DNA from: Mycolicibacterium phocaicum
GTDB taxonomy: Bacteria > Actinomycetota > Actinomycetes > Mycobacteriales > Mycobacteriaceae
Length of the DNA stretch: 64,000 bases
Assembly (NCBI RefSeq): GCF_010731115.1
Contig: NZ_AP022616.1
Span: 5,704,001-5,768,000, forward strand
Direction of reading: 5' to 3'
A program made the position numbers and the translations under genes. Position 1 is the stretch's first letter; each line of letters begins with the position of its first letter. Below the pieces are notes generated by a model. It did not search any database. It worked only from the letters and a program-made list of their open reading frames with translations, and was not told the DNA's origin. Of the stretch, positions 1 to 64,000 are shown piece after piece.

Positions 1-241
1 CTGCTGAACTGACGTAGAACGTGGTGATCGGCCGGCAGCGGTGCAGCCGCAGGCCGGCCGGCAGCAGGGTCGCGCAGAAACCGGCCAGGAAAGCCACGCC
101 GACGTACGCGGCACGGCCGTAGGGCAGATGGAAGAAGTCCGCGATCGACGCGTTCAGGAGAACGGTCGCGGAGGAATTCGAATAGAGGGTGTACTCAGCG
201 AGGTACAGCGACGCCGCAACGGCATAGAGAGATGGCTTCAT
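1..241 (-). CDS. Membrane protein of unknown function, cut by the window edge
   Basis: An open frame on the minus strand starts at the ATG at 241 and runs off the left edge, giving 80 N-terminal residues. It begins MKPSLYAVAASLYLAEYTLY and contains a hydrophobic stretch at about residues 45-65 (YVGVAFLAGFCATLLPAG), so at least one membrane segment is visible. I do not recognise the family. Upstream of the start there is only a weak purine-rich stretch, and the C-terminus is missing from the window. The coding assignment rests on the open frame and plausible composition only. Confidence 0.5.
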   Translation of the reverse strand, partial: MKPSLYAVAASLYLAEYTLYSNSSATVLLNASIADFFHLPYGRAAYVGVAFLAGFCATLLPAGLRLHRCRPITTFYVSSA

Positions 242-587
242 TTCTCATCACAGGAAAAGGGAACGTTCGGGCAGCGAGAATCAGCGCGCGAATTTGTTCA
301 GCGGCGCCAGGCGGGCGCGGTTCCAGATCGAGGAGAGAAAAGACGGGGTGCACGACGAGTACGCCCGCACCATGGGTGCGGGAGCCTGGTCAGAACGAGC
401 ACCCACGCGGGCGACTATACCGGGCGGCGCCCGCTGGACCCCGTTGCGTGAGGTCGAAATCCCGAGGATGAGGTTTGCCGGAAACGCGCCACGGCGAGGT
501 GTGTGGACGGGATACTGATTGCTGAACGGCTGGTATTTGCTGGTCAGGCGTTTGTCTTACTTTCCTGCATGCAGGTAAGATGCGTAG
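242..587. other. Intergenic region between two divergent genes
   Basis: No convincing gene is present. It must hold the promoters of the left-edge gene (minus) and the cutinase (plus). A TATAGT-like -10 element lies on the minus strand at 414-419, and an inverted repeat of 7 bp arms (TGGGTGC at 373-379, GCACCCA at 399-405) could form a hairpin. The cutinase-proximal end carries a palindrome, listed separately. Confidence 0.4.
556..579. promoter_or_regulatory. Palindrome just upstream of the cutinase start
   Basis: CCTGCATGCAGG at 564-575 is a perfect 12-bp palindrome. CTTAC (556-560) and GTAAG (575-579) form a second, slightly offset inverted pair around it. The element ends 8 bp before the ATG at 588, so a bound repressor would block transcription or translation of the cutinase. 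Its cognate regulator is unknown. Confidence 0.4.
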
Positions 588-1445
588 ATGCTGATTCGCC
601 AACTCCGTAGCTCCGGCGTTGCCGGCGCTGCGGTGCTGCTGACCGTCACGGCCCCGCTCATCATCACGGGTGCGACTCCGGTGGCTGCTGCCGACGACTG
701 CCCCGACGCCGAAGTCATCTTTGCGCGCGGGACCGATGAGCCGGCGGGGATGGGCCGGGTCGGTGATGCCCTCGTCGACTCGCTGCGTAAGCAGGCCAGT
801 GGCCTGATCATCCGGTCGTACGCGGTCGACTACAAGGCCACCATCACACAGCGGCACAGTGGTGAGGGCGCCAAGGATGCGATCGAACACATCAAATCCA
901 CCGCGGCCGCCTGTCCCAACACCAAGATCGTTCTGGGCGGCTATTCGCAGGGCGCGAGTGTGGTCAACATTGTGGCCGGTTTCTCCGGTATCAACTGGGG
1001 TAGCCCGCTGCCGCCCGAGTACACGAAGAACATCGCGGCCGTTGCGACGTTCGGCAATCAGGCCGACCGTACCGACGGAGCGCCACCAACTCAGAATTCG
1101 CCGCTGAGTCCCAAAGCGATCGACCTGTGTAATCCTGCCGACCCGATCTGTCACGCCGGTGCGGGCAATTCCTGGAGCGGTCATACACAGGGTTACGTCC
1201 CTGCGTACACCGATCAGGCCGCGGCCTTCATCGTGTCCAAGCTTCTCGCCGGTTCTCCTCGGACAACGCCCGGGTACGGGGCGCTGCCGGGTCCGCCGCC
1301 GGGGTATGGCGCACTGCCCGGCCCGCCGCCGGGGTACGACCCGCAATCGGGCTATGGCCTGCAGCCGCCCAGCGCGGTCCCGTCGACCGCACCCACGTCA
1401 ACGCCCGTGCCGGCGTCGCCGTCTCCGGTACCCGGTTTGGTCTGA
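588..1445 (+). CDS. Secreted cutinase-family serine esterase with proline-rich tail
   Basis: A secreted alpha/beta-hydrolase of the cutinase (CULP) family, expected to cleave carboxyl esters such as lipids or polyesters outside the cell. Residues 1-35 form a signal peptide ending near VAAA. The nucleophile is S120 in GGYSQGAS, with D185 (NPADPIC) and H199 (WSGHTQG) as the likely acid and base. C38/C109 and C181/C188 fit the two conserved disulfides. After about residue 225 comes a low-complexity tail rich in Pro, Gly and Tyr with a 10-residue repeat ([10 protein letters not shown]). A second cutinase lies at the other end of the window. Substrate range cannot be told from sequence. Confidence 0.9.
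1269..1340 (+). repeat. Two and a third tandem 30-bp units encoding [10 protein letters not shown]
   Basis: Units at 1269-1298 and 1299-1328 encode the same decapeptide with synonymous third-position differences, and a partial third unit starts at 1329. It encodes the start of the cutinase tail. The silent differences suggest an old, selected duplication rather than a recent slippage event. Confidence 0.7.
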
Positions 1446-1717
1446 CAGCTATGTGGTTGGGCGGCAGGGTATTTGACCTCGTTGGCCTTGACGCTACGAC
1501 CGAAGCACGCACGCGTGGCACCAGAGTTACTGTGGGGCAAGGGGTCTGGCTCGCCGCGGGATTTACGTTGCTGGCTAAATGACGACGAAAACCCTTGAGC
1601 TGTAAGCACGGCAAAGTCCTGAAGAATTGCTGTACGTAGCGCATTGTGCGGCGTACGCTTTCCCCAGCTGCGCCGGGTGCGGCCTGCCTCGGCGCAGTGC
1701 GAACTTCGGGAGCAACC

Positions 1718-3100
1718 ATGTTGGCCCAGGGATTTGATGTCGTCATCGTCGGCGCTCGATGTGCCGGCTCGCCGCTGGCCACGATGCTGGCGCGGCAGGG
1801 TGTGAACGTTGCGGTACTCGAACGCGCGACATTTCCGCGAGACACCCTGTCGACCCACATCTTCGAGGCCGACGGGTTGGCTTTCCTCGATCGGCTCGGC
1901 GTGACGGATCAGCTGCACGCAACCGGTGCGCCGTTCATGATGCGGTCCAATTCCCGCGCCGAGGACTTCCGATTCAATGTCGAATGGCCACAACGCGCAG
2001 GCGATGTCGGAGGTAGTGCCTCGGTCCGGCGCACCCTGCTCGACCCGATCCTCGTCGGTGCCGCCGAGCAGGCGGGGGCTGAAGTGCGAATGGCTGCCGA
2101 TGTCACGGGCCTGGTGCAGGACGACGGCCGGGTCACCGGCGTGCGCGTCCGGACTCGCGGCCGGGAGGACGAGCTGCGTGCCCGGCTGGTCGTCGGCGCA
2201 GACGGTCGTAACTCGACCGTCGCCAATCTTGTTGCGGCACGGAAGTACAACGTCGTGCCCAATCAACGGTTCGCGTACTGGGCTTTCTTCGAGGGCGCGA
2301 ACATGCCGGCGGAACCGACCAATGTGTTCCATCGGTGGGCCGACAAGTTCGTGATCAGCGCCGCAGCCGACAACGGGCTGTATCAGGTCATCGTGATCCC
2401 CGAGTTGAGCGAGCTCCCGCGATTCCGCGCCAACCTCGAACGCAGCTTCATGGAACACGCCCTCAGTTGTGAACCGGTGGCCGAGGCGCTCGAGGGTGCT
2501 CAGCGGGTCGGCAAGTTGTTCGGGATGGTCCACTACAACGGTTTCTTCCGGGACCCGTGCGGGCCGGGGTGGATGTTGGTCGGCGACGCCGGCCATTTCA
2601 AGGACCCGGCGCCGGGCCGGGGGATCGGTGACGCGTTCGCACAGGTCGACGCGGCGGTGCCGAAAATCATGGCGGGGCTGGGCGGTTCACTGGAGGTGCA
2701 GGACGCGGCGCTGACGATGTGGGGCCGGTGGCGCGATCACGAATTCTCCGATCATTATTGGTTCGCCAACGATCTGGGCAAGGCGGGCCGAGTGCCGGCC
2801 GTCTTCCCGCAGATGGTGGCGGACCTGCACGACAAAGGGCAGATCGGGCGGTTCCTCGATCTCTTCACGCACCGGGAGAAGCCGTCGCAGGTGCTGAGCC
2901 CGGGCCGGTTGTTCGGCTCGGCGGGGCGGCTCCTGCGACGCAGACCTCAAGGCAGGCGCGCCCTGATGAACGAGGTGCGGACGCTGGTCGGCGAAAATGC
3001 GCGTCATCAGTTCCTCAACCACCGCCACGCGTACGCGACGGCGGCCGAGGCGCTGAAACCCGCTGGTGCGACAGAGGTTGACGCCACCAGCACAGCGTGA
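1718..3100 (+). CDS. FAD-dependent monooxygenase/oxidoreductase
   Basis: A 460-residue flavoprotein of the PHBH/geranylgeranyl-reductase-like group. A Rossmann motif near the N-terminus (VVIVGARCAGSPLA) binds the FAD ADP moiety, LVVGADGRNSTVA matches the DG motif, and LVGDAGHFKDPAPGRGIGDA matches the GD motif contacting the FAD ribose. The start at 1718 is preferred over upstream starts because GGGAG precedes it at normal spacing and the Rossmann fold begins directly afterwards. It stands alone between the cutinase and a convergent dioxygenase. The substrate is unknown. Confidence 0.8.
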   Translation: MLAQGFDVVIVGARCAGSPLATMLARQGVNVAVLERATFPRDTLSTHIFEADGLAFLDRLGVTDQLHATGAPFMMRSNSRAEDFRFNVEWPQRAGDVGGSASVRRTLLDPILVGAAEQAGAEVRMAADVTGLVQDDGRVTGVRVRTRGREDELRARLVVGADGRNSTVANLVAARKYNVVPNQRFAYWAFFEGANMPAEPTNVFHRWADKFVISAAADNGLYQVIVIPELSELPRFRANLERSFMEHALSCEPVAEALEGAQRVGKLFGMVHYNGFFRDPCGPGWMLVGDAGHFKDPAPGRGIGDAFAQVDAAVPKIMAGLGGSLEVQDAALTMWGRWRDHEFSDHYWFANDLGKAGRVPAVFPQMVADLHDKGQIGRFLDLFTHREKPSQVLSPGRLFGSAGRLLRRRPQGRRALMNEVRTLVGENARHQFLNHRHAYATAAEALKPAGATEVDATSTA

Positions 3101-3107
3101 GCGCCTG

Positions 3108-3902
3108 TCAGGTCAGGGTGTACGACGTCATCGACAGCGACCCGTAGGTATAGCCGTCGACGAGCACGTGCGCAGGGGTGTCGGCGGCGGCGCACAGCCC
3201 GGCGAAATAGAGCATCGGGATGAAGTGGTCCGGTGTCGGTGCGGCGGCGGCGAAGTCGGGATGTTCCCGAAGGCGCAGAATGTCCGCGGGTGCGGCGGTC
3301 AGCAGATCGGCCGCTGCATCGTCAAACCTTGTGGCCCAATCGAATCCGCTGTCGGGAAGCCGTGTGTTCATGGCCCGCAGGTTGTGCACGATGTTGCCGC
3401 TGCCGACGATCAGCACGCCGCGGCTGCGCAACTCGGCCAGTTGTGCGCCCAGCGCGACGTGTTCCTCCAGCGGCTTCTCGGCGTTGATCGACAACTGCAC
3501 CACCGGGATCGAGGCATCCGGGAAGGCATGCACCAATACCGACCAGGTGCCGTGGTCGATGCCCCAGCTGTCCCGGTCAGCGCCGACCCAGGTGGGTTTG
3601 ACGGTCTCGGCGATCTCGTCGGCCAGCTGGGGCAGTCCCGGCGCCGGGTACTGCACACCGAACAACTCCTGTGGGAAGCCGTAGAAGTCGTGGATGGTGC
3701 GGGGCTGCGCCATCGCGGTGACCGCGGTGGCGTTGATGTACCAGTGCGCACTGATCACCAGGATCGCCCGGGGCCGTGGCACCGACTGGCCGAATTCCGT
3801 CCATGCGGCTGTGTACCGGTTGCGTTCCACGGCGTTCATCGGACTGCCATGCCCGATGAACGCGGCGGGCATGACGGTGGGCAGGTCGACTGATCCGGTC
3901 AT
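3108..3902 (-). CDS. LigB/DODA-type extradiol ring-cleavage dioxygenase
   Basis: A 264-residue member of the class III extradiol dioxygenase family (4,5-DOPA dioxygenase-like), which uses non-haem Fe(II) to open catechol-type rings. Family features include FIGHGSPMNAVE near the N-terminus (metal-ligand His), VISAHWYINATAVT, LFGVQYPAPG, WGIDHGTWSVL and IVGSGNIVHNLR. It is last in a three-gene minus-strand operon after a VOC protein and a ketosteroid-dehydrogenase-like flavoprotein, 13 bp downstream of the latter. The context suggests cleavage of a hydroxylated ring in a catabolic pathway. The ATG at 3902 lacks an ideal Shine-Dalgarno; the ATG at 3872 is an alternative. Confidence 0.82.
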   Translation of the reverse strand: MTGSVDLPTVMPAAFIGHGSPMNAVERNRYTAAWTEFGQSVPRPRAILVISAHWYINATAVTAMAQPRTIHDFYGFPQELFGVQYPAPGLPQLADEIAETVKPTWVGADRDSWGIDHGTWSVLVHAFPDASIPVVQLSINAEKPLEEHVALGAQLAELRSRGVLIVGSGNIVHNLRAMNTRLPDSGFDWATRFDDAAADLLTAAPADILRLREHPDFAAAAPTPDHFIPMLYFAGLCAAADTPAHVLVDGYTYGSLSMTSYTLT

Positions 3903-3915
3903 TGTCCGATCAACG

Positions 3916-5382
3916 CTACCGACATTCCTCCCGGGTTGCCGCTCGGGCGGCAGCGCGACCCGCTCGCCGACCGAAGAATGAACCCGCGCCCAACTGGGTG
4001 CCGCTGGAGTACCCCTTGGCGTCCTGCGCGATGGTGGACGTACAGGCGCCGGCGGCATACAGCCCGGCAACGGCGCTGCCGTCGTCGCGTAGCACCGCGC
4101 CGTCGGCCGAGATCGCCAGGCCCCCGAGGGTGAAGCCGCTGTAGAACGCCTTGCCCAGACTCAGGTCGAATGCCGCCCACGGTCCGACGTCCTGTGGCTC
4201 CAGATACGTTGCCGCCTTGTGGAAGTCGGGGTCCTCGCCGCGGGCCGCGTAGGCGTTGTACCGGTCGAGCGAGGACTGCAACCGGCCGGCCGGGATACCG
4301 AGGGCCGCTTCCATCTCGGCGACCTCTTCCCAGCCGTCGATCAACTGAACCAACGGCATGGTCGGCATCTCGACATGTCGTGAATCGACGACGAGGTACG
4401 CGACGCTGTCGGGCTGCTCGAGGGCGAAGGCGGAAGTTCTTGCGTGATAAGAGTCTTCGGCGACGAACCGGTCCCCGTTGCGGTTCACGATCAGACCGGT
4501 GAGGAGTGTGGCAGGCGGATAGACCGGGGCTGTCATGAACGCCTGGTCCAGGTATTTGGTTGCGGCACCGACAGCTTGACCCATGCGGATACCGCTGCCG
4601 TCGTCATAGGTGCTGCCCAAGGCAAAGACGCGCTCGTCGGCCAGTCGCGGCACGTGCGCCGCCAGCATCTCGCGGTTCATCACGAAGCCGCCGGTGGTCA
4701 GGACGACGGACTTCGCCCGCACTGCACCCGTCTCACCGAAGTGCTTCCAGGTTGCGCCGACGACCCGGTCGCCGTCGACGACGAGGGCGGACACCCCTGT
4801 CTCGTAACGGATTTCCACGCGGAGTTCGCCCAGTCGCTCGACGAGAAGCTTGACGACCATGCCCGCGCCGCCGGTATCGCCGGGTACCGGGACCTTGTGG
4901 CCCCGTGGTGCCGGAACCGCCTGCTCGCGGAACGGCCACACCTGCTCATTGCCGGTGTACATCAGGCCCTGCGTCTCCGGCTGAATGACGGCCTTGTGCG
5001 GGTAGTAACTGCGCTCGAACTCGAATCCGAGAGCTTCCAGCCACCGGAAATGTTCGGCACTGCCGCCGCAGTAGGCGTTGATCAGTTCCGGCACAGGCTC
5101 TTTCGAGACGGCAGTCAGATAGGCGGCCATCTCGCCGGCGGAGTCGTTGTGGCCGCTGGCCTCCTGTACCGCGGTGCCGCCGCCGAGATAGAAGTGGCCG
5201 CCCGCCATCGCCGTGGTGCCGCCGGCCACCGCGGCCCGCTCGAGTACGAGCACACGCGCGCCCGCGGCGGCTGCTTCGACGGCCGCGCATCCGCCTGCCA
5301 TGCCGAGTCCGACAACGAGTACGTCGACCTCGTCGGAGAACGACGAAATACTTTGTGCGGAAACTGTTTCCGGAATCATCAC
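3916..5382 (-). CDS. FAD-binding dehydrogenase, 3-ketosteroid-delta1-dehydrogenase/fumarate reductase-like
   Basis: A 488-residue flavoprotein of the succinate dehydrogenase/fumarate reductase/KstD superfamily. It has an N-terminal Rossmann motif (VLVVGLGMAGGCAAVEAAAA), GTTAMAGGHFYLGGG, VVLTTGGFVMNREML, and a C-terminal FAD segment (GLYAAGACTSTIAQDAKGYS, SSGTQLGAG). Members insert a double bond next to a ketone or reduce one. The start is GTG at 5382 overlapping the stop of the VOC gene; the ATG at 5379 is equally possible. The nearby KshA-like Rieske gene supports a steroid or polycyclic ketone substrate, but true KstD activity is not proven. Confidence 0.75.
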   Translation of the reverse strand: MMIPETVSAQSISSFSDEVDVLVVGLGMAGGCAAVEAAAAGARVLVLERAAVAGGTTAMAGGHFYLGGGTAVQEASGHNDSAGEMAAYLTAVSKEPVPELINAYCGGSAEHFRWLEALGFEFERSYYPHKAVIQPETQGLMYTGNEQVWPFREQAVPAPRGHKVPVPGDTGGAGMVVKLLVERLGELRVEIRYETGVSALVVDGDRVVGATWKHFGETGAVRAKSVVLTTGGFVMNREMLAAHVPRLADERVFALGSTYDDGSGIRMGQAVGAATKYLDQAFMTAPVYPPATLLTGLIVNRNGDRFVAEDSYHARTSAFALEQPDSVAYLVVDSRHVEMPTMPLVQLIDGWEEVAEMEAALGIPAGRLQSSLDRYNAYAARGEDPDFHKAATYLEPQDVGPWAAFDLSLGKAFYSGFTLGGLAISADGAVLRDDGSAVAGLYAAGACTSTIAQDAKGYSSGTQLGAGSFFGRRAGRAAARAATREECR

Positions 5383-5879
5383 GCACCTGCCGCGGTCTTC
5401 TTGATGTGCTCGAACATCGCCCGAATCTCGGGACTGAACTCGCCGAGTTCGATGTATGGCACCCCGGCCGATGCTCCGTCGATATAGGCGAAACGCATCA
5501 ATCCACCGGACATCTCACCCTGTTGCACGATGGCCAGCCCCTGTTCCTGTGCCGACGCCACGGCCGCGTCGAAATCACCTGGTTCGAAGCACACATGGTG
5601 CAGGCCCGGTCCGCTGCGCTGCAGGAATTCGGTATAGATGCTGACGCCGCGCACCGGCTGGATCAGCTCCAGCTGCATGTCGCCCGAGTAGGACATCGAG
5701 ATGTGGGCGGTGAAATCCGCCGGCTCCCCGTGGAGGCGGCAGGTTTCCGGCCCGAACTCGATGTTGGGCAACCGGACCCATGACCCGACGCCGAACTGCC
5801 TGCTCAGCAGCTGCTCGGTTGCCTCGATGTCTTCAGTGACCCAGGCGGTTTGGCAGATCGGTCCATACGAGACGGTCAT
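5379..5879 (-). CDS. VOC-superfamily (glyoxalase/bleomycin-resistance fold) protein
   Basis: A 166-residue vicinal-oxygen-chelate protein. It begins with the beta-alpha-beta unit typical of the fold (GPICQTAWVTEDIEATEQLL), then has LELIQP with a likely metal-ligand Glu, and GLHHVCFEPGDF with a likely metal-ligand His. The pattern resembles methylmalonyl-CoA epimerase-like or lactoylglutathione-lyase-like proteins. GGAAGGA precedes the ATG at 5879, which fixes the start. First gene of the operon with the KstD-like and LigB-like genes, divergent from a TetR gene. An isomerase, lyase or dioxygenase role on a catabolic intermediate is inferred. Confidence 0.75.
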   Translation of the reverse strand: MTVSYGPICQTAWVTEDIEATEQLLSRQFGVGSWVRLPNIEFGPETCRLHGEPADFTAHISMSYSGDMQLELIQPVRGVSIYTEFLQRSGPGLHHVCFEPGDFDAAVASAQEQGLAIVQQGEMSGGLMRFAYIDGASAGVPYIELGEFSPEIRAMFEHIKKTAAGA

Positions 5880-5928
5880 GGGATTCCTTCCGGGAAGCCG
5901 GCTGTGCGACTGGACGACCAACTCAAAC

Positions 5929-5944
5929 TAAGCGCTACCGCTTA
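5929..5944. promoter_or_regulatory. Candidate TetR operator between divergent genes
   Basis: TAAGCG-CTAC-CGCTTA is a perfect 6-bp inverted repeat with a 4-bp spacer. It lies between the VOC gene (minus) and a TetR gene (plus), where an autoregulatory operator controlling both directions is expected. Confidence 0.5.
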
Positions 5945-5998
5945 ACTGGTCAAGCGTTGGTGATTGCAATCTGAAGCGCAAGAACTACACTGAGGCCT

Positions 5999-6643
5999 GT
6001 GAGTCGGACCGATGCACGCACGCAGCTGCTTCTCGCCGGCGAACGCCTGATCGCGGAATTCGGCCCCGAGGTGTCGCTGCGCGACGTCGCGGTGGCTGCG
6101 GGGCAGCGGAACAATTCGGCCGTCCACTATCACTTCGGATCACGAGATGGCTTGATAAAGGCCATCATCGGTCATCGCCAGGCCCCCTTGGAGCAGGCGC
6201 GGCTGACGCTGCTGGCCGAGCACGAAAGTGCCGGGGAGCCCGACGACAGCATCACCGCCCTGGTGGCCATCCTGGTCGAGCCGCTGTTCGATACTCCGTA
6301 TTCCGACGGATCGAGCCACTACGCCCGTTTTCTCGAACGCGTGCGCAATCATCCGGTCATGGCCGAGCTCACCCTGACGGCGGAGCAGTGGCCGGCCACC
6401 CGGATCCTCACCACCCGGCTGCTGCGGGCCCTCGATCACCTACCGGAAGCGCTTCGGCGCCAACGCATGGCGGCGATGGCGTCGGTCATGTACACGCTGC
6501 TCGCCGACCACGAACGTCACGTGGAGGAGCATCGCGACGCGGTCCGCGGTGCCCTGAGTGAGGCCGAGGCAAGGGACAACATCGTCGCCATGGTGGTCGG
6601 TCTGCTCACCGCACCGATGCCCGCCCTGATCGAACCCCGGTGA
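5999..6643 (+). CDS. TetR-family transcriptional regulator
   Basis: A 214-residue regulator with an N-terminal helix-turn-helix at about residues 25-50 (EVSLRDVAVAAGQRNNSAVH, then YHFGSRDGLI), followed by an all-helical ligand domain. The GTG start at 5999 follows the divergent promoter region directly. It is divergent from the VOC/KstD-like/LigB operon and 20 bp upstream of the KshA-like gene, so it probably controls both in response to a pathway intermediate. Confidence 0.85.
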   Translation: MSRTDARTQLLLAGERLIAEFGPEVSLRDVAVAAGQRNNSAVHYHFGSRDGLIKAIIGHRQAPLEQARLTLLAEHESAGEPDDSITALVAILVEPLFDTPYSDGSSHYARFLERVRNHPVMAELTLTAEQWPATRILTTRLLRALDHLPEALRRQRMAAMASVMYTLLADHERHVEEHRDAVRGALSEAEARDNIVAMVVGLLTAPMPALIEPR

Positions 6644-6663
6644 GAACAACGATGGAGGAACGC

Positions 6664-7851
6664 ATGTCGGTCACGGACCAGGAGCAGCCAGACGTCCGGC
6701 AGATCGAGGCGGGGGAGAACCCGACCAGGTTCGCCCGCGGCTGGCACTGCCTCGGCCTGATCCGTGACTTCAACGACGGTGCGCCCCATCAGATCGACGC
6801 GTTCGGTATGTCGTTGGTGGTCTTTGCCGACAGTCAGGGCCGGCTCAACGTGCTCGACGCCTACTGCCGGCACATGGGTGGCAACCTCGCGTACGGCAGC
6901 GTCAAGGGCGACTCGATCGCGTGCCCGTTCCACGACTGGCGCTGGGGCGGTGACGGCAAATGCACCTTGGTGCCCTACGCCAAGCGGACGCCGCGGCTGG
7001 CGCGGACCCGGTCGTGGCTCACACTCGAACGCAACGGACAACTGTTCGTCTGGCACGACCCGCAGGGCAACACCCCGCCGCCGGAAGTCGACATCCCCGA
7101 GATCGAGGACTACGGCACGGACGCCTGGACCGACTGGACCTGGAACATTCAGCTCATCGAAGGTTCGCACTGCCGCGAGATCGTCGACAACAACGTCGAC
7201 ATGGCGCATTTCTTCTACGTGCACTACGCGTTTCCCCGGAACTTCAAGAACATCTTCGAAGGCCATGTCGCCACCCAGGTGATGGACTCGACGCCGCGGG
7301 ATGACATGGTCGTCAGCACCTTCCACGACCCGACGTCCATTCTCTATTCGGAGGCTTCGTATTTCGGGCCCTCGTACATGATCGACCGGCTGCGCAGCGT
7401 GTCCAACGGAATGACCGTCGAGACCATCCTGATCAACTCGCATTACCCGGTCAGCCCGAACTCGTTCGTACTGCAGTACGGCGCCATCGTCAAGAAGCTG
7501 CCGGGTATGACCGAGGCGGAAAACGCCGAACTCGCACGGACTTTCATCGAGGGTGTGCAGACCGGCTTCGAGCAGGACGTCGAAATCTGGAAGCACAAGG
7601 CCCGCATCGACAACCCGCTGCTCACCGAGGAAGACGGCCCGGTGTATCAGCAGCGCCGCTGGTACGAGCAGTTCTATGTCGACGTCGAGGACGTGACACC
7701 GGATATGACCGACCGCTTCGAGTACGAGATCGACACCACGCATTCCATCGAGAGCTGGGAAGCCGAAGTGGCGGACAATCTGGCTGCCCTGGCGTCGGGC
7801 TCTCTGTCACAACAGGATTCAGCCTTCACCGGATTGGCTGTGGCCGAGTAG
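6664..7851 (+). CDS. Rieske non-haem iron oxygenase, KshA-like (3-ketosteroid 9-alpha-hydroxylase type)
   Basis: A 395-residue oxygenase alpha subunit. The Rieske [2Fe-2S] ligands are C68, H70, C87 and H90 (CRH...CPFH). The mononuclear iron site is DNNVDMAHFFYVHY at about 175-188, with H182 and H187 as likely ligands. The arrangement and the NVDMAHFFYVHYAFP segment are those of KshA, which hydroxylates C9 of 3-ketosteroids. GGAGG precedes the ATG at 6664. No reductase partner (KshB) lies beside it, so electrons must come from a reductase elsewhere. The kstD-like gene nearby supports a steroid-type role; exact substrate unproven. Confidence 0.85.
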   Translation: MSVTDQEQPDVRQIEAGENPTRFARGWHCLGLIRDFNDGAPHQIDAFGMSLVVFADSQGRLNVLDAYCRHMGGNLAYGSVKGDSIACPFHDWRWGGDGKCTLVPYAKRTPRLARTRSWLTLERNGQLFVWHDPQGNTPPPEVDIPEIEDYGTDAWTDWTWNIQLIEGSHCREIVDNNVDMAHFFYVHYAFPRNFKNIFEGHVATQVMDSTPRDDMVVSTFHDPTSILYSEASYFGPSYMIDRLRSVSNGMTVETILINSHYPVSPNSFVLQYGAIVKKLPGMTEAENAELARTFIEGVQTGFEQDVEIWKHKARIDNPLLTEEDGPVYQQRRWYEQFYVDVEDVTPDMTDRFEYEIDTTHSIESWEAEVADNLAALASGSLSQQDSAFTGLAVAE

Positions 7852-8475
7852 GGCGGCCACCAGGTCGAGCGCGGTACCGATCTCGGGGGCGCCGCCGCCC
7901 AGCAGCGGCGCGTACAGATGCGCGTCGCACATGCGGATGAGCGCGAGGCCGAAAGTGGCGGTGGGTAGCGGCAATTCCATTCGGCCGGCGGCTACCTCGG
8001 CGTCGAGGAGTTCTCCCACCAGGCGACCCGCGGTCTGTTCCACGAGTCCGGGCAGCAGCATGAGCCGCACGATCAGGAGCGGCTCACGCTGCGACACCGC
8101 CTGCAGCGGTTTGGCGTCGACAACCGCATTCAGAAAGCGGTCCATCACCGCAAGGATGTATTCGGTGCCGCCGGGTGGTTCGGTGTCGGATCCGGCCTCG
8201 GCGGCCATGTCGGCGACGGTGCGCCGAAAGGTGCGTTCGGTGGCCTCGGCCAGCACGATGGCCAGCAGGTCTTCCCGGTTGCCGACGAGCCGGTAGAGGG
8301 TCGAGCGACCGATGCCGAGTTCGGCGGCCAGTGCCGACATGTCGACCGGCTCGCCCGCCAGGTAGAGCCGGGTCGCCGCGTCGACCGCGGCCTGGCGGCT
8401 CAAGGCCGTGCCCAGTCGCGTGGACGGGGCGGGCGTCGTCGAATCAGCTCCGGACATCCACCCATTATGGGACAT
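7819..8475 (-). CDS. TetR-family transcriptional regulator
   Basis: A 218-residue regulator with an HTH at about residues 45-70 (VDMSALAAELGIGRSTLYRL, then VGNREDLLAIV), and a helical C-terminal domain. It is divergent from the SDR-APH-acyl-CoA dehydrogenase operon with a large dyad between them, so it likely represses that operon and itself. Its 3' end overlaps the convergent KshA-like gene by 33 bp. ATG 8475 or ATG 8457 could be the start; neither has a strong ribosome-binding site. Confidence 0.82.
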   Translation of the reverse strand: MSHNGWMSGADSTTPAPSTRLGTALSRQAAVDAATRLYLAGEPVDMSALAAELGIGRSTLYRLVGNREDLLAIVLAEATERTFRRTVADMAAEAGSDTEPPGGTEYILAVMDRFLNAVVDAKPLQAVSQREPLLIVRLMLLPGLVEQTAGRLVGELLDAEVAAGRMELPLPTATFGLALIRMCDAHLYAPLLGGGAPEIGTALDLVAALLGHSQSGEG

Positions 8476-8520
8476 TGCGCCGCTGTGTGCCAGTGTGGCA
8501 CACTTCGGCTATGTGTCCCA
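8468..8520. promoter_or_regulatory. Concentric nested palindrome, candidate TetR operator
   Basis: The inner element GTGTGCCA-gtg-TGGCACAC (8485-8503) is a perfect 8-3-8 palindrome. The outer arms TGGGACA (8468-8474) and TGTCCCA (8514-8520) share exactly the same centre, 8494. A further inverted pair, CCCAC/GTGGG, lies at 8517-8529. It sits between the TetR gene and the SDR operon. Confidence 0.7.
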
Positions 8521-8562
8521 CATCGTGGGGCCATGTCCCGCCAACCCCACGAGGAAGTTGAC

Positions 8563-9318
8563 ATGAGCACGCGATTCGAAGGAAAAACCGCGATCGTCAC
8601 GGGTGCCAGTCGTGGCATCGGATATGCCATCGCCCAGCGTCTGGTCGACGAGGGCGCCAAGGTGGTGATCACCGCCCGCAAGCAGGAAGCGCTCGACGCT
8701 GCCGTCGAGGCCCTCGGTGGCCCCGATGTCGCGCTGGCCGTGGCCGGCCGCGGCGACGACACCGAGCACCAGGATGCCGTGGTGGCCAAGACCCTCGAAA
8801 AGTTCGGGACCATCGACTATTTCGTCAACAACACCGGCATCAACCCGGTGTACGGGCCGCTCATGGACATCGACATGGACGCCGCGCGCAAGATTCTCGA
8901 AGTCAACGTGCTGTCCGCCCTGTCGTGGGTGCAGAAGGTGAACCGGGCCTGGCAGCGTGAGCACGGCGGCGCGATCGTCAACGTCGCCTCCATCGCCGGG
9001 CTGCGCCCGGCCCCTGGCATCGCAATGTACGGCGTCTCGAAAGCCGCGGTCATCCACCTCACCGAGGAGCTGGCTGTCGAGCTGGGCCCGAACATCCGCG
9101 TCAACGCCGTCGCGCCCGCCGTCGTCAAGACGCGCTTCGCGACGGCGCTGTACGAAGGCCGCGAAGAAGAGGTCAGCTCGCACTACGCACTGAAACGCCT
9201 TGGGGTGCCGGAAGATATCGGCTCGGTGGTGGCGTTCCTGCTGTCCGACGACGCCGGCTGGATGACCGGTCAGACCCTGACGATCGACGGCGGCGTGCTG
9301 CTGGGCGGCGGCGTCTGA
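8563..9318 (+). CDS. Short-chain dehydrogenase/reductase (SDR)
   Basis: A 251-residue classical SDR with the NAD(P) motif TGASRGIG near residue 14, FVNNTGINP (NNxG motif), the catalytic Ser in VNVASIAGL and YGVSK (catalytic Tyr/Lys). The C-terminus GQTLTIDGG is typical. GAGGAAG precedes the ATG at 8563. It is first in an operon with an APH-type kinase and an acyl-CoA dehydrogenase. The likely reaction is oxidation or reduction of a hydroxyacyl or alcohol intermediate. Confidence 0.88.
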   Translation: MSTRFEGKTAIVTGASRGIGYAIAQRLVDEGAKVVITARKQEALDAAVEALGGPDVALAVAGRGDDTEHQDAVVAKTLEKFGTIDYFVNNTGINPVYGPLMDIDMDAARKILEVNVLSALSWVQKVNRAWQREHGGAIVNVASIAGLRPAPGIAMYGVSKAAVIHLTEELAVELGPNIRVNAVAPAVVKTRFATALYEGREEEVSSHYALKRLGVPEDIGSVVAFLLSDDAGWMTGQTLTIDGGVLLGGGV

Positions 9319-10346
9319 TGGCCGCCGACACGCATCTCGAACTGCCGGGGCTGGACCTGGACCGCCTCGGTGCGTGGCTGTCGGCCACCGTGCCCGGCGC
9401 CGGTGCCACGCTGTCGGCGACGTTGATCGCCGGTGGCAAGTCGAACCTGACTTACCGCGTCACAGATGGCGATTCGTCGTGGATCGTCCGCCGGCCTCCC
9501 GTGGGCGAGTTGCTCGCCACGGCCCACGACATGAGTCGCGAATATCGGATGATGTCGGCGCTGGCGCCCACCGCGGTGCCCGTGCCCGCGATGTACGGAT
9601 TCTGCGATGACGCTTCCGTGCTCGGCGCACCCTTCTATGTGATGGCCGAGATCGACGGCACGCCCTACCGGCAGGCCGCCGAACTGACGGCGCTGGGCGC
9701 CGAGCGCACCCGGCTCATCTCGGAGCGACTCGTCGACACCCTGGTCGCGGTGCATTCCGTCGATCCCGCCTCGGTAGGGCTCGCGGACTTCGGCCGGCCC
9801 GAAGGGTTCCTCGGGCGTCAGGTCGGCCGGTGGCACAAGCAGTTCGCGGCGGCCCGCACCCGGGACCTGCCCGTCATGGAAAAGCTCTATGACGCGCTGT
9901 CGCAGCGGGTTCCGGCCGATTCGGCACCCGGCATCGTGCACGGCGACTACCGCCTCGACAACGTGCTGTTCGATTCCGCGGACCGGCCCGCCGCCGTCAT
10001 CGACTGGGAGTTGGCCACCATCGGCGACTCGCTCACCGATCTCGCGCTGATGGTGGCCTACGGGCGGTTGGCCGCATCGGGCAACGGGGAGGTCTCCGAT
10101 GTCAGCGAAGCCCCCGGCTTCCTGACCGAACAGGAGATCATCGACCGCTACCACGCCGGAATCGACCGTCCGCTAGGTGATTTCGGCTTCTACCTCGGTC
10201 TCGCCTTCTTCAAGATGGCAGGAATCTTCGAAGGTATCCACTACCGCTATGTCAACGGGCAGACCGTCGGTGACGGATTCTCGTTCGCCGGTGACGCGGT
10301 GCACTTCCTGCTGGACGCCGGCCTCAACGCACTCAAGGAGCACTGA
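9318..10346 (+). CDS. APH-family phosphotransferase, ACAD10/11 kinase-domain type
   Basis: A 342-residue aminoglycoside-phosphotransferase/choline-kinase fold protein. [10 protein letters not shown] is the glycine-rich loop region, [12 protein letters not shown] the catalytic loop and [20 protein letters not shown] the Mg-binding D-W-E motif. The ATG overlaps the SDR stop. Its downstream partner is an acyl-CoA dehydrogenase, the same pairing that is fused in animal ACAD10 and ACAD11, where the kinase phosphorylates 4-hydroxyacyl-CoAs. That role is inferred here; antibiotic resistance is unlikely from context. Confidence 0.82.
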
Positions 10347-10347
10347 C

Positions 10348-11568
10348 ATGGAATTCGCGTACGACGCCAAGACCAACGAAATGATTGCCGAACTCACGGC
10401 GTTCATGGAAAGCCACGTCTATCCCGCCGAGAAGACGTTCCACGAGCAGCTGGGCGCACTGGACAACCGGTGGGCGTGGGACAGTGTCCCGGTTCTCACC
10501 GAGCTGCGCGCCGAGGCCCGGCGTCGCGGTTTGTGGAATCTGTTCCTGCCGGGTCAGAAGGGCGCCGGCCTGACGAACTTGCAATATGCGCCGCTGGCCG
10601 AAATCACCGGCCGCAGTATTCAATTGGCGCCCGCGGTGTTCAACTGTGCCGCTCCGGATACCGGCAACATGGAGGTGCTCAACGAGTTCGGCACCGAGGA
10701 GCAGCAGCGCCGCTGGCTCGAACCGTTGCTCGACGGCGAGATTCGGTCCGCCTTCGCCATGACCGAACCCGACGTGGCGAGCTCCGACGCCACCAACATC
10801 GAGCTGTCGATCGTACGGGATGGCGACGAGTACGTCATCAACGGCCGTAAGTGGTGGATCACCGGCGCGATGAATCCGAACTGCAAGGTGTTCATCGTGA
10901 TGGGCAAGACGGACCCGACCTCGGAACGCCACCGCCAGCAGTCGCAGATCCTGGTTCCCCGCGATACGCCGGGACTCGAGGTGCTGCGCCCCATGGAGGT
11001 GTTCGGGTACGACGATCACGACCACGGCGGCCACGCCGAGCTGCGGTTCACCGATGTGCGGGTGCCGGTGTCGAACCTGATCGGTGAAGAGGGTGGCGGG
11101 TTCGCGATCGCCCAGGCTCGCCTCGGCCCGGGCCGCATCCACCACTGCATGCGGGCGATCGGTGTCGCCGAGCGCGCCATCGAGATGATGTGTCAGCGCG
11201 CCGCGAGCCGGGTCGCGTTCGGCAAGCCGCTGGCCGAGCAGGGCGTGATCCGGGACTGGATCGCCGAATCCCGCGTGCGCGTCGAACAGCTGCGGCTGTT
11301 GGTGCTCAAGACGGCCTGGCTGATGGACACCGTCGGAAACCGCGGCGCGCACAGCGAGATTCAGGCCATCAAGATCGCCACGCCGCTGACGGTGCAGTGG
11401 ATCCTGGACAAGGCCATCCAGGTGCACGGCGCCGGTGGTATTTCTCAGGACTTCCCGCTCGCCGCCATGTACGCGGGCATCCGGACCCTCCGATTCGCCG
11501 ATGGGCCCGACGAGGTGCACAAGAACGCTCTCGCCCGGACCGAGCTCAAGAAGCACCTGGCGCGCTGA
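10348..11568 (+). CDS. Acyl-CoA dehydrogenase (FadE type)
   Basis: A 406-residue flavoenzyme of the acyl-CoA dehydrogenase family. [15 protein letters not shown] is the substrate/FAD segment in the middle domain, [16 protein letters not shown] follows, and the C-terminal domain has [28 protein letters not shown] and [17 protein letters not shown]. It starts at the ATG at 10348, 1 bp after the kinase gene stop. With that kinase it resembles a split ACAD10/11. It could remove phosphate from a phosphorylated hydroxyacyl-CoA or perform an ordinary alpha,beta-dehydrogenation. Confidence 0.88.
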
Positions 11569-11666
11569 CCGGCGCGCGTTGGTGTGGCGGCGTTCCTGCT
11601 GGGTAGGGGCGCCGCTCACCCGCATCTTTATTTGCATCAGAAATGACGATTAAATAGCGTGGTCAT

Positions 11667-12131
11667 GTGCGGTTGACCGGTTTCAGCGACGTCGGGCTGC
11701 GGATTCTGATCCGGCTCGCCGCTGAAGACGGCCGGCAGCGGATTTCGACGCGGCAGATCGCCGAGGACATGCAAATCTCGTACACGCACGCGACCAAAGC
11801 GTGTGCGCACCTGGCGGCGTCCGGGTGGCTGGACGCCGACCGCGGTCGCGGCGGCGGCCTGGCTCTCACCGCAGCCGGCCGTACCGCCCGTCTGGGCGAC
11901 GTGGTGCGGTCGCTGGAAGACGATGGTGACACCGAGCTGGTCGACTGCAGTGGGCTGGACTGCCCGCTGCAGTCGGCATGTCGGCTTCGCACCGTGTTGG
12001 CGCAGGCCAAAGCGGCGTTCTATGCGTCGCTGAACACCACCACGGTCGCCGACCTCGCGCAGCCGCCGACCAGGAACCTGCTCATCAGCCTCGGCGCCCT
12101 GACCGCGCAGATCGATTCCCGCGCCGATTGA
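11667..12131 (+). CDS. Rrf2-family regulator, NsrR-like with three cysteines
   Basis: A 154-residue winged-helix regulator. It opens with RLTGFSDVGLRILIRLA and has a HTH at about residues 27-52 (ISTRQIAEDMQISYTHATKA). The segment CSGLDCPLQSAC gives C-x4-C-x5-C, the spacing of the Fe-S ligands in NsrR. It therefore probably senses nitric oxide or redox state through an iron-sulfur cluster. The start is GTG at 11667. No flavohaemoglobin or NO-related gene lies beside it, so its targets are elsewhere. Confidence 0.8.
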   Translation: MRLTGFSDVGLRILIRLAAEDGRQRISTRQIAEDMQISYTHATKACAHLAASGWLDADRGRGGGLALTAAGRTARLGDVVRSLEDDGDTELVDCSGLDCPLQSACRLRTVLAQAKAAFYASLNTTTVADLAQPPTRNLLISLGALTAQIDSRAD

Positions 12132-12185
12132 ACCGAGCGGCCCGCTGGATCGTGGTACCCGTAACCGCTGCGCAAGGGGATCACG

Positions 12186-13307
12186 ATGCAACTGTCCGCA
12201 CGCCTGCCCACTGCTCTCGCCGCGACCGCCGTCGCCATGGCCGTCATCGCACCGGCGCCGCCCGCCCCGTCTGCCTCCGGCCATGCTTCTCCGCCGGCCG
12301 TGACCCGGGAAATCCGTTTGGCCGCAACAGTTCCACCGGGCGGGCTGATCACCAGCTTCGTGAAGAACCAGGGGATCTACTGCTCCATCATCTGCCCGCT
12401 GCTGGCGCAGACCGTCACCACAGGTGTCACCACGACGCTGCAGGAGCCGGGGGTGTTCCTCGCCGCATTGTCGGCGAACGGACCGCTAAAGGCCCTCGGC
12501 ATCGCCGCCGCGTCGATGACGGGACCCACGGCCGCCGCCATGGACAAGGCCATCGATGCCGACGCCGCCATTCCGGCGAAGCGGGCGCTCAACGCTTTCG
12601 AAGTCGGCGTGGTGGGTCTGCTCAACATTCCTCCCGCGATCGTCGGTGGGCCGGGCGCGGTGCTCAACGCGTTCCAGCAGTTCCGCCAGCAGACCTACGA
12701 CGCGCTCAACGCGCCTGTCGTCCGGAATCCGGAGCCGACGGTCATGCCGCGCGGCGTGTTGCAGGTCGCGGTGATCGGCGTGATCAATGTGGTTGCGGCC
12801 GTGATCTTCCCGGGCTTCAACTTCTTCCTTGCCGGCGCGTTCCATGTACCTGACGCCGTGGCTCGGGAACTGGCGAACAGCGGCAACCCGCTGCGCGCGT
12901 TCATGGCGGGTGTCCAGACGGCGGGTGGCGTGGTGACCAACGCCGCGAACGTCGTCGCGAACACCATCGTCACCGAGGCGAACAAGGTCCGCGCAGCTGC
13001 CATGCAGCCCGGTGCCTTCACCCCGGTGGCGGCGCCGAAGCCCGTGACGACGTCGGCCGTCACACCCGAGGTCACCATCGCCCAGACGCCGCCGAAGAAG
13101 CCGAAGAAAACGCCGCCGTCACAGTCATCGGGGCAGTTCCCCAACCCGTTGGCCGGGCTCGCCAACGGTCTGACGAAAGCGACGAAGGCACTGACGCCCA
13201 AGCCCGATCCCAAGTCGAAGCCGGACGCCAAGGCTGGTCTTCAGCCCAGCGACCGCGGCGCCCAAACCGGACTGCCGTCGCGCCCCGCCTTGCGCGCCAA
13301 CCGGTGA
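12186..13307 (+). CDS. Secreted or membrane-associated hypothetical protein
   Basis: A 373-residue protein not recognised as a named family. Residues 1-30 look like a signal peptide (LPTALAATAVAMAVIAPAPP). Then come a segment with two close cysteines (GIYCSIICPLLAQ), two hydrophobic stretches at about 120-145 and 195-220 (VLQVAVIGVINVVAAVIFPG), and a Lys/Pro-rich tail from about 290 (PPKKPKKTPPSQ). AAGGGG precedes the ATG. A cell-envelope protein typical of mycobacteria is inferred. Its last 67 bp overlap the convergent enoyl-CoA hydratase gene. Confidence 0.7.
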   Translation: MQLSARLPTALAATAVAMAVIAPAPPAPSASGHASPPAVTREIRLAATVPPGGLITSFVKNQGIYCSIICPLLAQTVTTGVTTTLQEPGVFLAALSANGPLKALGIAAASMTGPTAAAMDKAIDADAAIPAKRALNAFEVGVVGLLNIPPAIVGGPGAVLNAFQQFRQQTYDALNAPVVRNPEPTVMPRGVLQVAVIGVINVVAAVIFPGFNFFLAGAFHVPDAVARELANSGNPLRAFMAGVQTAGGVVTNAANVVANTIVTEANKVRAAAMQPGAFTPVAAPKPVTTSAVTPEVTIAQTPPKKPKKTPPSQSSGQFPNPLAGLANGLTKATKALTPKPDPKSKPDAKAGLQPSDRGAQTGLPSRPALRANR

Positions 13308-14041
13308 TTGCGCCCCCGCAGCAGCCGTAATTGCAAGAGCGATTCGGTCCAGAACGCCCAGCGCGGAGGCGACGTCCAGGTCGCGTCGAACAGTTTCTTG
13401 GTGGCGGCCAGCGCGTCGGGGGACCGCTCGATCAGCTGGGCGGCCAGCTCCTCGGCGGCCAGCAGCGGATCGTCGGCGACGGCGGTGACCAGTCCGTAGC
13501 CCAGGGCATCGGTCCCGGAAAACACCTCGGCGGTCATGGTGAGCCGCTTGGCCACATCCATCGGCAGGAGCTCGCTCAGAGTCACCGACCCGGTCATGTC
13601 CGGGATCAGGCCCCAGCGGGCCTCCATGACCGACAGCTTGCAGTCCGGCGTCGCGATCCGGAAGTCCGCGGCCAGGGCCACCTGCAGGCCGCCGCCGTAG
13701 CAGTGGCCGTGTACGGCCGCGATCACCGGAACCGGCAACTCGCGCCAAGCCCAGCAGGCCTGTTGGAACAGGTTGGTCTTCTGCCCCGGGAACTTGCCGA
13801 AGTTGCGCACGGCGCTCAATCCCTGCAACTTCGCTCCGGCGAAGTCCAGCCCGGTGCAGAACGCCCGCCCGTCGCCACGCAGAATCACGACGCGTACAGA
13901 ACGGTCGCGAGCCAATCGATCGGGGACCGTGGCGAGCGCCTCCAGCATCGGCAGGTCCAGGCTGTTCATCTTGTCGGCCCGGTTGAGCGTCGCGTAGGCG
14001 ATGCCATCTCGAACTTCGACGGTGATCCGATCCATTGCCAT
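13241..14041 (-). CDS. Enoyl-CoA hydratase/isomerase (crotonase) family protein
   Basis: A 266-residue crotonase-fold protein. VVILRGDGRAFCTGLDFAG and AVHGHCYGGGLQVALAADF give the two oxyanion-hole regions, and VMEARWGLIPDMTGSVTL is the active-site helix. The canonical second catalytic Glu position appears as Asp in PDMTG, so activity may be isomerase-like or non-hydratase. The start ATG is at 14041 (ATG 14035 is possible). It is a single gene, convergent with and overlapping the upstream secreted-protein gene. Confidence 0.83.
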   Translation of the reverse strand: MAMDRITVEVRDGIAYATLNRADKMNSLDLPMLEALATVPDRLARDRSVRVVILRGDGRAFCTGLDFAGAKLQGLSAVRNFGKFPGQKTNLFQQACWAWRELPVPVIAAVHGHCYGGGLQVALAADFRIATPDCKLSVMEARWGLIPDMTGSVTLSELLPMDVAKRLTMTAEVFSGTDALGYGLVTAVADDPLLAAEELAAQLIERSPDALAATKKLFDATWTSPPRWAFWTESLLQLRLLRGRNHRLARKAGRDGSPVWAPRSLG

Positions 14042-14299
14042 GGGGGCAGGATAGTGCGGCGCTGTCGGGTACCACAGCGCCGCTCGAAGCTGTGGGTATT
14101 TGGTGAAAATGCCCAAACAGCCCCACGGTCGAGGAACCCGCCCTACTGTGCAGCGGCAACGTCAACTGCGAACTTCAGCAAACCGGCGGCGCGCCAAGGC
14201 CTACCCGCGAGACAATTCATTCCGTTTCGCGAAGACTGTGTCCGAATCCGGAATCGATACGCTACTGTGATCCGCGTGACAGGCGAGGCGCGCGCGACC

Positions 14300-14947
14300 A
14301 TGGCGGAACGCCAGCGGGCGAAACGCGCTGAGCTGGTACGCGAAGAAGTCATCGAAGCGGCATTGGCGGAGTTCGCTGAGCGGGGATATCACCAGACCTC
14401 CATCAGTCACATCGCCAAGCGACTCGGGTCCGGCCATTCGATGTTCTACCGGTACTTCGAGAACAAGCGCGACATCGTCGACCACGCCGTGCGCCAGGTA
14501 AATGCCCGGGTGCTGGCGGCCATCGGCGACTCGACGCCGGGACGCCTGACGTCCATCACCGAATTCCGTGACCATCTTCTCGGCATCGGCATGGCGTACA
14601 GCGAACTCCTCGCCGATGAACCGCGCCTGATGCAGTTGATCGTCGTGCAGGCCGCCGGCGTCGACCAGCAGATGACCGAGGAATTCCAGCGGCTCTTCGA
14701 CGACGGCGCCCGTGTGCTGGCGAACATGCTCCGGGACGGCATCAATCAGGGCTACATCCGTGCCGACGTCGACGTGCGCGCCACCGCCCAGACAATCTGC
14801 GCCATCCCCTTCGGCATCGCCCTTCGCTACGGACAGAAGCCGAGCCGCGAGGAGTTGCTCGCACAGACCATCGCAAGCAATGAACTGGTGTGCCGCGGCA
14901 TCGCCACCGAGTGGCCGCAGTCCGGCCAGGAAGCGGCAGCCCGATGA
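14300..14947 (+). CDS. TetR-family regulator, first gene of the mce operon
   Basis: A 215-residue TetR with HTH at about residues 35-60 (HQTSISHIAKRLGSGHSMFY, then RYFENKRDIV). Its stop overlaps the yrbEA start as ATGA, so it is co-transcribed with the mce transporter genes and probably controls its own operon. In-frame GTG codons at 14267 and 14276 lie next to a TACGCT-like -10 element and could be leaderless starts, which would lengthen the protein by 8-11 residues. The placement differs from Mce1R (a GntR) and from KstR (mce4 control). Confidence 0.82.
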   Translation: MAERQRAKRAELVREEVIEAALAEFAERGYHQTSISHIAKRLGSGHSMFYRYFENKRDIVDHAVRQVNARVLAAIGDSTPGRLTSITEFRDHLLGIGMAYSELLADEPRLMQLIVVQAAGVDQQMTEEFQRLFDDGARVLANMLRDGINQGYIRADVDVRATAQTICAIPFGIALRYGQKPSREELLAQTIASNELVCRGIATEWPQSGQEAAAR

Positions 14948-15807
14948 CCGACCAGGCACAACCAAGGGGACTGGCGAAGTGGGGCGCCATCGCCGAGGCC
15001 ATCGACTGGGTCAAGCGTTATCTGCAGAACCACCCGATCGCATCGCTGAGTACCGCCGGCGGGCAGATCGTCCTCGGCCTGCGGACACTGGAGTACCTGT
15101 TCTTCGACATCGTCAAGGGCCGCTTCCAGGTGCGCGAATTCCTGGACCAGGCCGCGTTCATGGCCGGAACCGCTTTTACCCCAACGGTTCTGGTGACGAT
15201 CCCGATCAGCGTCACGCTGTCGATCCAGTTCGCGTTGCTGGCCGGTCAGGTCGGTGCGTCGTCGTTGTCGGGTGCGGCCACGGGTCTGGTCGTGATCAGG
15301 CAGGGCGCTCCGCTGGTCGCCTCACTGTTGCTCGCGACGGCGGTCGGTTCGGCCGTCTGCGCGGACCTCGGATCGCGCACCATGCGTGAGGAGATCTCCG
15401 CCATGGAGGTGATGGGCGTGTCGCCGATCCAGCGCTTGGTGGTGCCGCGGTTGGTCGCACTGGTGCTCATCGGTGTGCTGCTCACGGGTGTCACGAGCTT
15501 CGTCGGCTACCTGGCGAGCTACATGTTCAACGTCTACCTGCAGAACGGCACACCGGGCTCGTTCATCGCGACGTTCTCCTCGTTCTCCACCGTCGGTGAC
15601 CTCGCGCTGGCAATGGTCAAGGCCATCGTCTTCGGTGTCATCGTGGCGGTGATCAGTTGCCACAAGGGGCTGGACACCCGCGGCGGTCCGGCCGGTGTGG
15701 CCAACTCGGTGAACGCCGCGGTGGTGGAGTCGGTGCTGCTGATGATGATCGTCAACGTGGTGATGAGCCAGCTGTACGTCATCGTGTTCCCGAAGACGTC
15801 GATCTGA
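14944..15807 (+). CDS. yrbEA: YrbE/MlaE-family permease subunit A
   Basis: A 287-residue integral membrane protein of the MlaE permease family, forming with YrbEB the transmembrane part of an Mce lipid importer. About five hydrophobic segments are visible, e.g. TLSIQFALLAGQVG, VALVLIGVLLTGVTSFVGYL and ESVLLMMIVNVVMSQLYVIV. RTMREEISAMEVMGVSPIQR is the cytoplasmic EExDA-like loop that contacts the Mkl ATPase. ATGA overlap with the TetR gene sets the start. No ATPase gene lies in the operon, as usual in mycobacteria. Confidence 0.93.
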   Translation: MTDQAQPRGLAKWGAIAEAIDWVKRYLQNHPIASLSTAGGQIVLGLRTLEYLFFDIVKGRFQVREFLDQAAFMAGTAFTPTVLVTIPISVTLSIQFALLAGQVGASSLSGAATGLVVIRQGAPLVASLLLATAVGSAVCADLGSRTMREEISAMEVMGVSPIQRLVVPRLVALVLIGVLLTGVTSFVGYLASYMFNVYLQNGTPGSFIATFSSFSTVGDLALAMVKAIVFGVIVAVISCHKGLDTRGGPAGVANSVNAAVVESVLLMMIVNVVMSQLYVIVFPKTSI

Positions 15808-15808
15808 C

Positions 15809-16666
15809 ATGGCCGCTCCCTCAACATTCACGCCGCAGCTGTTGCGGCCGTTCACCGCGGTCGGCAACGGGCTGCTGAAGGCGGCCGGGCGCACCGGTCA
15901 CATGATCGAGTTCTTCGGCAAGGTCGTGCTGGCCATCCCGACGATGTGGCTGCGCTACCGCAAGGAACTGCTGCGGCTGTTGTCCGACATCACGTGGGGC
16001 AACGGCTCCATCGTGGTGGGCGGCGGCACGCTGAACGTGGCCGGCGTGCTCGGTGTCACGGCCGGGGCGCTGGTCGCCGTCGAGGGCTACAACGCCCTGA
16101 ATCTGTTGGGACTGGGGCCGGCGACGGGCCTGGTGTCGTCCTTCGCGACGACCCGAGAACTGGCGCCGGCGATGATCGCGATGGCGTTCATCGCGCAGGC
16201 CGGCTGCCGGTTCACCGCGCAACTGGGCGCCATGCGGATCAACGACGAGATCGACGCGCTGGACACCCTCGGCATCAACTCGGTGGCCTACCTGGTGGCG
16301 ACGCGAGTCGTGGCCTCGGTCATCGCGGTGGTCCCGCTGTTCCTCGCGGCCCTGGCCCTGGCCTACCTGTCGTGCCAGTTGGTCAGCGTCGTGGCCGGGC
16401 AGTCCACGGGCACCTATCTGCACTACTTCGGGCTGTTCCTCGAGGGCCGCGACGTGCTGTTCGCCACCGTCAAAGCGGTGATCTTCGTGTTCATCTCGTC
16501 AACCATCCAGTGCTACTACGGCTATTTCGCCTCCGGCGGCCCGGCCGGCGTCGGCGTGGCGGCCGGCCGCGCGATGCGCGGCAGTGTCACGGTCGTGATG
16601 ATCGTCAACATGCTGCTCACCATGGCGCTGTGGGGCGTCATCAGCGGTGCAAGGTTCGGTGGCTGA
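15809..16666 (+). CDS. yrbEB: YrbE/MlaE-family permease subunit B
   Basis: A 285-residue MlaE-type permease, partner of YrbEA. QLGAMRINDEIDALDTLGIN is the conserved ATPase-coupling loop, with hydrophobic helices before and after (VIAVVPLFLAALALAYLSCQ). SGGPAGVGVAAGRAMR near the C-terminus matches the family GGPAGVG motif also seen in YrbEA. It starts 1 bp after the yrbEA stop. Its TGA overlaps an ATG at 16666 that opens the frame expected for the MceA N-terminus. Confidence 0.93.
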   Translation: MAAPSTFTPQLLRPFTAVGNGLLKAAGRTGHMIEFFGKVVLAIPTMWLRYRKELLRLLSDITWGNGSIVVGGGTLNVAGVLGVTAGALVAVEGYNALNLLGLGPATGLVSSFATTRELAPAMIAMAFIAQAGCRFTAQLGAMRINDEIDALDTLGINSVAYLVATRVVASVIAVVPLFLAALALAYLSCQLVSVVAGQSTGTYLHYFGLFLEGRDVLFATVKAVIFVFISSTIQCYYGYFASGGPAGVGVAAGRAMRGSVTVVMIVNMLLTMALWGVISGARFGG

Positions 16667-16723
16667 TGGGCAACTCGTTCGACCACGACCCGCGCGGTTC
16701 GACCGACCGCAAGCGTCATCGGC

Positions 16724-18187
16724 TTGTGCTTCGCGGTGATCGCCTCGTTCGCCGCGGTCCTCATGGTGGTGAAATCGCAAGGCAAATTGGACGATTTCGT
16801 CCGGGTGGAGCTCAAGCTCATCAACATCGGTGACGGCCTGCCGGAACGGTCCGACGTCAAGTTCCGCGGTGTCATCGTCGGCATGGTGTCGGGTGTGACG
16901 CCGTCGCAGCACGGCCAGCCGAACGTGGTGCACGTCAACATCCAGCCGCAGTTCGCCGCGCAGATCCCTGACAACGTCACCGCGCGCGTGGTGCCCGCCA
17001 ACATCTTTGCGGTGTCGGCGGTGCAGCTCGTGCAGAACGGCGACGGGGCGCGGCCCATCCGCTCCGGTGACGTGGTGCTCGAGGACCAGACCTTGCCGAC
17101 GGTGCTGTTCCAGAACGTGCTGGCCAAGTTGCGCCAGCTGCTCAAGGCTGTCGGCCAGTCACCGGATGCCAACAACGTCGGTGTCTTCGCGGCCATCGCC
17201 GAGGCCACCCACGGCCGTGGCCAGAAGCTCACCGATGCGGGCCACGATGTCAATGCCGTGATGCAGCAACTGAATACGGTGGTCAAGTCCGACGACACCG
17301 GCCCGACGACGTTGTCCGCCTTGAAGGCCGCGGCCGAGAGTCTGCGCACGGTGTCGCCGGACCTGTTCACCGCGCTGGACAGTTCGGTACAGCCGATGCG
17401 GACGTTCGCCGAGAAGCGCACGCAGCTGACCAATTTCCTCTCTGGTGGCCTGAACACTACGGGCACGCTGGGTGATGCGTTCGAGCACCAGAGTGACCGG
17501 ATGATCCAGGTGAGCACCGGCCTGACGCCGGCACTCGGCGTGCTGGCCGACCACGCCGGTGAATTCCACGGCGTCTCAACACGATTGCAGGCGCTGGCCA
17601 ACAAGGTCTACGACGAGGGCGTCAACCAGGACACCGGCCACATCGTGTGGAAGGCGGTCATCTCGATGAACCCGTCGCGCCAGTACACCCGGGCGGACTG
17701 CCCGCGGTACGGCGCGATGGAGGGGCCGAGTTGCAAGACCGCACCCGAAACCCCGACCGCGCCCGACCTCAAGCCCGGCCTGGAATCGATGGGGATGGCA
17801 ACCCCACCGTGGGTGACCGAGAACCGTCCCAACATTGCGCCGCCGCGCTTTTCGGTTCCGATCGTGCCGGAGTTCCCCGGCCCGCCGGACCCGAACGCGC
17901 CACCCGCACCGCAGGCGGCACCGGCGCCCGGGCCGCAGGCCACGCCCGTGCCCCCGGGCCCGCCGTTGCCGGCCGAAGCCGGCGCACCCGCACCTGGCGG
18001 CCAGGTGCAGCAGCAGTCCGCGCCCCTCTACGGCGGCACCGTGGGGCCGGTCGGCAGCCCGAGTGAGAAGGACCAGTTGAGCCAGATCGTCGGTGGCCCG
18101 GCCACTTCCGCCACGCAGTTGCTGCTTGGCCCGGTGGCCCGCGGACAGGACGTGCAGGTCACCCCGATCCCGGAGGGGCAGCCATGA
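16724..18187 (+). CDS. mceA: MceA, substrate-binding subunit with disturbed 5' end
   Basis: 487 residues if the TTG at 16724 is used. One membrane anchor (VIASFAAVLMVV) is followed by the MlaD/MCE domain (DGLPERSDVKFRGVIVG, IPDNVTARVVPANIFAVSAV), a helical MCE-associated region and a Pro/Ala-rich tail. MceA forms part of the envelope-spanning lipid tunnel. There is no good start in this frame. The ATG at 16666, overlapping the yrbEB stop, opens a different frame reading MGNSFDHDPRGSTDRK, which looks like a genuine MceA N-terminus. A net +1 shift between about 16710 and 16724 would join the two. The stop overlaps mceB as ATGA. Confidence 0.8.
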   Translation: MCFAVIASFAAVLMVVKSQGKLDDFVRVELKLINIGDGLPERSDVKFRGVIVGMVSGVTPSQHGQPNVVHVNIQPQFAAQIPDNVTARVVPANIFAVSAVQLVQNGDGARPIRSGDVVLEDQTLPTVLFQNVLAKLRQLLKAVGQSPDANNVGVFAAIAEATHGRGQKLTDAGHDVNAVMQQLNTVVKSDDTGPTTLSALKAAAESLRTVSPDLFTALDSSVQPMRTFAEKRTQLTNFLSGGLNTTGTLGDAFEHQSDRMIQVSTGLTPALGVLADHAGEFHGVSTRLQALANKVYDEGVNQDTGHIVWKAVISMNPSRQYTRADCPRYGAMEGPSCKTAPETPTAPDLKPGLESMGMATPPWVTENRPNIAPPRFSVPIVPEFPGPPDPNAPPAPQAAPAPGPQATPVPPGPPLPAEAGAPAPGGQVQQQSAPLYGGTVGPVGSPSEKDQLSQIVGGPATSATQLLLGPVARGQDVQVTPIPEGQP

Positions 18188-19232
18188 AGTTGAAGCGCAG
18201 CACCGTCGTGTTCCTGACGCTGTTCCTGGTCTTCTCCGTGGCCGTCACGTGGATGGTCTTCGCCACCTTGCAGCGCAACGTCGCCGGGCCCACCTCGAGC
18301 TATTCGGCGATCTTCAGCGACGTTTCGGGATTGGCCGAAGGCGACGACGTCCGAGTGGCCGGGGTGCGCGTCGGCCGGGTCGACAAGATCGAGCTGACGC
18401 CGGACAACCAGGCCAAGGTCTCGTTCCAGGTGCGCAGCAATCAGACGTTGTACACCAACACGCTGGCCTCGGTGACCTACCAGAACATCATCGGTCAGCG
18501 GTACCTGGGCTTGAGTCAGGGTGAGGGCGACAAACGCAAACTGGCTGTCGGAGCGCAGATTCCGGAGAGCCGGACCAATCCGTCGTTCGACATCTCCTAC
18601 ATGCTCAACGGTTTCGAGCCGCTGTTCACCGAGCTCGACCCGCAGCAGGTGGACAACCTGACCAACGCCATCATCACGGCGTTCCAGGGCAACCAGGGGT
18701 CGCTGCTGACGCTGACGACCCAGGCGTCGGTGCTGACGCAGACGCTCGCGGGTCCCGATGCGGCCCTTGGGGATTTGATCGCGAACCTGGACCGGCTGAT
18801 GACGACGTTGGCCAAACAGAGCACCAACCTGCAGACGATGCTGCACGAAACCTCGGTGTCGATCGCGGCCCTGAACAGCCGGCGCGACGAGCTGGTCTCG
18901 TCGGTGGGATCGATCACCGCCAACGTGACGCGGCTGTCGGCCATCGTCAACGCGATCACCCCGCAGATGCAGCAGTTCATCGACCGTGAGCCGGGTTTCC
19001 TGAAGTACAGCGTGACCGACGGCAAGGCCCGCCTGGCGTACGCGGTGGCCAACGTGCCGTTGCTGCTCAAGGGACTTGCCCGCGCGGGCCAGGAGGGTAC
19101 CTACATCGACGTCTACGTCTGCGACCTCGATTTCGGCCTGTGGCGCGGCTTGCTCAACTGGTTCCGCCGGTTCGTCGTCGCGGCGACGCCGGCAACGGCA
19201 ACGAGACCTGGCACACGGCGGTGTGCCGATGA
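18184..19232 (+). CDS. mceB: MceB, with an apparent frameshift near its 3' end
   Basis: About 349 residues if the frame is restored. Residues 5-30 form the membrane anchor (VVFLTLFLVFSVAVTWMVFA), then the MCE domain (GLAEGDDVRVAGVRVGRVDK, YQNIIGQRYLGLSQG) and the helical domain. The frame starting at 18184 passes the normal end and runs on to 19503 as shifted sequence. A different frame across 19185-19232 encodes GNGNETWHTAVCR followed by a TGA that overlaps the mceC start, which is how MceB proteins usually end. A one-base loss at about 19183-19192 (ACGCCGGC where ACGCCCGGC is expected) explains this. Confidence 0.85.
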
Positions 19233-20293
19233 GCAGCCTGTTCGGTGGCCCCCTCCGCCCGGCGAACATCCCGGGTGGGCGCAAGCGAGTCCTGGAGGAC
19301 TACAACAAGTTCTGGCTCGGGGTGATCGGCCTGACGGTCATCGTCGTGATGGTCGCCGCCGTGGTGCTGGTCAGCATCCTGGACGTCGGCAAGAAGCAGT
19401 ACACCGCCGAGTTCGCCCAGGCCGCCGCGATCAAATCCGGCAACGCCGTCACCATCGCGGGCATCAACGTCGGGGAAGTGCAGAACGTCGAGCTGGCCGG
19501 TGACCACGTGGTGGTGACCTTCAAAGCCGACAAGAACGTCCGGCTGGGCACCGAAACGCGTGCTGCCATCAAACTCACGACCATCTTGGGCTCGCGGTAC
19601 CTGGAGATCAGCCCGGCGGGCGCCGGCCACCTCGCCGGCAACACCATCAAATTGAGTCATACCGAGGTGCCGTACGACTTGCAGAAGACGCTCGAAGGTG
19701 CGACCAGCACGCTGTCGCCTCTCGATGCGGACAAGATCGCCGAGTCGGTGCGCGTGATGAGTGGCAGCCTGCAGGGTGTGCCCGACGCCCTGCCAGAGGC
19801 GCTCACCAACCTGAACTCGCTGGCCGGGGTCATCCAGTCCCGCCGTGATCAGCTCGGCACCTTGATCACCAACGCCGACACCATCGCCGCGCTGTTGCAT
19901 CGGCAGAAGGCGGATCTGGGCGCACTGGTGTTGCAGGGCAACCAGATTCTCGGCGAGATCACCACCCGGCGGGCCGCGATGCAGCGGTTGTTCGACGGAG
20001 TGACGCTGCTTGCCGACCGGGCCCACACATTGCTGGCCAACGAGCCGCAGCTCGACGCCTTGATCACCAACCTGCACGAATTCGCCAAGCTGCTCGCCGA
20101 TCACGACGCCCTGGTCCGCAGCATCCTGCAGGTCGCGCCGATCACCGCGCGCAACATCGCCAACCTCACCGGTAGCGGCAACGGTGCCGACATCACGCTG
20201 CCCGCCGGCATCATGGTCGACTCCTGGATGTGCGCGATCAGCGGCCGGGCCCGCCAGTTCAACATCGTCGAGTACTTCAAGGACTGCAAATGA
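19229..20293 (+). CDS. mceC: MceC, Mce transporter subunit
   Basis: A 354-residue MCE-family protein. Residues 30-55 form one membrane anchor (FWLGVIGLTVIVVMVAAVVL). The MCE domain follows (IKSGNAVTIAGINVGEVQNV, IKLTTILGSRYLEISPAG), then a long helical region that builds the tunnel and a short C-terminus (MVDSWMCAISGRARQFN). The ATG at 19229 overlaps the expected mceB stop and the TGA overlaps mceD. The frame is intact. Confidence 0.92.
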   Translation: MSSLFGGPLRPANIPGGRKRVLEDYNKFWLGVIGLTVIVVMVAAVVLVSILDVGKKQYTAEFAQAAAIKSGNAVTIAGINVGEVQNVELAGDHVVVTFKADKNVRLGTETRAAIKLTTILGSRYLEISPAGAGHLAGNTIKLSHTEVPYDLQKTLEGATSTLSPLDADKIAESVRVMSGSLQGVPDALPEALTNLNSLAGVIQSRRDQLGTLITNADTIAALLHRQKADLGALVLQGNQILGEITTRRAAMQRLFDGVTLLADRAHTLLANEPQLDALITNLHEFAKLLADHDALVRSILQVAPITARNIANLTGSGNGADITLPAGIMVDSWMCAISGRARQFNIVEYFKDCK

Positions 20294-21489
20294 GTAAGCG
20301 TGCCTTGATGATCGGTGCGATCGTCGTCATCGCGATCGTCGCGCTCGTGACGACCGCGGCCGCCGTGGCGCCGCGGATGTGGCACCGCAACATCACCGTG
20401 ACGGCGCATTTCCAGGATGCCGTCGGGTTGTATCCCGGCAACGCGGTGTCGGTCCTCGGCATGCAGGTCGGCAAGGTCGACTCGGTGGTCAACAAGGGTG
20501 GCTACATCGAGGTCACCATGGACATCGACAAGAAGATCCCGATCCCCAGCGACGTCACGGCCGCCACCGTCTCCGCCTCGATCCTCACCGACCGGCACGT
20601 CGAGCTGACCCCGCCCTACCGCGGTGGGAACAAGCTGCGCGACGGCGATCTGATCGCGTTGGGCCACACCAGGACTCCCGTCGAGTTCGACAAGACGCTG
20701 TCCATGATCGACAAACTGGGTACCGCTCTGAAGGGGAACCCCCAGGGCGGTGGGCCGCTGGGCGATCTGGTGGATCTGGGGTCCCGGATCAGCTCCGAGA
20801 ACAGCACCCAGATCAAGTCGACGCTGACCAAGCTGTCGGAGGCCCTCAAGGTCGGACCCGACGGTGGTGCCAAGACAGAGAAGAACCTGCAGGAGATCAT
20901 TCGCAGCGTCTCGGACCTGACCCAATCTGCGGCCGAAAACGATGACGCCGTGCGCAGATTCGGCAGCAACGTTCATCAGCTGAGCGACATCCTCGCCGAC
21001 CAGAATCTCGGGTCGGGACGCACGGGAGCCAAAGCCAACGAGATCCTCGAAGAGGTCAGCGGGCTGCTGGAGCGTCACCGCGATCAACTCAAGGGTGCGT
21101 TCGCCGACTTGGACCCTGTGGTGCGGTCCCTCGCTGACAACAAGCGCGAGTTGGAAGAGACGCTGGACGTCCTGCCACTGACCCTGGACAACGTCTACAA
21201 CGTGCTGGACCCGGTGGGTGGCAGTATCCGTGGCCACCTGGTGACCGACAAGTTGTTGGCCTACAACCAGCTGAACAAAGAACTCTGCAACCTGATGGGC
21301 CTCAAGCAATTGGGTTGTGCGACCGGCACATTGCAGGACTACGGCCCCGACTTCGGCCTGACATCGATGATGGATCTGATGGCCAACGGTATCGGACCGT
21401 CGGGTCAGGGGGAACCGCCGAAGCCTGGCGCACCGGCCACAGTTGCCCCCGCTCCGGCTGCGCCCGCTTCGGGAGGGCCGACGCGATGA
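20290..21489 (+). CDS. mceD: MceD, Mce transporter subunit
   Basis: A 399-residue MCE-family protein with an N-terminal anchor (MIGAIVVIAIVALVTTAAAV), the MCE domain (AVGLYPGNAVSVLGMQVGKV, SASILTDRHVELTPPY), a helical domain to about residue 300 and an Ala/Pro-rich tail (PAPAAPASGG). ATGA overlaps with mceC and mceE at both ends show tight translational coupling. Confidence 0.92.
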   Translation: MSKRALMIGAIVVIAIVALVTTAAAVAPRMWHRNITVTAHFQDAVGLYPGNAVSVLGMQVGKVDSVVNKGGYIEVTMDIDKKIPIPSDVTAATVSASILTDRHVELTPPYRGGNKLRDGDLIALGHTRTPVEFDKTLSMIDKLGTALKGNPQGGGPLGDLVDLGSRISSENSTQIKSTLTKLSEALKVGPDGGAKTEKNLQEIIRSVSDLTQSAAENDDAVRRFGSNVHQLSDILADQNLGSGRTGAKANEILEEVSGLLERHRDQLKGAFADLDPVVRSLADNKRELEETLDVLPLTLDNVYNVLDPVGGSIRGHLVTDKLLAYNQLNKELCNLMGLKQLGCATGTLQDYGPDFGLTSMMDLMANGIGPSGQGEPPKPGAPATVAPAPAAPASGGPTR

Positions 21490-22604
21490 GCATGAAATCG
21501 GTTGTGCGAGGAGCGCGCTGGGCGGGCGTTCTCGGCGGCGTCCTGCTGATGACCGGCTGCGCCGCGGGCCTGGACAGCGTGCCGTTGCCGTCACCCGGAT
21601 CCAGGGGTGGAACCTACGACCTCAACGCGGTGTTCACCGACGCGCTGAATCTGCCGTCGAAGGCGAAAGTGCGGCTGTACGGCGCGGACATCGGTGAGGT
21701 CACGTCGATCGAGGCCGTGGACTTCACGGCCAAGGTGTCCATGCGGATCCGTCATGATGTACCGCTGCCGGCGGGCAGCACGGCCGAATTGCGTTCGGCC
21801 ACACCGCTCGGCGACGTGTTCCTCCAGATTCGGCCGCCGGACGACAAGGCAGACAATGGTGCGTTGCTACGCAACGGCGACACCATCCCGCTGGCGTCGA
21901 CGGCGGCGGCCCCGACGGTGGAGGAACTGCTCAACTCCCTGGCGATGCTGGTCAACGGCGGCGCCATCCGGGCCCTGACCACCGATGTCAACGGCGCCGG
22001 CCGCGTGGTCGGTGGACGCGGCGAGAAGCTGGCCGGGCTGATCTCGGAGACCAACCAGTTCCTGTCGAAGATGACGGCGCGGACAGCGCAGCTGGACGCG
22101 ACGTTGCGCAGCACGTCGAACATGGCGGCCGAGGTCGCCCGGCATCAGCAGAGCATCGATACCGCGCTGTCCGCCGGTGCTCCCGCGCTGGCAGTCATCT
22201 CCGACAACACCACGCGGATCATGGACGTGGTGGACAACGTCGGCCGAATCACTCGGCAGCTGTCCAAGTTCCCGTCGATGCAGGGCACCGACACCCGGAG
22301 CGTCGCCGCCGATGTGAACAAGCTGTCGGCGGTGTTCAACGAGATCGCCATGGACCCGAACATCTCGCTGACCGCCTTCAACCGGCTGATCGGCATCCTG
22401 GTCAAAGCCACCAGTTCCACCGCCGTGCACGTGGAGGCGGAGATCTCGAAGATCGCGATCGGTGCGCTGCCCGACAAGAACTACGCGGGCGATCCGGGCA
22501 TCCACGGACCCGACGGCACAGACTGGCACCTGATGATCGGCAGCCTGCGCTACGAGTGGAACATGCTGCTCGGCCGGATCTACGGATCGGACCGGACCCG
22601 ATGA
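21486..22604 (+). CDS. mceE: MceE, Mce lipoprotein subunit
   Basis: A 372-residue MCE-family lipoprotein (LprK-type). The signal sequence ends in a lipobox LLMTGC, so Cys24 should be lipid-modified. The MCE domain follows (NLPSKAKVRLYGADIGEVTS, LRSATPLGDVFLQIRPPD) and then a helical region with repeated heptads. ATGA overlaps flank it. As usual in mce operons, it is the only subunit with a lipobox. Confidence 0.93.
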   Translation: MSMKSVVRGARWAGVLGGVLLMTGCAAGLDSVPLPSPGSRGGTYDLNAVFTDALNLPSKAKVRLYGADIGEVTSIEAVDFTAKVSMRIRHDVPLPAGSTAELRSATPLGDVFLQIRPPDDKADNGALLRNGDTIPLASTAAAPTVEELLNSLAMLVNGGAIRALTTDVNGAGRVVGGRGEKLAGLISETNQFLSKMTARTAQLDATLRSTSNMAAEVARHQQSIDTALSAGAPALAVISDNTTRIMDVVDNVGRITRQLSKFPSMQGTDTRSVAADVNKLSAVFNEIAMDPNISLTAFNRLIGILVKATSSTAVHVEAEISKIAIGALPDKNYAGDPGIHGPDGTDWHLMIGSLRYEWNMLLGRIYGSDRTR

Positions 22605-23860
22605 ACGCGCTGAACAGCCTGGTGGCGTTCGTCATTCGCATCGTGAAGGCGGTGGCGAGCCGCAAGGTGGTGCTCGCGCTGTTCGGCCTGCTGGCCACTG
22701 CCGTGATCGCTTTCGGCTACATCGCGATCGACGGTCTGCGGTTCAACCCGTTCCACCGGACCATCGCCATCCGGATCATGCTGCCGGAATCCGGTGGGCT
22801 GCTGGCCAATCAGGACGTCACGTTGCGCGGCATCCCGATCGGTCACGTCGCGGCGGTCAACCTCACCCGCAGCGGTGTCGAGGCGGTGGCCTCGGTCGAC
22901 TCGTCTGCCCACATCCCGACTGACAGCCCGGTGCGAGTCTCCGGCTTGTCGGCGGCGGGGGAGCAGTACCTGGACTTCCGGCCGGAGCACGGCGGCGGCC
23001 CGTATCTCACTGACGGCGCCGTCATCTCGGGCAAGCAGGCCAGCATCCCGGTGACCCTGCCGCACATCATCGATCACAGCCGCGGTGCACTGGCGCAGCT
23101 CGATGCCGACAGGCTCGGCAAGATGTTCAACGAGTTGCACGTCACCAAGGACGGCCCGCGCAAGCTCGCCGCGATCCTGGACGGCGCGAGTTTGTTGGCC
23201 AACACCGTGGATTCGGTGTTGCCGGAGACCGTGAGCATGATTCGCACGACCCGTGTCGTGTTCAGCACTGTCGCCGATGTGCGTCCGGGCCTGGCCGCCA
23301 CCACGAACGACCTGACCAAGGTGCTCGACGGTGTGAACAAGATGGACGGCGGTTTCCGCACCCTGGTCGAGCGCGGTGAGCCGCAGCTGGCGACGCTGGA
23401 CAACCTGATTGCCGACAACCGGCAGAACGTGGTGCAGATCCTCGGCAACCTGTCGACGACCTCGCAGGTGATCTACCAACGCATTCCGGGCCTCGAGTAC
23501 ATCTGGCGGCCTGACCGGGACCCGTTCATCGACCGGTTCGCGTCCGTCGTTCACGATGGCGGTGTCTGGGCGATCGGTGACATCTACCCGAAGTACCGGT
23601 GCGACTACAACCTGCCGCGGCACCCGCCGTCGGACGCGAGTTTCCCCGAGCCGTACAAGTACACCTACTGTGAGGATCAGGATCCATCGCTGTTGGTCCG
23701 CGGCGCGCGCAACGCGCCACGGCCTCCGGGTGACGACACTGCCGGTCCGCCGCCGGGCTATGACCCCCACGCGGTGACCGACAAGACGCCGCACTACCCG
23801 GGCTACACGATCGACACCCCGTACGGGGGTCCGTCGTACCCGATCCCGATGCCGAACTGA
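22601..23860 (+). CDS. mceF: MceF, Mce transporter subunit
   Basis: A 419-residue MCE-family protein with an N-terminal membrane anchor at about 20-45 (VVLALFGLLATAVIAFGYIA), the MCE domain (GGLLANQDVTLRGIPIGHVA, VSGLSAAGEQYLDFRP), a helical region, and a Tyr/Pro/Gly-rich tail ending in SYPIPMPN. Four cysteine-containing or aromatic turns (YRCDYN, YTYCED) occur in the C-terminal domain. It completes the six-subunit set; 25 bp separate it from the first mam gene. Confidence 0.92.
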   Translation: MNALNSLVAFVIRIVKAVASRKVVLALFGLLATAVIAFGYIAIDGLRFNPFHRTIAIRIMLPESGGLLANQDVTLRGIPIGHVAAVNLTRSGVEAVASVDSSAHIPTDSPVRVSGLSAAGEQYLDFRPEHGGGPYLTDGAVISGKQASIPVTLPHIIDHSRGALAQLDADRLGKMFNELHVTKDGPRKLAAILDGASLLANTVDSVLPETVSMIRTTRVVFSTVADVRPGLAATTNDLTKVLDGVNKMDGGFRTLVERGEPQLATLDNLIADNRQNVVQILGNLSTTSQVIYQRIPGLEYIWRPDRDPFIDRFASVVHDGGVWAIGDIYPKYRCDYNLPRHPPSDASFPEPYKYTYCEDQDPSLLVRGARNAPRPPGDDTAGPPPGYDPHAVTDKTPHYPGYTIDTPYGGPSYPIPMPN

Positions 23861-23885
23861 CGGTCCACGAGACACGCGAGAAGTG

Positions 23886-24515
23886 ATGAGTAAACGAACT
23901 GCCAGCGCCGACGTATTCGACCAGGTGCACGACACCGAAACCGAGGCGACCGAGCTGACGACTGCGGCTGAGACAACGGAAGTGACCGGGGCGGATGCCG
24001 CGGCCGAGTCCACGGAACCAGCTGCGGCGGCATCGAAGCGGCGGGTCGGTCTGGCCGCCGCGGTGTGCGCGCTGCTGTTCACGATTCTGGTGGCAGCACT
24101 GGGCTTCCTGGGCTGGCGGCAGTACGAGCAGTACCGCGTCAACACCGCGAGTGACGCGGCACTGCAGGCCGCCAAGGACTACGCCGTGGTCCTGACGACG
24201 CTGGACGCCAAGAACATCGACGAGAACTACCGCAAGTCCCTCGATGGCGCCACCGGCGAGTTCAAGGACGCCTACAGTCAGGGCGCCACGCAGCTGCGGC
24301 AGGTCCTGATCGACAACAAGGCCTCCGGAACCGGCATTGTCGTCGCGGCGGCGGTCAAGTCGGCGACGCCCGACAAGGTCGAGGTGCTGCTGTTCGTCGA
24401 TCAGTCGATCACCAATGCGAACAACCCGAGCCCCCGCATCGACCGCAACCGCATCGACATGACCATGGAGAAGGTCGGCGACCGCTGGCTGGCCAGCAGG
24501 GTCGAAATCCTGTGA
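23886..24515 (+). CDS. Mce-associated membrane protein (Mam)
   Basis: A 209-residue protein of the Mce-associated family. An acidic, Thr/Ala-rich cytoplasmic N-terminus (residues 1-50) precedes a single membrane helix (VCALLFTILVAALGFLGW) and an exported domain of the VirB8/NTF2-like type (YAVVLTTLDAKNIDENYRKS, DGATGEFKDAY, MTMEKVGDRWLASRVEIL). Such proteins are thought to stabilise or assemble Mce complexes. It is 35% or so alike by eye to the next gene, pointing to tandem duplication. GTG at 23883 is an alternative start. Confidence 0.88.
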   Translation: MSKRTASADVFDQVHDTETEATELTTAAETTEVTGADAAAESTEPAAAASKRRVGLAAAVCALLFTILVAALGFLGWRQYEQYRVNTASDAALQAAKDYAVVLTTLDAKNIDENYRKSLDGATGEFKDAYSQGATQLRQVLIDNKASGTGIVVAAAVKSATPDKVEVLLFVDQSITNANNPSPRIDRNRIDMTMEKVGDRWLASRVEIL

Positions 24516-25120
24516 CCGACAAGGAGAGCGAAGTCACCGACGCCGTCGTGGACGAGGCCCTCGAGGCCCAGTCATCCACGCCGGCGGATGCCGCCGAACC
24601 CAAAGCCCCGAAGACGTATGCCGTCCGGCGCAGCCTCTGCTGGGCCGTGGCCGTCGTGATCATCGCGCTGTCGGCCGCCGCCGGTACCGCGTGGGCCTTG
24701 GTCTATGCCCAGCATCAGCGCGATGCCGAGGCGGCGGAAGCCCTTGCGGCGGCACGCGGTTACGCGGTCATGTTGACGACCACCGACCAGAGCACGATCG
24801 ACAAGAACTTCGCCGATGTGCTGGGCGGGGCGACGGGCGAGTTCAAGGATGCCTACAGCAAGGCCGCGGCGACCATGCGGAAGATGTTGATCGACAACAA
24901 GGTCTCCACGACGGGCGTGGTCGAGGACGGGGCGGTCAAGGACGTGCGTGGCGACGACGTCGACGTGCTGCTGTCGGTGAAGCAGGACGTTTCCAGCGCC
25001 GGGGTGAAAGAGAAGCGGACCGATTACGTCAGCGTGTCGATGACGATGCGCAAGGTGGGCGACAGGTGGCTGGCGGCCGAGGTGCTGCTTGCCGGAGCGG
25101 ACGGTAAACGTGGCAAGTAG
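24512..25120 (+). CDS. Mce-associated membrane protein (Mam), second copy
   Basis: A 202-residue paralogue of the preceding protein with the same layout: charged N-terminus, membrane helix at about 42-66 (AVAVVIIALSAAAGTAWALV), then the extracytoplasmic domain (GYAVMLTTTDQSTIDKNFAD, GGATGEFKDAYSKAA, MRKVGDRWLAAEVLL). The GTG start at 24512 overlaps the previous stop. Pairs of mam genes downstream of mceF are standard in mycobacteria. Confidence 0.88.
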   Translation: MTDKESEVTDAVVDEALEAQSSTPADAAEPKAPKTYAVRRSLCWAVAVVIIALSAAAGTAWALVYAQHQRDAEAAEALAAARGYAVMLTTTDQSTIDKNFADVLGGATGEFKDAYSKAAATMRKMLIDNKVSTTGVVEDGAVKDVRGDDVDVLLSVKQDVSSAGVKEKRTDYVSVSMTMRKVGDRWLAAEVLLAGADGKRGK

Positions 25121-25916
25121 AGTCCGGGCGGCCCTGGCTGCCTTGGGTGCGACAGTTGTTGCTACGACGTCTTTCACGGCTGCACCGGCTGCCCACGCGG
25201 CTATCGACAGCTTCTGCGCGGGACTCGGCGCGGTGTGGGACGGTGGTGCGTGCACCGCGGTGGTCAAGTCTCAGCGCGAAGCGGAAATGCTTCTGACGCT
25301 GCGCGTTCCGGCCGAGCTGATCGACAACCCGACTGCCGGACCGGTATTGCGTGACTATTACACCCGGCTGTTCAACGGGTGGCGCGCGACCGGAAACACC
25401 ACGCCGCGCGACAGCAGTGCGCGTGCGGACTACGAGATCATCCCGGGTCCCGGCGGGCTGCAGTCGGTGGTGGTGCACGAGACGTTCGAGCCCTTCGGTA
25501 TCCAGGCCAACAACGCCTACCGATCATTCCTGTTCGACATGAACTCTGGCCGCCGGCTGTACCTACCGGACCTGTTCCGGCCGGGAGTCAATGCGAATCA
25601 GGCGGTTTCGGCCGCCGCTGCCCCGATCCTGCCGCCGGTCCTCGACGCGGCCGCACCGCCGCACGCACCGGGCACCTACCCGTTCACGGTGGAGGAATTC
25701 CAGCCCGACGGCGACGGCCCCGGGTACTCGGGCAACTACCGCGCATTCGCGCTCACCGGTGATTCCCTGCGCCTCTACATGCCGGACCAGCCGATGTCCC
25801 GCGAAAGCCCAAGTCCACGAGACCGTTTCAGCTGGTCAATGGACGGTGGCACCGTCGTGGCCAACGTCCCGCTGGCTGCGCTGGCGGGTCAGCTGAAGCC
25901 GCAGTACGGCGGCTGA
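25110..25916 (+). CDS. Secreted DUF3298/RsiV-like protein, last gene of the mce operon
   Basis: A 268-residue exported protein. The GTG at 25110 overlaps the mam stop by 11 bp and gives a clean signal peptide (ALAALGATVVATTSFTAAPA, cleavage after AHA). The mature part has a Cys pair (SFCAGLGAVWDGGACTAVV) and a C-terminal domain resembling DUF3298 (YPFTVEEFQPDGDGPG, LRLYMPDQP, VVANVPLAALAGQL). The gene order suggests an envelope function alongside the Mce transporter, but none is proven. Confidence 0.75.
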   Translation: MASRVRAALAALGATVVATTSFTAAPAAHAAIDSFCAGLGAVWDGGACTAVVKSQREAEMLLTLRVPAELIDNPTAGPVLRDYYTRLFNGWRATGNTTPRDSSARADYEIIPGPGGLQSVVVHETFEPFGIQANNAYRSFLFDMNSGRRLYLPDLFRPGVNANQAVSAAAAPILPPVLDAAAPPHAPGTYPFTVEEFQPDGDGPGYSGNYRAFALTGDSLRLYMPDQPMSRESPSPRDRFSWSMDGGTVVANVPLAALAGQLKPQYGG

Positions 25917-25923
25917 GGTCCGG

Positions 25924-27123
25924 TCACACTCGGCCACCGTCCCGCGACGTGGTGGGCAGCGACGTCTGGAACACGAACACCTGACTGCCGATTCGAAGGG
26001 TGTCGCCATCGTGGAGCTCGGCCGTGGCGCGGATTCGCTCTCCGTTGACATGGACTCCGTTGGCAGACCCGAGGTCGGTGATGATGTGGGTGGTGTCGGC
26101 GTTGTTGATGACGGCGTGGTGCCGGCTCACCTTGTCGTCGGCCAAGACAAGGTCATTGTCCGGGCTGCGTCCGATGCGGGTGGCCGAACCCCTGAGCCGA
26201 TGAAGGTGATCGTGCACGTCGCGCAGGGCTGCGGTGACGGGGCTGATCAGGGTGGTCACACCGGGTTCGAAAGCGATGACCGTTTGGGCCGCGGCCTGGG
26301 CATTGCGCTGTACGTCGAGCGGCTCCTGGCGCAGAATCTGTTCGTACAGCGTGCGCAGCGCCGGCGCGGGGTCTATGCCGAGGTCATCTGACAACGTTGT
26401 CTTGAGCCGGTGATATGTGTCGAGCGCATCGGATTGGCGGTCGGTGAGGTAGTACGCCGTCATCAGTTGAGCCCAGAGCGGTTCACGGTAGGGATGTTCC
26501 CCGACCAGGCTTTCGAGCTCCCGAACGATGGTATGGGCTCGGCCACAGGCGATCTCGGCGTGGGCCCGCGCCGTCTGGGCGAGGACTTTGTCCTCGGCCA
26601 GCTCGTTGCGCAGCACATCGGTGAAGGCGAAGTCGCGCAGGTCGTCGAGGACGGGGCCGCGCCACTGAGCCAGCGCGGTGGTGAGGTGTGTGCTGGCCGC
26701 TTCGAAACGTCCAGCGGCCACGGCGTTGATCCCCGCTTGCTGCTCCGTGGCGAACCGCGCCAGATCACTTTGCTCGGTGGTGATTTCGAGTCGGTAGCCA
26801 TTGGGTGCGGTGGCCACGACGGCGTGGGCATCGACGCCCGCCTCGGTGATGAGGCGGCGCAGATTCGACACATAGGCACTCACCGAGATGCGTGCGGCGG
26901 CCGGCGGTTCGCCGTCCCAGATCGCTGTGATCAAGTCCGCGGCACTGACGGCGCGGTTGGCGTTCGCGACCAGCATGGCAAGTACCGCGCGCTGTTTCGG
27001 CGTACCGACCTGAATCGGTGCTGACCCGACGTTCACCTGCAGCGGACCCAGCACTCCGAACTGGATGTCGCGTTCGGTTCCAGCACACTGAGGTCCGGGC
27101 GCCATCGGTGTCTGGCGGCCCAT
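25924..27123 (-). CDS. embR: EmbR-like transcriptional regulator (OmpR-HTH, BTAD, FHA)
   Basis: A 399-residue SARP-type regulator closely resembling mycobacterial EmbR. It has a winged helix at the N-terminus (VGTPKQRAVLAMLVANANRA, YVSNLRRLI), the BTAD domain (AQWRGPVLDDLRDFAFTDVL, PYREPLWAQLMTAYYLTDRQ) and a C-terminal FHA domain (TRIGRSPDNDLVLADDKVSR, HHAVINN, DLGSANGVHVNGERIRA) that binds phosphothreonine. In M. tuberculosis EmbR is phosphorylated by PknH and activates arabinosyltransferase genes; neither pknH nor emb genes are here. GGGGAG precedes the ATG at 27123. It is convergent with the mce operon. Confidence 0.87.
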   Translation of the reverse strand: MGRQTPMAPGPQCAGTERDIQFGVLGPLQVNVGSAPIQVGTPKQRAVLAMLVANANRAVSAADLITAIWDGEPPAAARISVSAYVSNLRRLITEAGVDAHAVVATAPNGYRLEITTEQSDLARFATEQQAGINAVAAGRFEAASTHLTTALAQWRGPVLDDLRDFAFTDVLRNELAEDKVLAQTARAHAEIACGRAHTIVRELESLVGEHPYREPLWAQLMTAYYLTDRQSDALDTYHRLKTTLSDDLGIDPAPALRTLYEQILRQEPLDVQRNAQAAAQTVIAFEPGVTTLISPVTAALRDVHDHLHRLRGSATRIGRSPDNDLVLADDKVSRHHAVINNADTTHIITDLGSANGVHVNGERIRATAELHDGDTLRIGSQVFVFQTSLPTTSRDGGRV

Positions 27124-27211
27124 CAATCGCTCCCCGCCCGGCCGAACCTGTCCAATCGCACGGGTAGAGCGTTTCACACCCGGTCGGCCCGAGCCGGTCG
27201 AATCGTCCGGG

Positions 27212-28351
27212 CTAGAGGTGGCGCGCGATGAGATCCTTCATGACCTCGTTGGCACCGGCATAGATCCGTGAGATCCGACTGTCGACGAACAGGCGGGAGA
27301 TGGGGTATTCCTCCATGTAGCCATAGCCGCCATGTAGTTGCAGGCAGCGGTCGACGATTTGTGTCTGTTGGTCGGAGCACCAGAGTTTGACCTGCGCGGC
27401 GCGTTTGACGTCGAGCTCGCCGCGGAGGTGACGCTGAATCGCATCGTCGACGAACGTGCGCATGACGTCGATCACGGTGGCGATCTCGGCCAGTTCGAAA
27501 CGGGTGTTCTGCAGGGCGAAGAGCGGTTTCCCGAACACGTGGCGCTCCTTGACGTACGCCAGCGTGTGGTCGTATGCGGCTTCGACAGCGCCCAGCGCGG
27601 CGACACCCACGATCAGCCGCTCCTGCGGCAACTGTTGCATCAGCTGGACGAAGCCACGACCTTCGACGCCACCGAGCAGATTCTCCGCGGGGACGCGAAG
27701 TTCATCGAAGAACAGTTCGGTGGTGTCCTGCCCTTTCTGGCCGATCTTCTTCAGCTTGCGGCCGCGCTGGAATCCCGGGGTGTCGTCGCGAACCTCGGCG
27801 GCGAACAGCGACAATCCGGCCGCACCCTGTTGCGGATCGGTCTTGGCCGCGATGATGATGAGGTCGCATGTCGCACCGTTCGAGATGAACGTCTTGGCGC
27901 CGGAGATCACGTACTCGTCTCCCACACGAACGGCCCGTGTCGAGATGGCCTGGAGATCCGACCCGGTACCGGGCTCGGTCATGGCGATCGCGCCGATCCA
28001 TTCACCGGAAGCGAGTTTGGGCAGCCAGCGCTGCTTCTGTTCGGGCGCGGCGTAGGCGTTCAGGTAATGCGGGACGATGCCTGCGTGCACGCCCAACTGC
28101 ATGGACAGATCACCGGCATAGGCCTGCTCCCGGAACAGCACCGCCTCGTGCGCGAAAGTCGCACCACCGCCACCGAATTCCTCCGGGATCGACATCAGTA
28201 GCAACCCGAGGTCGCCGGCACGGCGATACAACGCACGGTCGGGCTCGCCGGCGGCGGCGAATTCCTCGTGACGCGGGGCGACTTCCTTGGTGAAGAAGTC
28301 GCGGGCCAAACCGGACAGGTCGGCGAGTTCGGTCGTCGATGCGTGGGTCAC
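27212..28351 (-). CDS. Acyl-CoA dehydrogenase (FadE type)
   Basis: A 379-residue acyl-CoA dehydrogenase. Its motifs include IAMTEPGTGSDLQAISTRAV (substrate/FAD loop), YVISGAKTFISNGATCDLII, RHVFGKPLFALQNTRFELAE, CLQLHGGYGYMEEYPISRLF and the C-terminal RISRIYAGANEVMKDLIARH with the catalytic-Glu region. The GTG at 28351 is preferred because GAGAGGA lies 8 bp upstream; an in-frame TTG at 28372 overlaps the fadD stop. It is the second gene after the acyl-CoA synthetase, so a fatty-acid-like substrate activated by that enzyme is likely. Confidence 0.88.
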   Translation of the reverse strand: MTHASTTELADLSGLARDFFTKEVAPRHEEFAAAGEPDRALYRRAGDLGLLLMSIPEEFGGGGATFAHEAVLFREQAYAGDLSMQLGVHAGIVPHYLNAYAAPEQKQRWLPKLASGEWIGAIAMTEPGTGSDLQAISTRAVRVGDEYVISGAKTFISNGATCDLIIIAAKTDPQQGAAGLSLFAAEVRDDTPGFQRGRKLKKIGQKGQDTTELFFDELRVPAENLLGGVEGRGFVQLMQQLPQERLIVGVAALGAVEAAYDHTLAYVKERHVFGKPLFALQNTRFELAEIATVIDVMRTFVDDAIQRHLRGELDVKRAAQVKLWCSDQQTQIVDRCLQLHGGYGYMEEYPISRLFVDSRISRIYAGANEVMKDLIARHL

Positions 28352-28368
28352 TGTCTTGTTCCTCTCGT

Positions 28369-30129
28369 TCAACGCGCGTACAGCGCGTCGATCTGTGCGG
28401 CGTATTTTTCGGCGATGGGTGCGCGGCGCAGCTTCAGCGTCGGCGTCAGCTCATCGCCGCCGGGAATCCAATACTGCGGCAGGACTTTCCAGCTCCGAAT
28501 CTGCTCCACCCGGGACAGCCGGGTATTCGCCGCCTCCACCGCTTCCGACACCGCCCGCTGTGTCGCCTCGTGTTCGACCATCTCGTCCACGGTGGTGCCG
28601 CCGAAGCCATGTCGGGAGGCGAAATCAGCGGCCGCATCGGGGTCGAGCGTGATCAGCGCCGCGATGTGCGGACGGTTGTCACCAATGGCGGCGACAGCGC
28701 CGATCAGCGGGCTGGCCGCTTTGAGTGCGCCCTCGATGTTGCTGGGGGACATGTTCTTTCCGCCGGAGTTGATGATCAACTCCTTCTTGCGGTCGACGAT
28801 ACGCAGGTACCCGTCGGCGTCGAGCGAGCCGACGTCGCCCGTGTGGATCCAGCCGTCGGCATCGAGGATTTCCGCGGTGCGACCGGGATCGCGGTGGTAG
28901 CCGCGCATCACCCCACATCCGCGGACCAGAATCTCGCCGTCGGTGGCCAGTTTGATCTGTGTGCCGGGGATCGCCTTACCCACCGTGCCGAGCTTGAGCC
29001 GGTCTCTGGGATTGACGGTCGTGACCGCGGAGGTCTCCGACATGCCCCAGGCCTCCGACACGGGAACACCGATCGCAAGCATGAACTCGAGTACGGAAAC
29101 ATCGATGGGTGCGGCGCCCGACACCGCAGCGCTCAGTTGATCCATTCCGAGGCGCGCGCGAATCTTGGACAACACCAACGCGTCTGCCGCAGCGGCGGCT
29201 GCTTCGTCGAGCAGTCCCAACCGGCCGCCCGACAGGGTGGCCCCCGCCTTCTTCTTGCCGGCTGCCAGGGCCCATCGCGCGAGCGCGCCCGCCGGTCCGG
29301 TCTGCTCGGCGGTGAGTGTCTCGACACGAGCCCGAATCTTGTACCAGAGCATCGGTACCGCGACGAAGAACGTCGGGTGCACGCGGCCCAGGACGTCGAT
29401 CAGTGTCTTCGGGTCGTCGACGTCGGTGACCGTGATACCGAAGTACATCGGCGCGTACTGGCCGATCCAGCGATTGATCAGGTGCGCGTCCGGCAGGTAG
29501 GACAGCACTCGACCCCCGCTGAGATCGCCGACCACATTCGGGATCACCTCGAGCTGGTACAGCAGGTTGCCGTGCGTCAGCTCGACGCCTTTGGGATGCC
29601 CTGTGGTTCCGCTGGTGTAGATGAGGGTCAGGATGTCGTCGCGCTGAACGGCCTTCCAAACCGCGTCGAAATCGAAATCTTCGGCGCCCCCGGCAGTTAC
29701 CTCGTCGAGGGTGAGCACGCCGCGGCTCGACTCGTCGACGGAGATGACGTGGCGCACGTCGGTGCCGGATGAGGCGGCGAGCACCTTCTCCAGATATTGC
29801 GCCTCACTGACCACGACGGTCGGCTGAGCGTTCTCGAACAGGTACGTGATCTGCGCCGTGGCACTGGTGTTGTACACCGAAAAGCCCACCGCACCGAGAT
29901 GCATCACCGCGGCATCGACAATGTGGAACTCGGCGCGATTGGTGAGCATCATCGCCACCACGTCGCCGCGCCGCACGCCCAACGCGGCCAGACCCGCGGC
30001 CACCCGTCGAACTTGATCGCCGTACTGCGACCAGGTCAACGCCACTGTGCCGTCGGCGCGGCAGATCGCCGCTGTGTCACCGAGCTCGGCAACGCGGCGT
30101 TGGAAATGCGCACACAGACTTTCGCTCAT
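28369..30129 (-). CDS. Long-chain acyl-CoA synthetase (FadD15-like AMP-dependent ligase)
   Basis: A 586-residue AMP-forming ligase. LIYTSGTTGHPKGVELTHGN is the P-loop-like adenylation motif, EAWGMSETSAVTTVN is the A5 motif, and DGWIHTGDVGSLDADGYLRI with VDRKKELIINSGGKNMSP covers the A7/A8 hinge. The length and the SYLPDAHLINRWIGQY segment fit the FadD15/long-chain class that makes acyl-CoA for degradation. AAAGGG precedes the ATG at 30129. It heads an operon with an acyl-CoA dehydrogenase, divergent from an EthR-like TetR gene. Confidence 0.9.
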   Translation of the reverse strand: MSESLCAHFQRRVAELGDTAAICRADGTVALTWSQYGDQVRRVAAGLAALGVRRGDVVAMMLTNRAEFHIVDAAVMHLGAVGFSVYNTSATAQITYLFENAQPTVVVSEAQYLEKVLAASSGTDVRHVISVDESSRGVLTLDEVTAGGAEDFDFDAVWKAVQRDDILTLIYTSGTTGHPKGVELTHGNLLYQLEVIPNVVGDLSGGRVLSYLPDAHLINRWIGQYAPMYFGITVTDVDDPKTLIDVLGRVHPTFFVAVPMLWYKIRARVETLTAEQTGPAGALARWALAAGKKKAGATLSGGRLGLLDEAAAAAADALVLSKIRARLGMDQLSAAVSGAAPIDVSVLEFMLAIGVPVSEAWGMSETSAVTTVNPRDRLKLGTVGKAIPGTQIKLATDGEILVRGCGVMRGYHRDPGRTAEILDADGWIHTGDVGSLDADGYLRIVDRKKELIINSGGKNMSPSNIEGALKAASPLIGAVAAIGDNRPHIAALITLDPDAAADFASRHGFGGTTVDEMVEHEATQRAVSEAVEAANTRLSRVEQIRSWKVLPQYWIPGGDELTPTLKLRRAPIAEKYAAQIDALYAR

Positions 30130-30191
30130 CACAACCCTTTCGCAGCGTGCCGTGCGGGTTCGGACCGAGGTAGGGCCGCAACGGCTCAGGC

Positions 30192-30226
30192 TGAAACAGT
30201 AGAACATATTGCGTATGATTGTTTCA
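30192..30226. promoter_or_regulatory. Candidate operator between fadD and a TetR gene
   Basis: Inverted arms TGAAACA (30192-30198) and TGTTTCA (30220-30226) flank a TATGAT -10-like hexamer (30214-30219) reading toward the TetR gene. The right half, TATGATTGTTTCAAT, matches TACAATTGTTTCAAT at 36022-36036 at 13 of 15 positions, suggesting one shared regulator. Confidence 0.6.
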
Positions 30227-30313
30227 ATCGGGCGACGTTGGTGTTGTCGCCCTCCTCCCTGGTGGAAATACCGCGCTACGCGAAATGCTTTGCCCAACAG
30301 AAAGAGAGCCGTG

Positions 30314-30997
30314 ATGTTGGCCACCCGACGTCAACCCAACGGCGCGTGCTGCCCGGGGAGTCCGACTGCCACCGACAGTCCGAGCGCCACCGGTCGCGAC
30401 CGGACGACGACCACCGACCGTGGTGATCACGCCCGCACGGCGATCTTGACGGCACTGCGCGCATTACTGGATCAGAACCCGATTTCCGAGGTTTCGGTGC
30501 AGGCGATCACTCGGCAGGCCGGCGTCACGCGAACTGCGTTCTACTTCTACTTCGAATCCAAGTACTCCGCCCTGGCGGAACTGCTTCATGGACGTACGAC
30601 TGCAGCGATGCTCGATCAGTCGTTCGCGTTGCGGACACCGGGGGAGTCCACGCCGGCACTGATCGCACGTGTCATCGCCGGTATCCGTGCGGCCCTGGCC
30701 GCTGACGACCCCGTGTGGGCCTCGTGTCGCGCATCGGCAGGCTATGAACCGGAGATCGCCGAGATCGTCGCGGCCGTGGAGGACGCGATCACTTGCCGCA
30801 TCGTGGCTTTGGTGTCGGCCGAGGTGCATCGAGGCGCCCAACCGATCTCGACCGACCTCGTTGCGCTGGTACGTGTCCTGACCACCGCGACGGTCGCCGG
30901 CTGCGCGCCCGCGCGCGTCGCTGCGCAGCCTGACCACCTCGATCGCACTACCGATGCAGTGGCGGCATTGTGGCGGAACGCGTTGTGGCCCAACTAG
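30314..30997 (+). CDS. TetR-family regulator, EthR-like
   Basis: A 227-residue regulator with HTH at about residues 70-95 (ISEVSVQAITRQAGVTRTAF, then YFYFESKYSALAELL), a layout like EthR, which controls a Baeyer-Villiger monooxygenase in M. tuberculosis. The long basic N-terminus (about 40 residues) before the HTH is unusual. GAGAG precedes the ATG at 30314. It is divergent from fadD-fadE and lies at one end of a block that also contains a Baeyer-Villiger-like monooxygenase. Confidence 0.8.
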   Translation: MLATRRQPNGACCPGSPTATDSPSATGRDRTTTTDRGDHARTAILTALRALLDQNPISEVSVQAITRQAGVTRTAFYFYFESKYSALAELLHGRTTAAMLDQSFALRTPGESTPALIARVIAGIRAALAADDPVWASCRASAGYEPEIAEIVAAVEDAITCRIVALVSAEVHRGAQPISTDLVALVRVLTTATVAGCAPARVAAQPDHLDRTTDAVAALWRNALWPN

Positions 30998-31021
30998 TTG
31001 GAGAAGTTCTCTGGCTCACCG

Positions 31022-31528
31022 CTACCTGCCGCCCATCGCTGTCGTCCACAGCTCGCGGCCAAAGTCTGACAGACGCAGGCTGAGCTTCTCCACTCGAGCG
31101 GACTGCCGCGCCTGCTGCGCGTCGGCGATGGCGCGCATGACGCTTGGTTCGGCCATGAGCACCTCGTAGCCGGGCTCGGATCCATCTGTCTGGGGTCCGA
31201 TTTCAACCAGCCCGAGCCGCAACAGGTTGGCTACGTAGGTCGGCGCCATGGCCGGCAGCCCCACGCCTGCAGTGCGGCCGATCAGCGACGTATTGGTCAG
31301 GACTGCTCGAGGCATGGACCACCACCGAGCCTGCGAATAGACATTCACAAGGGGAGACGTGGTGCCGTCCGACAGTGCACGGAGAATCCTCGCCTCGTCG
31401 GCAACAAGCTGGTCGACGATGCGGTCGTAGACCTCCAGCTGCGTCTCGCACGTGCTCTGCTCAAGCGAGCGATCCAACAACCTGGCCATTTTGGTGCGCA
31501 GGCCGTGCACGTCGGAGGTGGTGACCAT
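31022..31528 (-). CDS. Abi-alpha/DUF4393-like protein
   Basis: A 168-residue protein. The segment YDRIVDQLVADEARILRALS and the downstream YVANLLRLGLVEIGPQ...YEVLMAEPSVMRAIA resemble the C-terminal half of the Abi-alpha (DUF4393) family, in which a helical hairpin precedes a winged-helix-like part. C-terminal LRLSDFGRELWTTAMG is also in keeping. The family name comes from phage abortive infection, but mycobacterial members often sit in metabolic operons and their role is unknown. It is last in the SDR-FMO operon. Family assignment is by eye and moderate. Confidence 0.55.
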   Translation of the reverse strand: MVTTSDVHGLRTKMARLLDRSLEQSTCETQLEVYDRIVDQLVADEARILRALSDGTTSPLVNVYSQARWWSMPRAVLTNTSLIGRTAGVGLPAMAPTYVANLLRLGLVEIGPQTDGSEPGYEVLMAEPSVMRAIADAQQARQSARVEKLSLRLSDFGRELWTTAMGGR

Positions 31529-31605
31529 CGTTTCATCTCTTTTCTGGAGGCGGTTCTTTCGGCTGGTGCTGGTCGGTGCTCTGGCTTCCGCTGCGAGACA
31601 GCGTG

Positions 31606-32445
31606 TCAGCGCTCTAGTTGCCGGATGATGGCGGCTACCGTCGGATTCGCCGCGAGTTGCTGGTCGAGGATCACGTTGATGACACCGCGCAGCCAGGCGT
31701 AGGGAATCCATGCGCGCGGAACGGTGCTACTGGCTCTGCGCCGGCCGACTGCGTCGACGATACTTGCGGCAGCGTGTCCGGCGTCGATGCGCTTGTTCAA
31801 CGGCCAGGGCAACAGTTCGCCGATGCGTTGGCCCATCGGATCGTCGTCGAGTGTGGTCCGCGCCAGCTCGGTGTCGACGATGCCGAAGTAGGAGATACCG
31901 ACAGTCACCTGATGCGCCGCCAGCTCGATCCGCAACGCCCGCCCGAGCTGTTCGACCCCGGCCTTGCTGATCATGTACGCCGCACCGCCCATCCCTGGTG
32001 CGAACGCGGCGCACGATCCGATGAGCTGAATGTGCCCGCGACTGGAGATGATGTGCTCGGTTGTCGCACGCACCGTGTGTACCGCACCGAGCAGATTGAT
32101 GTCGATAACCCGTTGGAACGCATCGGGTTCGATGGTGCGCAGAGTGGCCGGCGGCGGTGTGACGCCGGCGTTGGCGACCACCACATCGATGCGCCCCCAG
32201 GTGTGCACCGCCTGGTCGGCCGCGGCGGTCAACGCCTCGGCATCGCGCACATCAGCCACGATGCCGATGGTGTCGTTCCCCAACTGTGCCCGGGCTTTCC
32301 CGAGTTTCCCTGCATCGACGTCGATGAGGACCACTCGCGAACCTGCCGCCACGAAACGGGAGGCGGCTTCGAACCCGATGCCCTGTGCCGCGCCGGTGAT
32401 GAAAACCACTGCGCCAGAAAGGGGCATCGCCGCACGTGCGGTCAT
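31606..32445 (-). CDS. Short-chain dehydrogenase/reductase (SDR)
   Basis: A 279-residue SDR with TGAAQGIG (NAD(P) binding), VVVANAGVTPPP, a Ser in IQLIGSCAAFAPG and YMISKAG (catalytic Tyr/Lys). It also has a C-terminal extension past the core (WIPYAWLRGVINVILDQQLA) as in SadH-like and membrane-associated mycobacterial SDRs. The ATG overlaps the monooxygenase stop (ATGA). Likely oxidises an alcohol product of the oxygenation pathway. Confidence 0.87.
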   Translation of the reverse strand: MTARAAMPLSGAVVFITGAAQGIGFEAASRFVAAGSRVVLIDVDAGKLGKARAQLGNDTIGIVADVRDAEALTAAADQAVHTWGRIDVVVANAGVTPPPATLRTIEPDAFQRVIDINLLGAVHTVRATTEHIISSRGHIQLIGSCAAFAPGMGGAAYMISKAGVEQLGRALRIELAAHQVTVGISYFGIVDTELARTTLDDDPMGQRIGELLPWPLNKRIDAGHAAASIVDAVGRRRASSTVPRAWIPYAWLRGVINVILDQQLAANPTVAAIIRQLER

Positions 32446-33959
32446 CGTCCGACCACCAACTCGGCGTCAGCGGACTCGGACGGCACGGTCGCGTAGCGGA
32501 TATCGAACTCCGCGAGCCGAATTCGGCGCATTTGGTGCCGGAATGTGAAGACGAAGCCAGGCCAGAAGGTGAAATTGCGGCCGGATGGACTCAAGTAGTA
32601 ACTCTGACAACCGCCGGAGTTCCACACCGAGTCGGCAAGACGCCGGTCGACGTGTGCGACAAAGTTGTCGAGGGTGTCGTCCGAGACTTCGATACTGCGG
32701 ATCTGGCGGCGCCGCATCTGCGCGATGGCGTCGAGGACGAAGTCGAGCTGCGCTTCGATCGTCACGATCTGCGACGTGTACACCACAGAGTTCGGGCCGA
32801 GGATCATGAACAGATTCGGAAAGCCCGGAATGACGGTGCCCAAGTGCGCCTTCATCTCTCCGCCGGCCCACACCTCCGCGAGGCTGCGACCATCTCGGCC
32901 GTGAATCCGGGTGAAGCCTTCGTTGTGGGCCAGTTTGAACCCGGTTCCGAAAACGATGGCGTCGAGGCGATGGTGGCGCCCGTCGGCGGTTTCGATCCCG
33001 TCTCTGGTGACCCGCCGGATCGCGGCGGTTTCCACGACGGCGTTGTCCGCTGCCAGTGCGGGAAAATAGGTGTTGGAGAACGTCGGTCGTTTGCATCCGA
33101 ACGCATACCGCGGAGTCAGCTTTTCTCGGAGGTTCTCATCGCGGACCTGCCTGCGGAGATGCCACCTGCCGACGGCCGCCATCGGCTGGAGCAGCGCCGG
33201 CAGATGGACCAGACCGGGCACCATCGCTTCCTGGACCAAGCTGACCGCCGAACGGGCTGCGCGCTGGACGAGCGGGGCCGTGCGGAACACCGAACGCACC
33301 GCGGGCCCGACCGGGCGGTCCGGATGCGGCAGGATCCACGTCGGGGTCCGTTGGAACACAACCAGTTCGGCGGCGTCAGGCTGAATCCGCGGGATGAACT
33401 GCACGGCCGAAGCGCCGGTGCCGATGACACCGACCGCCTTTCCGCGCAGGTCGACGTCATGGCGCCACTCCGCCGAGTGAAAGGCCGGGCCCGAGAAATC
33501 TTCGAGGCCCGGAAGATTCGGAATCGACGGCTCACTGAATGGTCCGGTGGCAAGAACCATCACGGTGGCAGTGAAATGTTGACCGCCTGCGGTGATCTGC
33601 CACACCTGGGCCAGGTCGTCCCATGAGGCGTCGGTGACGTCGTGCCCGAGCCGAATGTGCGACCGGATGCCGCTGTCATCGACACATCTTTCGATGTAGG
33701 CCTTCAGTTCTCGCTGGAGCGGATACAGGCGCGTCCAGTCCGGGTTCGGGGCAAACGAGTACGAATACAGCACCGACGGGATGTCGCACTGCGCTCCCGG
33801 ATAAGTGTTCGCCTGCCAGGTTCCGCCGATCTCGGTGGCCCGCTCGAATACGAGAAAGTCGTTGTCGCCGGAATCCTTGAGTCGCATCGCCGCGCCGATC
33901 CCGCCGAAGCCGGCACCGATGATCGCGGTATGGACATGTGTGGGAGTGGGTTTGGTCAT
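32442..33959 (-). CDS. Flavin-containing Baeyer-Villiger-like monooxygenase
   Basis: A 505-residue FAD/NADPH monooxygenase. It has an FAD Rossmann motif near the N-terminus (AIIGAGFGGIGAAMRL), an NADPH motif (VGVIGTGASAVQFIP) and FSGPAFHSAEW, matching the Baeyer-Villiger fingerprint FxGxxxHxxxW, although the following residue is Arg rather than Pro/Asp. C-terminal FWPGFVFTFRHQMRR. EthA- and MymA-like enzymes share this layout. AAGGA precedes the ATG at 33959. Together with the upstream reductase and the PF10118 protein it forms an oxygenation operon. Confidence 0.87.
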   Translation of the reverse strand: MTKPTPTHVHTAIIGAGFGGIGAAMRLKDSGDNDFLVFERATEIGGTWQANTYPGAQCDIPSVLYSYSFAPNPDWTRLYPLQRELKAYIERCVDDSGIRSHIRLGHDVTDASWDDLAQVWQITAGGQHFTATVMVLATGPFSEPSIPNLPGLEDFSGPAFHSAEWRHDVDLRGKAVGVIGTGASAVQFIPRIQPDAAELVVFQRTPTWILPHPDRPVGPAVRSVFRTAPLVQRAARSAVSLVQEAMVPGLVHLPALLQPMAAVGRWHLRRQVRDENLREKLTPRYAFGCKRPTFSNTYFPALAADNAVVETAAIRRVTRDGIETADGRHHRLDAIVFGTGFKLAHNEGFTRIHGRDGRSLAEVWAGGEMKAHLGTVIPGFPNLFMILGPNSVVYTSQIVTIEAQLDFVLDAIAQMRRRQIRSIEVSDDTLDNFVAHVDRRLADSVWNSGGCQSYYLSPSGRNFTFWPGFVFTFRHQMRRIRLAEFDIRYATVPSESADAELVVGR

Positions 33960-33990
33960 GGGTGTGTCCTTGGTGAGTGCAGGTGGCTGA

Positions 33991-35076
33991 CTAGAGCGCG
34001 ACGGAGATCGAGTCACCCTGGGCGCGGGAAACGCAGATCATCATCGAGTCGGCATGCTGGTCGGGGGTCAGCACCCGATCTCGGTGCTCGACGACCCCGT
34101 CCACCAGTCGCACGCGGCAAGCCCCGCAGAAACCTTGCTGACACGAGTACTGCACGTCGGGTTTGACACGGCGGATCGCAGCGAGGGCCGACTCGTCGGC
34201 GGCGACGTCGACAGCGAGCCCCGATTCGGTGAGCTGCACGGTGAATGCTCTGCCGTCGACGATCGGTGCGGCGGTGAAACGTTCGCTGTGGAACTCTGCG
34301 GGACGGCCCGGCGCGGTCGCGGCGGTGGCGACCTCGCGAGCCCGTTCGATCATCGCGGGAGGGCCACACACATAGAACGCCGCGCGGGATGAAGCGGTCG
34401 TACACAATTCGGCCAGATCCGGTGCGCCGTACTGGTCGTCGGGCCGGATGAGCACCCGGTCGGGCCCGAGGGCGGTGAGCTCGTCGATGAAGGGCATCGA
34501 TGCGCGCGAACGCCCGGTGTACACCAGGCGCCAGGGGGCGGGGCCGGATGCCGCCGCACGCACCATCGGCAGGATCGGCGTGATGCCGATCCCGCCGGCG
34601 ATGAACACGTACTCATCGGCGGGGGCCAGGCTGAACGCGTTGCGGGGTCCCCGGATGCGCAGCGTGTCGCCGACCCGGACGCGGTGCAGCTCGGCCGAAC
34701 CCGCGCCGTCGGGGATGCGCCGCACGGCGATTCGATAGTGGAGGGGATCGAATTGGTCACCGATCAGCGAGTAGTGCCGTTGCCGGCCGGTCGGGGTGAA
34801 CACATCGATGTGCGCGCCCGGCGTCCAGCGGGGGAGCGGTGAACGGTCGGCCCGGCTCAAGGTGAGGCTGACGACGTCGTCGGCTACGCGTTCCGCCGCA
34901 ACGACTTCGAGCCGCGCGTCGTATCCGGCCCGGCGTACCGGGCGGGGCGGCGACAAGCGGTCTGCGATGCGGCTCTCGGTGAACAACCGCGAATAGCCGC
35001 GGGCCAACTGCCCCATGGCCCTGAGCGCGGGCGTCGGGTCATCGACAGATGTGGGTTGGTCGAGGAGCTCGTTCAT
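33991..35076 (-). CDS. Oxygenase reductase: FAD, NAD and C-terminal 2Fe-2S ferredoxin domains
   Basis: A 361-residue electron-transfer protein. The FAD domain has RHYSLIG, the NAD domain has FIAGGIGITPILPMVRAA and FYVCGPPAMIERAREV, and the C-terminal plant-type ferredoxin domain has YSCQQGFCGACRVRLVDG with a fourth Cys in MMICVSRA. It passes electrons from NAD(P)H to an oxygenase. The ATG overlaps the upstream stop (ATGA). The true partner may be the PF10118 protein or an oxygenase elsewhere; flavin monooxygenases do not need it. Confidence 0.88.
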   Translation of the reverse strand: MNELLDQPTSVDDPTPALRAMGQLARGYSRLFTESRIADRLSPPRPVRRAGYDARLEVVAAERVADDVVSLTLSRADRSPLPRWTPGAHIDVFTPTGRQRHYSLIGDQFDPLHYRIAVRRIPDGAGSAELHRVRVGDTLRIRGPRNAFSLAPADEYVFIAGGIGITPILPMVRAAASGPAPWRLVYTGRSRASMPFIDELTALGPDRVLIRPDDQYGAPDLAELCTTASSRAAFYVCGPPAMIERAREVATAATAPGRPAEFHSERFTAAPIVDGRAFTVQLTESGLAVDVAADESALAAIRRVKPDVQYSCQQGFCGACRVRLVDGVVEHRDRVLTPDQHADSMMICVSRAQGDSISVAL

Positions 35077-35969
35077 ACGTGCGCCGCCTGCGCCGCGGGT
35101 GATACCGCCAGGTACCGCACTGCCTTGCTGATGTCGCCCATCGTCGACGGGTGAAAACCCGGTCGTAGATAGAAGTACATCTGCGAGAACAGGAAGGACA
35201 CTCCCGGCACCAATCCATGATGGGCGGCGCGGATGTACTCGAAGGGCCACGGACGACGACGCTGCACCGTCGCGTCGTTGCGGTACAGATGCGATGCCGT
35301 CGAAAACCAAAGCAGTGCAAGGCCCGAACATGCGATGAGGGCCGTGCGCGCGCGGCGGGCGTAGCCGCCGTCGACGTACTGGTAGGCATCGAACGCGACA
35401 TTGCGATGCTCGAGTTCCTCGGCGCCGTGCCAGCGCAGCAGGTCCAGCATCGTCGGGTCGATGCCGGCGCGATCGAAGGCCTCGTTGTCCAACAGCCATT
35501 CGCCGATGACGGCGGTGAAATGCTCTGCCGCCGCGTAGACCCCGAGGCGCTCGCTCAGCCACGCCTTGCGTGCGGGGCCGGTGATCCCGTGGTCACCGAA
35601 AATCTTCTCTACCGCGAAGTCGATGCGGCGCAGGACCACACCGACGTCGACACCGTGTGCGCGCAGGTAGTTGCGGAAGCCCTCGTGCGAGGCCGCGTGC
35701 GTCGCCTCCTGTCCGACGAATCCGATGACTTCCTCTTTGAGGCGCTCGTCGTCGATGTATGGCAGGGCCTGGCCGAAGACGTCGGCCATGGCCCGCTCGC
35801 CTTCAGGCAGGACCAGGTGCATCACGTTCCAGAAATGCGTGGCATAGGCCTCGCCCGGGATGTACTCCAACGGGACGCCGGACCAATCGAAGTGGACGTG
35901 GCGGGCGTTGATCGCCAGTGCCTCGTCGTTGTACTCGCGCACCACTCGTCCCGGTTTCTTGCTCGCCAT
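35073..35969 (-). CDS. PF10118-type predicted metal-dependent hydrolase (helical, di-metal)
   Basis: A 298-residue protein of the family annotated as predicted metal-dependent hydrolase. Candidate metal ligands lie in GQEATHAASHEGF, AAAEHFTAVIGE and GAEELEHRNVAFD, a ferritin-like E/H pattern. Hydrophobic stretches occur around residue 210-230 (TALIACSGLALLWF). GAGGAAGG precedes the ATG at 35969. First gene of the operon running to the Abi-alpha-like gene. Its pairing with a ferredoxin-type reductase suggests a di-iron oxygenase rather than a hydrolase; this is inference. Confidence 0.75.
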   Translation of the reverse strand: MASKKPGRVVREYNDEALAINARHVHFDWSGVPLEYIPGEAYATHFWNVMHLVLPEGERAMADVFGQALPYIDDERLKEEVIGFVGQEATHAASHEGFRNYLRAHGVDVGVVLRRIDFAVEKIFGDHGITGPARKAWLSERLGVYAAAEHFTAVIGEWLLDNEAFDRAGIDPTMLDLLRWHGAEELEHRNVAFDAYQYVDGGYARRARTALIACSGLALLWFSTASHLYRNDATVQRRRPWPFEYIRAAHHGLVPGVSFLFSQMYFYLRPGFHPSTMGDISKAVRYLAVSPAAQAAHV

Positions 35970-36007
35970 CACACGCCTTCCTCGGCTCTGAGTCCTTCGT
36001 GCTACAG

Positions 36008-36034
36008 TGAAACACAATACATACAATTGTTTCA
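36008..36034. promoter_or_regulatory. Candidate TetR operator, second copy of the shared motif
   Basis: TGAAACA (36008-36014) and TGTTTCA (36028-36034) form an inverted repeat with 13 bp between, overlapping a TACAAT -10-like hexamer (36022-36027). It lies between the PF10118 operon and a TetR gene and shares the right half with the site at 30214-30228. Confidence 0.65.
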
Positions 36035-36051
36035 ATGTTGCAGCGTCGACT

Positions 36052-36672
36052 ATGGTCGGGTGCGTGCACACCGATCTGTTCGCGCTCGACACGGCCCGTG
36101 ATGAGGGTGTCGAAGAGATCCTCGACGCCGCGTTGGACGTCTTCGCCAAGATCGGGATTCGGCGGGCGACCGTCGATGAAATCGCCCAACGCGCGGGGCT
36201 CGGCCGAGTCACGATCTATCGACGGGTCGGCGGGAAGAACGAGATTGTCTCGGCGGTGCTCATCCGGGAATCGCAGAAGCTGTTCGAAGCGGTGCGCGCC
36301 GCGGCGGCGCGCACAGACAATTTCGCGGATCGCGTGGTCCACAGTTTTGCCACGACGATCGAGACGGTGCGCACGAATGCGGTCTGGAACCGGCTTCTGG
36401 ACATCGAGCCCGACACCGTGCTGCCGCGGCTGACCCTCGAAGCCTCACCGCTGCTGGCCGGGGCCGTCGCGGCGACCGCCGAAGTGCTCCGCGGCCCGGA
36501 CGTGGCGGCAGTCCCGGAACCCGAGCTGCTCGCACGAGCCGAAATCCTTGTTCGCATCACCCATTCGATCCTGCTCACGCCTGCGGTGCTGGCGCCACTG
36601 GAGACCTATGCGCAGGTCGAACAATTCGCCCGGCAGAATCTCCTGCCGATCGCGTCAACGCCGAAACCGTAG
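36052..36672 (+). CDS. TetR-family transcriptional regulator
   Basis: A 206-residue TetR with HTH at about residues 38-62 (ATVDEIAQRAGLGRVTIYRR, then VGGKNEIVSAVL). It is divergent from the five-gene oxygenation operon and likely controls it. The ATG at 36052 has no clear Shine-Dalgarno; GTG codons at 36007 and 36064 are alternatives, and the first would place the operator inside the coding sequence. Confidence 0.82.
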   Translation: MVGCVHTDLFALDTARDEGVEEILDAALDVFAKIGIRRATVDEIAQRAGLGRVTIYRRVGGKNEIVSAVLIRESQKLFEAVRAAAARTDNFADRVVHSFATTIETVRTNAVWNRLLDIEPDTVLPRLTLEASPLLAGAVAATAEVLRGPDVAAVPEPELLARAEILVRITHSILLTPAVLAPLETYAQVEQFARQNLLPIASTPKP

Positions 36673-36688
36673 TGCCGCAACGCGGGCG

Positions 36689-37354
36689 TCAACCTGACGT
36701 CGTGCACGCGAGAGCCACCGCCCGGGCGTGGGGCGTCAGGAACGTCATCAACGTATCGGCGTCTGCGACGCGATGCGACGGTGCCGAGGCTGCCAACACG
36801 GCGACGAGACTGTCGTCGGCGCCGCGGATCGGGAGAGCCAGACACCCATGTCCAGGCACGAGAATCCCGCGCTGAGTGGAAAACGCCGGGCGTTCACCGC
36901 GGGCATCTGCGGCGACAATCCGCCCGATGGCAGAACACTCCGGTTCGGCGATGACCCGGGCCGGATCGGACAGCGGAAAATCCGGATCGATGTCGAACAG
37001 CTCCAACGCCGGGCGCCGCGTAGGCCGGTGCAGCACCAGATGTATGCCGAACCGCGCTTCGGCGCGCACGGCGTCGACTGCTTCGCGCAACCGGTCCGCG
37101 GGAGTGGTGGGGATGCCGACCAGCCGGTCGATGCGGCGGCCCAGCGCGAACCCGCCCAAATCCGGTGTACGAACCAGGTATTCGCTCTCCAACAAGACGG
37201 CGAGCAACCGGTACGCCGAGGACCGGGACATCCGCAGCCGGTGCGTGATCTCCAGCGCCGTGATCCCGGGTCCCGCGGCCGCGACCTCTTCGATGATGGA
37301 CAGCGCGGCGAGCGCCGAACGCGAACCGGCGTCGGGGCGCAGCGCTCGGGTCAT
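36689..37354 (-). CDS. IclR-family transcriptional regulator
   Basis: A 221-residue IclR-type regulator. The winged-helix region is ALAALSIIEEVAAAGPGITA with LEITHRLRMSRSSAYRLLAV, and the effector domain includes FGIHLVLHRPTRRPALELFD and GHGCLALPIRGADDSLVAVL. The start overlaps the stop of the transporter gene upstream (ATGA), so it is co-transcribed with the APC transporter and is a likely controller of it. Confidence 0.82.
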   Translation of the reverse strand: MTRALRPDAGSRSALAALSIIEEVAAAGPGITALEITHRLRMSRSSAYRLLAVLLESEYLVRTPDLGGFALGRRIDRLVGIPTTPADRLREAVDAVRAEARFGIHLVLHRPTRRPALELFDIDPDFPLSDPARVIAEPECSAIGRIVAADARGERPAFSTQRGILVPGHGCLALPIRGADDSLVAVLAASAPSHRVADADTLMTFLTPHARAVALACTTSG

Positions 37355-38808
37355 GACGAGCCCCGCAAGTAGCCACGCCAGACCTCGGACCTGACGGTTC
37401 CCGCGTGCGCGCCGATCGACGCGAACGCGTCCGGACGGCTGCTGCGCAATCGCCATCCGGCGGCGGCCCACAGCAGCATCCAGGCCATGGCGGCTACCGC
37501 TCCAATCCAGAACGGACCGGTGATCGTCAGTCCCCAGAATTCGGCCACCATGGCGGTGAGAACCAGTGCGCAGGCCGGTCCGATCACCAACGCCACCCTG
37601 CTGGGTTCGCCCAGGCGCCGCAGCATCGCGGGCATCGCGCCGGCCAGTGCGGCATATGCCAGCAGGTAGCCGCAGACCGCGCCGGCCATCAGCGAGCCGC
37701 ATGCCGCTGCCGGGTCGGCACCGCATGCACTCATGGCGAAAGGCACGCCGAACACGGTCGCGGTGCACACCCAGATCCCGACGGTTGGTGCCTTGCTGCG
37801 TAGATCGGTGTGGCCGAGTGCCGTCGGTAAGACGCCTTCGCGGGCCAGGGACAGCAAGACCCGGGCTGCCGCTGTCGTGAATGCCAGCGCGCAGGCGAAA
37901 GACGACAGCGTCGTCGCGAGGTAGAGGGCCGGCACCAGTATCCGGCCACCGGGTTCGGCAGCCAGTGCCCCGAACCACGAATCTGTCGGTGTCTGGCTTG
38001 GTGTTCCGGCTTGGGTCAAGGTCGCAAGCATCACGACGGGCCCGGCCAGCAGCAGCGAGCCACGGATTGCCGCTGGCACAGTGCGCAGCGGAGCGCGGGT
38101 CTCGACCGACAGCACTGTCGCGGTCTCAAAGCCGGCGAATGCCGCCATTGCGACCGCGACACCACCAGCCAGGTGCCCGAGATCGAGGATGGGAGCCAGC
38201 ACCGAATCATGTAGACGGCGTACGTCACCATGCCAGACCAGCCACCCCGCGACCACCACCACCAGACCCACCGCGATGGTCTCGGTCACCAGCGCGACCC
38301 GCGCCGACAGACGGATACCGCGAACCAGCACCACCCCGCTGGCAACTGCGAACCCGAGCGCGCCGACCGCGACCAGCCAGCCGTGCGCCGTCAGCCCCAC
38401 CGAGGATGCCAACCGTAACGCGAACGCCGAGGACTCGGTGACCGCGACCATTCCGATGCCGAGGTAGCCGAGCAACAGTGCACCGGCGGTGACGAACCCG
38501 GCCACCGGCCCGACGCCAACGGCAACGTACGTATAGAGCGAACCCGCTGCGGGCACACGCCGCGCGAATCCCCGAACCAGCCACGACAGGACCAGGGCGA
38601 GAGCGAACGCAATGGCCGTGCTCGCAACGACCGGACCGCCGTGGGCAGCGACCAATATCGGGCTCGCCGCCGCGGCGCCGCAGGGCGCCATGGCCGAAAC
38701 GGACTGTGCCGCAACATCGGCAGCGCCCAGCGCGCCGCGATCCAGGCCGCCCAGGCGCGTGCGCGGGCCCAGGCCGTGCAGTGGCACCTGATTGTCCGTG
38801 GTGAGCAT
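37351..38808 (-). CDS. APC-family amino acid/amine transporter
   Basis: A 485-residue permease with about twelve hydrophobic helices, e.g. AIAFALALVLSWLVRGFARR, GVAVAMAAFAGFETATVLSV and FWIGAVAAMAWMLLWAAAGW. The GFE motif in helix 6 and the helix 1 pattern AVSAMAPCGAAAASP belong to the APC superfamily. The substrate is unknown. It is first of a two-gene operon with the IclR regulator and divergent from the AurF-like gene. Confidence 0.83.
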   Translation of the reverse strand: MLTTDNQVPLHGLGPRTRLGGLDRGALGAADVAAQSVSAMAPCGAAAASPILVAAHGGPVVASTAIAFALALVLSWLVRGFARRVPAAGSLYTYVAVGVGPVAGFVTAGALLLGYLGIGMVAVTESSAFALRLASSVGLTAHGWLVAVGALGFAVASGVVLVRGIRLSARVALVTETIAVGLVVVVAGWLVWHGDVRRLHDSVLAPILDLGHLAGGVAVAMAAFAGFETATVLSVETRAPLRTVPAAIRGSLLLAGPVVMLATLTQAGTPSQTPTDSWFGALAAEPGGRILVPALYLATTLSSFACALAFTTAAARVLLSLAREGVLPTALGHTDLRSKAPTVGIWVCTATVFGVPFAMSACGADPAAACGSLMAGAVCGYLLAYAALAGAMPAMLRRLGEPSRVALVIGPACALVLTAMVAEFWGLTITGPFWIGAVAAMAWMLLWAAAGWRLRSSRPDAFASIGAHAGTVRSEVWRGYLRGSS

Positions 38809-38993
38809 CGCCGAGTATAGAAATCCCGCTGTTTCTGCCACGTTTCGCCGTGGTGTCGACCGCGTATCCCACACTGGGACAACACTTCCCACGCGAAGAG
38901 CCGACGCCGCAACGCGGTGGACACCGGCGCGCAAATGCCTGGCAGCACGCTCGTCGGCATCCCGATCCCTTCGATACCAACGGAGGTCACGCC

Positions 38994-40334
38994 ATGACTG
39001 TGGGCTTCACCGCACCTACCGCCGCCGAATCGACCAGGTCACACCTGAACACCGGTACGGCGGCAGGACTCGATACCGACATCGCCGCAGCGCTCTGCCG
39101 GGCGAGCACGCGCCGGGGCTTCGATCCGTTCATCGACATCGACTGGGACGCCGCCGAAAACGCACTGGACCCCGATGACGCGCGTTGGCAGCTGGACTCC
39201 GACATCGCTCCGCTCGCCGCCACCGAGTGGTACGCACAGCAACCCCTCGAGCGGCGCGTCGCGATGGGCCGCTGGCTCGCCGCGAACATCCTCAAGGTGA
39301 CACTGCAATTCGAGATGATGTTGATCCGCGGCGTGATTCACCACGCCGGCACCTTGCCCAACGGTTCAGTGGTGTTTCAGTACCTACTCCATGAGCTGAC
39401 CGACGAATGCCACCACATCCAGATGTTCCAGGAGTTCGTCAACCGCACGGGCGCCGACGTTCCCGGTATGCGCCGAGGATCCCGGTTCTTCGGGCCGATC
39501 CTGGGCTTCCTCGGCGGCTACGCCAATATCTTCCTGTTCATCGGAGTGCTGTGCGGGGAACAGCCGTTGCACTTCCAGCAGACGTTGCAGCATCGCGGTT
39601 CAGCGGGAGTGCCCCCGCTGTTGAACAAGGTCACCTCCATTCACCTCGCCGAGGAAGCCAGGCACATCTCGTTCGCAAACCACTATCTGGCACAACGAAT
39701 CCCGGCAGCGGGACGGTTGCGGCGGTGGTGCTACGCCATGGCATTCCCGATCTACCTTCGCTGGCTGATCGGCGAGATGATCGCACCACCACGCGCATTC
39801 GCCCGCCAGTTCGGGGTACCGCGACGCGTCTTCAAGGCTGCCTACTGGCGCAGCGCTCGATCCAGGCAGATGTTGGCCGAATCGGCCGCGGACGTCCGAC
39901 TCGCTGCCGACGACCTCGGTTTGCGCACCGTCTGGACCCGCTGGTTGTGGCGGCTGTTGGGTATCGACGGCCGGTTGCCGCGGTACCGCAGCGAGCCCGA
40001 TCGCAGTCAGTCGTGCGCCCGCACAGGTTTCGGCGCCACGGTGATGTGGAGCCGAATCGCGGCCGCGGCGATAGCGGCCGGTGTTGCGATGGCGGCGACG
40101 CCGGTCGGGCTGCGGATCATCACGGTGGCGGCGGTCGGAACGGCCGTGTGGGCGTCTTATCACCTGCTTCGGACCCGCCGCGGTGGCGTGGTCGGCAACC
40201 AGCCTTTCGAGTGGCCGCGGCTCGCCGTCTGGATCGCTGTGTGCAGCAGCATGATTCCCGCGGGCGGGCTGATCGGACTCGCATTGGTCGTGCTGAGCAT
40301 TCTCGCGGTTGCCGAGTTCATGCCAGGCCTATGA
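38994..40334 (+). CDS. AurF-like di-iron oxygenase with C-terminal membrane segments
   Basis: 446 residues. The core has paired ligand motifs FEMML (E107), ELTDECHH (E134, E138, H141) and HLAEEARHISFANHYL (E220, E221, H224), the pattern of AurF-type di-iron N-oxygenases and related hydroxylases. It has two or more C-terminal hydrophobic segments (AAAAIAAGVAMAATPVGLRI, MIPAGGLIGLALVVLSILAV) absent from AurF itself. GGAGG precedes the ATG at 38994. Possible roles are amine oxidation or fatty-acid-type hydroxylation; undecided. Confidence 0.72.
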   Translation: MTVGFTAPTAAESTRSHLNTGTAAGLDTDIAAALCRASTRRGFDPFIDIDWDAAENALDPDDARWQLDSDIAPLAATEWYAQQPLERRVAMGRWLAANILKVTLQFEMMLIRGVIHHAGTLPNGSVVFQYLLHELTDECHHIQMFQEFVNRTGADVPGMRRGSRFFGPILGFLGGYANIFLFIGVLCGEQPLHFQQTLQHRGSAGVPPLLNKVTSIHLAEEARHISFANHYLAQRIPAAGRLRRWCYAMAFPIYLRWLIGEMIAPPRAFARQFGVPRRVFKAAYWRSARSRQMLAESAADVRLAADDLGLRTVWTRWLWRLLGIDGRLPRYRSEPDRSQSCARTGFGATVMWSRIAAAAIAAGVAMAATPVGLRIITVAAVGTAVWASYHLLRTRRGGVVGNQPFEWPRLAVWIAVCSSMIPAGGLIGLALVVLSILAVAEFMPGL

Positions 40335-40350
40335 GGACCTTGCCGATTGG

Positions 40351-40366
40351 TAGACCGATCGGTATA
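40351..40366. promoter_or_regulatory. NemR-box-like palindrome upstream of the F420-type gene
   Basis: TAGACCGATCGGTATA contains a perfect ACCGATCGGT core (40354-40363) and matches the E. coli NemR box TAGACC-N4-GGTCTA at 11 of 12 defined positions. It lies about 45 bp before the GTG at 40412, in the position of a promoter operator. No TetR gene is adjacent. Confidence 0.55.
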
Positions 40367-40411
40367 TTCACCGTATCGGGCCCATCGCCATGGCCGCCAA
40401 GGAGGAAGCTC

Positions 40412-40840
40412 GTGGGAACAGTTCACACTCGCGCCGAGCAACGACAGTTCCGGGTGTTCCGCGCGGTCGGGCGTTACCTGCTCAACCCGACGGTGCGGGG
40501 TCTGGCGCGTCTCGGCGCCGTCCGCCCAACGCAGGTAAGCGAATTGGAAACCCGCGGTCGTAAAACCGGGCAGCTGCGGCGGGTTCCGGTTTCGCCGATC
40601 TTCGATGAGACCGGCGCCTGGGTCATCTGCGGGCACGGCACGCTGTCGGGCTGGGGTGCCAACATCGAGGCCAATCCGAATGTTCGCCTCCAGCAGGGTG
40701 ATCGATGGCGGTCCGGCATCGCGACTTTTGCGCCGGAGGACGACGTGCGTGCCCGCGTGCGGCTGTCCGGTGCGGCCGGACCGAGAATCGCGTCCTACGG
40801 GACCGCGCCGGTGTCGGTGCGCATCGAATTCACCGACTAG
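40412..40840 (+). CDS. Deazaflavin (F420)-dependent nitroreductase-family protein (Ddn-like)
   Basis: A 142-residue protein of the split beta-barrel F420-binding family. Typical features are VSELETRGRKTGQLRRVPVS, WVICGHGTLSGWGANIEAN and NVRLQQGDRWRSG; family members bind F420 and reduce quinones, nitro compounds or enones. AAGGAGGA precedes the GTG at 40412. It stands alone with its own promoter palindrome, which suggests induction by an electrophile. Confidence 0.8.
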   Translation: MGTVHTRAEQRQFRVFRAVGRYLLNPTVRGLARLGAVRPTQVSELETRGRKTGQLRRVPVSPIFDETGAWVICGHGTLSGWGANIEANPNVRLQQGDRWRSGIATFAPEDDVRARVRLSGAAGPRIASYGTAPVSVRIEFTD

Positions 40841-40900
40841 ACCGTCGGCCGTGACGCCGGTACCCGGACCATCGGATCAGAAGGATCAAAACGCGCCACC

Positions 40901-40916
40901 ACAGCGCGAGCGCTGT
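40901..40916. other. Short perfect inverted repeat
   Basis: ACAGCGC-GA-GCGCTGT is a 7-2-7 palindrome in the 215 bp between the Ddn-like gene and the first ABC permease. It could be an operator for the ABC cluster or part of a terminator. No T-run follows. Confidence 0.35.
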
Positions 40917-41055
40917 CGAATTACCGCAGGTCTGAGCCGATTCGGGGGTGATGCTGTCATCGTGCCGACGATGCGGTGACGCCGTCGCCACACCGGATCC
41001 CGTCGAAGCCGGTGTTACGTTGCGGGCCTTCAAGCAGGTCTGCAAGGGAAGATGG

Positions 41056-41934
41056 ATGGTATCGGCACCCGCACGCGGTTCTGGCGCGCTCAGCTCGAGC
41101 GGCGTGCCCACAGCAGTTCCCCTGAGTAGTGCGGCCGGAGCCGAACGACGCCGGCGCGATCGCGGCGAGCTTGCCCGGCTGGCGTTGCTGTCCGCGTTGC
41201 CGATCCTGAGCCTCGTCGTAGTCGTCATCGGCTGGGACGCCGCGGTGCGGTTCGAACTCTTCTCCGCCCGGCTCCTGCCCGCGCCCGCGCAGGTTGTGCA
41301 CGCCGCGCGTGAGATGTACAGCGACGGAACGCTGTTCGCTGATTCCGTCGCGAGCTTTCGGCGGGCGCTCCAGGGCTTTGTCGTCGGATCGCTGATCGCC
41401 ATCGTGGTGGGGACCCTCACGGGCCGATCGCGCATCGCCCGGGGGCTGTTGGAGCCGACGATCCAGATCGTCCGGCCCATCCCGGCAATTGCCCTGGTGC
41501 CGTTGGCAATCCTGTGGTTCGGCATCGGTGAAGAGTCCAAGCTGTTCCTCACCAGCCTCGGCGTCTTCTTCCCGGTCTGGGTCAACACGCACGCCGGCAT
41601 CGCGGCGACACGCGACGACCATCTACGGGTGGCGGCATCGCTCGGCGCGTCAAAATTGTTGACGTTCACCAACGTCGTGCTGCCGGGCGCACTGCCATCG
41701 GTCCTCACCGGCCTGCGTCAGGGGATCGCGACGTCCCTCATCCTGATCGTGGCATCCGAGCAGTCCGGCGTCACCGAGGGGCTCGGTTTCCGGCTCGACC
41801 AGGCGCGCCTGTTCAGCCAACCCGACCGGTTGTTCGTCTGTCTCGGGGCGCTGGGTATCGTCGGCGCCCTCGCCGATCAGCTGTTCCACCAGGCCACCCG
41901 TCACACCGTGCGCTGGGCGAAGGAACAGTCGTGA
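41056..41934 (+). CDS. ABC transporter permease, nitrate/sulfonate/taurine type (importer 1)
   Basis: A 292-residue permease of the SsuC/TauC/NrtB family. Hydrophobic helices include LALLSALPILSLVVVVIGWD and FVVGSLIAIVVGTLTGRSRI. The EAA-like coupling loop is HLRVAASLGASKLLTFTNVV. GGGAAGATGG precedes the ATG at 41056. First gene of an importer set (permease, ATPase, binding protein) with 4-bp overlaps. Substrate unknown. Confidence 0.87.
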   Translation: MVSAPARGSGALSSSGVPTAVPLSSAAGAERRRRDRGELARLALLSALPILSLVVVVIGWDAAVRFELFSARLLPAPAQVVHAAREMYSDGTLFADSVASFRRALQGFVVGSLIAIVVGTLTGRSRIARGLLEPTIQIVRPIPAIALVPLAILWFGIGEESKLFLTSLGVFFPVWVNTHAGIAATRDDHLRVAASLGASKLLTFTNVVLPGALPSVLTGLRQGIATSLILIVASEQSGVTEGLGFRLDQARLFSQPDRLFVCLGALGIVGALADQLFHQATRHTVRWAKEQS

Positions 41935-42719
41935 CCGCCGGCGACATCACGGTCGGCTCGCTGGCGGTGCGTTACCCGGGCGCGGACCGTCCCGTCGTCG
42001 ACGGCCTCGACCTCACCATCGAATCCGGGGCATTCCTGGCGATCCTCGGGCCGTCGGGTTGCGGCAAGTCGACCCTGCTGAATGTCATCGCTGGATTCGT
42101 CAGGCCGACAACGGGTTCGGTGACTTTCGCGGGTCGGCTGGTGACCGGACCGGGACGTGAGCGGGGCGTCGTGTTCCAGCGCGACGTCCTGTTCCCCTGG
42201 GCCACCGTCGGAAGCAACATCGGGTTCGCGCTGCGCGCGGCGAAGGTGCCCCGCGCGCAGCGGCGCGCCCGGATCGCCGAGTTGATCAGCGCGGTCGGTC
42301 TCGCACCGGACGTCGCGCACAAGCGTCCACACGAGCTGTCCGGTGGCATGCGGCAGCGCGTCGGAATCGCCCGTGCCCTGGCGAACAGCCCGCGAGTGTT
42401 GTTGATGGACGAGCCATTCGGTGCGCTGGACGCCTTGACCCGCCAGCAGATGCAAGACCTGGTGGTCGAACTGTGGGAGCGCAGCAGGCCTACCGTCGTC
42501 TTCGTCACGCACGATGTGGACGAGGCGATTCGCATCGCGTCGTCGATTGTCGTGATGGACCACACCGGCGCCATCGCCGATCACCTCAGCAACCCGCTGC
42601 CGCGGCCTCGGCCCGCGAGCCGTCTCGGCGAGTTCGACGATTACGCGGCACTGCGCCGTCGTCTGCACGATCTGCTGCACGGGCAGCAACCGGCCCTCAC
42701 CTCGGGAGAACACGGATGA
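41931..42719 (+). CDS. ABC transporter ATP-binding protein (importer 1)
   Basis: A 262-residue ATPase of the SsuB/TauB/NrtD type. Walker A GPSGCGKST, Q-loop VVFQRDVLFPW, signature LSGGMRQRVGIARAL, Walker B VLLMDEPFGALD and switch His in VFVTHDVDEA are all intact. The GTG start overlaps the permease stop (GTGA). Confidence 0.92.
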   Translation: MTAGDITVGSLAVRYPGADRPVVDGLDLTIESGAFLAILGPSGCGKSTLLNVIAGFVRPTTGSVTFAGRLVTGPGRERGVVFQRDVLFPWATVGSNIGFALRAAKVPRAQRRARIAELISAVGLAPDVAHKRPHELSGGMRQRVGIARALANSPRVLLMDEPFGALDALTRQQMQDLVVELWERSRPTVVFVTHDVDEAIRIASSIVVMDHTGAIADHLSNPLPRPRPASRLGEFDDYAALRRRLHDLLHGQQPALTSGEHG

Positions 42720-43684
42720 ACACACATCGGAAGATTGCCGCGATATTCGTTGCCGCGCTGGCGGTTCTGGGCATTGCGGGCTGCAGTGGTTCGAGTAAGG
42801 AAAGTGCGGCCGACTCGCTCACCCTGGCGTGGGTGGTCGACCCGTCCTGGGCGCAGGTGCCGGTCGCCAATGATCTCGGATATTTCAAGCAGCACGGGGT
42901 CAACGTCAACATCGTCCCGTTCCCGACGGGTGCCGCGGCGCTCGAGGCGCTGGCGGGCGGCGCGGTGGACATCGCCAATGGCGGCGATGTCCCCACTTCG
43001 GCTGCGGCGCTGAAGAATCCGAATCTGCGGGTTTTCGCAGACGGAGCCATCTGGCCGGAGGGCAGATTCGTCGCGCGCCGCTCGGCCGGCATCAACTCGA
43101 TTGCCGACCTGGCCGGCCGCAAGATCGCCGTGCCTCTGGGCAGCAGCGCGCATTACTTCGCGAGCCGATTCCTCACCGAAGCCAACGTGAAGGCGGACCT
43201 GATCCAGACCGGGCCGGCCGAGATCGTCACCGCGATCACCAATCACAACGTCGACGCCATCGCCGTGTTCCAGCCGGCGCTGGCGAAAGCGGTTGCGGCA
43301 CTGGGCAGTGACGCAATAGAGCTGCAGGGCCGGCAGAAGTACAACCAGCACAGTCTGTACCTGGCCAACGCGAGCGTCCTCGACTCGAAGAAGCAGGCGG
43401 TGGGCAAGTTCGTGGGGGCGATCCGCAACGCCGATGCGCCGCTGTCCGGCAAGGACCCGGCGGCCCTGACCGCGGTCGCGAAAGCAACAGGGCTGGACGA
43501 CAACCTGATCAGCCAGGTCACGTCGGAGTTCAGGTACCAGACGCACCTCAGGCCGGAACTCGCCGCTGATCTCGCCGACCGCGCCCGCTGGGCGCAGAGC
43601 ATCGGCCGCATCCCTGCTGACCAGCACATCCCCGACTACCAGAACATCATCGCCGGATCGTTTGTGACGGAGAGCAATTCATGA
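42716..43684 (+). CDS. ABC transporter substrate-binding lipoprotein (importer 1)
   Basis: A 322-residue solute-binding protein of the NMT1/SsuA/TauA type. The signal ends in lipobox VLGIAGC (Cys23), so it is membrane-anchored outside the cell. Features: SWAQVPVANDLGYFKQHGVN, PFPTGAAALEALAGGAVDIA and IADLAGRKIAVPLGSSAHYF. ATGA overlaps on both sides couple it to the ATPase and the asparaginase-like gene. Confidence 0.88.
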   Translation: MNTHRKIAAIFVAALAVLGIAGCSGSSKESAADSLTLAWVVDPSWAQVPVANDLGYFKQHGVNVNIVPFPTGAAALEALAGGAVDIANGGDVPTSAAALKNPNLRVFADGAIWPEGRFVARRSAGINSIADLAGRKIAVPLGSSAHYFASRFLTEANVKADLIQTGPAEIVTAITNHNVDAIAVFQPALAKAVAALGSDAIELQGRQKYNQHSLYLANASVLDSKKQAVGKFVGAIRNADAPLSGKDPAALTAVAKATGLDDNLISQVTSEFRYQTHLRPELAADLADRARWAQSIGRIPADQHIPDYQNIIAGSFVTESNS

Positions 43685-44637
43685 GCGGGGCATACCTGAT
43701 CGGCTTGGGCGGCACCATCTCCATGCACCAGACCGCGCAGGGCGCGGTGCCTGTGACCGGGGCGGTCGAGCTGTCCGAGACCGTGGCGGGCTTTTCCGGC
43801 GCCGAGAGCCTCGCACTGGTCGGTGGTTCCGAGGTCGACTTCGACCTGTTGGAACGTCTCGTCGCCCGGGCTCGCGAACTGGTTGCCGACGGAGCTGACG
43901 GCATCGTCGTGACCACAGGCACGGACTCGATCGAAGAGGTGGCGGCCTGGCTGTCCTACCGGGAGAACTGGCCGGTGCCGGTGGTGGTCACCGGCTCGAT
44001 GATCCTCGGCACGCGGCATGACAGCGACGGCCGCGCCAACCTCGCGGACGCGCTGGCGGTGGCGTCCTCGGGTGCCGACATCGACCCGGTGGTGGTGTTC
44101 GCCGGGAAGATCTTCGATGGCCGTGAGGCCGTGAAGGTTTCGGGGGTCGTACGAGACGCCTTCGACGCGCCGGGGCGCGGGCCCATCGGCTACGTCGTCG
44201 GCGGCCAGGTCCAGTGGCATCGGTCTCCGCAGCGCCGCACGAGCCATGGTGATCCCACCGGTCCGATTCGGCCGGTGCCCGTGCTGCTGGCGGCGTTGGG
44301 TGACGACGGATCGGTGTTCCGTGCCGCGGGGCAGGCGCAGCAGGCGATCGTGGTGGCGGCGAACGGCGCCGGCAATCTGCCGCCGAAACAGGCTGCGGCA
44401 GTGGAGGAACTCATCGACGGCGGCCGGTTCGTCGTGCTGACCACCCGGGCTGCGGACGGTCGGGTCGCTCCGGTGTACGGATACCCCGGTGGCGTGGCCG
44501 GTCTCGTCGAACACGGTGCGCAGTTGGCTGCCGGGATATCGCCGCACCGCGCGCGGCTGCTGGTGACACTCGGGCTGGCACAGGGCCGGGACAACGACGG
44601 CCTGCGGGCGTTGATCGACAGCGAGATTCGCGCATGA
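43681..44637 (+). CDS. Asparaginase/glutaminase-family amidohydrolase
   Basis: A 318-residue type I/II asparaginase-fold protein. T12 in GLGGTISM is the nucleophile threonine, and T81-D82 in VVTTGTDSIEE is the second catalytic set; VVVTGSMILGTRHDSDGRAN matches the family TGAMR...SDG region. No signal peptide, so cytoplasmic. Such enzymes hydrolyse side-chain amides. Its position inside an importer operon suggests the substrate is an imported amide and not necessarily asparagine. Confidence 0.85.
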   Translation: MSGAYLIGLGGTISMHQTAQGAVPVTGAVELSETVAGFSGAESLALVGGSEVDFDLLERLVARARELVADGADGIVVTTGTDSIEEVAAWLSYRENWPVPVVVTGSMILGTRHDSDGRANLADALAVASSGADIDPVVVFAGKIFDGREAVKVSGVVRDAFDAPGRGPIGYVVGGQVQWHRSPQRRTSHGDPTGPIRPVPVLLAALGDDGSVFRAAGQAQQAIVVAANGAGNLPPKQAAAVEELIDGGRFVVLTTRAADGRVAPVYGYPGGVAGLVEHGAQLAAGISPHRARLLVTLGLAQGRDNDGLRALIDSEIRA

Positions 44638-45863
44638 CCCGCGCCGCCGTCGATTCGGCCGTGGACCGTCGTGAACTCGTCGAGCTCACCACTCGTCTGG
44701 TGGCCGCCGGCCAGCCTTGGTGCGAGAACAGCCTTGATGGTCCGAGTCGCCCGCCGGAAGAGGAGCGCATCGCACGTCCGCTGGGTGAGTTGTTGCGCGA
44801 GTGGGGCTTCACCGTCGAGTTGGTGGGCCGCACGCCGCAGCGACCGAATGTGGTGGCGACGAAGCGCTTCGGCGCCGGTCCGACCCTCATGCTCAACGAT
44901 CACCTCGACACCTACCCGTCCGGCCCGCCGAGCCGGTGGCGCATCTGCGCCGGAAATCCCTATGCGGCAGTCGAATCGGATGGCCGGATCTATGCGCGCG
45001 GCACGTCGGACACCCGCGCCAACCTCGCGGCGCTGCTGACCGCGGCCAAACGCCTCGTCGACGATCCGCCGGAGTACGGGACCCTGCAGGTGGTCCTGAC
45101 GGTCGACGAGGAACGTAACGGCGTCGAAGGTTCCAAGTACCTGGTCGACGAGCACGGCCTGCGTCCCGACGCCTCCATCACCGTCGAACCGACCGCGTGG
45201 ACCGACGACGGCGGCAGCGGTATCGCCCTGGCGGTGGCACAGACCGGTCACGCGCTGCTGGACATCACGGCCCGCGGGCGGTCGAGCCACATCTGGCGGC
45301 CTGATACCGGTGTCAACCCGGCGCTGTTCCTCGCTGAGTTCCTGTCCGGCATCGCCGCGGATCCCGTTGGGGATTGGCCGGTTTCGGTGGTGGGCCTGCA
45401 CGCGGGGGAGACCGGCATGGCGCAGTTCACTCCGTTGGAGGCGAGCGCACGCGTTGCGGCCGTCAACATCGGCCCCGATGTGGTCGCCGGTCGGTTGCTC
45501 GAAGAGTTTCACCGCAGCCTGACCGCGGCCCGACCCGAAGGCATTGAGGTCGATGTCGAATTCGCGCCCGGCCCGACGTTCGTCGCAGGCACCGTACCGC
45601 TGACGGCCGGCGATCCGCTGGTCGCTGCGATCCGGAGCGCATACCGCGGTGTCACGGGCGAGGATGTCCGCACTTACACAAAACCTGCTTTCAACGACAC
45701 CATCCGCTTCCGCCACGTCGGCATTCCCGCGGTCACGTTCGGCCCCGGTGACGACGGGTGGGCAGTGTACGACGAGAGCATCAGCATCGACAGAATGGCA
45801 ACCGCCGTTCAGGTACTCGAAGCCGCTGTGCGGGAGTATTTTTCGGCTACCGGCCCCGCTTAG
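44634..45863 (+). CDS. M20-family metallohydrolase (ArgE/DapE/ACY1 type)
   Basis: A 409-residue dinuclear-zinc amidohydrolase. Ligands and catalytic residues are H90 and D92 (NDHLDTYP), D127 (ARGTSDTRANLAALL), E159/E160 (TVDEERNG) and a C-terminal His in RFRHVGIPAVTFGPG. The lid domain carries ARGRSSHIWRPDTGVN. It removes an acyl or amino-acid group from an amide. ATGA overlap with the asparaginase-like gene. The gene ends overlap the convergent LysR by 4 bp. Confidence 0.88.
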   Translation: MTRAAVDSAVDRRELVELTTRLVAAGQPWCENSLDGPSRPPEEERIARPLGELLREWGFTVELVGRTPQRPNVVATKRFGAGPTLMLNDHLDTYPSGPPSRWRICAGNPYAAVESDGRIYARGTSDTRANLAALLTAAKRLVDDPPEYGTLQVVLTVDEERNGVEGSKYLVDEHGLRPDASITVEPTAWTDDGGSGIALAVAQTGHALLDITARGRSSHIWRPDTGVNPALFLAEFLSGIAADPVGDWPVSVVGLHAGETGMAQFTPLEASARVAAVNIGPDVVAGRLLEEFHRSLTAARPEGIEVDVEFAPGPTFVAGTVPLTAGDPLVAAIRSAYRGVTGEDVRTYTKPAFNDTIRFRHVGIPAVTFGPGDDGWAVYDESISIDRMATAVQVLEAAVREYFSATGPA

Positions 45864-46756
45864 TGCGTCGCCAGGTGGTCATGGACACAGGCGATGAATG
45901 CCTGGCAGGCCGCCGAACGCAGGTGCGGTCGCGGTGCGACGAGATGTACCTGGCGGTGCATCTGGACGCCTGTGACGGGGCGAAGCGCCAAGGTGCTGTC
46001 GCTGTCGGCGCGGGTGCGCGCAACCGATTCCGGCAGCAGCGCCACCCCGAGGTTCTGGCGCACGAAGTGCACGACCTCGTCGACCCGGGTGACCTCGAAG
46101 GCCACCCGGCGTGGCACGCCGGCAAAGCCGCGGTCGGTTTCGTGCCGGAGTCCGTAACCGAGGGGAAAGTCGATGAACGGCAACGCCGCCAGTTCGGTCA
46201 GCGCCACCGCCCGCTGTCGGGTCAGCGGGTGATCGCGGGGCATGACCGCGATCAGCGACTCGGTGAACAAGTGGGTGAAGTCCAACTGGTCGCTGGCCGG
46301 GGAGACGTTGGAGCCGACGATGGCCGCGTCCAGCTTGCGGTCGCGCGTCGCCGTCAGCAGGACGTCGCTGCCTCCGCTGCGCAGGGTCACGCTCACGTCC
46401 GGGTAGCGCGAGTGAAACGTCGCCATCAGTGTTGCGACGTCAAGGCTTTCGGACGGCACCTCCATCATCCCGACGGTCAGGCGTCCGGTGACGGTGCCGC
46501 TGAGGGCCTGGGCGTCGACTTTGATCTGGTCGATGCCGGCGACCACCTGGTGTACCAGCGGCAGGAGCGCCTCACCGGCCGGGGTGAGCGAGACAGCCCG
46601 GGTGGTGCGCTCGAAGAGCGTGACGCCGAGCTCCTCCTCGAATTTTCGCACCTGCTGGCTGAGCGCCGATTGCACGACAAAAGAAGTCTCGGCCGCTTTG
46701 GTGAAGCTCTTGGCTTCGGCCAGGGCGACCACGTAATGGAGCTGCTGCAGATTCAT
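45860..46756 (-). CDS. LysR-family transcriptional regulator
   Basis: A 298-residue LysR regulator. HTH at residues 18-37 (FTKAAETSFVVQSALSQQVR), then the linker helix and the effector domain (LTVGMMEVPSESLDVATLMA, LIAVMPRDHPL, VRQNLGVALLPESV). It is divergent from the PHP-like gene and convergent with the importer 1 operon, so it sits in the middle of the cluster and is the best candidate for its regulator. Confidence 0.9.
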   Translation of the reverse strand: MNLQQLHYVVALAEAKSFTKAAETSFVVQSALSQQVRKFEEELGVTLFERTTRAVSLTPAGEALLPLVHQVVAGIDQIKVDAQALSGTVTGRLTVGMMEVPSESLDVATLMATFHSRYPDVSVTLRSGGSDVLLTATRDRKLDAAIVGSNVSPASDQLDFTHLFTESLIAVMPRDHPLTRQRAVALTELAALPFIDFPLGYGLRHETDRGFAGVPRRVAFEVTRVDEVVHFVRQNLGVALLPESVARTRADSDSTLALRPVTGVQMHRQVHLVAPRPHLRSAACQAFIACVHDHLATH

Positions 46757-46771
46757 GGTTATTCACTTTCA

Positions 46772-46788
46772 ATGATGAATCGCATCAT
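46772..46788. promoter_or_regulatory. LysR-type dyad between lysR and the PHP-like gene
   Basis: ATGATG-AATCG-CATCAT is a 6-5-6 inverted repeat 16 bp upstream of the LysR ATG and 46 bp upstream of the PHP-like gene start. It contains the T-N11-A layout expected of LysR binding sites. Confidence 0.6.
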
Positions 46789-46833
46789 ATCTATTAACTG
46801 GACTCCTAGGTGCAATGCGGAAAGGATGGGTTG

Positions 46834-49170
46834 ATGTCCCGTGCGATTCCCCTCCGTCCGCAGAGTCCGTTGCACAGCAATGACTGCTCGGTGGCTGCGG
46901 TGCGCGACGCCATCACTGCCGAATTCGACGCGGTGCCCTTCCTCGGCGAGCTGACGTGCTCGCACACGTCGGTGGTCGCCGGCGCGGTCGAGGAGATCGT
47001 CTTCACCTACACGGTCGGCCGGTCGGGTATCGCCGACAGCGGCTGGCTCAAACTGTGCTTCCGCTACTACTCCGACTGGGACCTGCAGACCGCTGATCCC
47101 GCCGGACGCGACTATGCCGGCGCGCAGTTGGTCAGCAGATCATTGGTGGGGCGGGCCTCCGAAGCCGGTGCGGCCACCGTGCAGCAGCTCGCAGTCCGAT
47201 ACGACGTCAAGGGCGGGGAGCGGCCGTTCCAGAAATCGCTGCTCATCCACGCGGTCGACGGCTACCTCCGACCCGGCGATGTGATCGAAATCCGGCTCGG
47301 GGACCGGCGATTCGGCGGTCCGGGCACCCGCGTGCAGACTTTCGTCGAGGACGAGTTCGAAGTGCATCTGTTCGTCGACCCGCTGGGTACCTCCCGGATG
47401 GCCCGGGCCGGTGTCAATCGGCTGGCGATCGTGCCCGGCCCGCCCGAGCGGGTGGTGGTCCGCGGACCACGGCTGGTGCGCAGCGACGCCGGCACCGTCA
47501 CGCTTCGCGCTCACCTGCAGGACCGGTGGGGCAACGCCTGCATCGATACCGCTGCCACACTGCGTGCGCTCATCGACGGCGCCACCGCGGCCGAGGCGCA
47601 CACGCCGTCCGCCGGATGGGCAAGTGTGTCCCTCGTGGTGCCGGCGCGCGCCGCGCACATCGAGGTCGTCACCGACACACGCGCGGACGTGCGGCCTGCC
47701 GACACCGTCCTCGACGTGATCGACGACCTGCTCGCCCCGCGTGCGTTCTTCACGGACCTGCATGTCCATTCGAACGACACTGTCGGCACCCAGGACACTG
47801 CCTGGAACCTGCGCTATGCCCGCGATATCGGGGCGCTCGACGTTGTCGGCTACACCGCCAACGATTTTCAGATCACCGACGAAGCCTGGATCGATGTGGT
47901 CGACGCCTGCCGGGCGATCTCGAGCGACGGCAGCCTGGTCTGCTTCCCGGGTGTCGAGTGGTGCGGCACCGCCGGTGTCGGCGGTGACCACAACGTCGTC
48001 TTTCTCGGCGACGACACCACGCTGGCGCGCTCGCTGGAATGGCACCAGGGGATGGCCAGCACCGTGCCGACACCCCAAACCTGGCCCATCACAGAGCTTT
48101 ACGCCGCCTACGAGAAGGACCCGGATTCGTACCTGCTGATCCCACACGTGGGTGGCCGGCGCGCGATCCTGGACTGGCACCATCCCGAGCTCGAACGGCT
48201 GATCGAGGTGCACTCGTCCTGGGGGAGCAGTCCCTGGTTCCTGGAAGATGCGCTGGCCCGCGGCCTGCGTCTGGGCGCCAGCGCCGCCAGCGACGAGCAC
48301 CGTGGCCGGCCCGGAGGTGGGGCGCCCGGAGCGAACATCTTCGGCGGATTCGGCGGTCTGACAGGCGTTCTCGCGCCGCAGCTCACCAAAGCCGACGTGG
48401 GACGCACGCTGCGTGCCCGCCGGACGTGGGCGACGACCGGCGCGCGTGCCGTCGCGCTGCTGCGCAGTGGCGACGCCTGGATGGGCGACGAAATCGACAC
48501 CGAAGACGACGAATTGAACGTCGACTACGCGCTGTACGGCACGTCCGGCTGGGACGAGATCGCCATCTACGACAGCACGGGGCGACTGTGGCAGCGCAAC
48601 CTGCACAACGAGACCGGACTGTCCGACGAACTCGTGCGCATCCGATGGGGTGGAGCGCGGCACCGCGACCGCTACCGGTGGGCGACGTGGTCGGGGGAAG
48701 TCCGGGTGACGGGTACCGAGTTGCTCGATGTAACACCCTGGGCCGCAGCGCATCCGGAGCAACACTTCGACGCTGCCGGCGAAGCCGTGCGCTGGCGGAC
48801 CACAACCTACGGTTCGGACGTCGGCATTGTGATGCGGTTGGCGGATCTCGCGGCGGCCCGCTTCCGAATTCAGGCGTCGGTGCACGAGGACGGCCTGCAC
48901 GTGGAGCGCGAGTTCTCGGGTGCCGAGTTGATCCGTGCCGGTCACATCGAAACCGCCATGGGCGGGCTGAATCTGCGGTTGCGCGCCGAACGGGTGGCCG
49001 AATTCTCCGGGTTGCCCACCACGGTAACGGGCGACCTCGTGCTCGGTCTGCCACCTGGCACCAGTGCCACGTATGTGCGCGCCACCCAGTCCGACGGTCA
49101 TCAGGTGTGGACCAGCCCGCTGTTCGTCACCCGTTCGGGCGGCCAGACGCGATGTCCCGAGCCGGCCTGA
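46834..49170 (+). CDS. Large PHP/DUF3604-like putative metallohydrolase
   Basis: A 778-residue protein. The first 280 residues look like beta-rich domains; the central part is a PHP-like metallophosphoesterase region with FFTDLHVHSNDTVGT (HxH ligands), FPGVEWCGTAGVGGDHNVVF, YLLIPHVGG, LIEVHSSWGSSPWF and GASAASDEHRGRPGG. The C-terminal third is a beta domain (YDSTGRLWQRNLHNETG). No signal peptide is visible. DUF3604 proteins are poorly characterised. It is the first gene after the LysR promoter and 39 bp upstream of importer 2, so it is probably a hydrolase of the imported substrate. Confidence 0.72.
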   Translation: MSRAIPLRPQSPLHSNDCSVAAVRDAITAEFDAVPFLGELTCSHTSVVAGAVEEIVFTYTVGRSGIADSGWLKLCFRYYSDWDLQTADPAGRDYAGAQLVSRSLVGRASEAGAATVQQLAVRYDVKGGERPFQKSLLIHAVDGYLRPGDVIEIRLGDRRFGGPGTRVQTFVEDEFEVHLFVDPLGTSRMARAGVNRLAIVPGPPERVVVRGPRLVRSDAGTVTLRAHLQDRWGNACIDTAATLRALIDGATAAEAHTPSAGWASVSLVVPARAAHIEVVTDTRADVRPADTVLDVIDDLLAPRAFFTDLHVHSNDTVGTQDTAWNLRYARDIGALDVVGYTANDFQITDEAWIDVVDACRAISSDGSLVCFPGVEWCGTAGVGGDHNVVFLGDDTTLARSLEWHQGMASTVPTPQTWPITELYAAYEKDPDSYLLIPHVGGRRAILDWHHPELERLIEVHSSWGSSPWFLEDALARGLRLGASAASDEHRGRPGGGAPGANIFGGFGGLTGVLAPQLTKADVGRTLRARRTWATTGARAVALLRSGDAWMGDEIDTEDDELNVDYALYGTSGWDEIAIYDSTGRLWQRNLHNETGLSDELVRIRWGGARHRDRYRWATWSGEVRVTGTELLDVTPWAAAHPEQHFDAAGEAVRWRTTTYGSDVGIVMRLADLAAARFRIQASVHEDGLHVEREFSGAELIRAGHIETAMGGLNLRLRAERVAEFSGLPTTVTGDLVLGLPPGTSATYVRATQSDGHQVWTSPLFVTRSGGQTRCPEPA

Positions 49171-49209
49171 CCTCGCGTCTCACCCGCTCGATCGACATCA
49201 AGGAAAACC

Positions 49210-50238
49210 GTGTTCTCTCAACGTCATTTCACCCGGCTGCTCGCGCTGGGCGCAGCCGTCACCGCCGTTGTCGCGCTGGCCGGATGCGCTTCATCGACCA
49301 AGTCGGCGTCGTCGTCTGCCGTGCCGTTGCGGCTGGGCTACCTGACTCGTGTCACTCACGCGCCGGCGCTGGTCGGCGTCAACGACGGGCTGTTCGCCCA
49401 CCAGCTCGGCTCCGGGGTCACCTTCACAGCGCAACCGTTCAGCACGGGCACCGAAGAGATCACCGCGCTGCTGTCGGGCCATCTCGACGCCGCATACGTG
49501 GGGCCCAACCCCGCTTTCAACGCCTGGCAGAAATCGAATGGCAAAGCCATCAAGATCATTTCAGGTGCCGCCAGCGGTGGTACTTCGATGGTCGTCCAAC
49601 CGGGGATCACGTCTGCCCAGGACCTCAGGGGCAAGACGGTGGCTGATCCGGCGCTCGGTGGCACCCAGGACGTCAGCCTCCGCGATTGGCTCGCCAAAAA
49701 CGGGTTGAAGACCGATACCCAAGGCGGCGGCGATGTTTCGGTCAAGCCGACCAACCCGGAATCGGCGATCGTCCAGCAGTTCGTGAGCAAGCAGATCGCC
49801 GGTGCGCTGGATTCCGCGCCGTTCGACGTGCAGATGATCAGAGCCGGCGGCGTGCGGTTGTGGTCGGACCCGAACACCATCACCGTGCTGGTCGTGCGTC
49901 AGGACTTCCTCGCCGAGCATCCCGACGCCGTGGCCGGGCTGCTGCGCGGCCAGGTTCAGGCCAATGACAAGATCGGCGCCGATCCCACGGCCGCAGCGCA
50001 ATCGGCCAATGCCGCACTCACGAAAACGCTTGGGAAGGGCCTGGATCCGGAGGTGTTGGCCGAGTCGTTCAAGGAGACGACGTTCACCAACGATCCGGGC
50101 GTCGCATCGCTGCGCGAACAGGTGAGCAAGGCCGTCGCCATCGGCCTGTTGCAGCCGCTGAACATCGACGGTCTCTTCGATCCGGCCCCGCTCAACGCGG
50201 TGCTGGCGGCATCAGGCAAACCGGCGGTTGCGGCGTGA
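49210..50238 (+). CDS. ABC transporter substrate-binding lipoprotein (importer 2)
   Basis: A 342-residue SsuA/TauA/NrtA-type binding protein. Lipobox VALAGC (Cys26). Mature features: RLGYLTRVTHAPALVGVNDG, LLSGHLDAAYVGPNPAFNAW, SGGTSMVVQPGITSAQDLRG and NTITVLVVRQDFLAEHPDAV. AAGGAAAACC precedes the GTG at 49210. Only weakly like the first binding protein in the cluster, so it probably recognises a different ligand. Confidence 0.9.
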   Translation: MFSQRHFTRLLALGAAVTAVVALAGCASSTKSASSSAVPLRLGYLTRVTHAPALVGVNDGLFAHQLGSGVTFTAQPFSTGTEEITALLSGHLDAAYVGPNPAFNAWQKSNGKAIKIISGAASGGTSMVVQPGITSAQDLRGKTVADPALGGTQDVSLRDWLAKNGLKTDTQGGGDVSVKPTNPESAIVQQFVSKQIAGALDSAPFDVQMIRAGGVRLWSDPNTITVLVVRQDFLAEHPDAVAGLLRGQVQANDKIGADPTAAAQSANAALTKTLGKGLDPEVLAESFKETTFTNDPGVASLREQVSKAVAIGLLQPLNIDGLFDPAPLNAVLAASGKPAVAA

Positions 50239-51044
50239 CCCGCTGTGCGGACGCCGGTGAGATCACCGTGACTGTTCCCACGCCGCCTCCGGTACCGCAG
50301 CCGGCATTGGAACTGGTCGACGTGACAAAGCGCTATGGGAAGGGATCTGCCGCGGTAGCAGCCTTGGACCCGGTCAGCCTGACGGTCACCGAAGGCGAAT
50401 TCGTCTGTCTGGTCGGCAGTTCCGGTTGTGGCAAGAGCACGCTGTTGTCGATCATCGCCGGACTGGACGCGCCGTCGAGCGGGACGGTCGAGACGTTCGG
50501 TCGCCGGGTGGCACTGATGTTTCAGGAGCCGGCTCTGTTCCCCTGGCTGACGGCAGCAGCCAACGTCGATCTCGCGCTGCGGGCGCGTGCGGTGCCGCGG
50601 GACGTGCGCCGCGAGCGGGTCGCCCGCCTGCTGACCACGGTCGGGTTGGCCGAATTCGCCGGCAAGCGTCCACATCAGTTGTCGGGCGGTATGCGGCAGC
50701 GGGTTGCGCTGGCCCGCGCGCTCGCTCAGGACGCCGACGTGCTGCTGATGGACGAGCCTTTTGGCGCGCTGGATGCACTGACGCGTGATCTGCTCCACGA
50801 GGAACTCGAGCACATCGTCGAATCACAGGGATTGACCGTGGTTTTCGTGACACACAATGTGCGGGAAGCGGTGCGGCTGGCTGACCGGGTGCTTCTCTTG
50901 GGGGCTCGACCGGGTCGTGTGGTCGAAGAGTTCCAGGTTCGGGCATCGCGTCCTCGTCAGATCAACACCGCCGACGTCGCGGAGTTGGCGGCACACATCA
51001 CGGGGCGACTGCACGAGGAAGGCAGCGGTAATCGTGGTCGGTAG
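50235..51044 (+). CDS. ABC transporter ATP-binding protein (importer 2)
   Basis: A 269-residue SsuB/TauB-type ATPase with Walker A GSSGCGKST, Q-loop LMFQEPALFPW, signature LSGGMRQRVALARAL, Walker B VLLMDEPFGALD and switch His VFVTHNVREA. GTG overlaps the binding-protein stop (GTGA). Confidence 0.92.
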   Translation: MTRCADAGEITVTVPTPPPVPQPALELVDVTKRYGKGSAAVAALDPVSLTVTEGEFVCLVGSSGCGKSTLLSIIAGLDAPSSGTVETFGRRVALMFQEPALFPWLTAAANVDLALRARAVPRDVRRERVARLLTTVGLAEFAGKRPHQLSGGMRQRVALARALAQDADVLLMDEPFGALDALTRDLLHEELEHIVESQGLTVVFVTHNVREAVRLADRVLLLGARPGRVVEEFQVRASRPRQINTADVAELAAHITGRLHEEGSGNRGR

Positions 51045-51876
51045 TGGAGTCGCCGAATTGGCTGGGTCGGCACGGCACACCGCAGGTCGACTGCAGTCGG
51101 TGCTGGCATCGCTGTGGGCGAAGGCGCTGGCCCTGCTGGTCGTGTTGGGGGCGTGGCAGCTGGTCTGTCTGAGCGGCTGGAAATCGTCCGTGGTCTTGCC
51201 CAGTCCCGCGGCTGTCGGCGCCACCCTGTGGCAGCAGTTGCACGATGCGGTGTTGTGGCAGGCGGCTTCGACGACGATGGCGCGGGCGGTAATCGGTTTC
51301 GGCTTGTCGCTGCTCATCGGTACGGTCATCGGTAGCGTTCTGTCCCGTAACAAACTGTTGCGCAACACGTTCGGCCCACTGATCACCGGACTGCAGACGA
51401 TGCCGGCCATCGCCTGGTTTCCCTTCGCGATCATCTTCTTCGGTCTCAACACCTCGGCCATCCTGTTCGTCATCGTCATCGGTGCCGCGCCGTCGGTGGC
51501 GCTCGGCGTGATCTCGGGCGCCGACCACATTCCACCGCTGCAGTTGCGCGCGGCAAAGACCATGGGGCTGAAGCGGTTTGCGCTGTACCGGCATGTGATC
51601 CTGCCGGCCTCACTGCCGACGTTCGTCAGCGGATTACGTCAGGGCTGGGCGTTCGCATGGCGCAGCCTCATGGCGGGTGAACTGGTCGTGATGGTCGCCG
51701 GCACTGCATCGATCGGGGTCCTGCTGGAGAACGCGCAGAACATGAGTGACATGCCGCTGGCCATAGCCGTCATGATCGTCGTGCTGGTGATCGGCATCAT
51801 CGTCGACTCAGTGTTCGGCGTGGCGGACCGACAAATCCGCCGGTACTGGGGACTGGTCGACGGTGACCGCGAATGA
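51034..51876 (+). CDS. ABC transporter permease (importer 2)
   Basis: A 280-residue SsuC/TauC-type permease. Hydrophobic helices include ALALLVVLGAWQLVCLSGW and AVIGFGLSLLIGTVIGSVLS; the coupling loop is QLRAAKTMGLKRFALYRHVI. The GTG at 51034 overlaps the ATPase gene by 11 bp. Last transport gene before the phosphoesterase. Confidence 0.88.
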   Translation: MVGSGVAELAGSARHTAGRLQSVLASLWAKALALLVVLGAWQLVCLSGWKSSVVLPSPAAVGATLWQQLHDAVLWQAASTTMARAVIGFGLSLLIGTVIGSVLSRNKLLRNTFGPLITGLQTMPAIAWFPFAIIFFGLNTSAILFVIVIGAAPSVALGVISGADHIPPLQLRAAKTMGLKRFALYRHVILPASLPTFVSGLRQGWAFAWRSLMAGELVVMVAGTASIGVLLENAQNMSDMPLAIAVMIVVLVIGIIVDSVFGVADRQIRRYWGLVDGDRE

Positions 51877-52973
51877 CCGGCGGTGCGGGACCATTCCGCC
51901 TCTGGGCCTTCGGCGATGCACACGTGGGCACCGACCGGAGATTCGGCAGAGACAGTCTGGCCGAGGCGATCTCGCAGTCCGAGGCCGGCGGGTCTGAGGG
52001 TGGCCCGGCGTTCGACTGGGACATCGCAGTGGACGTCGGCGACATGTCCGGCGCCCATCACCACCTGCCGGACGACGCTGAGGGGTGCGAGCTGCGGCGG
52101 CAGTTCGCCAGCCTGCGCCGTCATCGGCGCGAGGACATCTACAGCGTGTGCGGCAACCATGACCGCAGTGGGCTGGACGAACCCGAGGCCTGGTGGTGGC
52201 AGAAATGGGTTGACCCGCTCGGACAGCACACCGCATCTTCCGGAGTCGACAACGCCCGCCGGCCCTTTGCGGTCGACGGGGTTTGGCAGCACTACGCGTT
52301 CCGGGTGGGGAACCTGCTGTTCCTCATGCTGAGTGACCGCAACGAACCAACCCAGTCTGTCGGTCGCGGCACGTTGGGCGGAAACCCCGGGGGAGTGGTC
52401 AGCGGTGAGACGTTCCGATGGTGGAAAGCCATGGTGCTGGCCAATCCCGACGCGATCATCGTCACGGTGCACCACTACGTCCTCAAGGACACCACGGTCG
52501 CCTCGGGAGAGTGGGAAGGCGTGCGTCGCGACGCCGACGGCCAGTTGGTCGAGCACTACCACCGGCCGTTCGCGGCAGGCACACCGCAGGGCGCGTCGTA
52601 CCTGTACTGGGTCGACAGTCAGCCCGACTCCGGCGCCTTCGAGCAGTTCCTGGCCGCGCATCCGGGGCGAGTGCAGCTGTGGATCGCCGGGCACACCCAC
52701 ACCCATCCCGATGACAATTTCGGTGGCAAGAGTCATATCGAACAGCGCTGGGGCACATGGTTTCTCAACGTCGCCTCGTTGAGCCGGCACCACATGCCGA
52801 TCACGACGCTGCCACTGAGTCGGTTGCTGACGTTCACACCGGGCAGCGCGGAAGTCCGGGTGCAGTGCTACCTGCACACCAGCCAGCACGCGCCGCAGGG
52901 CTGGTATGACAAGGCGGAGAAGGTGATTGCGCTGCAGACGCCGTTCCGCTGGACCGGTTCGCCGGCGGAATGA
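51873..52973 (+). CDS. Calcineurin-like metallophosphoesterase
   Basis: A 366-residue phosphoesterase. FGDAHVG (D15, H17), VDVGDMSG, VCGNHDRSG, VTVHHYVL and IAGHTHTHPDD provide all five canonical metal and phosphate motifs in order. No signal peptide. ATGA overlap with the importer 2 permease. It probably removes phosphate from an imported phosphoester or from a product of the PHP-like enzyme. Ends 1 bp from the convergent gap stop. Confidence 0.85.
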   Translation: MTGGAGPFRLWAFGDAHVGTDRRFGRDSLAEAISQSEAGGSEGGPAFDWDIAVDVGDMSGAHHHLPDDAEGCELRRQFASLRRHRREDIYSVCGNHDRSGLDEPEAWWWQKWVDPLGQHTASSGVDNARRPFAVDGVWQHYAFRVGNLLFLMLSDRNEPTQSVGRGTLGGNPGGVVSGETFRWWKAMVLANPDAIIVTVHHYVLKDTTVASGEWEGVRRDADGQLVEHYHRPFAAGTPQGASYLYWVDSQPDSGAFEQFLAAHPGRVQLWIAGHTHTHPDDNFGGKSHIEQRWGTWFLNVASLSRHHMPITTLPLSRLLTFTPGSAEVRVQCYLHTSQHAPQGWYDKAEKVIALQTPFRWTGSPAE

Positions 52974-52974
52974 T

Positions 52975-54078
<1,104 letters not shown>

Positions 54079-54127
54079 CTAAGTGGTGGTGACTTACGCT
54101 TGCCTCGGCACGTGCCGCCTTGCTTCA

Positions 54128-55336
54128 ATGGCAGTCATGGCGCTCAGCGGCACGTCGGTGTCACCTACTGCCGGCGAAGTGTTCGCCGTGATCCGGGATC
54201 ACCGGGCTATTACCCGCAGCGAGATCGGCCGAATCACCGGCCTGTCCCGCACCGCAGTGACCACACGGATCGCGGCACTGGAAGCCGACAATCTGGTGAT
54301 CGAGCCCGAGCATGTGGCGTCGACGGGCGGGCGTCCGGCCACGCAGCTCATGTTCAACGTCGATGCCGGCATCGTCTTCGCCGTGGCCATCGGGCGCAGT
54401 CGCACCCAGCTGGCATTGTGCAACCTCGCCGGCGAAATCCTCGCCACCGCCGAGATCGATCAGGAGCCCGGCATGGGCCCGGACGATCTGATGCCCGACC
54501 TGGTGAAACGGCTCGATGAGCTACTCGACGACTCCGGGCGCCGCGGCGACCGCATCTTCGGCATCGGTCTCAGTCTGCCGGGCACGGTCGATCGGCAGCT
54601 CGGGGCGAGCCTGGACTCACCGAACATGAGCGGGTGGGACGGTGTGCCGCTGGCGCCGTACTTCCAGCACCTCACCGATGCGCCGGTGGTCATGGACAAC
54701 GACGCCAATGTGATCGCACTGGCCGAACGCCGTTTCGGATTTGCCGATGTGCAGGACATGCTGGTTGTCAAAGCCTCCACCGGACTGGGTGCCGGCATCG
54801 TGATGGGCGGGCAACTTCGGCGCGGCGCGGTGCAGGCCGCGGGCGATTTCGGGCACAGCAAGATCGCCGCGGCTGCAGGTATTTCGTGCCGCTGCGGTGA
54901 CACGGGTTGTGTCGAGGCGGTTGCCGGCGGTTGGGCGATCGTGCGTGATCTGCGACGTGATGGGTACGCCGTGGGCCATCTGCGGGACGTCGTGGCATTG
55001 GCGCATGGTGGAGATGCCAAGGCCCGCAGCAAAATTCGGGACAGTGGTCGGCATGTCGGCGAAGTGCTCGCGGCAGCTGTCAACCTGATCAACCCTGCCG
55101 TGTTGGTCGTGGCCGGTGACATGGTCGGTGCATACGACGTATTCGTGGCCGGTCTGCGAGAGACCCTGTACGGCAACGCCAGCACCCTGGCGACCCGCAC
55201 CCTGCAGGTCGTCCCGTCGGTGCTTCAAGAGCGTGTCGGCATCATCGGCTGCGCGACCACGGCACTCGATCACATCTTGAGCCCTCGGATGATCGATAAC
55301 TCCCTGCAGGCCAGGCTCCAGCACTCAGGCACCTGA
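54128..55336 (+). CDS. ROK-family (NagC/XylR-type) transcriptional regulator
   Basis: A 402-residue ROK repressor. Winged helix HRAITRSEIGRITGLSRTAV and TTRIAALEADNLV at the N-terminus, then the sugar-kinase-like fold with ASTGLGAGIVMGGQLRRGAV and the Cys-rich zinc site SCRCGDTGCVEAVAGG. Likely senses a sugar or sugar phosphate. ATG at 54137 is an alternative start. Divergent from gap with about 130 bp between, which suggests it may regulate gap. Its 3' end overlaps the convergent topoisomerase by 12 bp. Confidence 0.85.
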   Translation: MAVMALSGTSVSPTAGEVFAVIRDHRAITRSEIGRITGLSRTAVTTRIAALEADNLVIEPEHVASTGGRPATQLMFNVDAGIVFAVAIGRSRTQLALCNLAGEILATAEIDQEPGMGPDDLMPDLVKRLDELLDDSGRRGDRIFGIGLSLPGTVDRQLGASLDSPNMSGWDGVPLAPYFQHLTDAPVVMDNDANVIALAERRFGFADVQDMLVVKASTGLGAGIVMGGQLRRGAVQAAGDFGHSKIAAAAGISCRCGDTGCVEAVAGGWAIVRDLRRDGYAVGHLRDVVALAHGGDAKARSKIRDSGRHVGEVLAAAVNLINPAVLVVAGDMVGAYDVFVAGLRETLYGNASTLATRTLQVVPSVLQERVGIIGCATTALDHILSPRMIDNSLQARLQHSGT

Positions 55337-56350
55337 TGTTCGCGCCACGCGACGGATGAGTGTTCGGGTGGCTTTTTCCAGGATCTCCTGAGCCGCAGCG
55401 TCGTTGCGCTTCTTCTCAGCGCGCCCGACGGCTGCGGAAATCGTCAGACCTTGTTCGTACGCCGAGACCACCCGCGGATCGACGTACGAACTACGCGCTA
55501 CCGCCGGGGTGTTGCCGAGTTCTTCGGCGACCTCGCGAAAGACCGCAGTCCGGGCACGACGGATGGCTGTCTTCGTGTCTGCCGGTGCAACGGCGGCGAA
55601 ACCCGCGGCAGCGAGCACGGTGCCGTGCCACGTTCTCAGGTCCTTCACGCTGTACTCCTCGCCGACAAGCTCTTTGAATCGGGCGTTCAGGTCGTCAGCG
55701 TGCAGCTCCACGCAGCCCGAACCGGTGCGGCAGTACAGGAATCGGTCGGTCGGGCCTCGTCCCCGGCGCAGCGCTCGGACTGCGCGGACCACTTGTGGAT
55801 CGGCCAGTTCCAGATGCCGCTGCACACCGCTCTTCGCCGGGTAGTCGAATATCACTGTGCCGCTGCGCACCTCGATGTGTTCGCAGCGCAGCGTGGCGAG
55901 TCCGCAGGAATCGTTGTCCTGGGCGTACTCCTCGCCGCCTGCGCGGAAATACCCGAGATCGATCAGATGCAGGGCCAGCGCGAGCACGCGCTCGCGGTGC
56001 AGTCCCCGGCCGGTGAGATCGGCTGCGATCCGGCCTCGCCAGTCGGGCAGGACCGTGGAGAGCTCGAGCACGCGGTCGAACTTCTCTTCGGTGCGTTCCT
56101 GTTGCCACACAGCGTGATAGAGGTACTGCCGGCGTCCCGCGGCGTCGGTACCCACGGCCTGGATATGACCGTTGCGGTGCGGGCTGATCCAGACTTTTCG
56201 CCACGCGGGTGGTATCACCAGGTCCTGGATTCGTTGCAGCGTCGCTTCGTCGGTGACGGGTGCGCCGGCGGTGTCGTAGTACGAGAAGCCGTTGCCGCGC
56301 CGCCTCCGTGTGATGCCGGGCGACGAGATGTCACTGTGTCGCAGCCTCAT
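55325..56350 (-). CDS. Type IB DNA topoisomerase
   Basis: A 341-residue poxvirus-type bacterial topoisomerase IB. Nicks and rejoins one DNA strand to relax supercoils. The nucleophile is Y289 in SSYVDPRVVSAYE; supporting elements are DLRTWHGTVLAA (Arg and His of the active site), IPPAWRKVWISPHRNGHIQA and YPAKSGVQRHLELADPQVV. The ATG at 56350 is chosen as the first Met directly before the conserved N-terminal domain; the upstream extension lacks conservation. Confidence 0.9.
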   Translation of the reverse strand: MRLRHSDISSPGITRRRRGNGFSYYDTAGAPVTDEATLQRIQDLVIPPAWRKVWISPHRNGHIQAVGTDAAGRRQYLYHAVWQQERTEEKFDRVLELSTVLPDWRGRIAADLTGRGLHRERVLALALHLIDLGYFRAGGEEYAQDNDSCGLATLRCEHIEVRSGTVIFDYPAKSGVQRHLELADPQVVRAVRALRRGRGPTDRFLYCRTGSGCVELHADDLNARFKELVGEEYSVKDLRTWHGTVLAAAGFAAVAPADTKTAIRRARTAVFREVAEELGNTPAVARSSYVDPRVVSAYEQGLTISAAVGRAEKKRNDAAAQEILEKATRTLIRRVARTSGA

Positions 56351-56690
56351 GGCAGACCTGCCCGGTGTCTGTGTCGCACCGTCGGTCCTTACCCCGGATC
56401 GGCTTCGGCGACACCTCTCCGACGCGGGCGTCAACCCCGGCGGTACCGGACAAAATGATGCGTAGGTCACAGTGTCCTACGTCACACTCTGAGCAGACTG
56501 CTCAACATTTCCGCTGGCTGTTGACGTGATCTCGGCAACACGGCAGATTTCGCGGCACCGATTGCTTGTGGTTTGGCCATGCCGATCCCGATCTGCTCGT
56601 GGAGATTGCGGGACACAAGGGTCGGCGGTGCGAGTGGCTCGGGGCCGCGGGCACCAATCCTGCACAGGCAACAACACACTGAGGAAATTG
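56351..56690. other. Intergenic region with divergent promoters and short repeats
   Basis: No gene seen. Inverted repeat CGTAGG (56461-56466)/CCTACG (56476-56481) overlaps direct repeats GTCACA at 56466-56471 and 56481-56486, 15 bp apart, near the topoisomerase side. This could be an activator or repressor site for the topoisomerase gene. The rest shows no clear structure. Confidence 0.4.
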
Positions 56691-56921
56691 ATGTCTCGTT
56701 CACGTCTGACCAACGCCGTCACCATCCGTCGCGTGGCAGCGGCCATCGGCGCCGGCGCTCTTGTGGCCATGGGGGCCGCCACTGTGGCGGTTGCCGAACC
56801 GGCGCGGGAGAACCCGGTTGGCGCCAATGGCTCGACGACCACCAAGGAGGCGCCTCCCACCGCGCCGCTGACCCCCTCCGCCAGCCCGGTCGTCAAGGCC
56901 GCGCCCTACGGCAAGAGCTAG
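56691..56921 (+). CDS. Small secreted protein of unknown function
   Basis: A 76-residue precursor. GAGGAAATTG precedes the ATG at 56691. Basic N-terminus plus hydrophobic core (VAAAIGAGALVAMGAATVAV) and cleavage near VAVAEPA leaves about 40 residues, Pro/Thr-rich (TTTKEAPPTAPLTPSASPVV), ending in APYGKS. No family recognised. Followed by a strong stem-loop. Confidence 0.7.
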   Translation: MSRSRLTNAVTIRRVAAAIGAGALVAMGAATVAVAEPARENPVGANGSTTTKEAPPTAPLTPSASPVVKAAPYGKS

Positions 56922-56936
56922 GTACAAACGCCGAAA

Positions 56937-56981
56937 GGCCAGCTATTGCAGTCGCTTTCGGTAAGGTAGCAATAGCCGGCC
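56937..56981. terminator. Strong stem-loop between convergent genes
   Basis: GGCC-A-GCTATTGC (56937-56949) pairs with GCAATAGC-C-GGCC (56969-56981): 12 paired bases with one mismatch and a 19-nt loop. It lies between the small secreted gene and the USP gene stops and can serve both strands. No T-run follows, as is common in mycobacteria. Confidence 0.7.
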
Positions 56982-56996
56982 AGCCGGACGACGAAC

Positions 56997-57878
56997 TCAG
57001 GCGCGCGGCATGATCATCACTGGGACCGGTGAATGACGCAGAATCTTCGCCGCGGCCGATCCGAGGAACACCCGCGCCGACTGCCCGGCCGCGCCCGACC
57101 CGAGCAGCAGCACATCGCCCGGCGCCCAGCCCGTGTTCTCCACGGCCTGCTGCCAATCCCGCCCGCTGCTGACGACCATGTCCACGTCGGGCACCGCCAG
57201 ATTTTCACGAACCTTGTTGAGCTGCTTGGTGACTTCGTCGGCCGTGCGCTTCGACCATTGCGCGACGACCATGTCCTCGGCACCCACCTCGAGTGAGGGC
57301 CCGCCGAACGCCCACGCGGGCCGCACGGTGAATGCCACGATCCGCAGCTTGGCGTTCCAGTCCCGGGACAGCTCCGCGGCAGCGCGGACCAGTCCATTGG
57401 TGTCGGCCTCACCGCCATACGCCGCAGTGAGCCGACGGATCGGTTCGTGGCTGAAGGCATATCCGCGCGGCGCGATCGCTACCGGAACCTGCGCGGTGTG
57501 CACCAGCCGCTCCGTCACGCTGCCGAGGGCCACGCGTCCCAGTAGGCCGGACGACGACGATCCGAGAACCACGGCGCGGGCCTGAAACTCCTGGGCCTGC
57601 TCGAGCAATCCGGTTGGGATGGAACCGGATTCGTGCACCAGCGTCGGGACGTCCGGTCGCCCGGGCAGGCTGTCGACGACGGCCTGCAAGGACTGGGCCG
57701 TCTGCGCCTTGATGTGCCGCAGGTACTCGTCCTCGACCGGGTCGTTGCGTGGTGGCCACGAGCGCTCGAGAACGGCCGCCGCGATGACCTTCTCGCCGGT
57801 GGTCTGTGCGATCTGCACGGCGAGGTTGATCGGTGCGCTGCCTTGCCGGGACGCGCTGAACCCGGCGATGATCGTCAC
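56997..57878 (-). CDS. Universal stress protein, two USP domains
   Basis: A 293-residue tandem USP protein. Domain 1 begins IIAGFSASRQGSAPINLAVQ and has AVVLGSSSSGLLGRVALGSV; domain 2 has DVLLLGSGAAGQSARVFLGS and SAAAKILRHSPVPVMIMPR. The G-x2-G-x9-G(S/T) ATP-binding pattern is present in both. The GTG start overlaps the stop of the permease remnant (GTGA), so it was built as an operon partner of that permease. Confidence 0.87.
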   Translation of the reverse strand: MTIIAGFSASRQGSAPINLAVQIAQTTGEKVIAAAVLERSWPPRNDPVEDEYLRHIKAQTAQSLQAVVDSLPGRPDVPTLVHESGSIPTGLLEQAQEFQARAVVLGSSSSGLLGRVALGSVTERLVHTAQVPVAIAPRGYAFSHEPIRRLTAAYGGEADTNGLVRAAAELSRDWNAKLRIVAFTVRPAWAFGGPSLEVGAEDMVVAQWSKRTADEVTKQLNKVRENLAVPDVDMVVSSGRDWQQAVENTGWAPGDVLLLGSGAAGQSARVFLGSAAAKILRHSPVPVMIMPRA

Positions 57879-58785
57879 GCGACAGGCTCCTCGGAGGGCG
57901 CCATCGCGATCACGTTGGTCACCGGGATGTGGTAGTCGGACCGGGCGCGGTCGACGACGTCGAAACGGTGCCAGATCGACTGCTCCGGCGGCTCCGTCGC
58001 GATGACGATCTGGTCTGGATCGAATTCGGCGACGGCGGCCGCCAGCGCGCGCAGCGGTCGGTAGTCGCCCAGCTTGCCGTCGGCCTCCAGGTTCGCCGAG
58101 TGCAGTGCGGCCAACGTTTGGTCAAGGCGTTGCTGGGCAAGGACTTTGGTGGCCTCCCAGACATCGAGGGGGCTGTGCGAGGCCGCGGCTCCGGTCTCGA
58201 TCGGGCTCACCGGCACGACGACGTGATACGTCGTGGCGTTGTCGGCACCGATCGCGCGCAGTTCGTCGAGCAGCTCCTCGGAGCCGACGGTTTCGTTGGC
58301 CAGCACGAGCACCCGGTGCGGCCGCTCGGTAGCGGTGACGGGCTCCGGCACCGGCCGACGGGAGTTGAACCAGCGGTTTGCGAAGAACAAGCCGATCACG
58401 ACGGCCCAGGACAGCAGGCTCAGCGTCAGGGCCCTTCTGTTGTCGCCACCCTGAACGAACATCTGGACCAGGATCGCCGTCATCGCCAAGGCCGTGATGA
58501 TGGACAACACGGGGAACAGCCACATCTTGACCTTGAGCTTGTCGCCACCATTGCGGTACCGCAGCACGATCTGGGAAATCGCGATCAGCAGGTAGACGAA
58601 GAGGATGACCGCACCGCTGGAATCCAGCAGGAACTTGAAGATGAAATCCGGCGAGAAGGCCGAGGCGATGACGCCGAGGAACCCGATGACCGACGACGTG
58701 AGAATGGCGGCGGCCGGCCGCCGATCGCGATCATTGACAGCTGGCGCTGACTCAGGGCCTTCTTGAGGGCCGGTGTCCCACTCAC
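57875..58785 (-). pseudogene. APC-family permease with C-terminal USP-like domain, internal deletion and frameshift
   Basis: The true start appears to be GTG at 58785 (AAGGAG just upstream), reading MSGTPALKKALSQRQLSMIA and IGG, the normal N-terminus of GABA-permease-type APC transporters. After IGG (about 58717) the frame changes and sequence resumes at the last helices (AAAILTSSVIGFLGVIASAF, GAVILFVYLLIAISQIVLRY), followed by a USP-like domain (HRVLVLANETVGSEELLDEL). About 300 residues covering helices 1-8 are missing, and the junction GGCGGCCGGCCGCC puts the two parts out of frame. The remnant cannot transport. Confidence 0.75.
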
Positions 58786-59108
58786 GTCGTCTCCTTCGCG
58801 CTGCCCTGACGGCATTTGTCAGGGCAGTAACGCGCAACCATGCCGTACCGGGGGAGCGGTGGGATCGCGACGCCCGGGTCGGCGTCGTCGATTCCGAAGG
58901 CTCGAAGTTCGGCAATGACTTCGGGTTTCGTCGTGCGCTCGAGGAGGCTGTGCATCCGCACGTCGTCGACGGTCCCGAGCTGGCGGCTGAAGGTCATCGG
59001 CGTCATCGCCGTGTCGTCCAGTAGCACCGCGCGATTCAGCGATCGGGCCAGCAGGTCGACGATCAGCTGAATCTGGGCACTGGGATCGGTGCCGTGCGGT
59101 TCGGCCAT
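58782..59108 (-). CDS. Short PucR-like N-terminal (GAF-like) domain protein, possible fragment
   Basis: 108 residues resembling the N-terminal sensor region of PucR/CdaR-type regulators: LIVDLLARSLNRAVLLDDTA, VDDVRMHSLLERTTKPEVIA and FGIDDADPGVAIPP. The HTH output domain is absent. Its stop overlaps the permease GTG (GTGA), an intact-looking junction, so either the protein is naturally short or an internal deletion removed the rest. Divergent from the membrane protein at 59225. Confidence 0.55.
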   Translation of the reverse strand: MAEPHGTDPSAQIQLIVDLLARSLNRAVLLDDTAMTPMTFSRQLGTVDDVRMHSLLERTTKPEVIAELRAFGIDDADPGVAIPPLPRYGMVARYCPDKCRQGSAKETT

Positions 59109-59224
59109 GCGCCCCCATTCGGATCTGTGTCGGCGGCACCGCGCTCACAGGAACCGCAACGTTTGTTGCCGGTATCGTCGCACGGGCTCCGCGGCGGACG
59201 GGGCGTTGACGGTGGAGATGGACG

Positions 59225-59974
59225 ATGTTGCCGGCAGTGTGGTCGGAAGTGCGGTGGGCCTTCACCCCGCCGCGCAGCTGGCTGCTGGGCGTGGCGGCCA
59301 ACGTCGTGCTCGCGCTGCTGTGGCTCGCCGTGGAGCCATTGACCTCCGGGGGACGGCATCATCAAGACTGGGTGATCCTCGTCGGCACCTACTTCTCGTC
59401 CTTCGTCCTCGCCGACACCACGACGACCAATGTGCTTGGCGCCGACCATGATCGGGTCCAGCGGAGTCTGGACGCAGCTACGGCGCCCTGGCGGATATTG
59501 CTGCAGAAGAACCTGGCGCTGCTGATTCTTGTCGGACTTCCCACGCTTGCGGCCGCAGCAGTGCTCACCGTCTGGCTGGAAACCCCGGCCCGGCTCGGCG
59601 TGACGATCCCGAATGTCGCGGTGCCGATCGTGTCCTGGCTGGGCGTGGGCAACGCGGTGTCGGTATTGCTGCCGGTTGCCGAAGTTCCGCTGGTGCAGCG
59701 GTGGGGCCAGCGTCGTGACCGGCGCCGTATCGCACTGTGGTTGTCGTCGCTGGCGTTGCCGTACGCCTTGTATTTCGTCGCCGACCCGGTCGGCGGCGTC
59801 GAACACCGTGAACTGTGGCGGTCGCTACCGAACGCCGTCGCCCACGTCTTCGGGCCCGTCCTCGGCCGCGACACGAAAAGTGCTGTGCACCTAGGTATCG
59901 CGGTTGTGGTGTGGCTCGCCGGGACGCTGTTTGCCGACTGGTGGGTGCGGCGCCGGGGCGTGCGGTTCCGCTGA
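59225..59974 (+). CDS. Integral membrane protein, ABC-2-permease-like, function unknown
   Basis: A 249-residue protein with about six hydrophobic helices (WLLGVAANVVLALLWLAV, DWVILVGTYFSSFVLADT, ALLILVGLPTLAAAAVLTVW, VAVPIVSWLGVGNAVSVLLP, HLGIAVVVWLAGTLFADW). Spacing resembles ABC-2 type permeases, but there is no ATPase gene beside it. GGAGATGGACG precedes the ATG at 59225. Convergent with the second cutinase. Confidence 0.72.
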   Translation: MLPAVWSEVRWAFTPPRSWLLGVAANVVLALLWLAVEPLTSGGRHHQDWVILVGTYFSSFVLADTTTTNVLGADHDRVQRSLDAATAPWRILLQKNLALLILVGLPTLAAAAVLTVWLETPARLGVTIPNVAVPIVSWLGVGNAVSVLLPVAEVPLVQRWGQRRDRRRIALWLSSLALPYALYFVADPVGGVEHRELWRSLPNAVAHVFGPVLGRDTKSAVHLGIAVVVWLAGTLFADWWVRRRGVRFR

Positions 59975-59977
59975 CCG

Positions 59978-60883
59978 CTACTGTGGTGGCGCTGTGTCCT
60001 GTGCGGTCTGCTCCGGGCCTGGGAGCCACGGCGCGCTTGCCGGCATGTGGGCCGGCGCCGCGGTGGTCGGCCGAGTCCCGGCAGGCGCGGGACCGCGGCC
60101 GGCCTGATCGGCGGCCTGCACCGTCGTCGATGACCATGGCGCGGGTCCCGCCAGTGCGTCGGCCGCCCACCCGGCCTGCAGTTGACTCACCGCGAAGTTG
60201 ACACCCTGTGTGACCAATCCGCTGTCCTCGTAACTGTTGTGGGCATCGAAGCTCGACCCGTGCGCGTCGCACACGAGGTCGTTGGGTGCGCACAGATCGA
60301 TGGTCTTGGGCTGGTAAACCGGGCCGACGGTGACCGAGGGGGAGCCGATGGCACGCATGAACCGTGGGGAGGGCTTGCCGAACAAGGCAACTGCTGCAAC
60401 ATGATCCGCCACGTCCGGTGGCATGGGAGCCGGCACCTCAGCGGCGGAGATTCCGTCAGGAATGGTGCCCGCGGTGACGAAGCCGGCAACCGCGGCGCCC
60501 TGCGAGAACCCGCCGAGCACCATCTTGGTCCGCGGACAGGCTGCCGCGGTCGTCACGATTTGCCTACGGGCATCGCGGATTCCGTCGACGGCGGTGGGGA
60601 AGTCGGTTGTCGCGGGATAGTCGACCGCATATACGTCAAGGGTTTTCGGGCTGATGGCGGTACGCAGTGAATTGATGAACGCCGTCCCGACCCCGCCAGG
60701 TCCCGGCGCTTCGTCGGTACCACGGGCGAAGACGACCTGGGCGTCGGGGCAGTCGGCTGCATGTGCTGCCAGTGGGAGCGCTGCGGACATCAATCCTGGT
60801 GGTAGCACCAGGATTGCGACCAGACTTCTGATTCGGCTTTTGCTTTTGCTTGGCCTCACCGGTCCATGCTGACACATCGGCAT
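59978..60883 (-). CDS. Secreted cutinase-family serine esterase
   Basis: A 301-residue cutinase-family protein (counting from ATG 60883). A signal peptide with core SLVAILVLPPGLMSAALPLA ends AAHA. Catalytic S127 in GGFSQGAAV, D203 in APNDLVC and H216 in AHNSYE fit the triad; four Cys (DCPDA, AACPRT, DLCAP, LVCDA) fit two disulfides. A Pro/Ala-rich tail follows from about 250. Internal starts at 60877 (ATG) and a GTG near 60859 are alternatives. Confidence 0.88.
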   Translation of the reverse strand: MPMCQHGPVRPSKSKSRIRSLVAILVLPPGLMSAALPLAAHAADCPDAQVVFARGTDEAPGPGGVGTAFINSLRTAISPKTLDVYAVDYPATTDFPTAVDGIRDARRQIVTTAAACPRTKMVLGGFSQGAAVAGFVTAGTIPDGISAAEVPAPMPPDVADHVAAVALFGKPSPRFMRAIGSPSVTVGPVYQPKTIDLCAPNDLVCDAHGSSFDAHNSYEDSGLVTQGVNFAVSQLQAGWAADALAGPAPWSSTTVQAADQAGRGPAPAGTRPTTAAPAHMPASAPWLPGPEQTAQDTAPPQ

Positions 60884-61098
60884 CTCGTCCGCGCGTTAGC
60901 TGAGCTCGGCGCGTTCAAATCGTGACATACCAAAAGTCCGTTATTGCGTTTCGGCGGTGACGAATTCGGCGATCGCGTTCCGTATCTGTTGCGGGCCAAG
61001 GCTTGCCGGCATCCGTCTGTGCAGGCAGCGTCCGCGGCGCGTGCGGTACTGCCGCCGTGGTTGGTCGGCGTGGGCTTCCGGCGTCGTTGGGTGCCGGG

Positions 61099-62505
61099 TC
61101 AGCTTGTGGGACTGTCGCTTTCACCGTCGTCACCATCTCCGCCCTTGGGTGGGTAGAGCGTCGGGTGGTGATACTGGTTCGTCCTGGGTTGGCCGACATC
61201 GAGCAGTGGTGGTGGGGTCCAGTGGGTGCGGCCGTCGGGGCCCATGGTGGTGGTCCAGCCGCCGGTGTCGACGAGGCGGTTGTCGCGGCCGCAGGCCAGG
61301 GTCATGGTGTCGATGTTGGTCAGTCCGTCATCGCGCCAGTTGGTGAGGTGATGGGCCTGGCTGCGGGAGGCGGGGGCGGTGCAGTTGGGTCGGGTGCAGC
61401 CGTGGTCGCGCCCGAACAGTGCGAGGCGTTGGGCGGTGCTGGCGGTGCGGGCTGCCCGGCCGAGATACAGGGGTTGGCCGGTGTGCTCGTCGAAGACGGC
61501 GAGGTAGTTGTCCGAGCCCTGGGCCGCCATCCGGATCAAATCCCTGATCGGGAGCTTGGTGCCGGTGTGCGTGAGCGCCATCCCGGCACGCTTCTCCAGG
61601 TCGGTGACGGTGCAGTTGGCGACCACCGCGACGGGGAACCCGTTGTGCACCCCCGAGGTCCCGGTGGCGAGCATCATCCGGCCCACGAACGTGAAGGCGT
61701 CGTACTGGCGCTGCGCGAGGGTGCGGGTATCCGCGTCGATCTGCTCTTGAGTGGGTGTGCCGGAGTAGCAGGGGTGTGGGTCGGCGGGGTTGCACATGCC
61801 GGGGGCGGCGTACTTGTCGAACAACACTTCCCAGTAGGCCCGCCCTTCGGGGTCGAGTTGGGCGGTGACGTCGGTGCGTCCGTCGGGCCGCTGCTTACCC
61901 ATCACGAACGAGCGTTTCGGGTCGGGCTCGTTGTCGTCGGGTTCGGGCCCGTCCTGATCCAGCCGATACAACAAGTCCGCCGCGAATTTGCGGAGGTCTT
62001 CGGGGGTTTTGACCCTCGCATCGGCCACCAGATCCGCCTCACACTGGGCGAGGGTGATCGGGTCGGCCGCCCACAGCGGCAGCTTGCCGAAGAACCAGGT
62101 GATCACCGCGATGTGCTCGGCATTGATCGCACCGTCAGCCAGGGCGGCGGCGACCAGTTCCCACACCGGACCGAGCGGCTCGCCCGTGATGGCCGAGCGC
62201 GGGCCCAAATTATCCGTGTCGCGGACCCGGCGGCGGGCTTCCTCCCGGCTGATCCGCAACCGCACATGCAGGACTTCGGGCCAATCCTTGGCCCCGATCT
62301 CTTTGGCGGTGGCTTGGGTTTGGGCGGCGGCCAGGATCTGGTGATCGACGGCCTCGGCCGCACACTTAAGGGTTTCGCGGCGGGACTGCACCTCCAACAA
62401 TGTCCGCACATCCAGGCCGGTGTAGTCCAGGGCTGCGAGCCCGGCCTGCGCAGCCTCGTAGGCGGCGTAGGCCTCCTCGACGGCGGCTGGATCGGTCATT
62501 CCCAT
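61099..62505 (-). CDS. DUF222 and HNH endonuclease-domain protein (13E12-type)
   Basis: A 468-residue protein. The N-terminal DUF222 helical domain (about 1-300) includes RISREEARRRVRDTDNLGPR and TLAQRQYDAFTFVGRMMLA. The C-terminal HNH domain has GCTRPNCTAPASRSQAHHL with NWRDDGLTNIDTMTLACGRD, giving paired Cys and His ligands. These genes form the 13E12 repeat family in M. tuberculosis; several are LexA-regulated. An exact SOS box overlaps the region just before the ATG at 62505; ATG 62499 is an alternative start. Confidence 0.88.
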   Translation of the reverse strand: MGMTDPAAVEEAYAAYEAAQAGLAALDYTGLDVRTLLEVQSRRETLKCAAEAVDHQILAAAQTQATAKEIGAKDWPEVLHVRLRISREEARRRVRDTDNLGPRSAITGEPLGPVWELVAAALADGAINAEHIAVITWFFGKLPLWAADPITLAQCEADLVADARVKTPEDLRKFAADLLYRLDQDGPEPDDNEPDPKRSFVMGKQRPDGRTDVTAQLDPEGRAYWEVLFDKYAAPGMCNPADPHPCYSGTPTQEQIDADTRTLAQRQYDAFTFVGRMMLATGTSGVHNGFPVAVVANCTVTDLEKRAGMALTHTGTKLPIRDLIRMAAQGSDNYLAVFDEHTGQPLYLGRAARTASTAQRLALFGRDHGCTRPNCTAPASRSQAHHLTNWRDDGLTNIDTMTLACGRDNRLVDTGGWTTTMGPDGRTHWTPPPLLDVGQPRTNQYHHPTLYPPKGGDGDDGESDSPTS

Positions 62506-62508
62506 GCA

Positions 62509-62524
62509 TCGAACACTAGTTCGA
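62509..62524. promoter_or_regulatory. SOS box (LexA operator)
   Basis: TCGAAC-ACTA-GTTCGA is a perfect palindrome that matches the mycobacterial LexA box TCGAAC-N4-GTTCGA exactly. It lies 4 bp upstream of the HNH gene start at 62505 and would block its expression until DNA damage. Confidence 0.9.
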
Positions 62525-62651
62525 AGGTCCGACAAGAAACCGCGGTTTGGGACGCCTGTGCCGAAAGTGACCAATGAGGTCAAATAGTTTGCCCGGCCAG
62601 ATGATCCGCCTCGTCGAGGTCGTATGCCAGGGCCTGTCGCCTGAGGTCGAC

Positions 62652-62680
62652 TTGACGTTCAGATGTCCGCACTGCATCAT
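62652..62680 (+). promoter_or_regulatory. Likely promoter of the TetR-DoxX operon
   Basis: TTGACG (62652-62657) and CATCAT (62675-62680) are 17 bp apart and resemble SigA -35 and weak -10 hexamers. Transcription would start at about 62687, the ATG of the TetR gene, which suggests a leaderless mRNA. Confidence 0.45.
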
Positions 62681-62681
62681 T

Positions 62682-62707
62682 TGAACATGTTCACTGAACA
62701 CGTTCAG
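62682..62707. promoter_or_regulatory. Tandem palindromes, candidate TetR operators
   Basis: TGAACATGTTCA (62682-62693) is a perfect 12-bp palindrome and CTGAAC-AC-GTTCAG (62694-62707) follows directly; both share the TGAAC-N2-GTTCA core. They overlap the TetR start and probable transcription start, fitting autorepression. The first is close to, but not a match of, the KstR consensus. Confidence 0.65.
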
Positions 62708-63304
62708 TCGAGAGCCGCGGCACGCGATGAGACTCGCGCGAAAGTGCTCTCGTCGGCCGAACGGCTCTTCCGGCAACAGGGTTTCGCCGCGACGACCGTC
62801 CGGCAGATCGCCACCGATGCCGGTGTCAGCACTGGCACGGTGATGGGGGTCGGCGATAAGGACGGGTTGCTCATCGAGGTGTTCGACGAGTGGATCGGCG
62901 CCGTGCACCGTGACCGTCAAAGTGGCGGGGGAACGCAGGATTCGTTGACCCCCGAGGGCGCGGTCGACGCCGTGATCGGATTGCTCGCACCGTTTCTCCG
63001 GTACTTCGTCGAGGATCCTGCGTTGTCTCGGCAGTACTCGTCGATCATCGTCCGCGGCACCCATGAGTCGGCGATCTTCCGCGACCTCGCCGTCGCACTC
63101 GTCGCCGAACTGCGGAATGTGCTGGCGTGCGCCGGACTGCCCGATGCTGCTGCGGAGCGCGCGGCCCGGGTCGTCTACTTCGCCTACCTCGGCATCGTCA
63201 TGACCGGTGGCAACCACGCCTCGGGTGGCGCGTCGGTGCCAGACCAGCTGCGCGACGTCGTCCGTTGCGTCATCCACGATTCAGTACAAGGAGATGAGCA
63301 GTGA
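62687..63304 (+). CDS. TetR-family transcriptional regulator
   Basis: A 205-residue TetR with HTH at about 35-58 (AATTVRQIATDAGVSTGTVM, then GVGDKDGLLIEVF). The ATG at 62687 is preferred because it falls at the predicted transcription start; an in-frame ATG at 62663 is possible. Neither has a Shine-Dalgarno. It overlaps the DoxX-like gene (GTGA) and likely represses the pair through the palindromes at its start. Confidence 0.82.
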   Translation: MFTEHVQSRAAARDETRAKVLSSAERLFRQQGFAATTVRQIATDAGVSTGTVMGVGDKDGLLIEVFDEWIGAVHRDRQSGGGTQDSLTPEGAVDAVIGLLAPFLRYFVEDPALSRQYSSIIVRGTHESAIFRDLAVALVAELRNVLACAGLPDAAAERAARVVYFAYLGIVMTGGNHASGGASVPDQLRDVVRCVIHDSVQGDEQ

Positions 63305-63660
63305 CCGGAATTCCGCACTACTGGTGGCCCACCGCGATCTTGGCGGCGGCGCTCTTCGGTGATGCCTTGATGTCGATCCGCCCGCCGCAATTCATCCGCG
63401 GATGTCTTGAGGGAGTGCGTCTTCCGGAGGATTGGTGGTGGGTGCTGATCGTCGTCAAGCTGCTCGCCGTGGCGGGACTGCTGGCCGGCCTGAAGTATCC
63501 CGGCATCGGGGTGGCGGCCAACGCCGGCGTGATCGTCTACTTCCTGTGCGCGGCCTATGCGCACTACCGCGCGAATTTTCTCAAGCAGGAATTCTGGCTC
63601 AATTGCCTTGGCATGCTTGGACTCTCGGTCGGCGTCTTCGTGCTGTCGTACGTGATATGA
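63301..63660 (+). CDS. DoxX-like small integral membrane protein
   Basis: A 119-residue protein with four hydrophobic helices (WWPTAILAAALFGDALM, VLIVVKLLAVAGLLAGL, AANAGVIVYFLCAAYA, LNCLGMLGLSVGVFVLSYV), the size and layout of DoxX_2-family proteins. Function in bacteria is unclear; some relate to thiol-redox or membrane homeostasis. GTG start overlaps the TetR stop. Confidence 0.75.
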   Translation: MTGIPHYWWPTAILAAALFGDALMSIRPPQFIRGCLEGVRLPEDWWWVLIVVKLLAVAGLLAGLKYPGIGVAANAGVIVYFLCAAYAHYRANFLKQEFWLNCLGMLGLSVGVFVLSYVI

Positions 63661-63663
63661 CGG

Positions 63664-64000
63664 CTACCGGAGCATCATGACGGTGAACGCGATGACACTG
63701 ACCACGACGATGCAGGCGCGTAAGGCGTTGGGGGGCAGGCGGCGTCCGATCTTCGCCCCGATGTAGCCGCCGATGGTCGAACCGACGGCCAGCAGCAGCG
63801 CCGGTAGCCACGCTACCTGGCCGACGACGATGAAGATGATGGCCGCGACCGAATTGACCAATCCCACAGAGATGTTCTTCACGCCGTTGAGGCGCTGCAG
63901 ATCTTCTGACACGAACAATCCGAACAGGGCCATCATGATGATGCCTTGCGCCGCACCGAAATAGCCGCCGTACACCGCACACCCGAACACGCCCGCGTAC
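63664..64000 (-). CDS. TauE/SafE-family sulfite/organosulfonate exporter, cut by the window edge
   Basis: The C-terminal 112 residues of a TSUP-family permease; the frame is open to the right edge (YAGVFGCAVYGGYFGAAQGI before IMMALFG). LQRLNGVKNISVGLVNSVAA and GGYIGAKIGRRLPPNALRAC are the conserved second-half motifs. The N-terminal half is missing. Convergent with the DoxX-like gene. Confidence 0.85.
   Translation of the reverse strand, partial: YAGVFGCAVYGGYFGAAQGIIMMALFGLFVSEDLQRLNGVKNISVGLVNSVAAIIFIVVGQVAWLPALLLAVGSTIGGYIGAKIGRRLPPNALRACIVVVSVIAFTVMMLR

Follow-up and report, generated by a model that had tools for sequence, protein, structure and literature searches.

Several described systems share parts with the locus analyzed here. 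The SsuABC/TauABC importers combine an NMT1-type lipoprotein, a BPD permease, and an ATPase, as do the importers in the window (the whole 64,000-nucleotide stretch of Mycolicibacterium phocaicum DNA that was analyzed). They differ in that no SsuD or TauD gene is linked to the window operons, SsuD-like genes being found only elsewhere in the genome. The CehA/McbA carbaryl hydrolases, whose histidine set fits the HxH...H...DxH pattern of the large window hydrolase D3604, are described in literature excerpts as encoded on plasmids or between insertion elements, in one strain with an upstream TonB-dependent receptor; D3604, unlike cehA, adjoins genes for cytoplasmic-membrane anion importers. The organophosphate-degrading enzymes Sb-PDE and No-PDE belong to the PHP superfamily, as D3604 probably does, and are followed by a phosphomonoesterase step, and the excerpts at hand describe no importer partner for them. 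Bacterial L-asparaginases and the ArgE/DapE M20 deacylases share Pfam domains with two further hydrolases of the window, which nevertheless miss the NCBIfam cut-offs and are encoded together in a single operon with an importer. In the open-license PMC literature, DUF3604 appeared only in connection with Chlamydia transposons; searches there returned no PHP-domain metallohydrolase tied to a sulfonate, nothing on the McbA family metallohydrolase or PF12228, and nothing joining carbaryl hydrolase-type metallohydrolases with TRAP, tripartite tricarboxylate, or SsuABC importers.

Organization of the locus

The block at positions 41056–52973 contains all eleven genes listed in the preliminary description, in the order and with the families given there, and it comprises two units rather than one. 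Module L is a five-gene operon (41056–45863, forward strand) encoding an SsuC/TauC-like ABC permease of the BPD_transp_1 type, perm1 (41056–41934; PF00528, 73.7 bits), a TauB/NtrCD-like ABC ATPase, atp1 (41931–42719; PF00005, 120 bits), an NMT1-type binding lipoprotein with a lipobox-like IAGC, sbp1 (42716–43684; PF09084, 69.6 bits), an asparaginase-like amidohydrolase (43681–44637), and an ArgE/DapE-like M20 metallohydrolase (44634–45863; PF01546, 101.8 bits against a cut-off of 24.6). Module R (45860–52973) begins with a LysR-type regulator on the reverse strand (45860–46756; PF00126/PF03466), divergent from D3604. On the forward strand follow D3604, a putative CehA/McbA-type PHP metallohydrolase (46834–49170; PF12228, 23.6 bits against a cut-off of 20.4), an NMT1_2-type binding lipoprotein with a lipobox-like LAGC, sbp2 (49210–50238; PF13379, 90 bits), an ABC ATPase, atp2 (50235–51044; PF00005, 115 bits), an ABC permease, perm2, for which an uncertain GTG start was chosen (51034–51876; NCBIfam SaoP-like, 123.6 bits against a cut-off of 295), and an accessory class III metallophosphoesterase with no visible signal peptide (51873–52973).

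Nearly every junction had been said to overlap by 4 bp; this is exact at 7 of the 10 junctions within the block, one of which (M20/LysR) is convergent, and does not hold for the divergent LysR/D3604 junction (77 bp), the 39-bp gap between D3604 and sbp2, and the atp2/perm2 overlap, whose 11 bp depend on the chosen perm2 start. Pfam and NCBIfam profiles found, as had been stated, no sulfonate monooxygenase or taurine dioxygenase among the 11 genes. Each half can fairly be read as serving the hydrolytic use of an imported compound. Two SsuD-like genes are, however, encoded elsewhere in this genome (465 and 435 bits for TIGR03565, cut-off 518), so the argument from absence is weaker than had been supposed. 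The importer proteins perm1, atp1, sbp1, sbp2, and perm2 all scored below the curated SsuABC/TauABC equivalog cut-offs: perm1 fell below all NCBIfam equivalog cut-offs, atp1 reached at most 248 bits against a cut-off of 357 among the best 25 of 187 families, and sbp1 matched SsuA_fam with 103 bits against 163.5. Because the scanned importers miss these cut-offs, they name no substrate.

We consider it likely that the block consists of two neighboring uptake-and-hydrolysis operons, each inherited independently and adjacent in one small clade, with module R coupling an importer to one-step hydrolysis by D3604 and module L coupling its own importer to two hydrolases. The separability of the modules, the joint inheritance of their genes, the change of importer next to one hydrolase, the metal-ligand pattern, and the operator-like site are observed, and the transport direction, the hydrolysis of the imported compound, the cellular location, and the regulation are inferred.

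Module R in mycobacteria

D3604 was found in 23 of the 248 genomes of the genus, and LysR, D3604, sbp2, atp2, and perm2 occur together in all 24 mycobacterial loci, with LysR divergent in each of them. A palindromic element, TGATnAATCnCATCATATCTAT (46773–46794, forward strand), is conserved before D3604 with 0–4 mismatches in 25 sequences, and its single match in the 5.85-Mb genome at up to 3 mismatches is the one ahead of D3604. The element is likely a LysR site and promoter element, and its conservation and uniqueness before D3604 indicate that LysR belongs to module R. LysR, acting at this intergenic site, would control the module R importer. In four of the 24 loci (L014, L015, L021, and L023), a second importer, 31–49% like the window importers, is located on the far side of LysR.

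The D3604 hydrolase

D3604 consists of 778 residues and has no visible signal peptide. Its match to PF12228 (DUF3604) exceeds the curated cut-off but is partial (residues 350–446). The HxH, E, H, DxH metal-ligand pattern is present (H310, H312, E375, H438, D487, and H489), and all six residues are invariant in 94 of 94 sequences of the D3604 close group, in which the window and near-copies are included. Canonical PHP proteins carry a third-metal TDH motif; at the place expected for it, D3604 has N343-D344, invariant in the alignment of the close group. The relative P0031 bears the database name "CehA/McbA family metallohydrolase", and CehA itself presumably has the PHP fold, going by a database name. 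The profile match and the ligand residues fit membership of D3604 in the CehA/McbA family (PHP, DUF3604). The structure model is weak in the PHP part (mean pLDDT 70.6, with many PHP residues below 50), and a fold search with it, which barely probed the PHP part, returned Ig-like and beta-sandwich matches mostly at residues 32–297. Sequence searches for solved relatives at E values up to 1 found none for D3604 or the phosphoesterase.

It is possible, though doubtful, that the compound processed by module R is a carbamate or carboxylic ester of natural origin that bears an anionic group, and that CehA-type chemistry has been retained. The database name of P0031 agrees with such a role, but carbamate insecticides are not anions, whereas the importers here are anion importers. 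His313, His315, His453, and His495, the four histidines reported as important in CehA (excerpt of PMC8292978), have plausible counterparts in H310, H312, H438, and H489, a match made on the reported residue positions. The same excerpt records that CehA also hydrolyzes the plant carbamate physostigmine, and it classes the enzyme as an esterase, with no PHP family placement given there (PMC8292978).

On the preferred reading of two adjacent operons, the module R importer would bring in a small organic anion, which D3604, as a cytoplasmic metal-dependent CehA/McbA-type hydrolase, would cleave in one step, and the product would enter general metabolism.

Importers beside D3604 relatives outside mycobacteria

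In 50 of the 59 non-mycobacterial D3604 loci, an anion importer of one of three unrelated types is located within 5 kb: SsuABC-like in 24, a DASS symporter in 21, and TctABC in 5. Each of the 21 DASS genes has the same orientation as D3604 and lies no more than 181 bp from it; in 5 of the 24 ABC loci the importer is entirely on the opposite strand. No importer of these three types was present within 5 kb in the other 9 loci, two of which hold a binding protein only and some of which stop at a contig end. At least 10 importer changes are needed within the D3604 close group, and across the whole tree the ABC label and the DASS label must each change 7 times on well supported branches, on a quick FastTree tree with no bootstrap in which L175 is a long branch. 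Among paralogues at 30–38%, TRAP operons are present in 8 of 17 loci and a Tct neighbor in 2. D3604 is a widespread hydrolase whose partner importer appears to have been replaced repeatedly by unrelated types, and outside mycobacteria it would do the same job behind SsuABC-like, DASS, and TctABC importers.

The phosphoesterase

The phosphoesterase has the fold of the class III metallophosphoesterases and shows their DxH, GD, GNHD, H, and GHxH metal motifs, with D15, H17, D57, N95, H96, H200, H274, and H276 invariant in 23 rows, and it is 15–17% identical over the aligned part to the class III phosphodiesterases GpdQ and Rv0805. Of 9 loci queried over in-frame stops within phosphoesterase matches, 4 yielded a translation; the stop lies at the protein end in the 3 of these in which it closes the match (L101, L104, and L119) and also in L111, and was therefore taken as the natural stop. 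The gene is located by D3604 in 21 of the 24 mycobacterial loci (it was not found near D3604 in L008, L010, and L024) and somewhere in the genome in 22 of the 23 genus genomes having D3604. It is also present in 15 genus genomes without D3604; of 10 such orphans examined in other mycobacteria, 7 have one common place, occupied in L125 by a gene for a peptidyl-tRNA hydrolase. Outside mycobacteria, a search of 50 genomes with D3604, covering 50 of the 56 such loci, gave no match in any of them, an empty answer that by itself shows nothing; the same query matches strongly within the genus. An obligatory partnership with D3604 was rejected on the 0 of 50 outside mycobacteria together with the orphan contexts, and the phosphoesterase would have been added to module R in most mycobacteria having D3604.

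These distributions also weigh on a phosphodiester-scavenging role for module R, in which D3604 would be a PHP-family diesterase and a GpdQ/Rv0805-like enzyme would then remove the remaining phosphate. We regard this role as unlikely, given the D3604 loci and genomes without the phosphoesterase and the 15 genomes with the phosphoesterase alone. The SsuA-type, DASS, and Tct importers are not known as typical phosphodiester importers. Moreover, mature Sb-PDE is described, in the excerpts at hand, as a secreted protein of 413 residues, in contrast to the 778 residues of D3604 and its lack of a visible signal.

Module L is separable from module R

Module L is present in 9 of the 248 genus genomes, in 4 contexts, and its M20 protein is found at 72–100% in these 9 genomes, the window included. 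It occurs without D3604 in 6 of its 9 genomes, and D3604 occurs without it in 20 of 23. As a unit (40991–45847, forward strand), module L can be aligned over its full length, at 85%, to a different chromosomal location in the genome G568 (L234). In the close relatives L004 and L135, module R is retained, and this very site has short remnants of the ends of module L in place of the module. An integrated system in which LysR governs both importers and all hydrolases, and these process a single compound or fragments of it, is very improbable. The adjacency, the 4-bp overlaps, and the adjoining of both modules in the window and in its near relatives L002, L133, and L134 are outweighed by the genome distribution, by the sites where the block is missing, and by the putative LysR site, which lies only ahead of D3604, and no lysR relative was found in the sequenced stretches examined from six module-L-only genomes. 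The single scavenging system of the preliminary description, with LysR as the hub of both halves, was rejected on these grounds; it had itself named independence of the importers and hydrolases in related genomes as the outcome against it, and the two halves are separable in the 248 genomes.

Within the favored arrangement of two operons, the importer of module L would feed two amide-cleaving hydrolases. Both asparaginase domains (PF00710 and PF17763) of the asparaginase-like protein exceed their cut-offs, with 7 orthologues aligned, and the protein falls short of the type I and type II asparaginase models (111.7 against a cut-off of 314.3 and 84 against 260.5). Its relatives gave matches in 48 other genomes among 61 searched; 12 such stretches (11 from 10 genomes and one own paralogue) contained no module L M20, permease, or binding-protein genes, and a distant ABC ATPase was present in three of them. 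The M20 protein missed the NCBIfam cut-off of every family compared (best 25 of 46). M20 metallohydrolases are expected to have a C-terminal His metal ligand, and the 7 orthologues have an invariant WAVYDESI stretch where it would stand. The substrate of module L is probably an imported amide or N-acyl compound.

Substrate of module R and implications

Our guess for the substrate of module R is a sulfur-containing organic anion, for which there are a few hints. The SsuA-family binding protein of L037 scored 158.7 bits against a cut-off of 163.5. A SoeABC-like molybdoenzyme, an FeS protein, and a DmsC anchor are encoded near D3604 in 2 of 56 mapped loci (compare SoeABC in the excerpt of PMC8076601), and these two loci (L046 and L057) are near kin, with D3604 78% alike. 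Of the 59 loci, 11 have a CysP-like binding protein no more than 5 kb away, scoring only 26.5 bits (cut-off 308). The importers could also carry carboxylates or phosphoesters.

The CehA-type activities in the literature excerpts at hand cover carbamate pesticides and one plant carbamate. Across several phyla, D3604 relatives recur beside anion importers that can replace one another, which indicates a natural, imported substrate for this branch; overlap in ligands among the three unrelated importer types offers a direct route to it. Tentatively, D3604 and its relatives may be the central enzyme of a one-step pathway, so far undescribed and widely shared, by which mycobacteria, Proteobacteria, and other bacteria use some common organic anion found in nature. 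This anion would most probably be a sulfur compound that yields sulfite or sulfate on cleavage, with the enzyme moving between genomes and coupled to whichever anion importer is available. For the locus itself, a gene block that resembles one pathway is in all likelihood two.

Organization of the gene block

The window genome is a single contig of 5.85 Mb, and analysis of the block at 41056–52973 revealed all eleven genes claimed by the preliminary description, in the claimed order. The near-universal 4-bp overlaps held for seven of the ten junctions and not for the other three. The left part, module L (41056–45863), encodes a permease, an ATPase, a binding lipoprotein, an asparaginase-like protein and an M20 hydrolase. 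Module R (45860–52973) comprises lysR (minus strand), D3604 (a large CehA/McbA-type PHP-like metallohydrolase, 46834–49170, plus strand), a second binding lipoprotein, ATPase and permease, and a metallophosphoesterase. The nearest named records of D3604 are from Mycolicibacterium sp. lyk4-40-TYG-92 (94%), CBMA 226 (89%) and M. llatzerense (86%). A lone GAPDH gene (52975–54033) lies convergent with the phosphoesterase gene, 1 bp apart.

The block consists of two modules

Reference genomes were scanned with an alignment of D3604; 118 loci were confirmed and 80 kept, including 24 mycobacterial loci (L002–L024 and L027). LysR, D3604, binding protein, ATPase and permease occur together in all 24, and the phosphoesterase is present in 21. 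Among 248 genus genomes, D3604 was found in 23, not counting a short, weak match in G545. The module L M20 protein was matched at 72% or more in nine of the 248, window included, among the matches listed; G533 holds a 41-residue fragment, and the remaining matches listed, also M20 proteins, reach only about 30% identity. In these nine genomes (window, L133, L134 and L234–L239), among the matches listed, the five module L genes are present in the same order. The binding-protein gene of G404 is split over two frames (L235:7078-8039), with the other four genes present.

Comparison across these genomes showed that the two gene sets are separable. D3604 occurs in only three of the nine module L genomes, among the matches listed, and the asparaginase-like and M20 genes adjoin module R in only one of the 24 mycobacterial loci (L002), so that the proposed single system around LysR is not borne out: the block is two modules. 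In the six module L genomes lacking D3604, the block lies at three other chromosomal places with different neighbours; in one of them, G568, window stretch 40991–45847 aligns end to end at such a place (L234). At L135, the window's left flank (34306–41069) is contiguous with the M20 end (from 45786), while at L004 the M20 end directly follows the first part of the permease gene, with different end points. Two independent losses most simply account for the missing module L at both loci.

Module L, an importer with asparaginase-like and M20 hydrolases, is well conserved over seven orthologues. Judging from these families, it probably handles an imported amide or N-acyl compound that is cut twice. 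Its M20 proteins (window 44634–45863) share an invariant WAVYDESI stretch, at what we take to be the place where a metal-ligand His is expected.

LysR and its putative site

In each of the 24 mycobacterial loci, lysR and D3604 are divergently oriented, and the gap between them holds a strongly conserved element, TGATnAATCnCATCATATCTAT, which the window and 24 relatives match with 0–4 mismatches. In the window genome this element has a single match when up to three mismatches are allowed. The stretches fetched from the six genomes with module L only yielded no relative of this LysR. Together, these observations suggest that LysR serves module R. Four of the 24 loci (L014, L015, L021 and L023) carry another, remotely related importer on the far side of LysR (ATPase 44–49%, permease 31–32%).

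D3604 and the accessory phosphoesterase

D3604 matches Pfam DUF3604, and one database record of its relative P0031 is named CehA/McbA family metallohydrolase. All 94 members of the close group, a set that counts the window and near-copies, have H310, H312, E375, H438, D487 and H489. The enzyme is likely cytoplasmic, as its sequence shows no visible signal peptide.

The phosphoesterase was matched in 40 of the 248 genus genomes (37 full-length), and is present in 22 of 23 D3604 genomes compared with 15 of 225 others. For ten of these 15, a context of 14.5–15 kb was inspected; in seven (L125–L127 and L129–L132), orphan 76–78% copies lie at one common place, where L125 has a peptidyl-tRNA hydrolase gene. 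A sample of 296 Actinomycetota gave only one further match, a weak one (E 8e-4), and none was found in 50 non-mycobacterial D3604 genomes (50 of 56 such loci searched). GpdQ is the best match of the phosphoesterase's structural model (pLDDT 75.9), Rv0805 and purple acid phosphatases being among the close ones, and all 23 aligned rows share the metal ligands. The phosphoesterase is an accessory of module R. Relatives of 64–66% from other sources (P0181, P0204 and P0237) have N-terminal extensions resembling signal peptides, and the family may for this reason act outside the cytoplasm elsewhere.

Importer exchange beside D3604

We classed 59 non-mycobacterial D3604 loci (56 from the reference scan and three further close matches) by importers within 5 kb. 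SsuABC-like importers accompany 24, DASS symporters 21 and TctABC five; none of these types was found within 5 kb in nine (L025, L026, L031, L034, L035, L040, L046, L054 and L062), some of which lie at contig ends, L025 and L026 having a binding protein only. All 21 DASS genes are on the D3604 strand and at most 181 bp away. Genomes carry few DASS genes, so chance placement of 21 this near would be implausible. The ABC importer lies wholly on the opposite strand in five of 24 loci (L033, L038, L045, L053 and L073). Crp-type and GntR-UTRA regulators each occur in 15 of 76 clustered loci, not always adjoining D3604.

Leaving out 16 rows without a label, importer type switches 10 times or more inside the close group (FastTree, 101 proteins, without bootstrap), and well supported branches of the whole tree alone force seven changes for the ABC label and seven for DASS. 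Seventeen Hyphomicrobiales paralogue loci (30–38% to the L057 D3604), part of a larger set found, comprised eight TRAP operons, two Tct, one other ABC importer and six with none of these. Q replaces H312 in 17 of 17 more remote paralogues; this HxQ instead of HxH indicates a different active site in those of the TRAP (DctPQM) operons (L178, L180, L182, L184–L186, L189 and L190), some of which include a GntR-UTRA regulator.

Candidate substrates of module R

Sulfur compounds, phosphodiesters and carbamates or esters are candidate substrate classes for D3604, with decisive evidence for none. A sulfur compound is suggested by the D3604-linked binding proteins, nearest the SsuA family, by a binding protein with weak resemblance to CysP that 11 of 59 loci have within 5 kb, and by SoeABC-like genes close to D3604 in two of the 56 mapped loci; these two, L046 and L057, however, are near kin, both Hyphomicrobiales MAGs. 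Their set consists of a molybdopterin subunit (FeS domain from residue 18 in L057), an FeS subunit and a DmsC anchor, the make-up of SoeABC being taken from PMC8076601. A phosphodiester would fit the phosphoesterase gene of module R and the fact that PHP diesterases are known, and a carbamate or ester would fit CehA.

A stand-alone SBP_bac_11 binding protein, faintly resembling CysP and AcfC/PEB3, lies near D3604 irrespective of importer type (L033, L037, L038, L040–L042, L049, L050, L052, L055 and L070; farther off in L057).

Operons of importer and hydrolase are already a known kind; the open-licence PMC literature searched yielded no natural pairing of a CehA/McbA-type enzyme with exchanged anion importers. 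A single enzyme with interchangeable importers is the pattern expected if that enzyme degrades an imported anion in one step.
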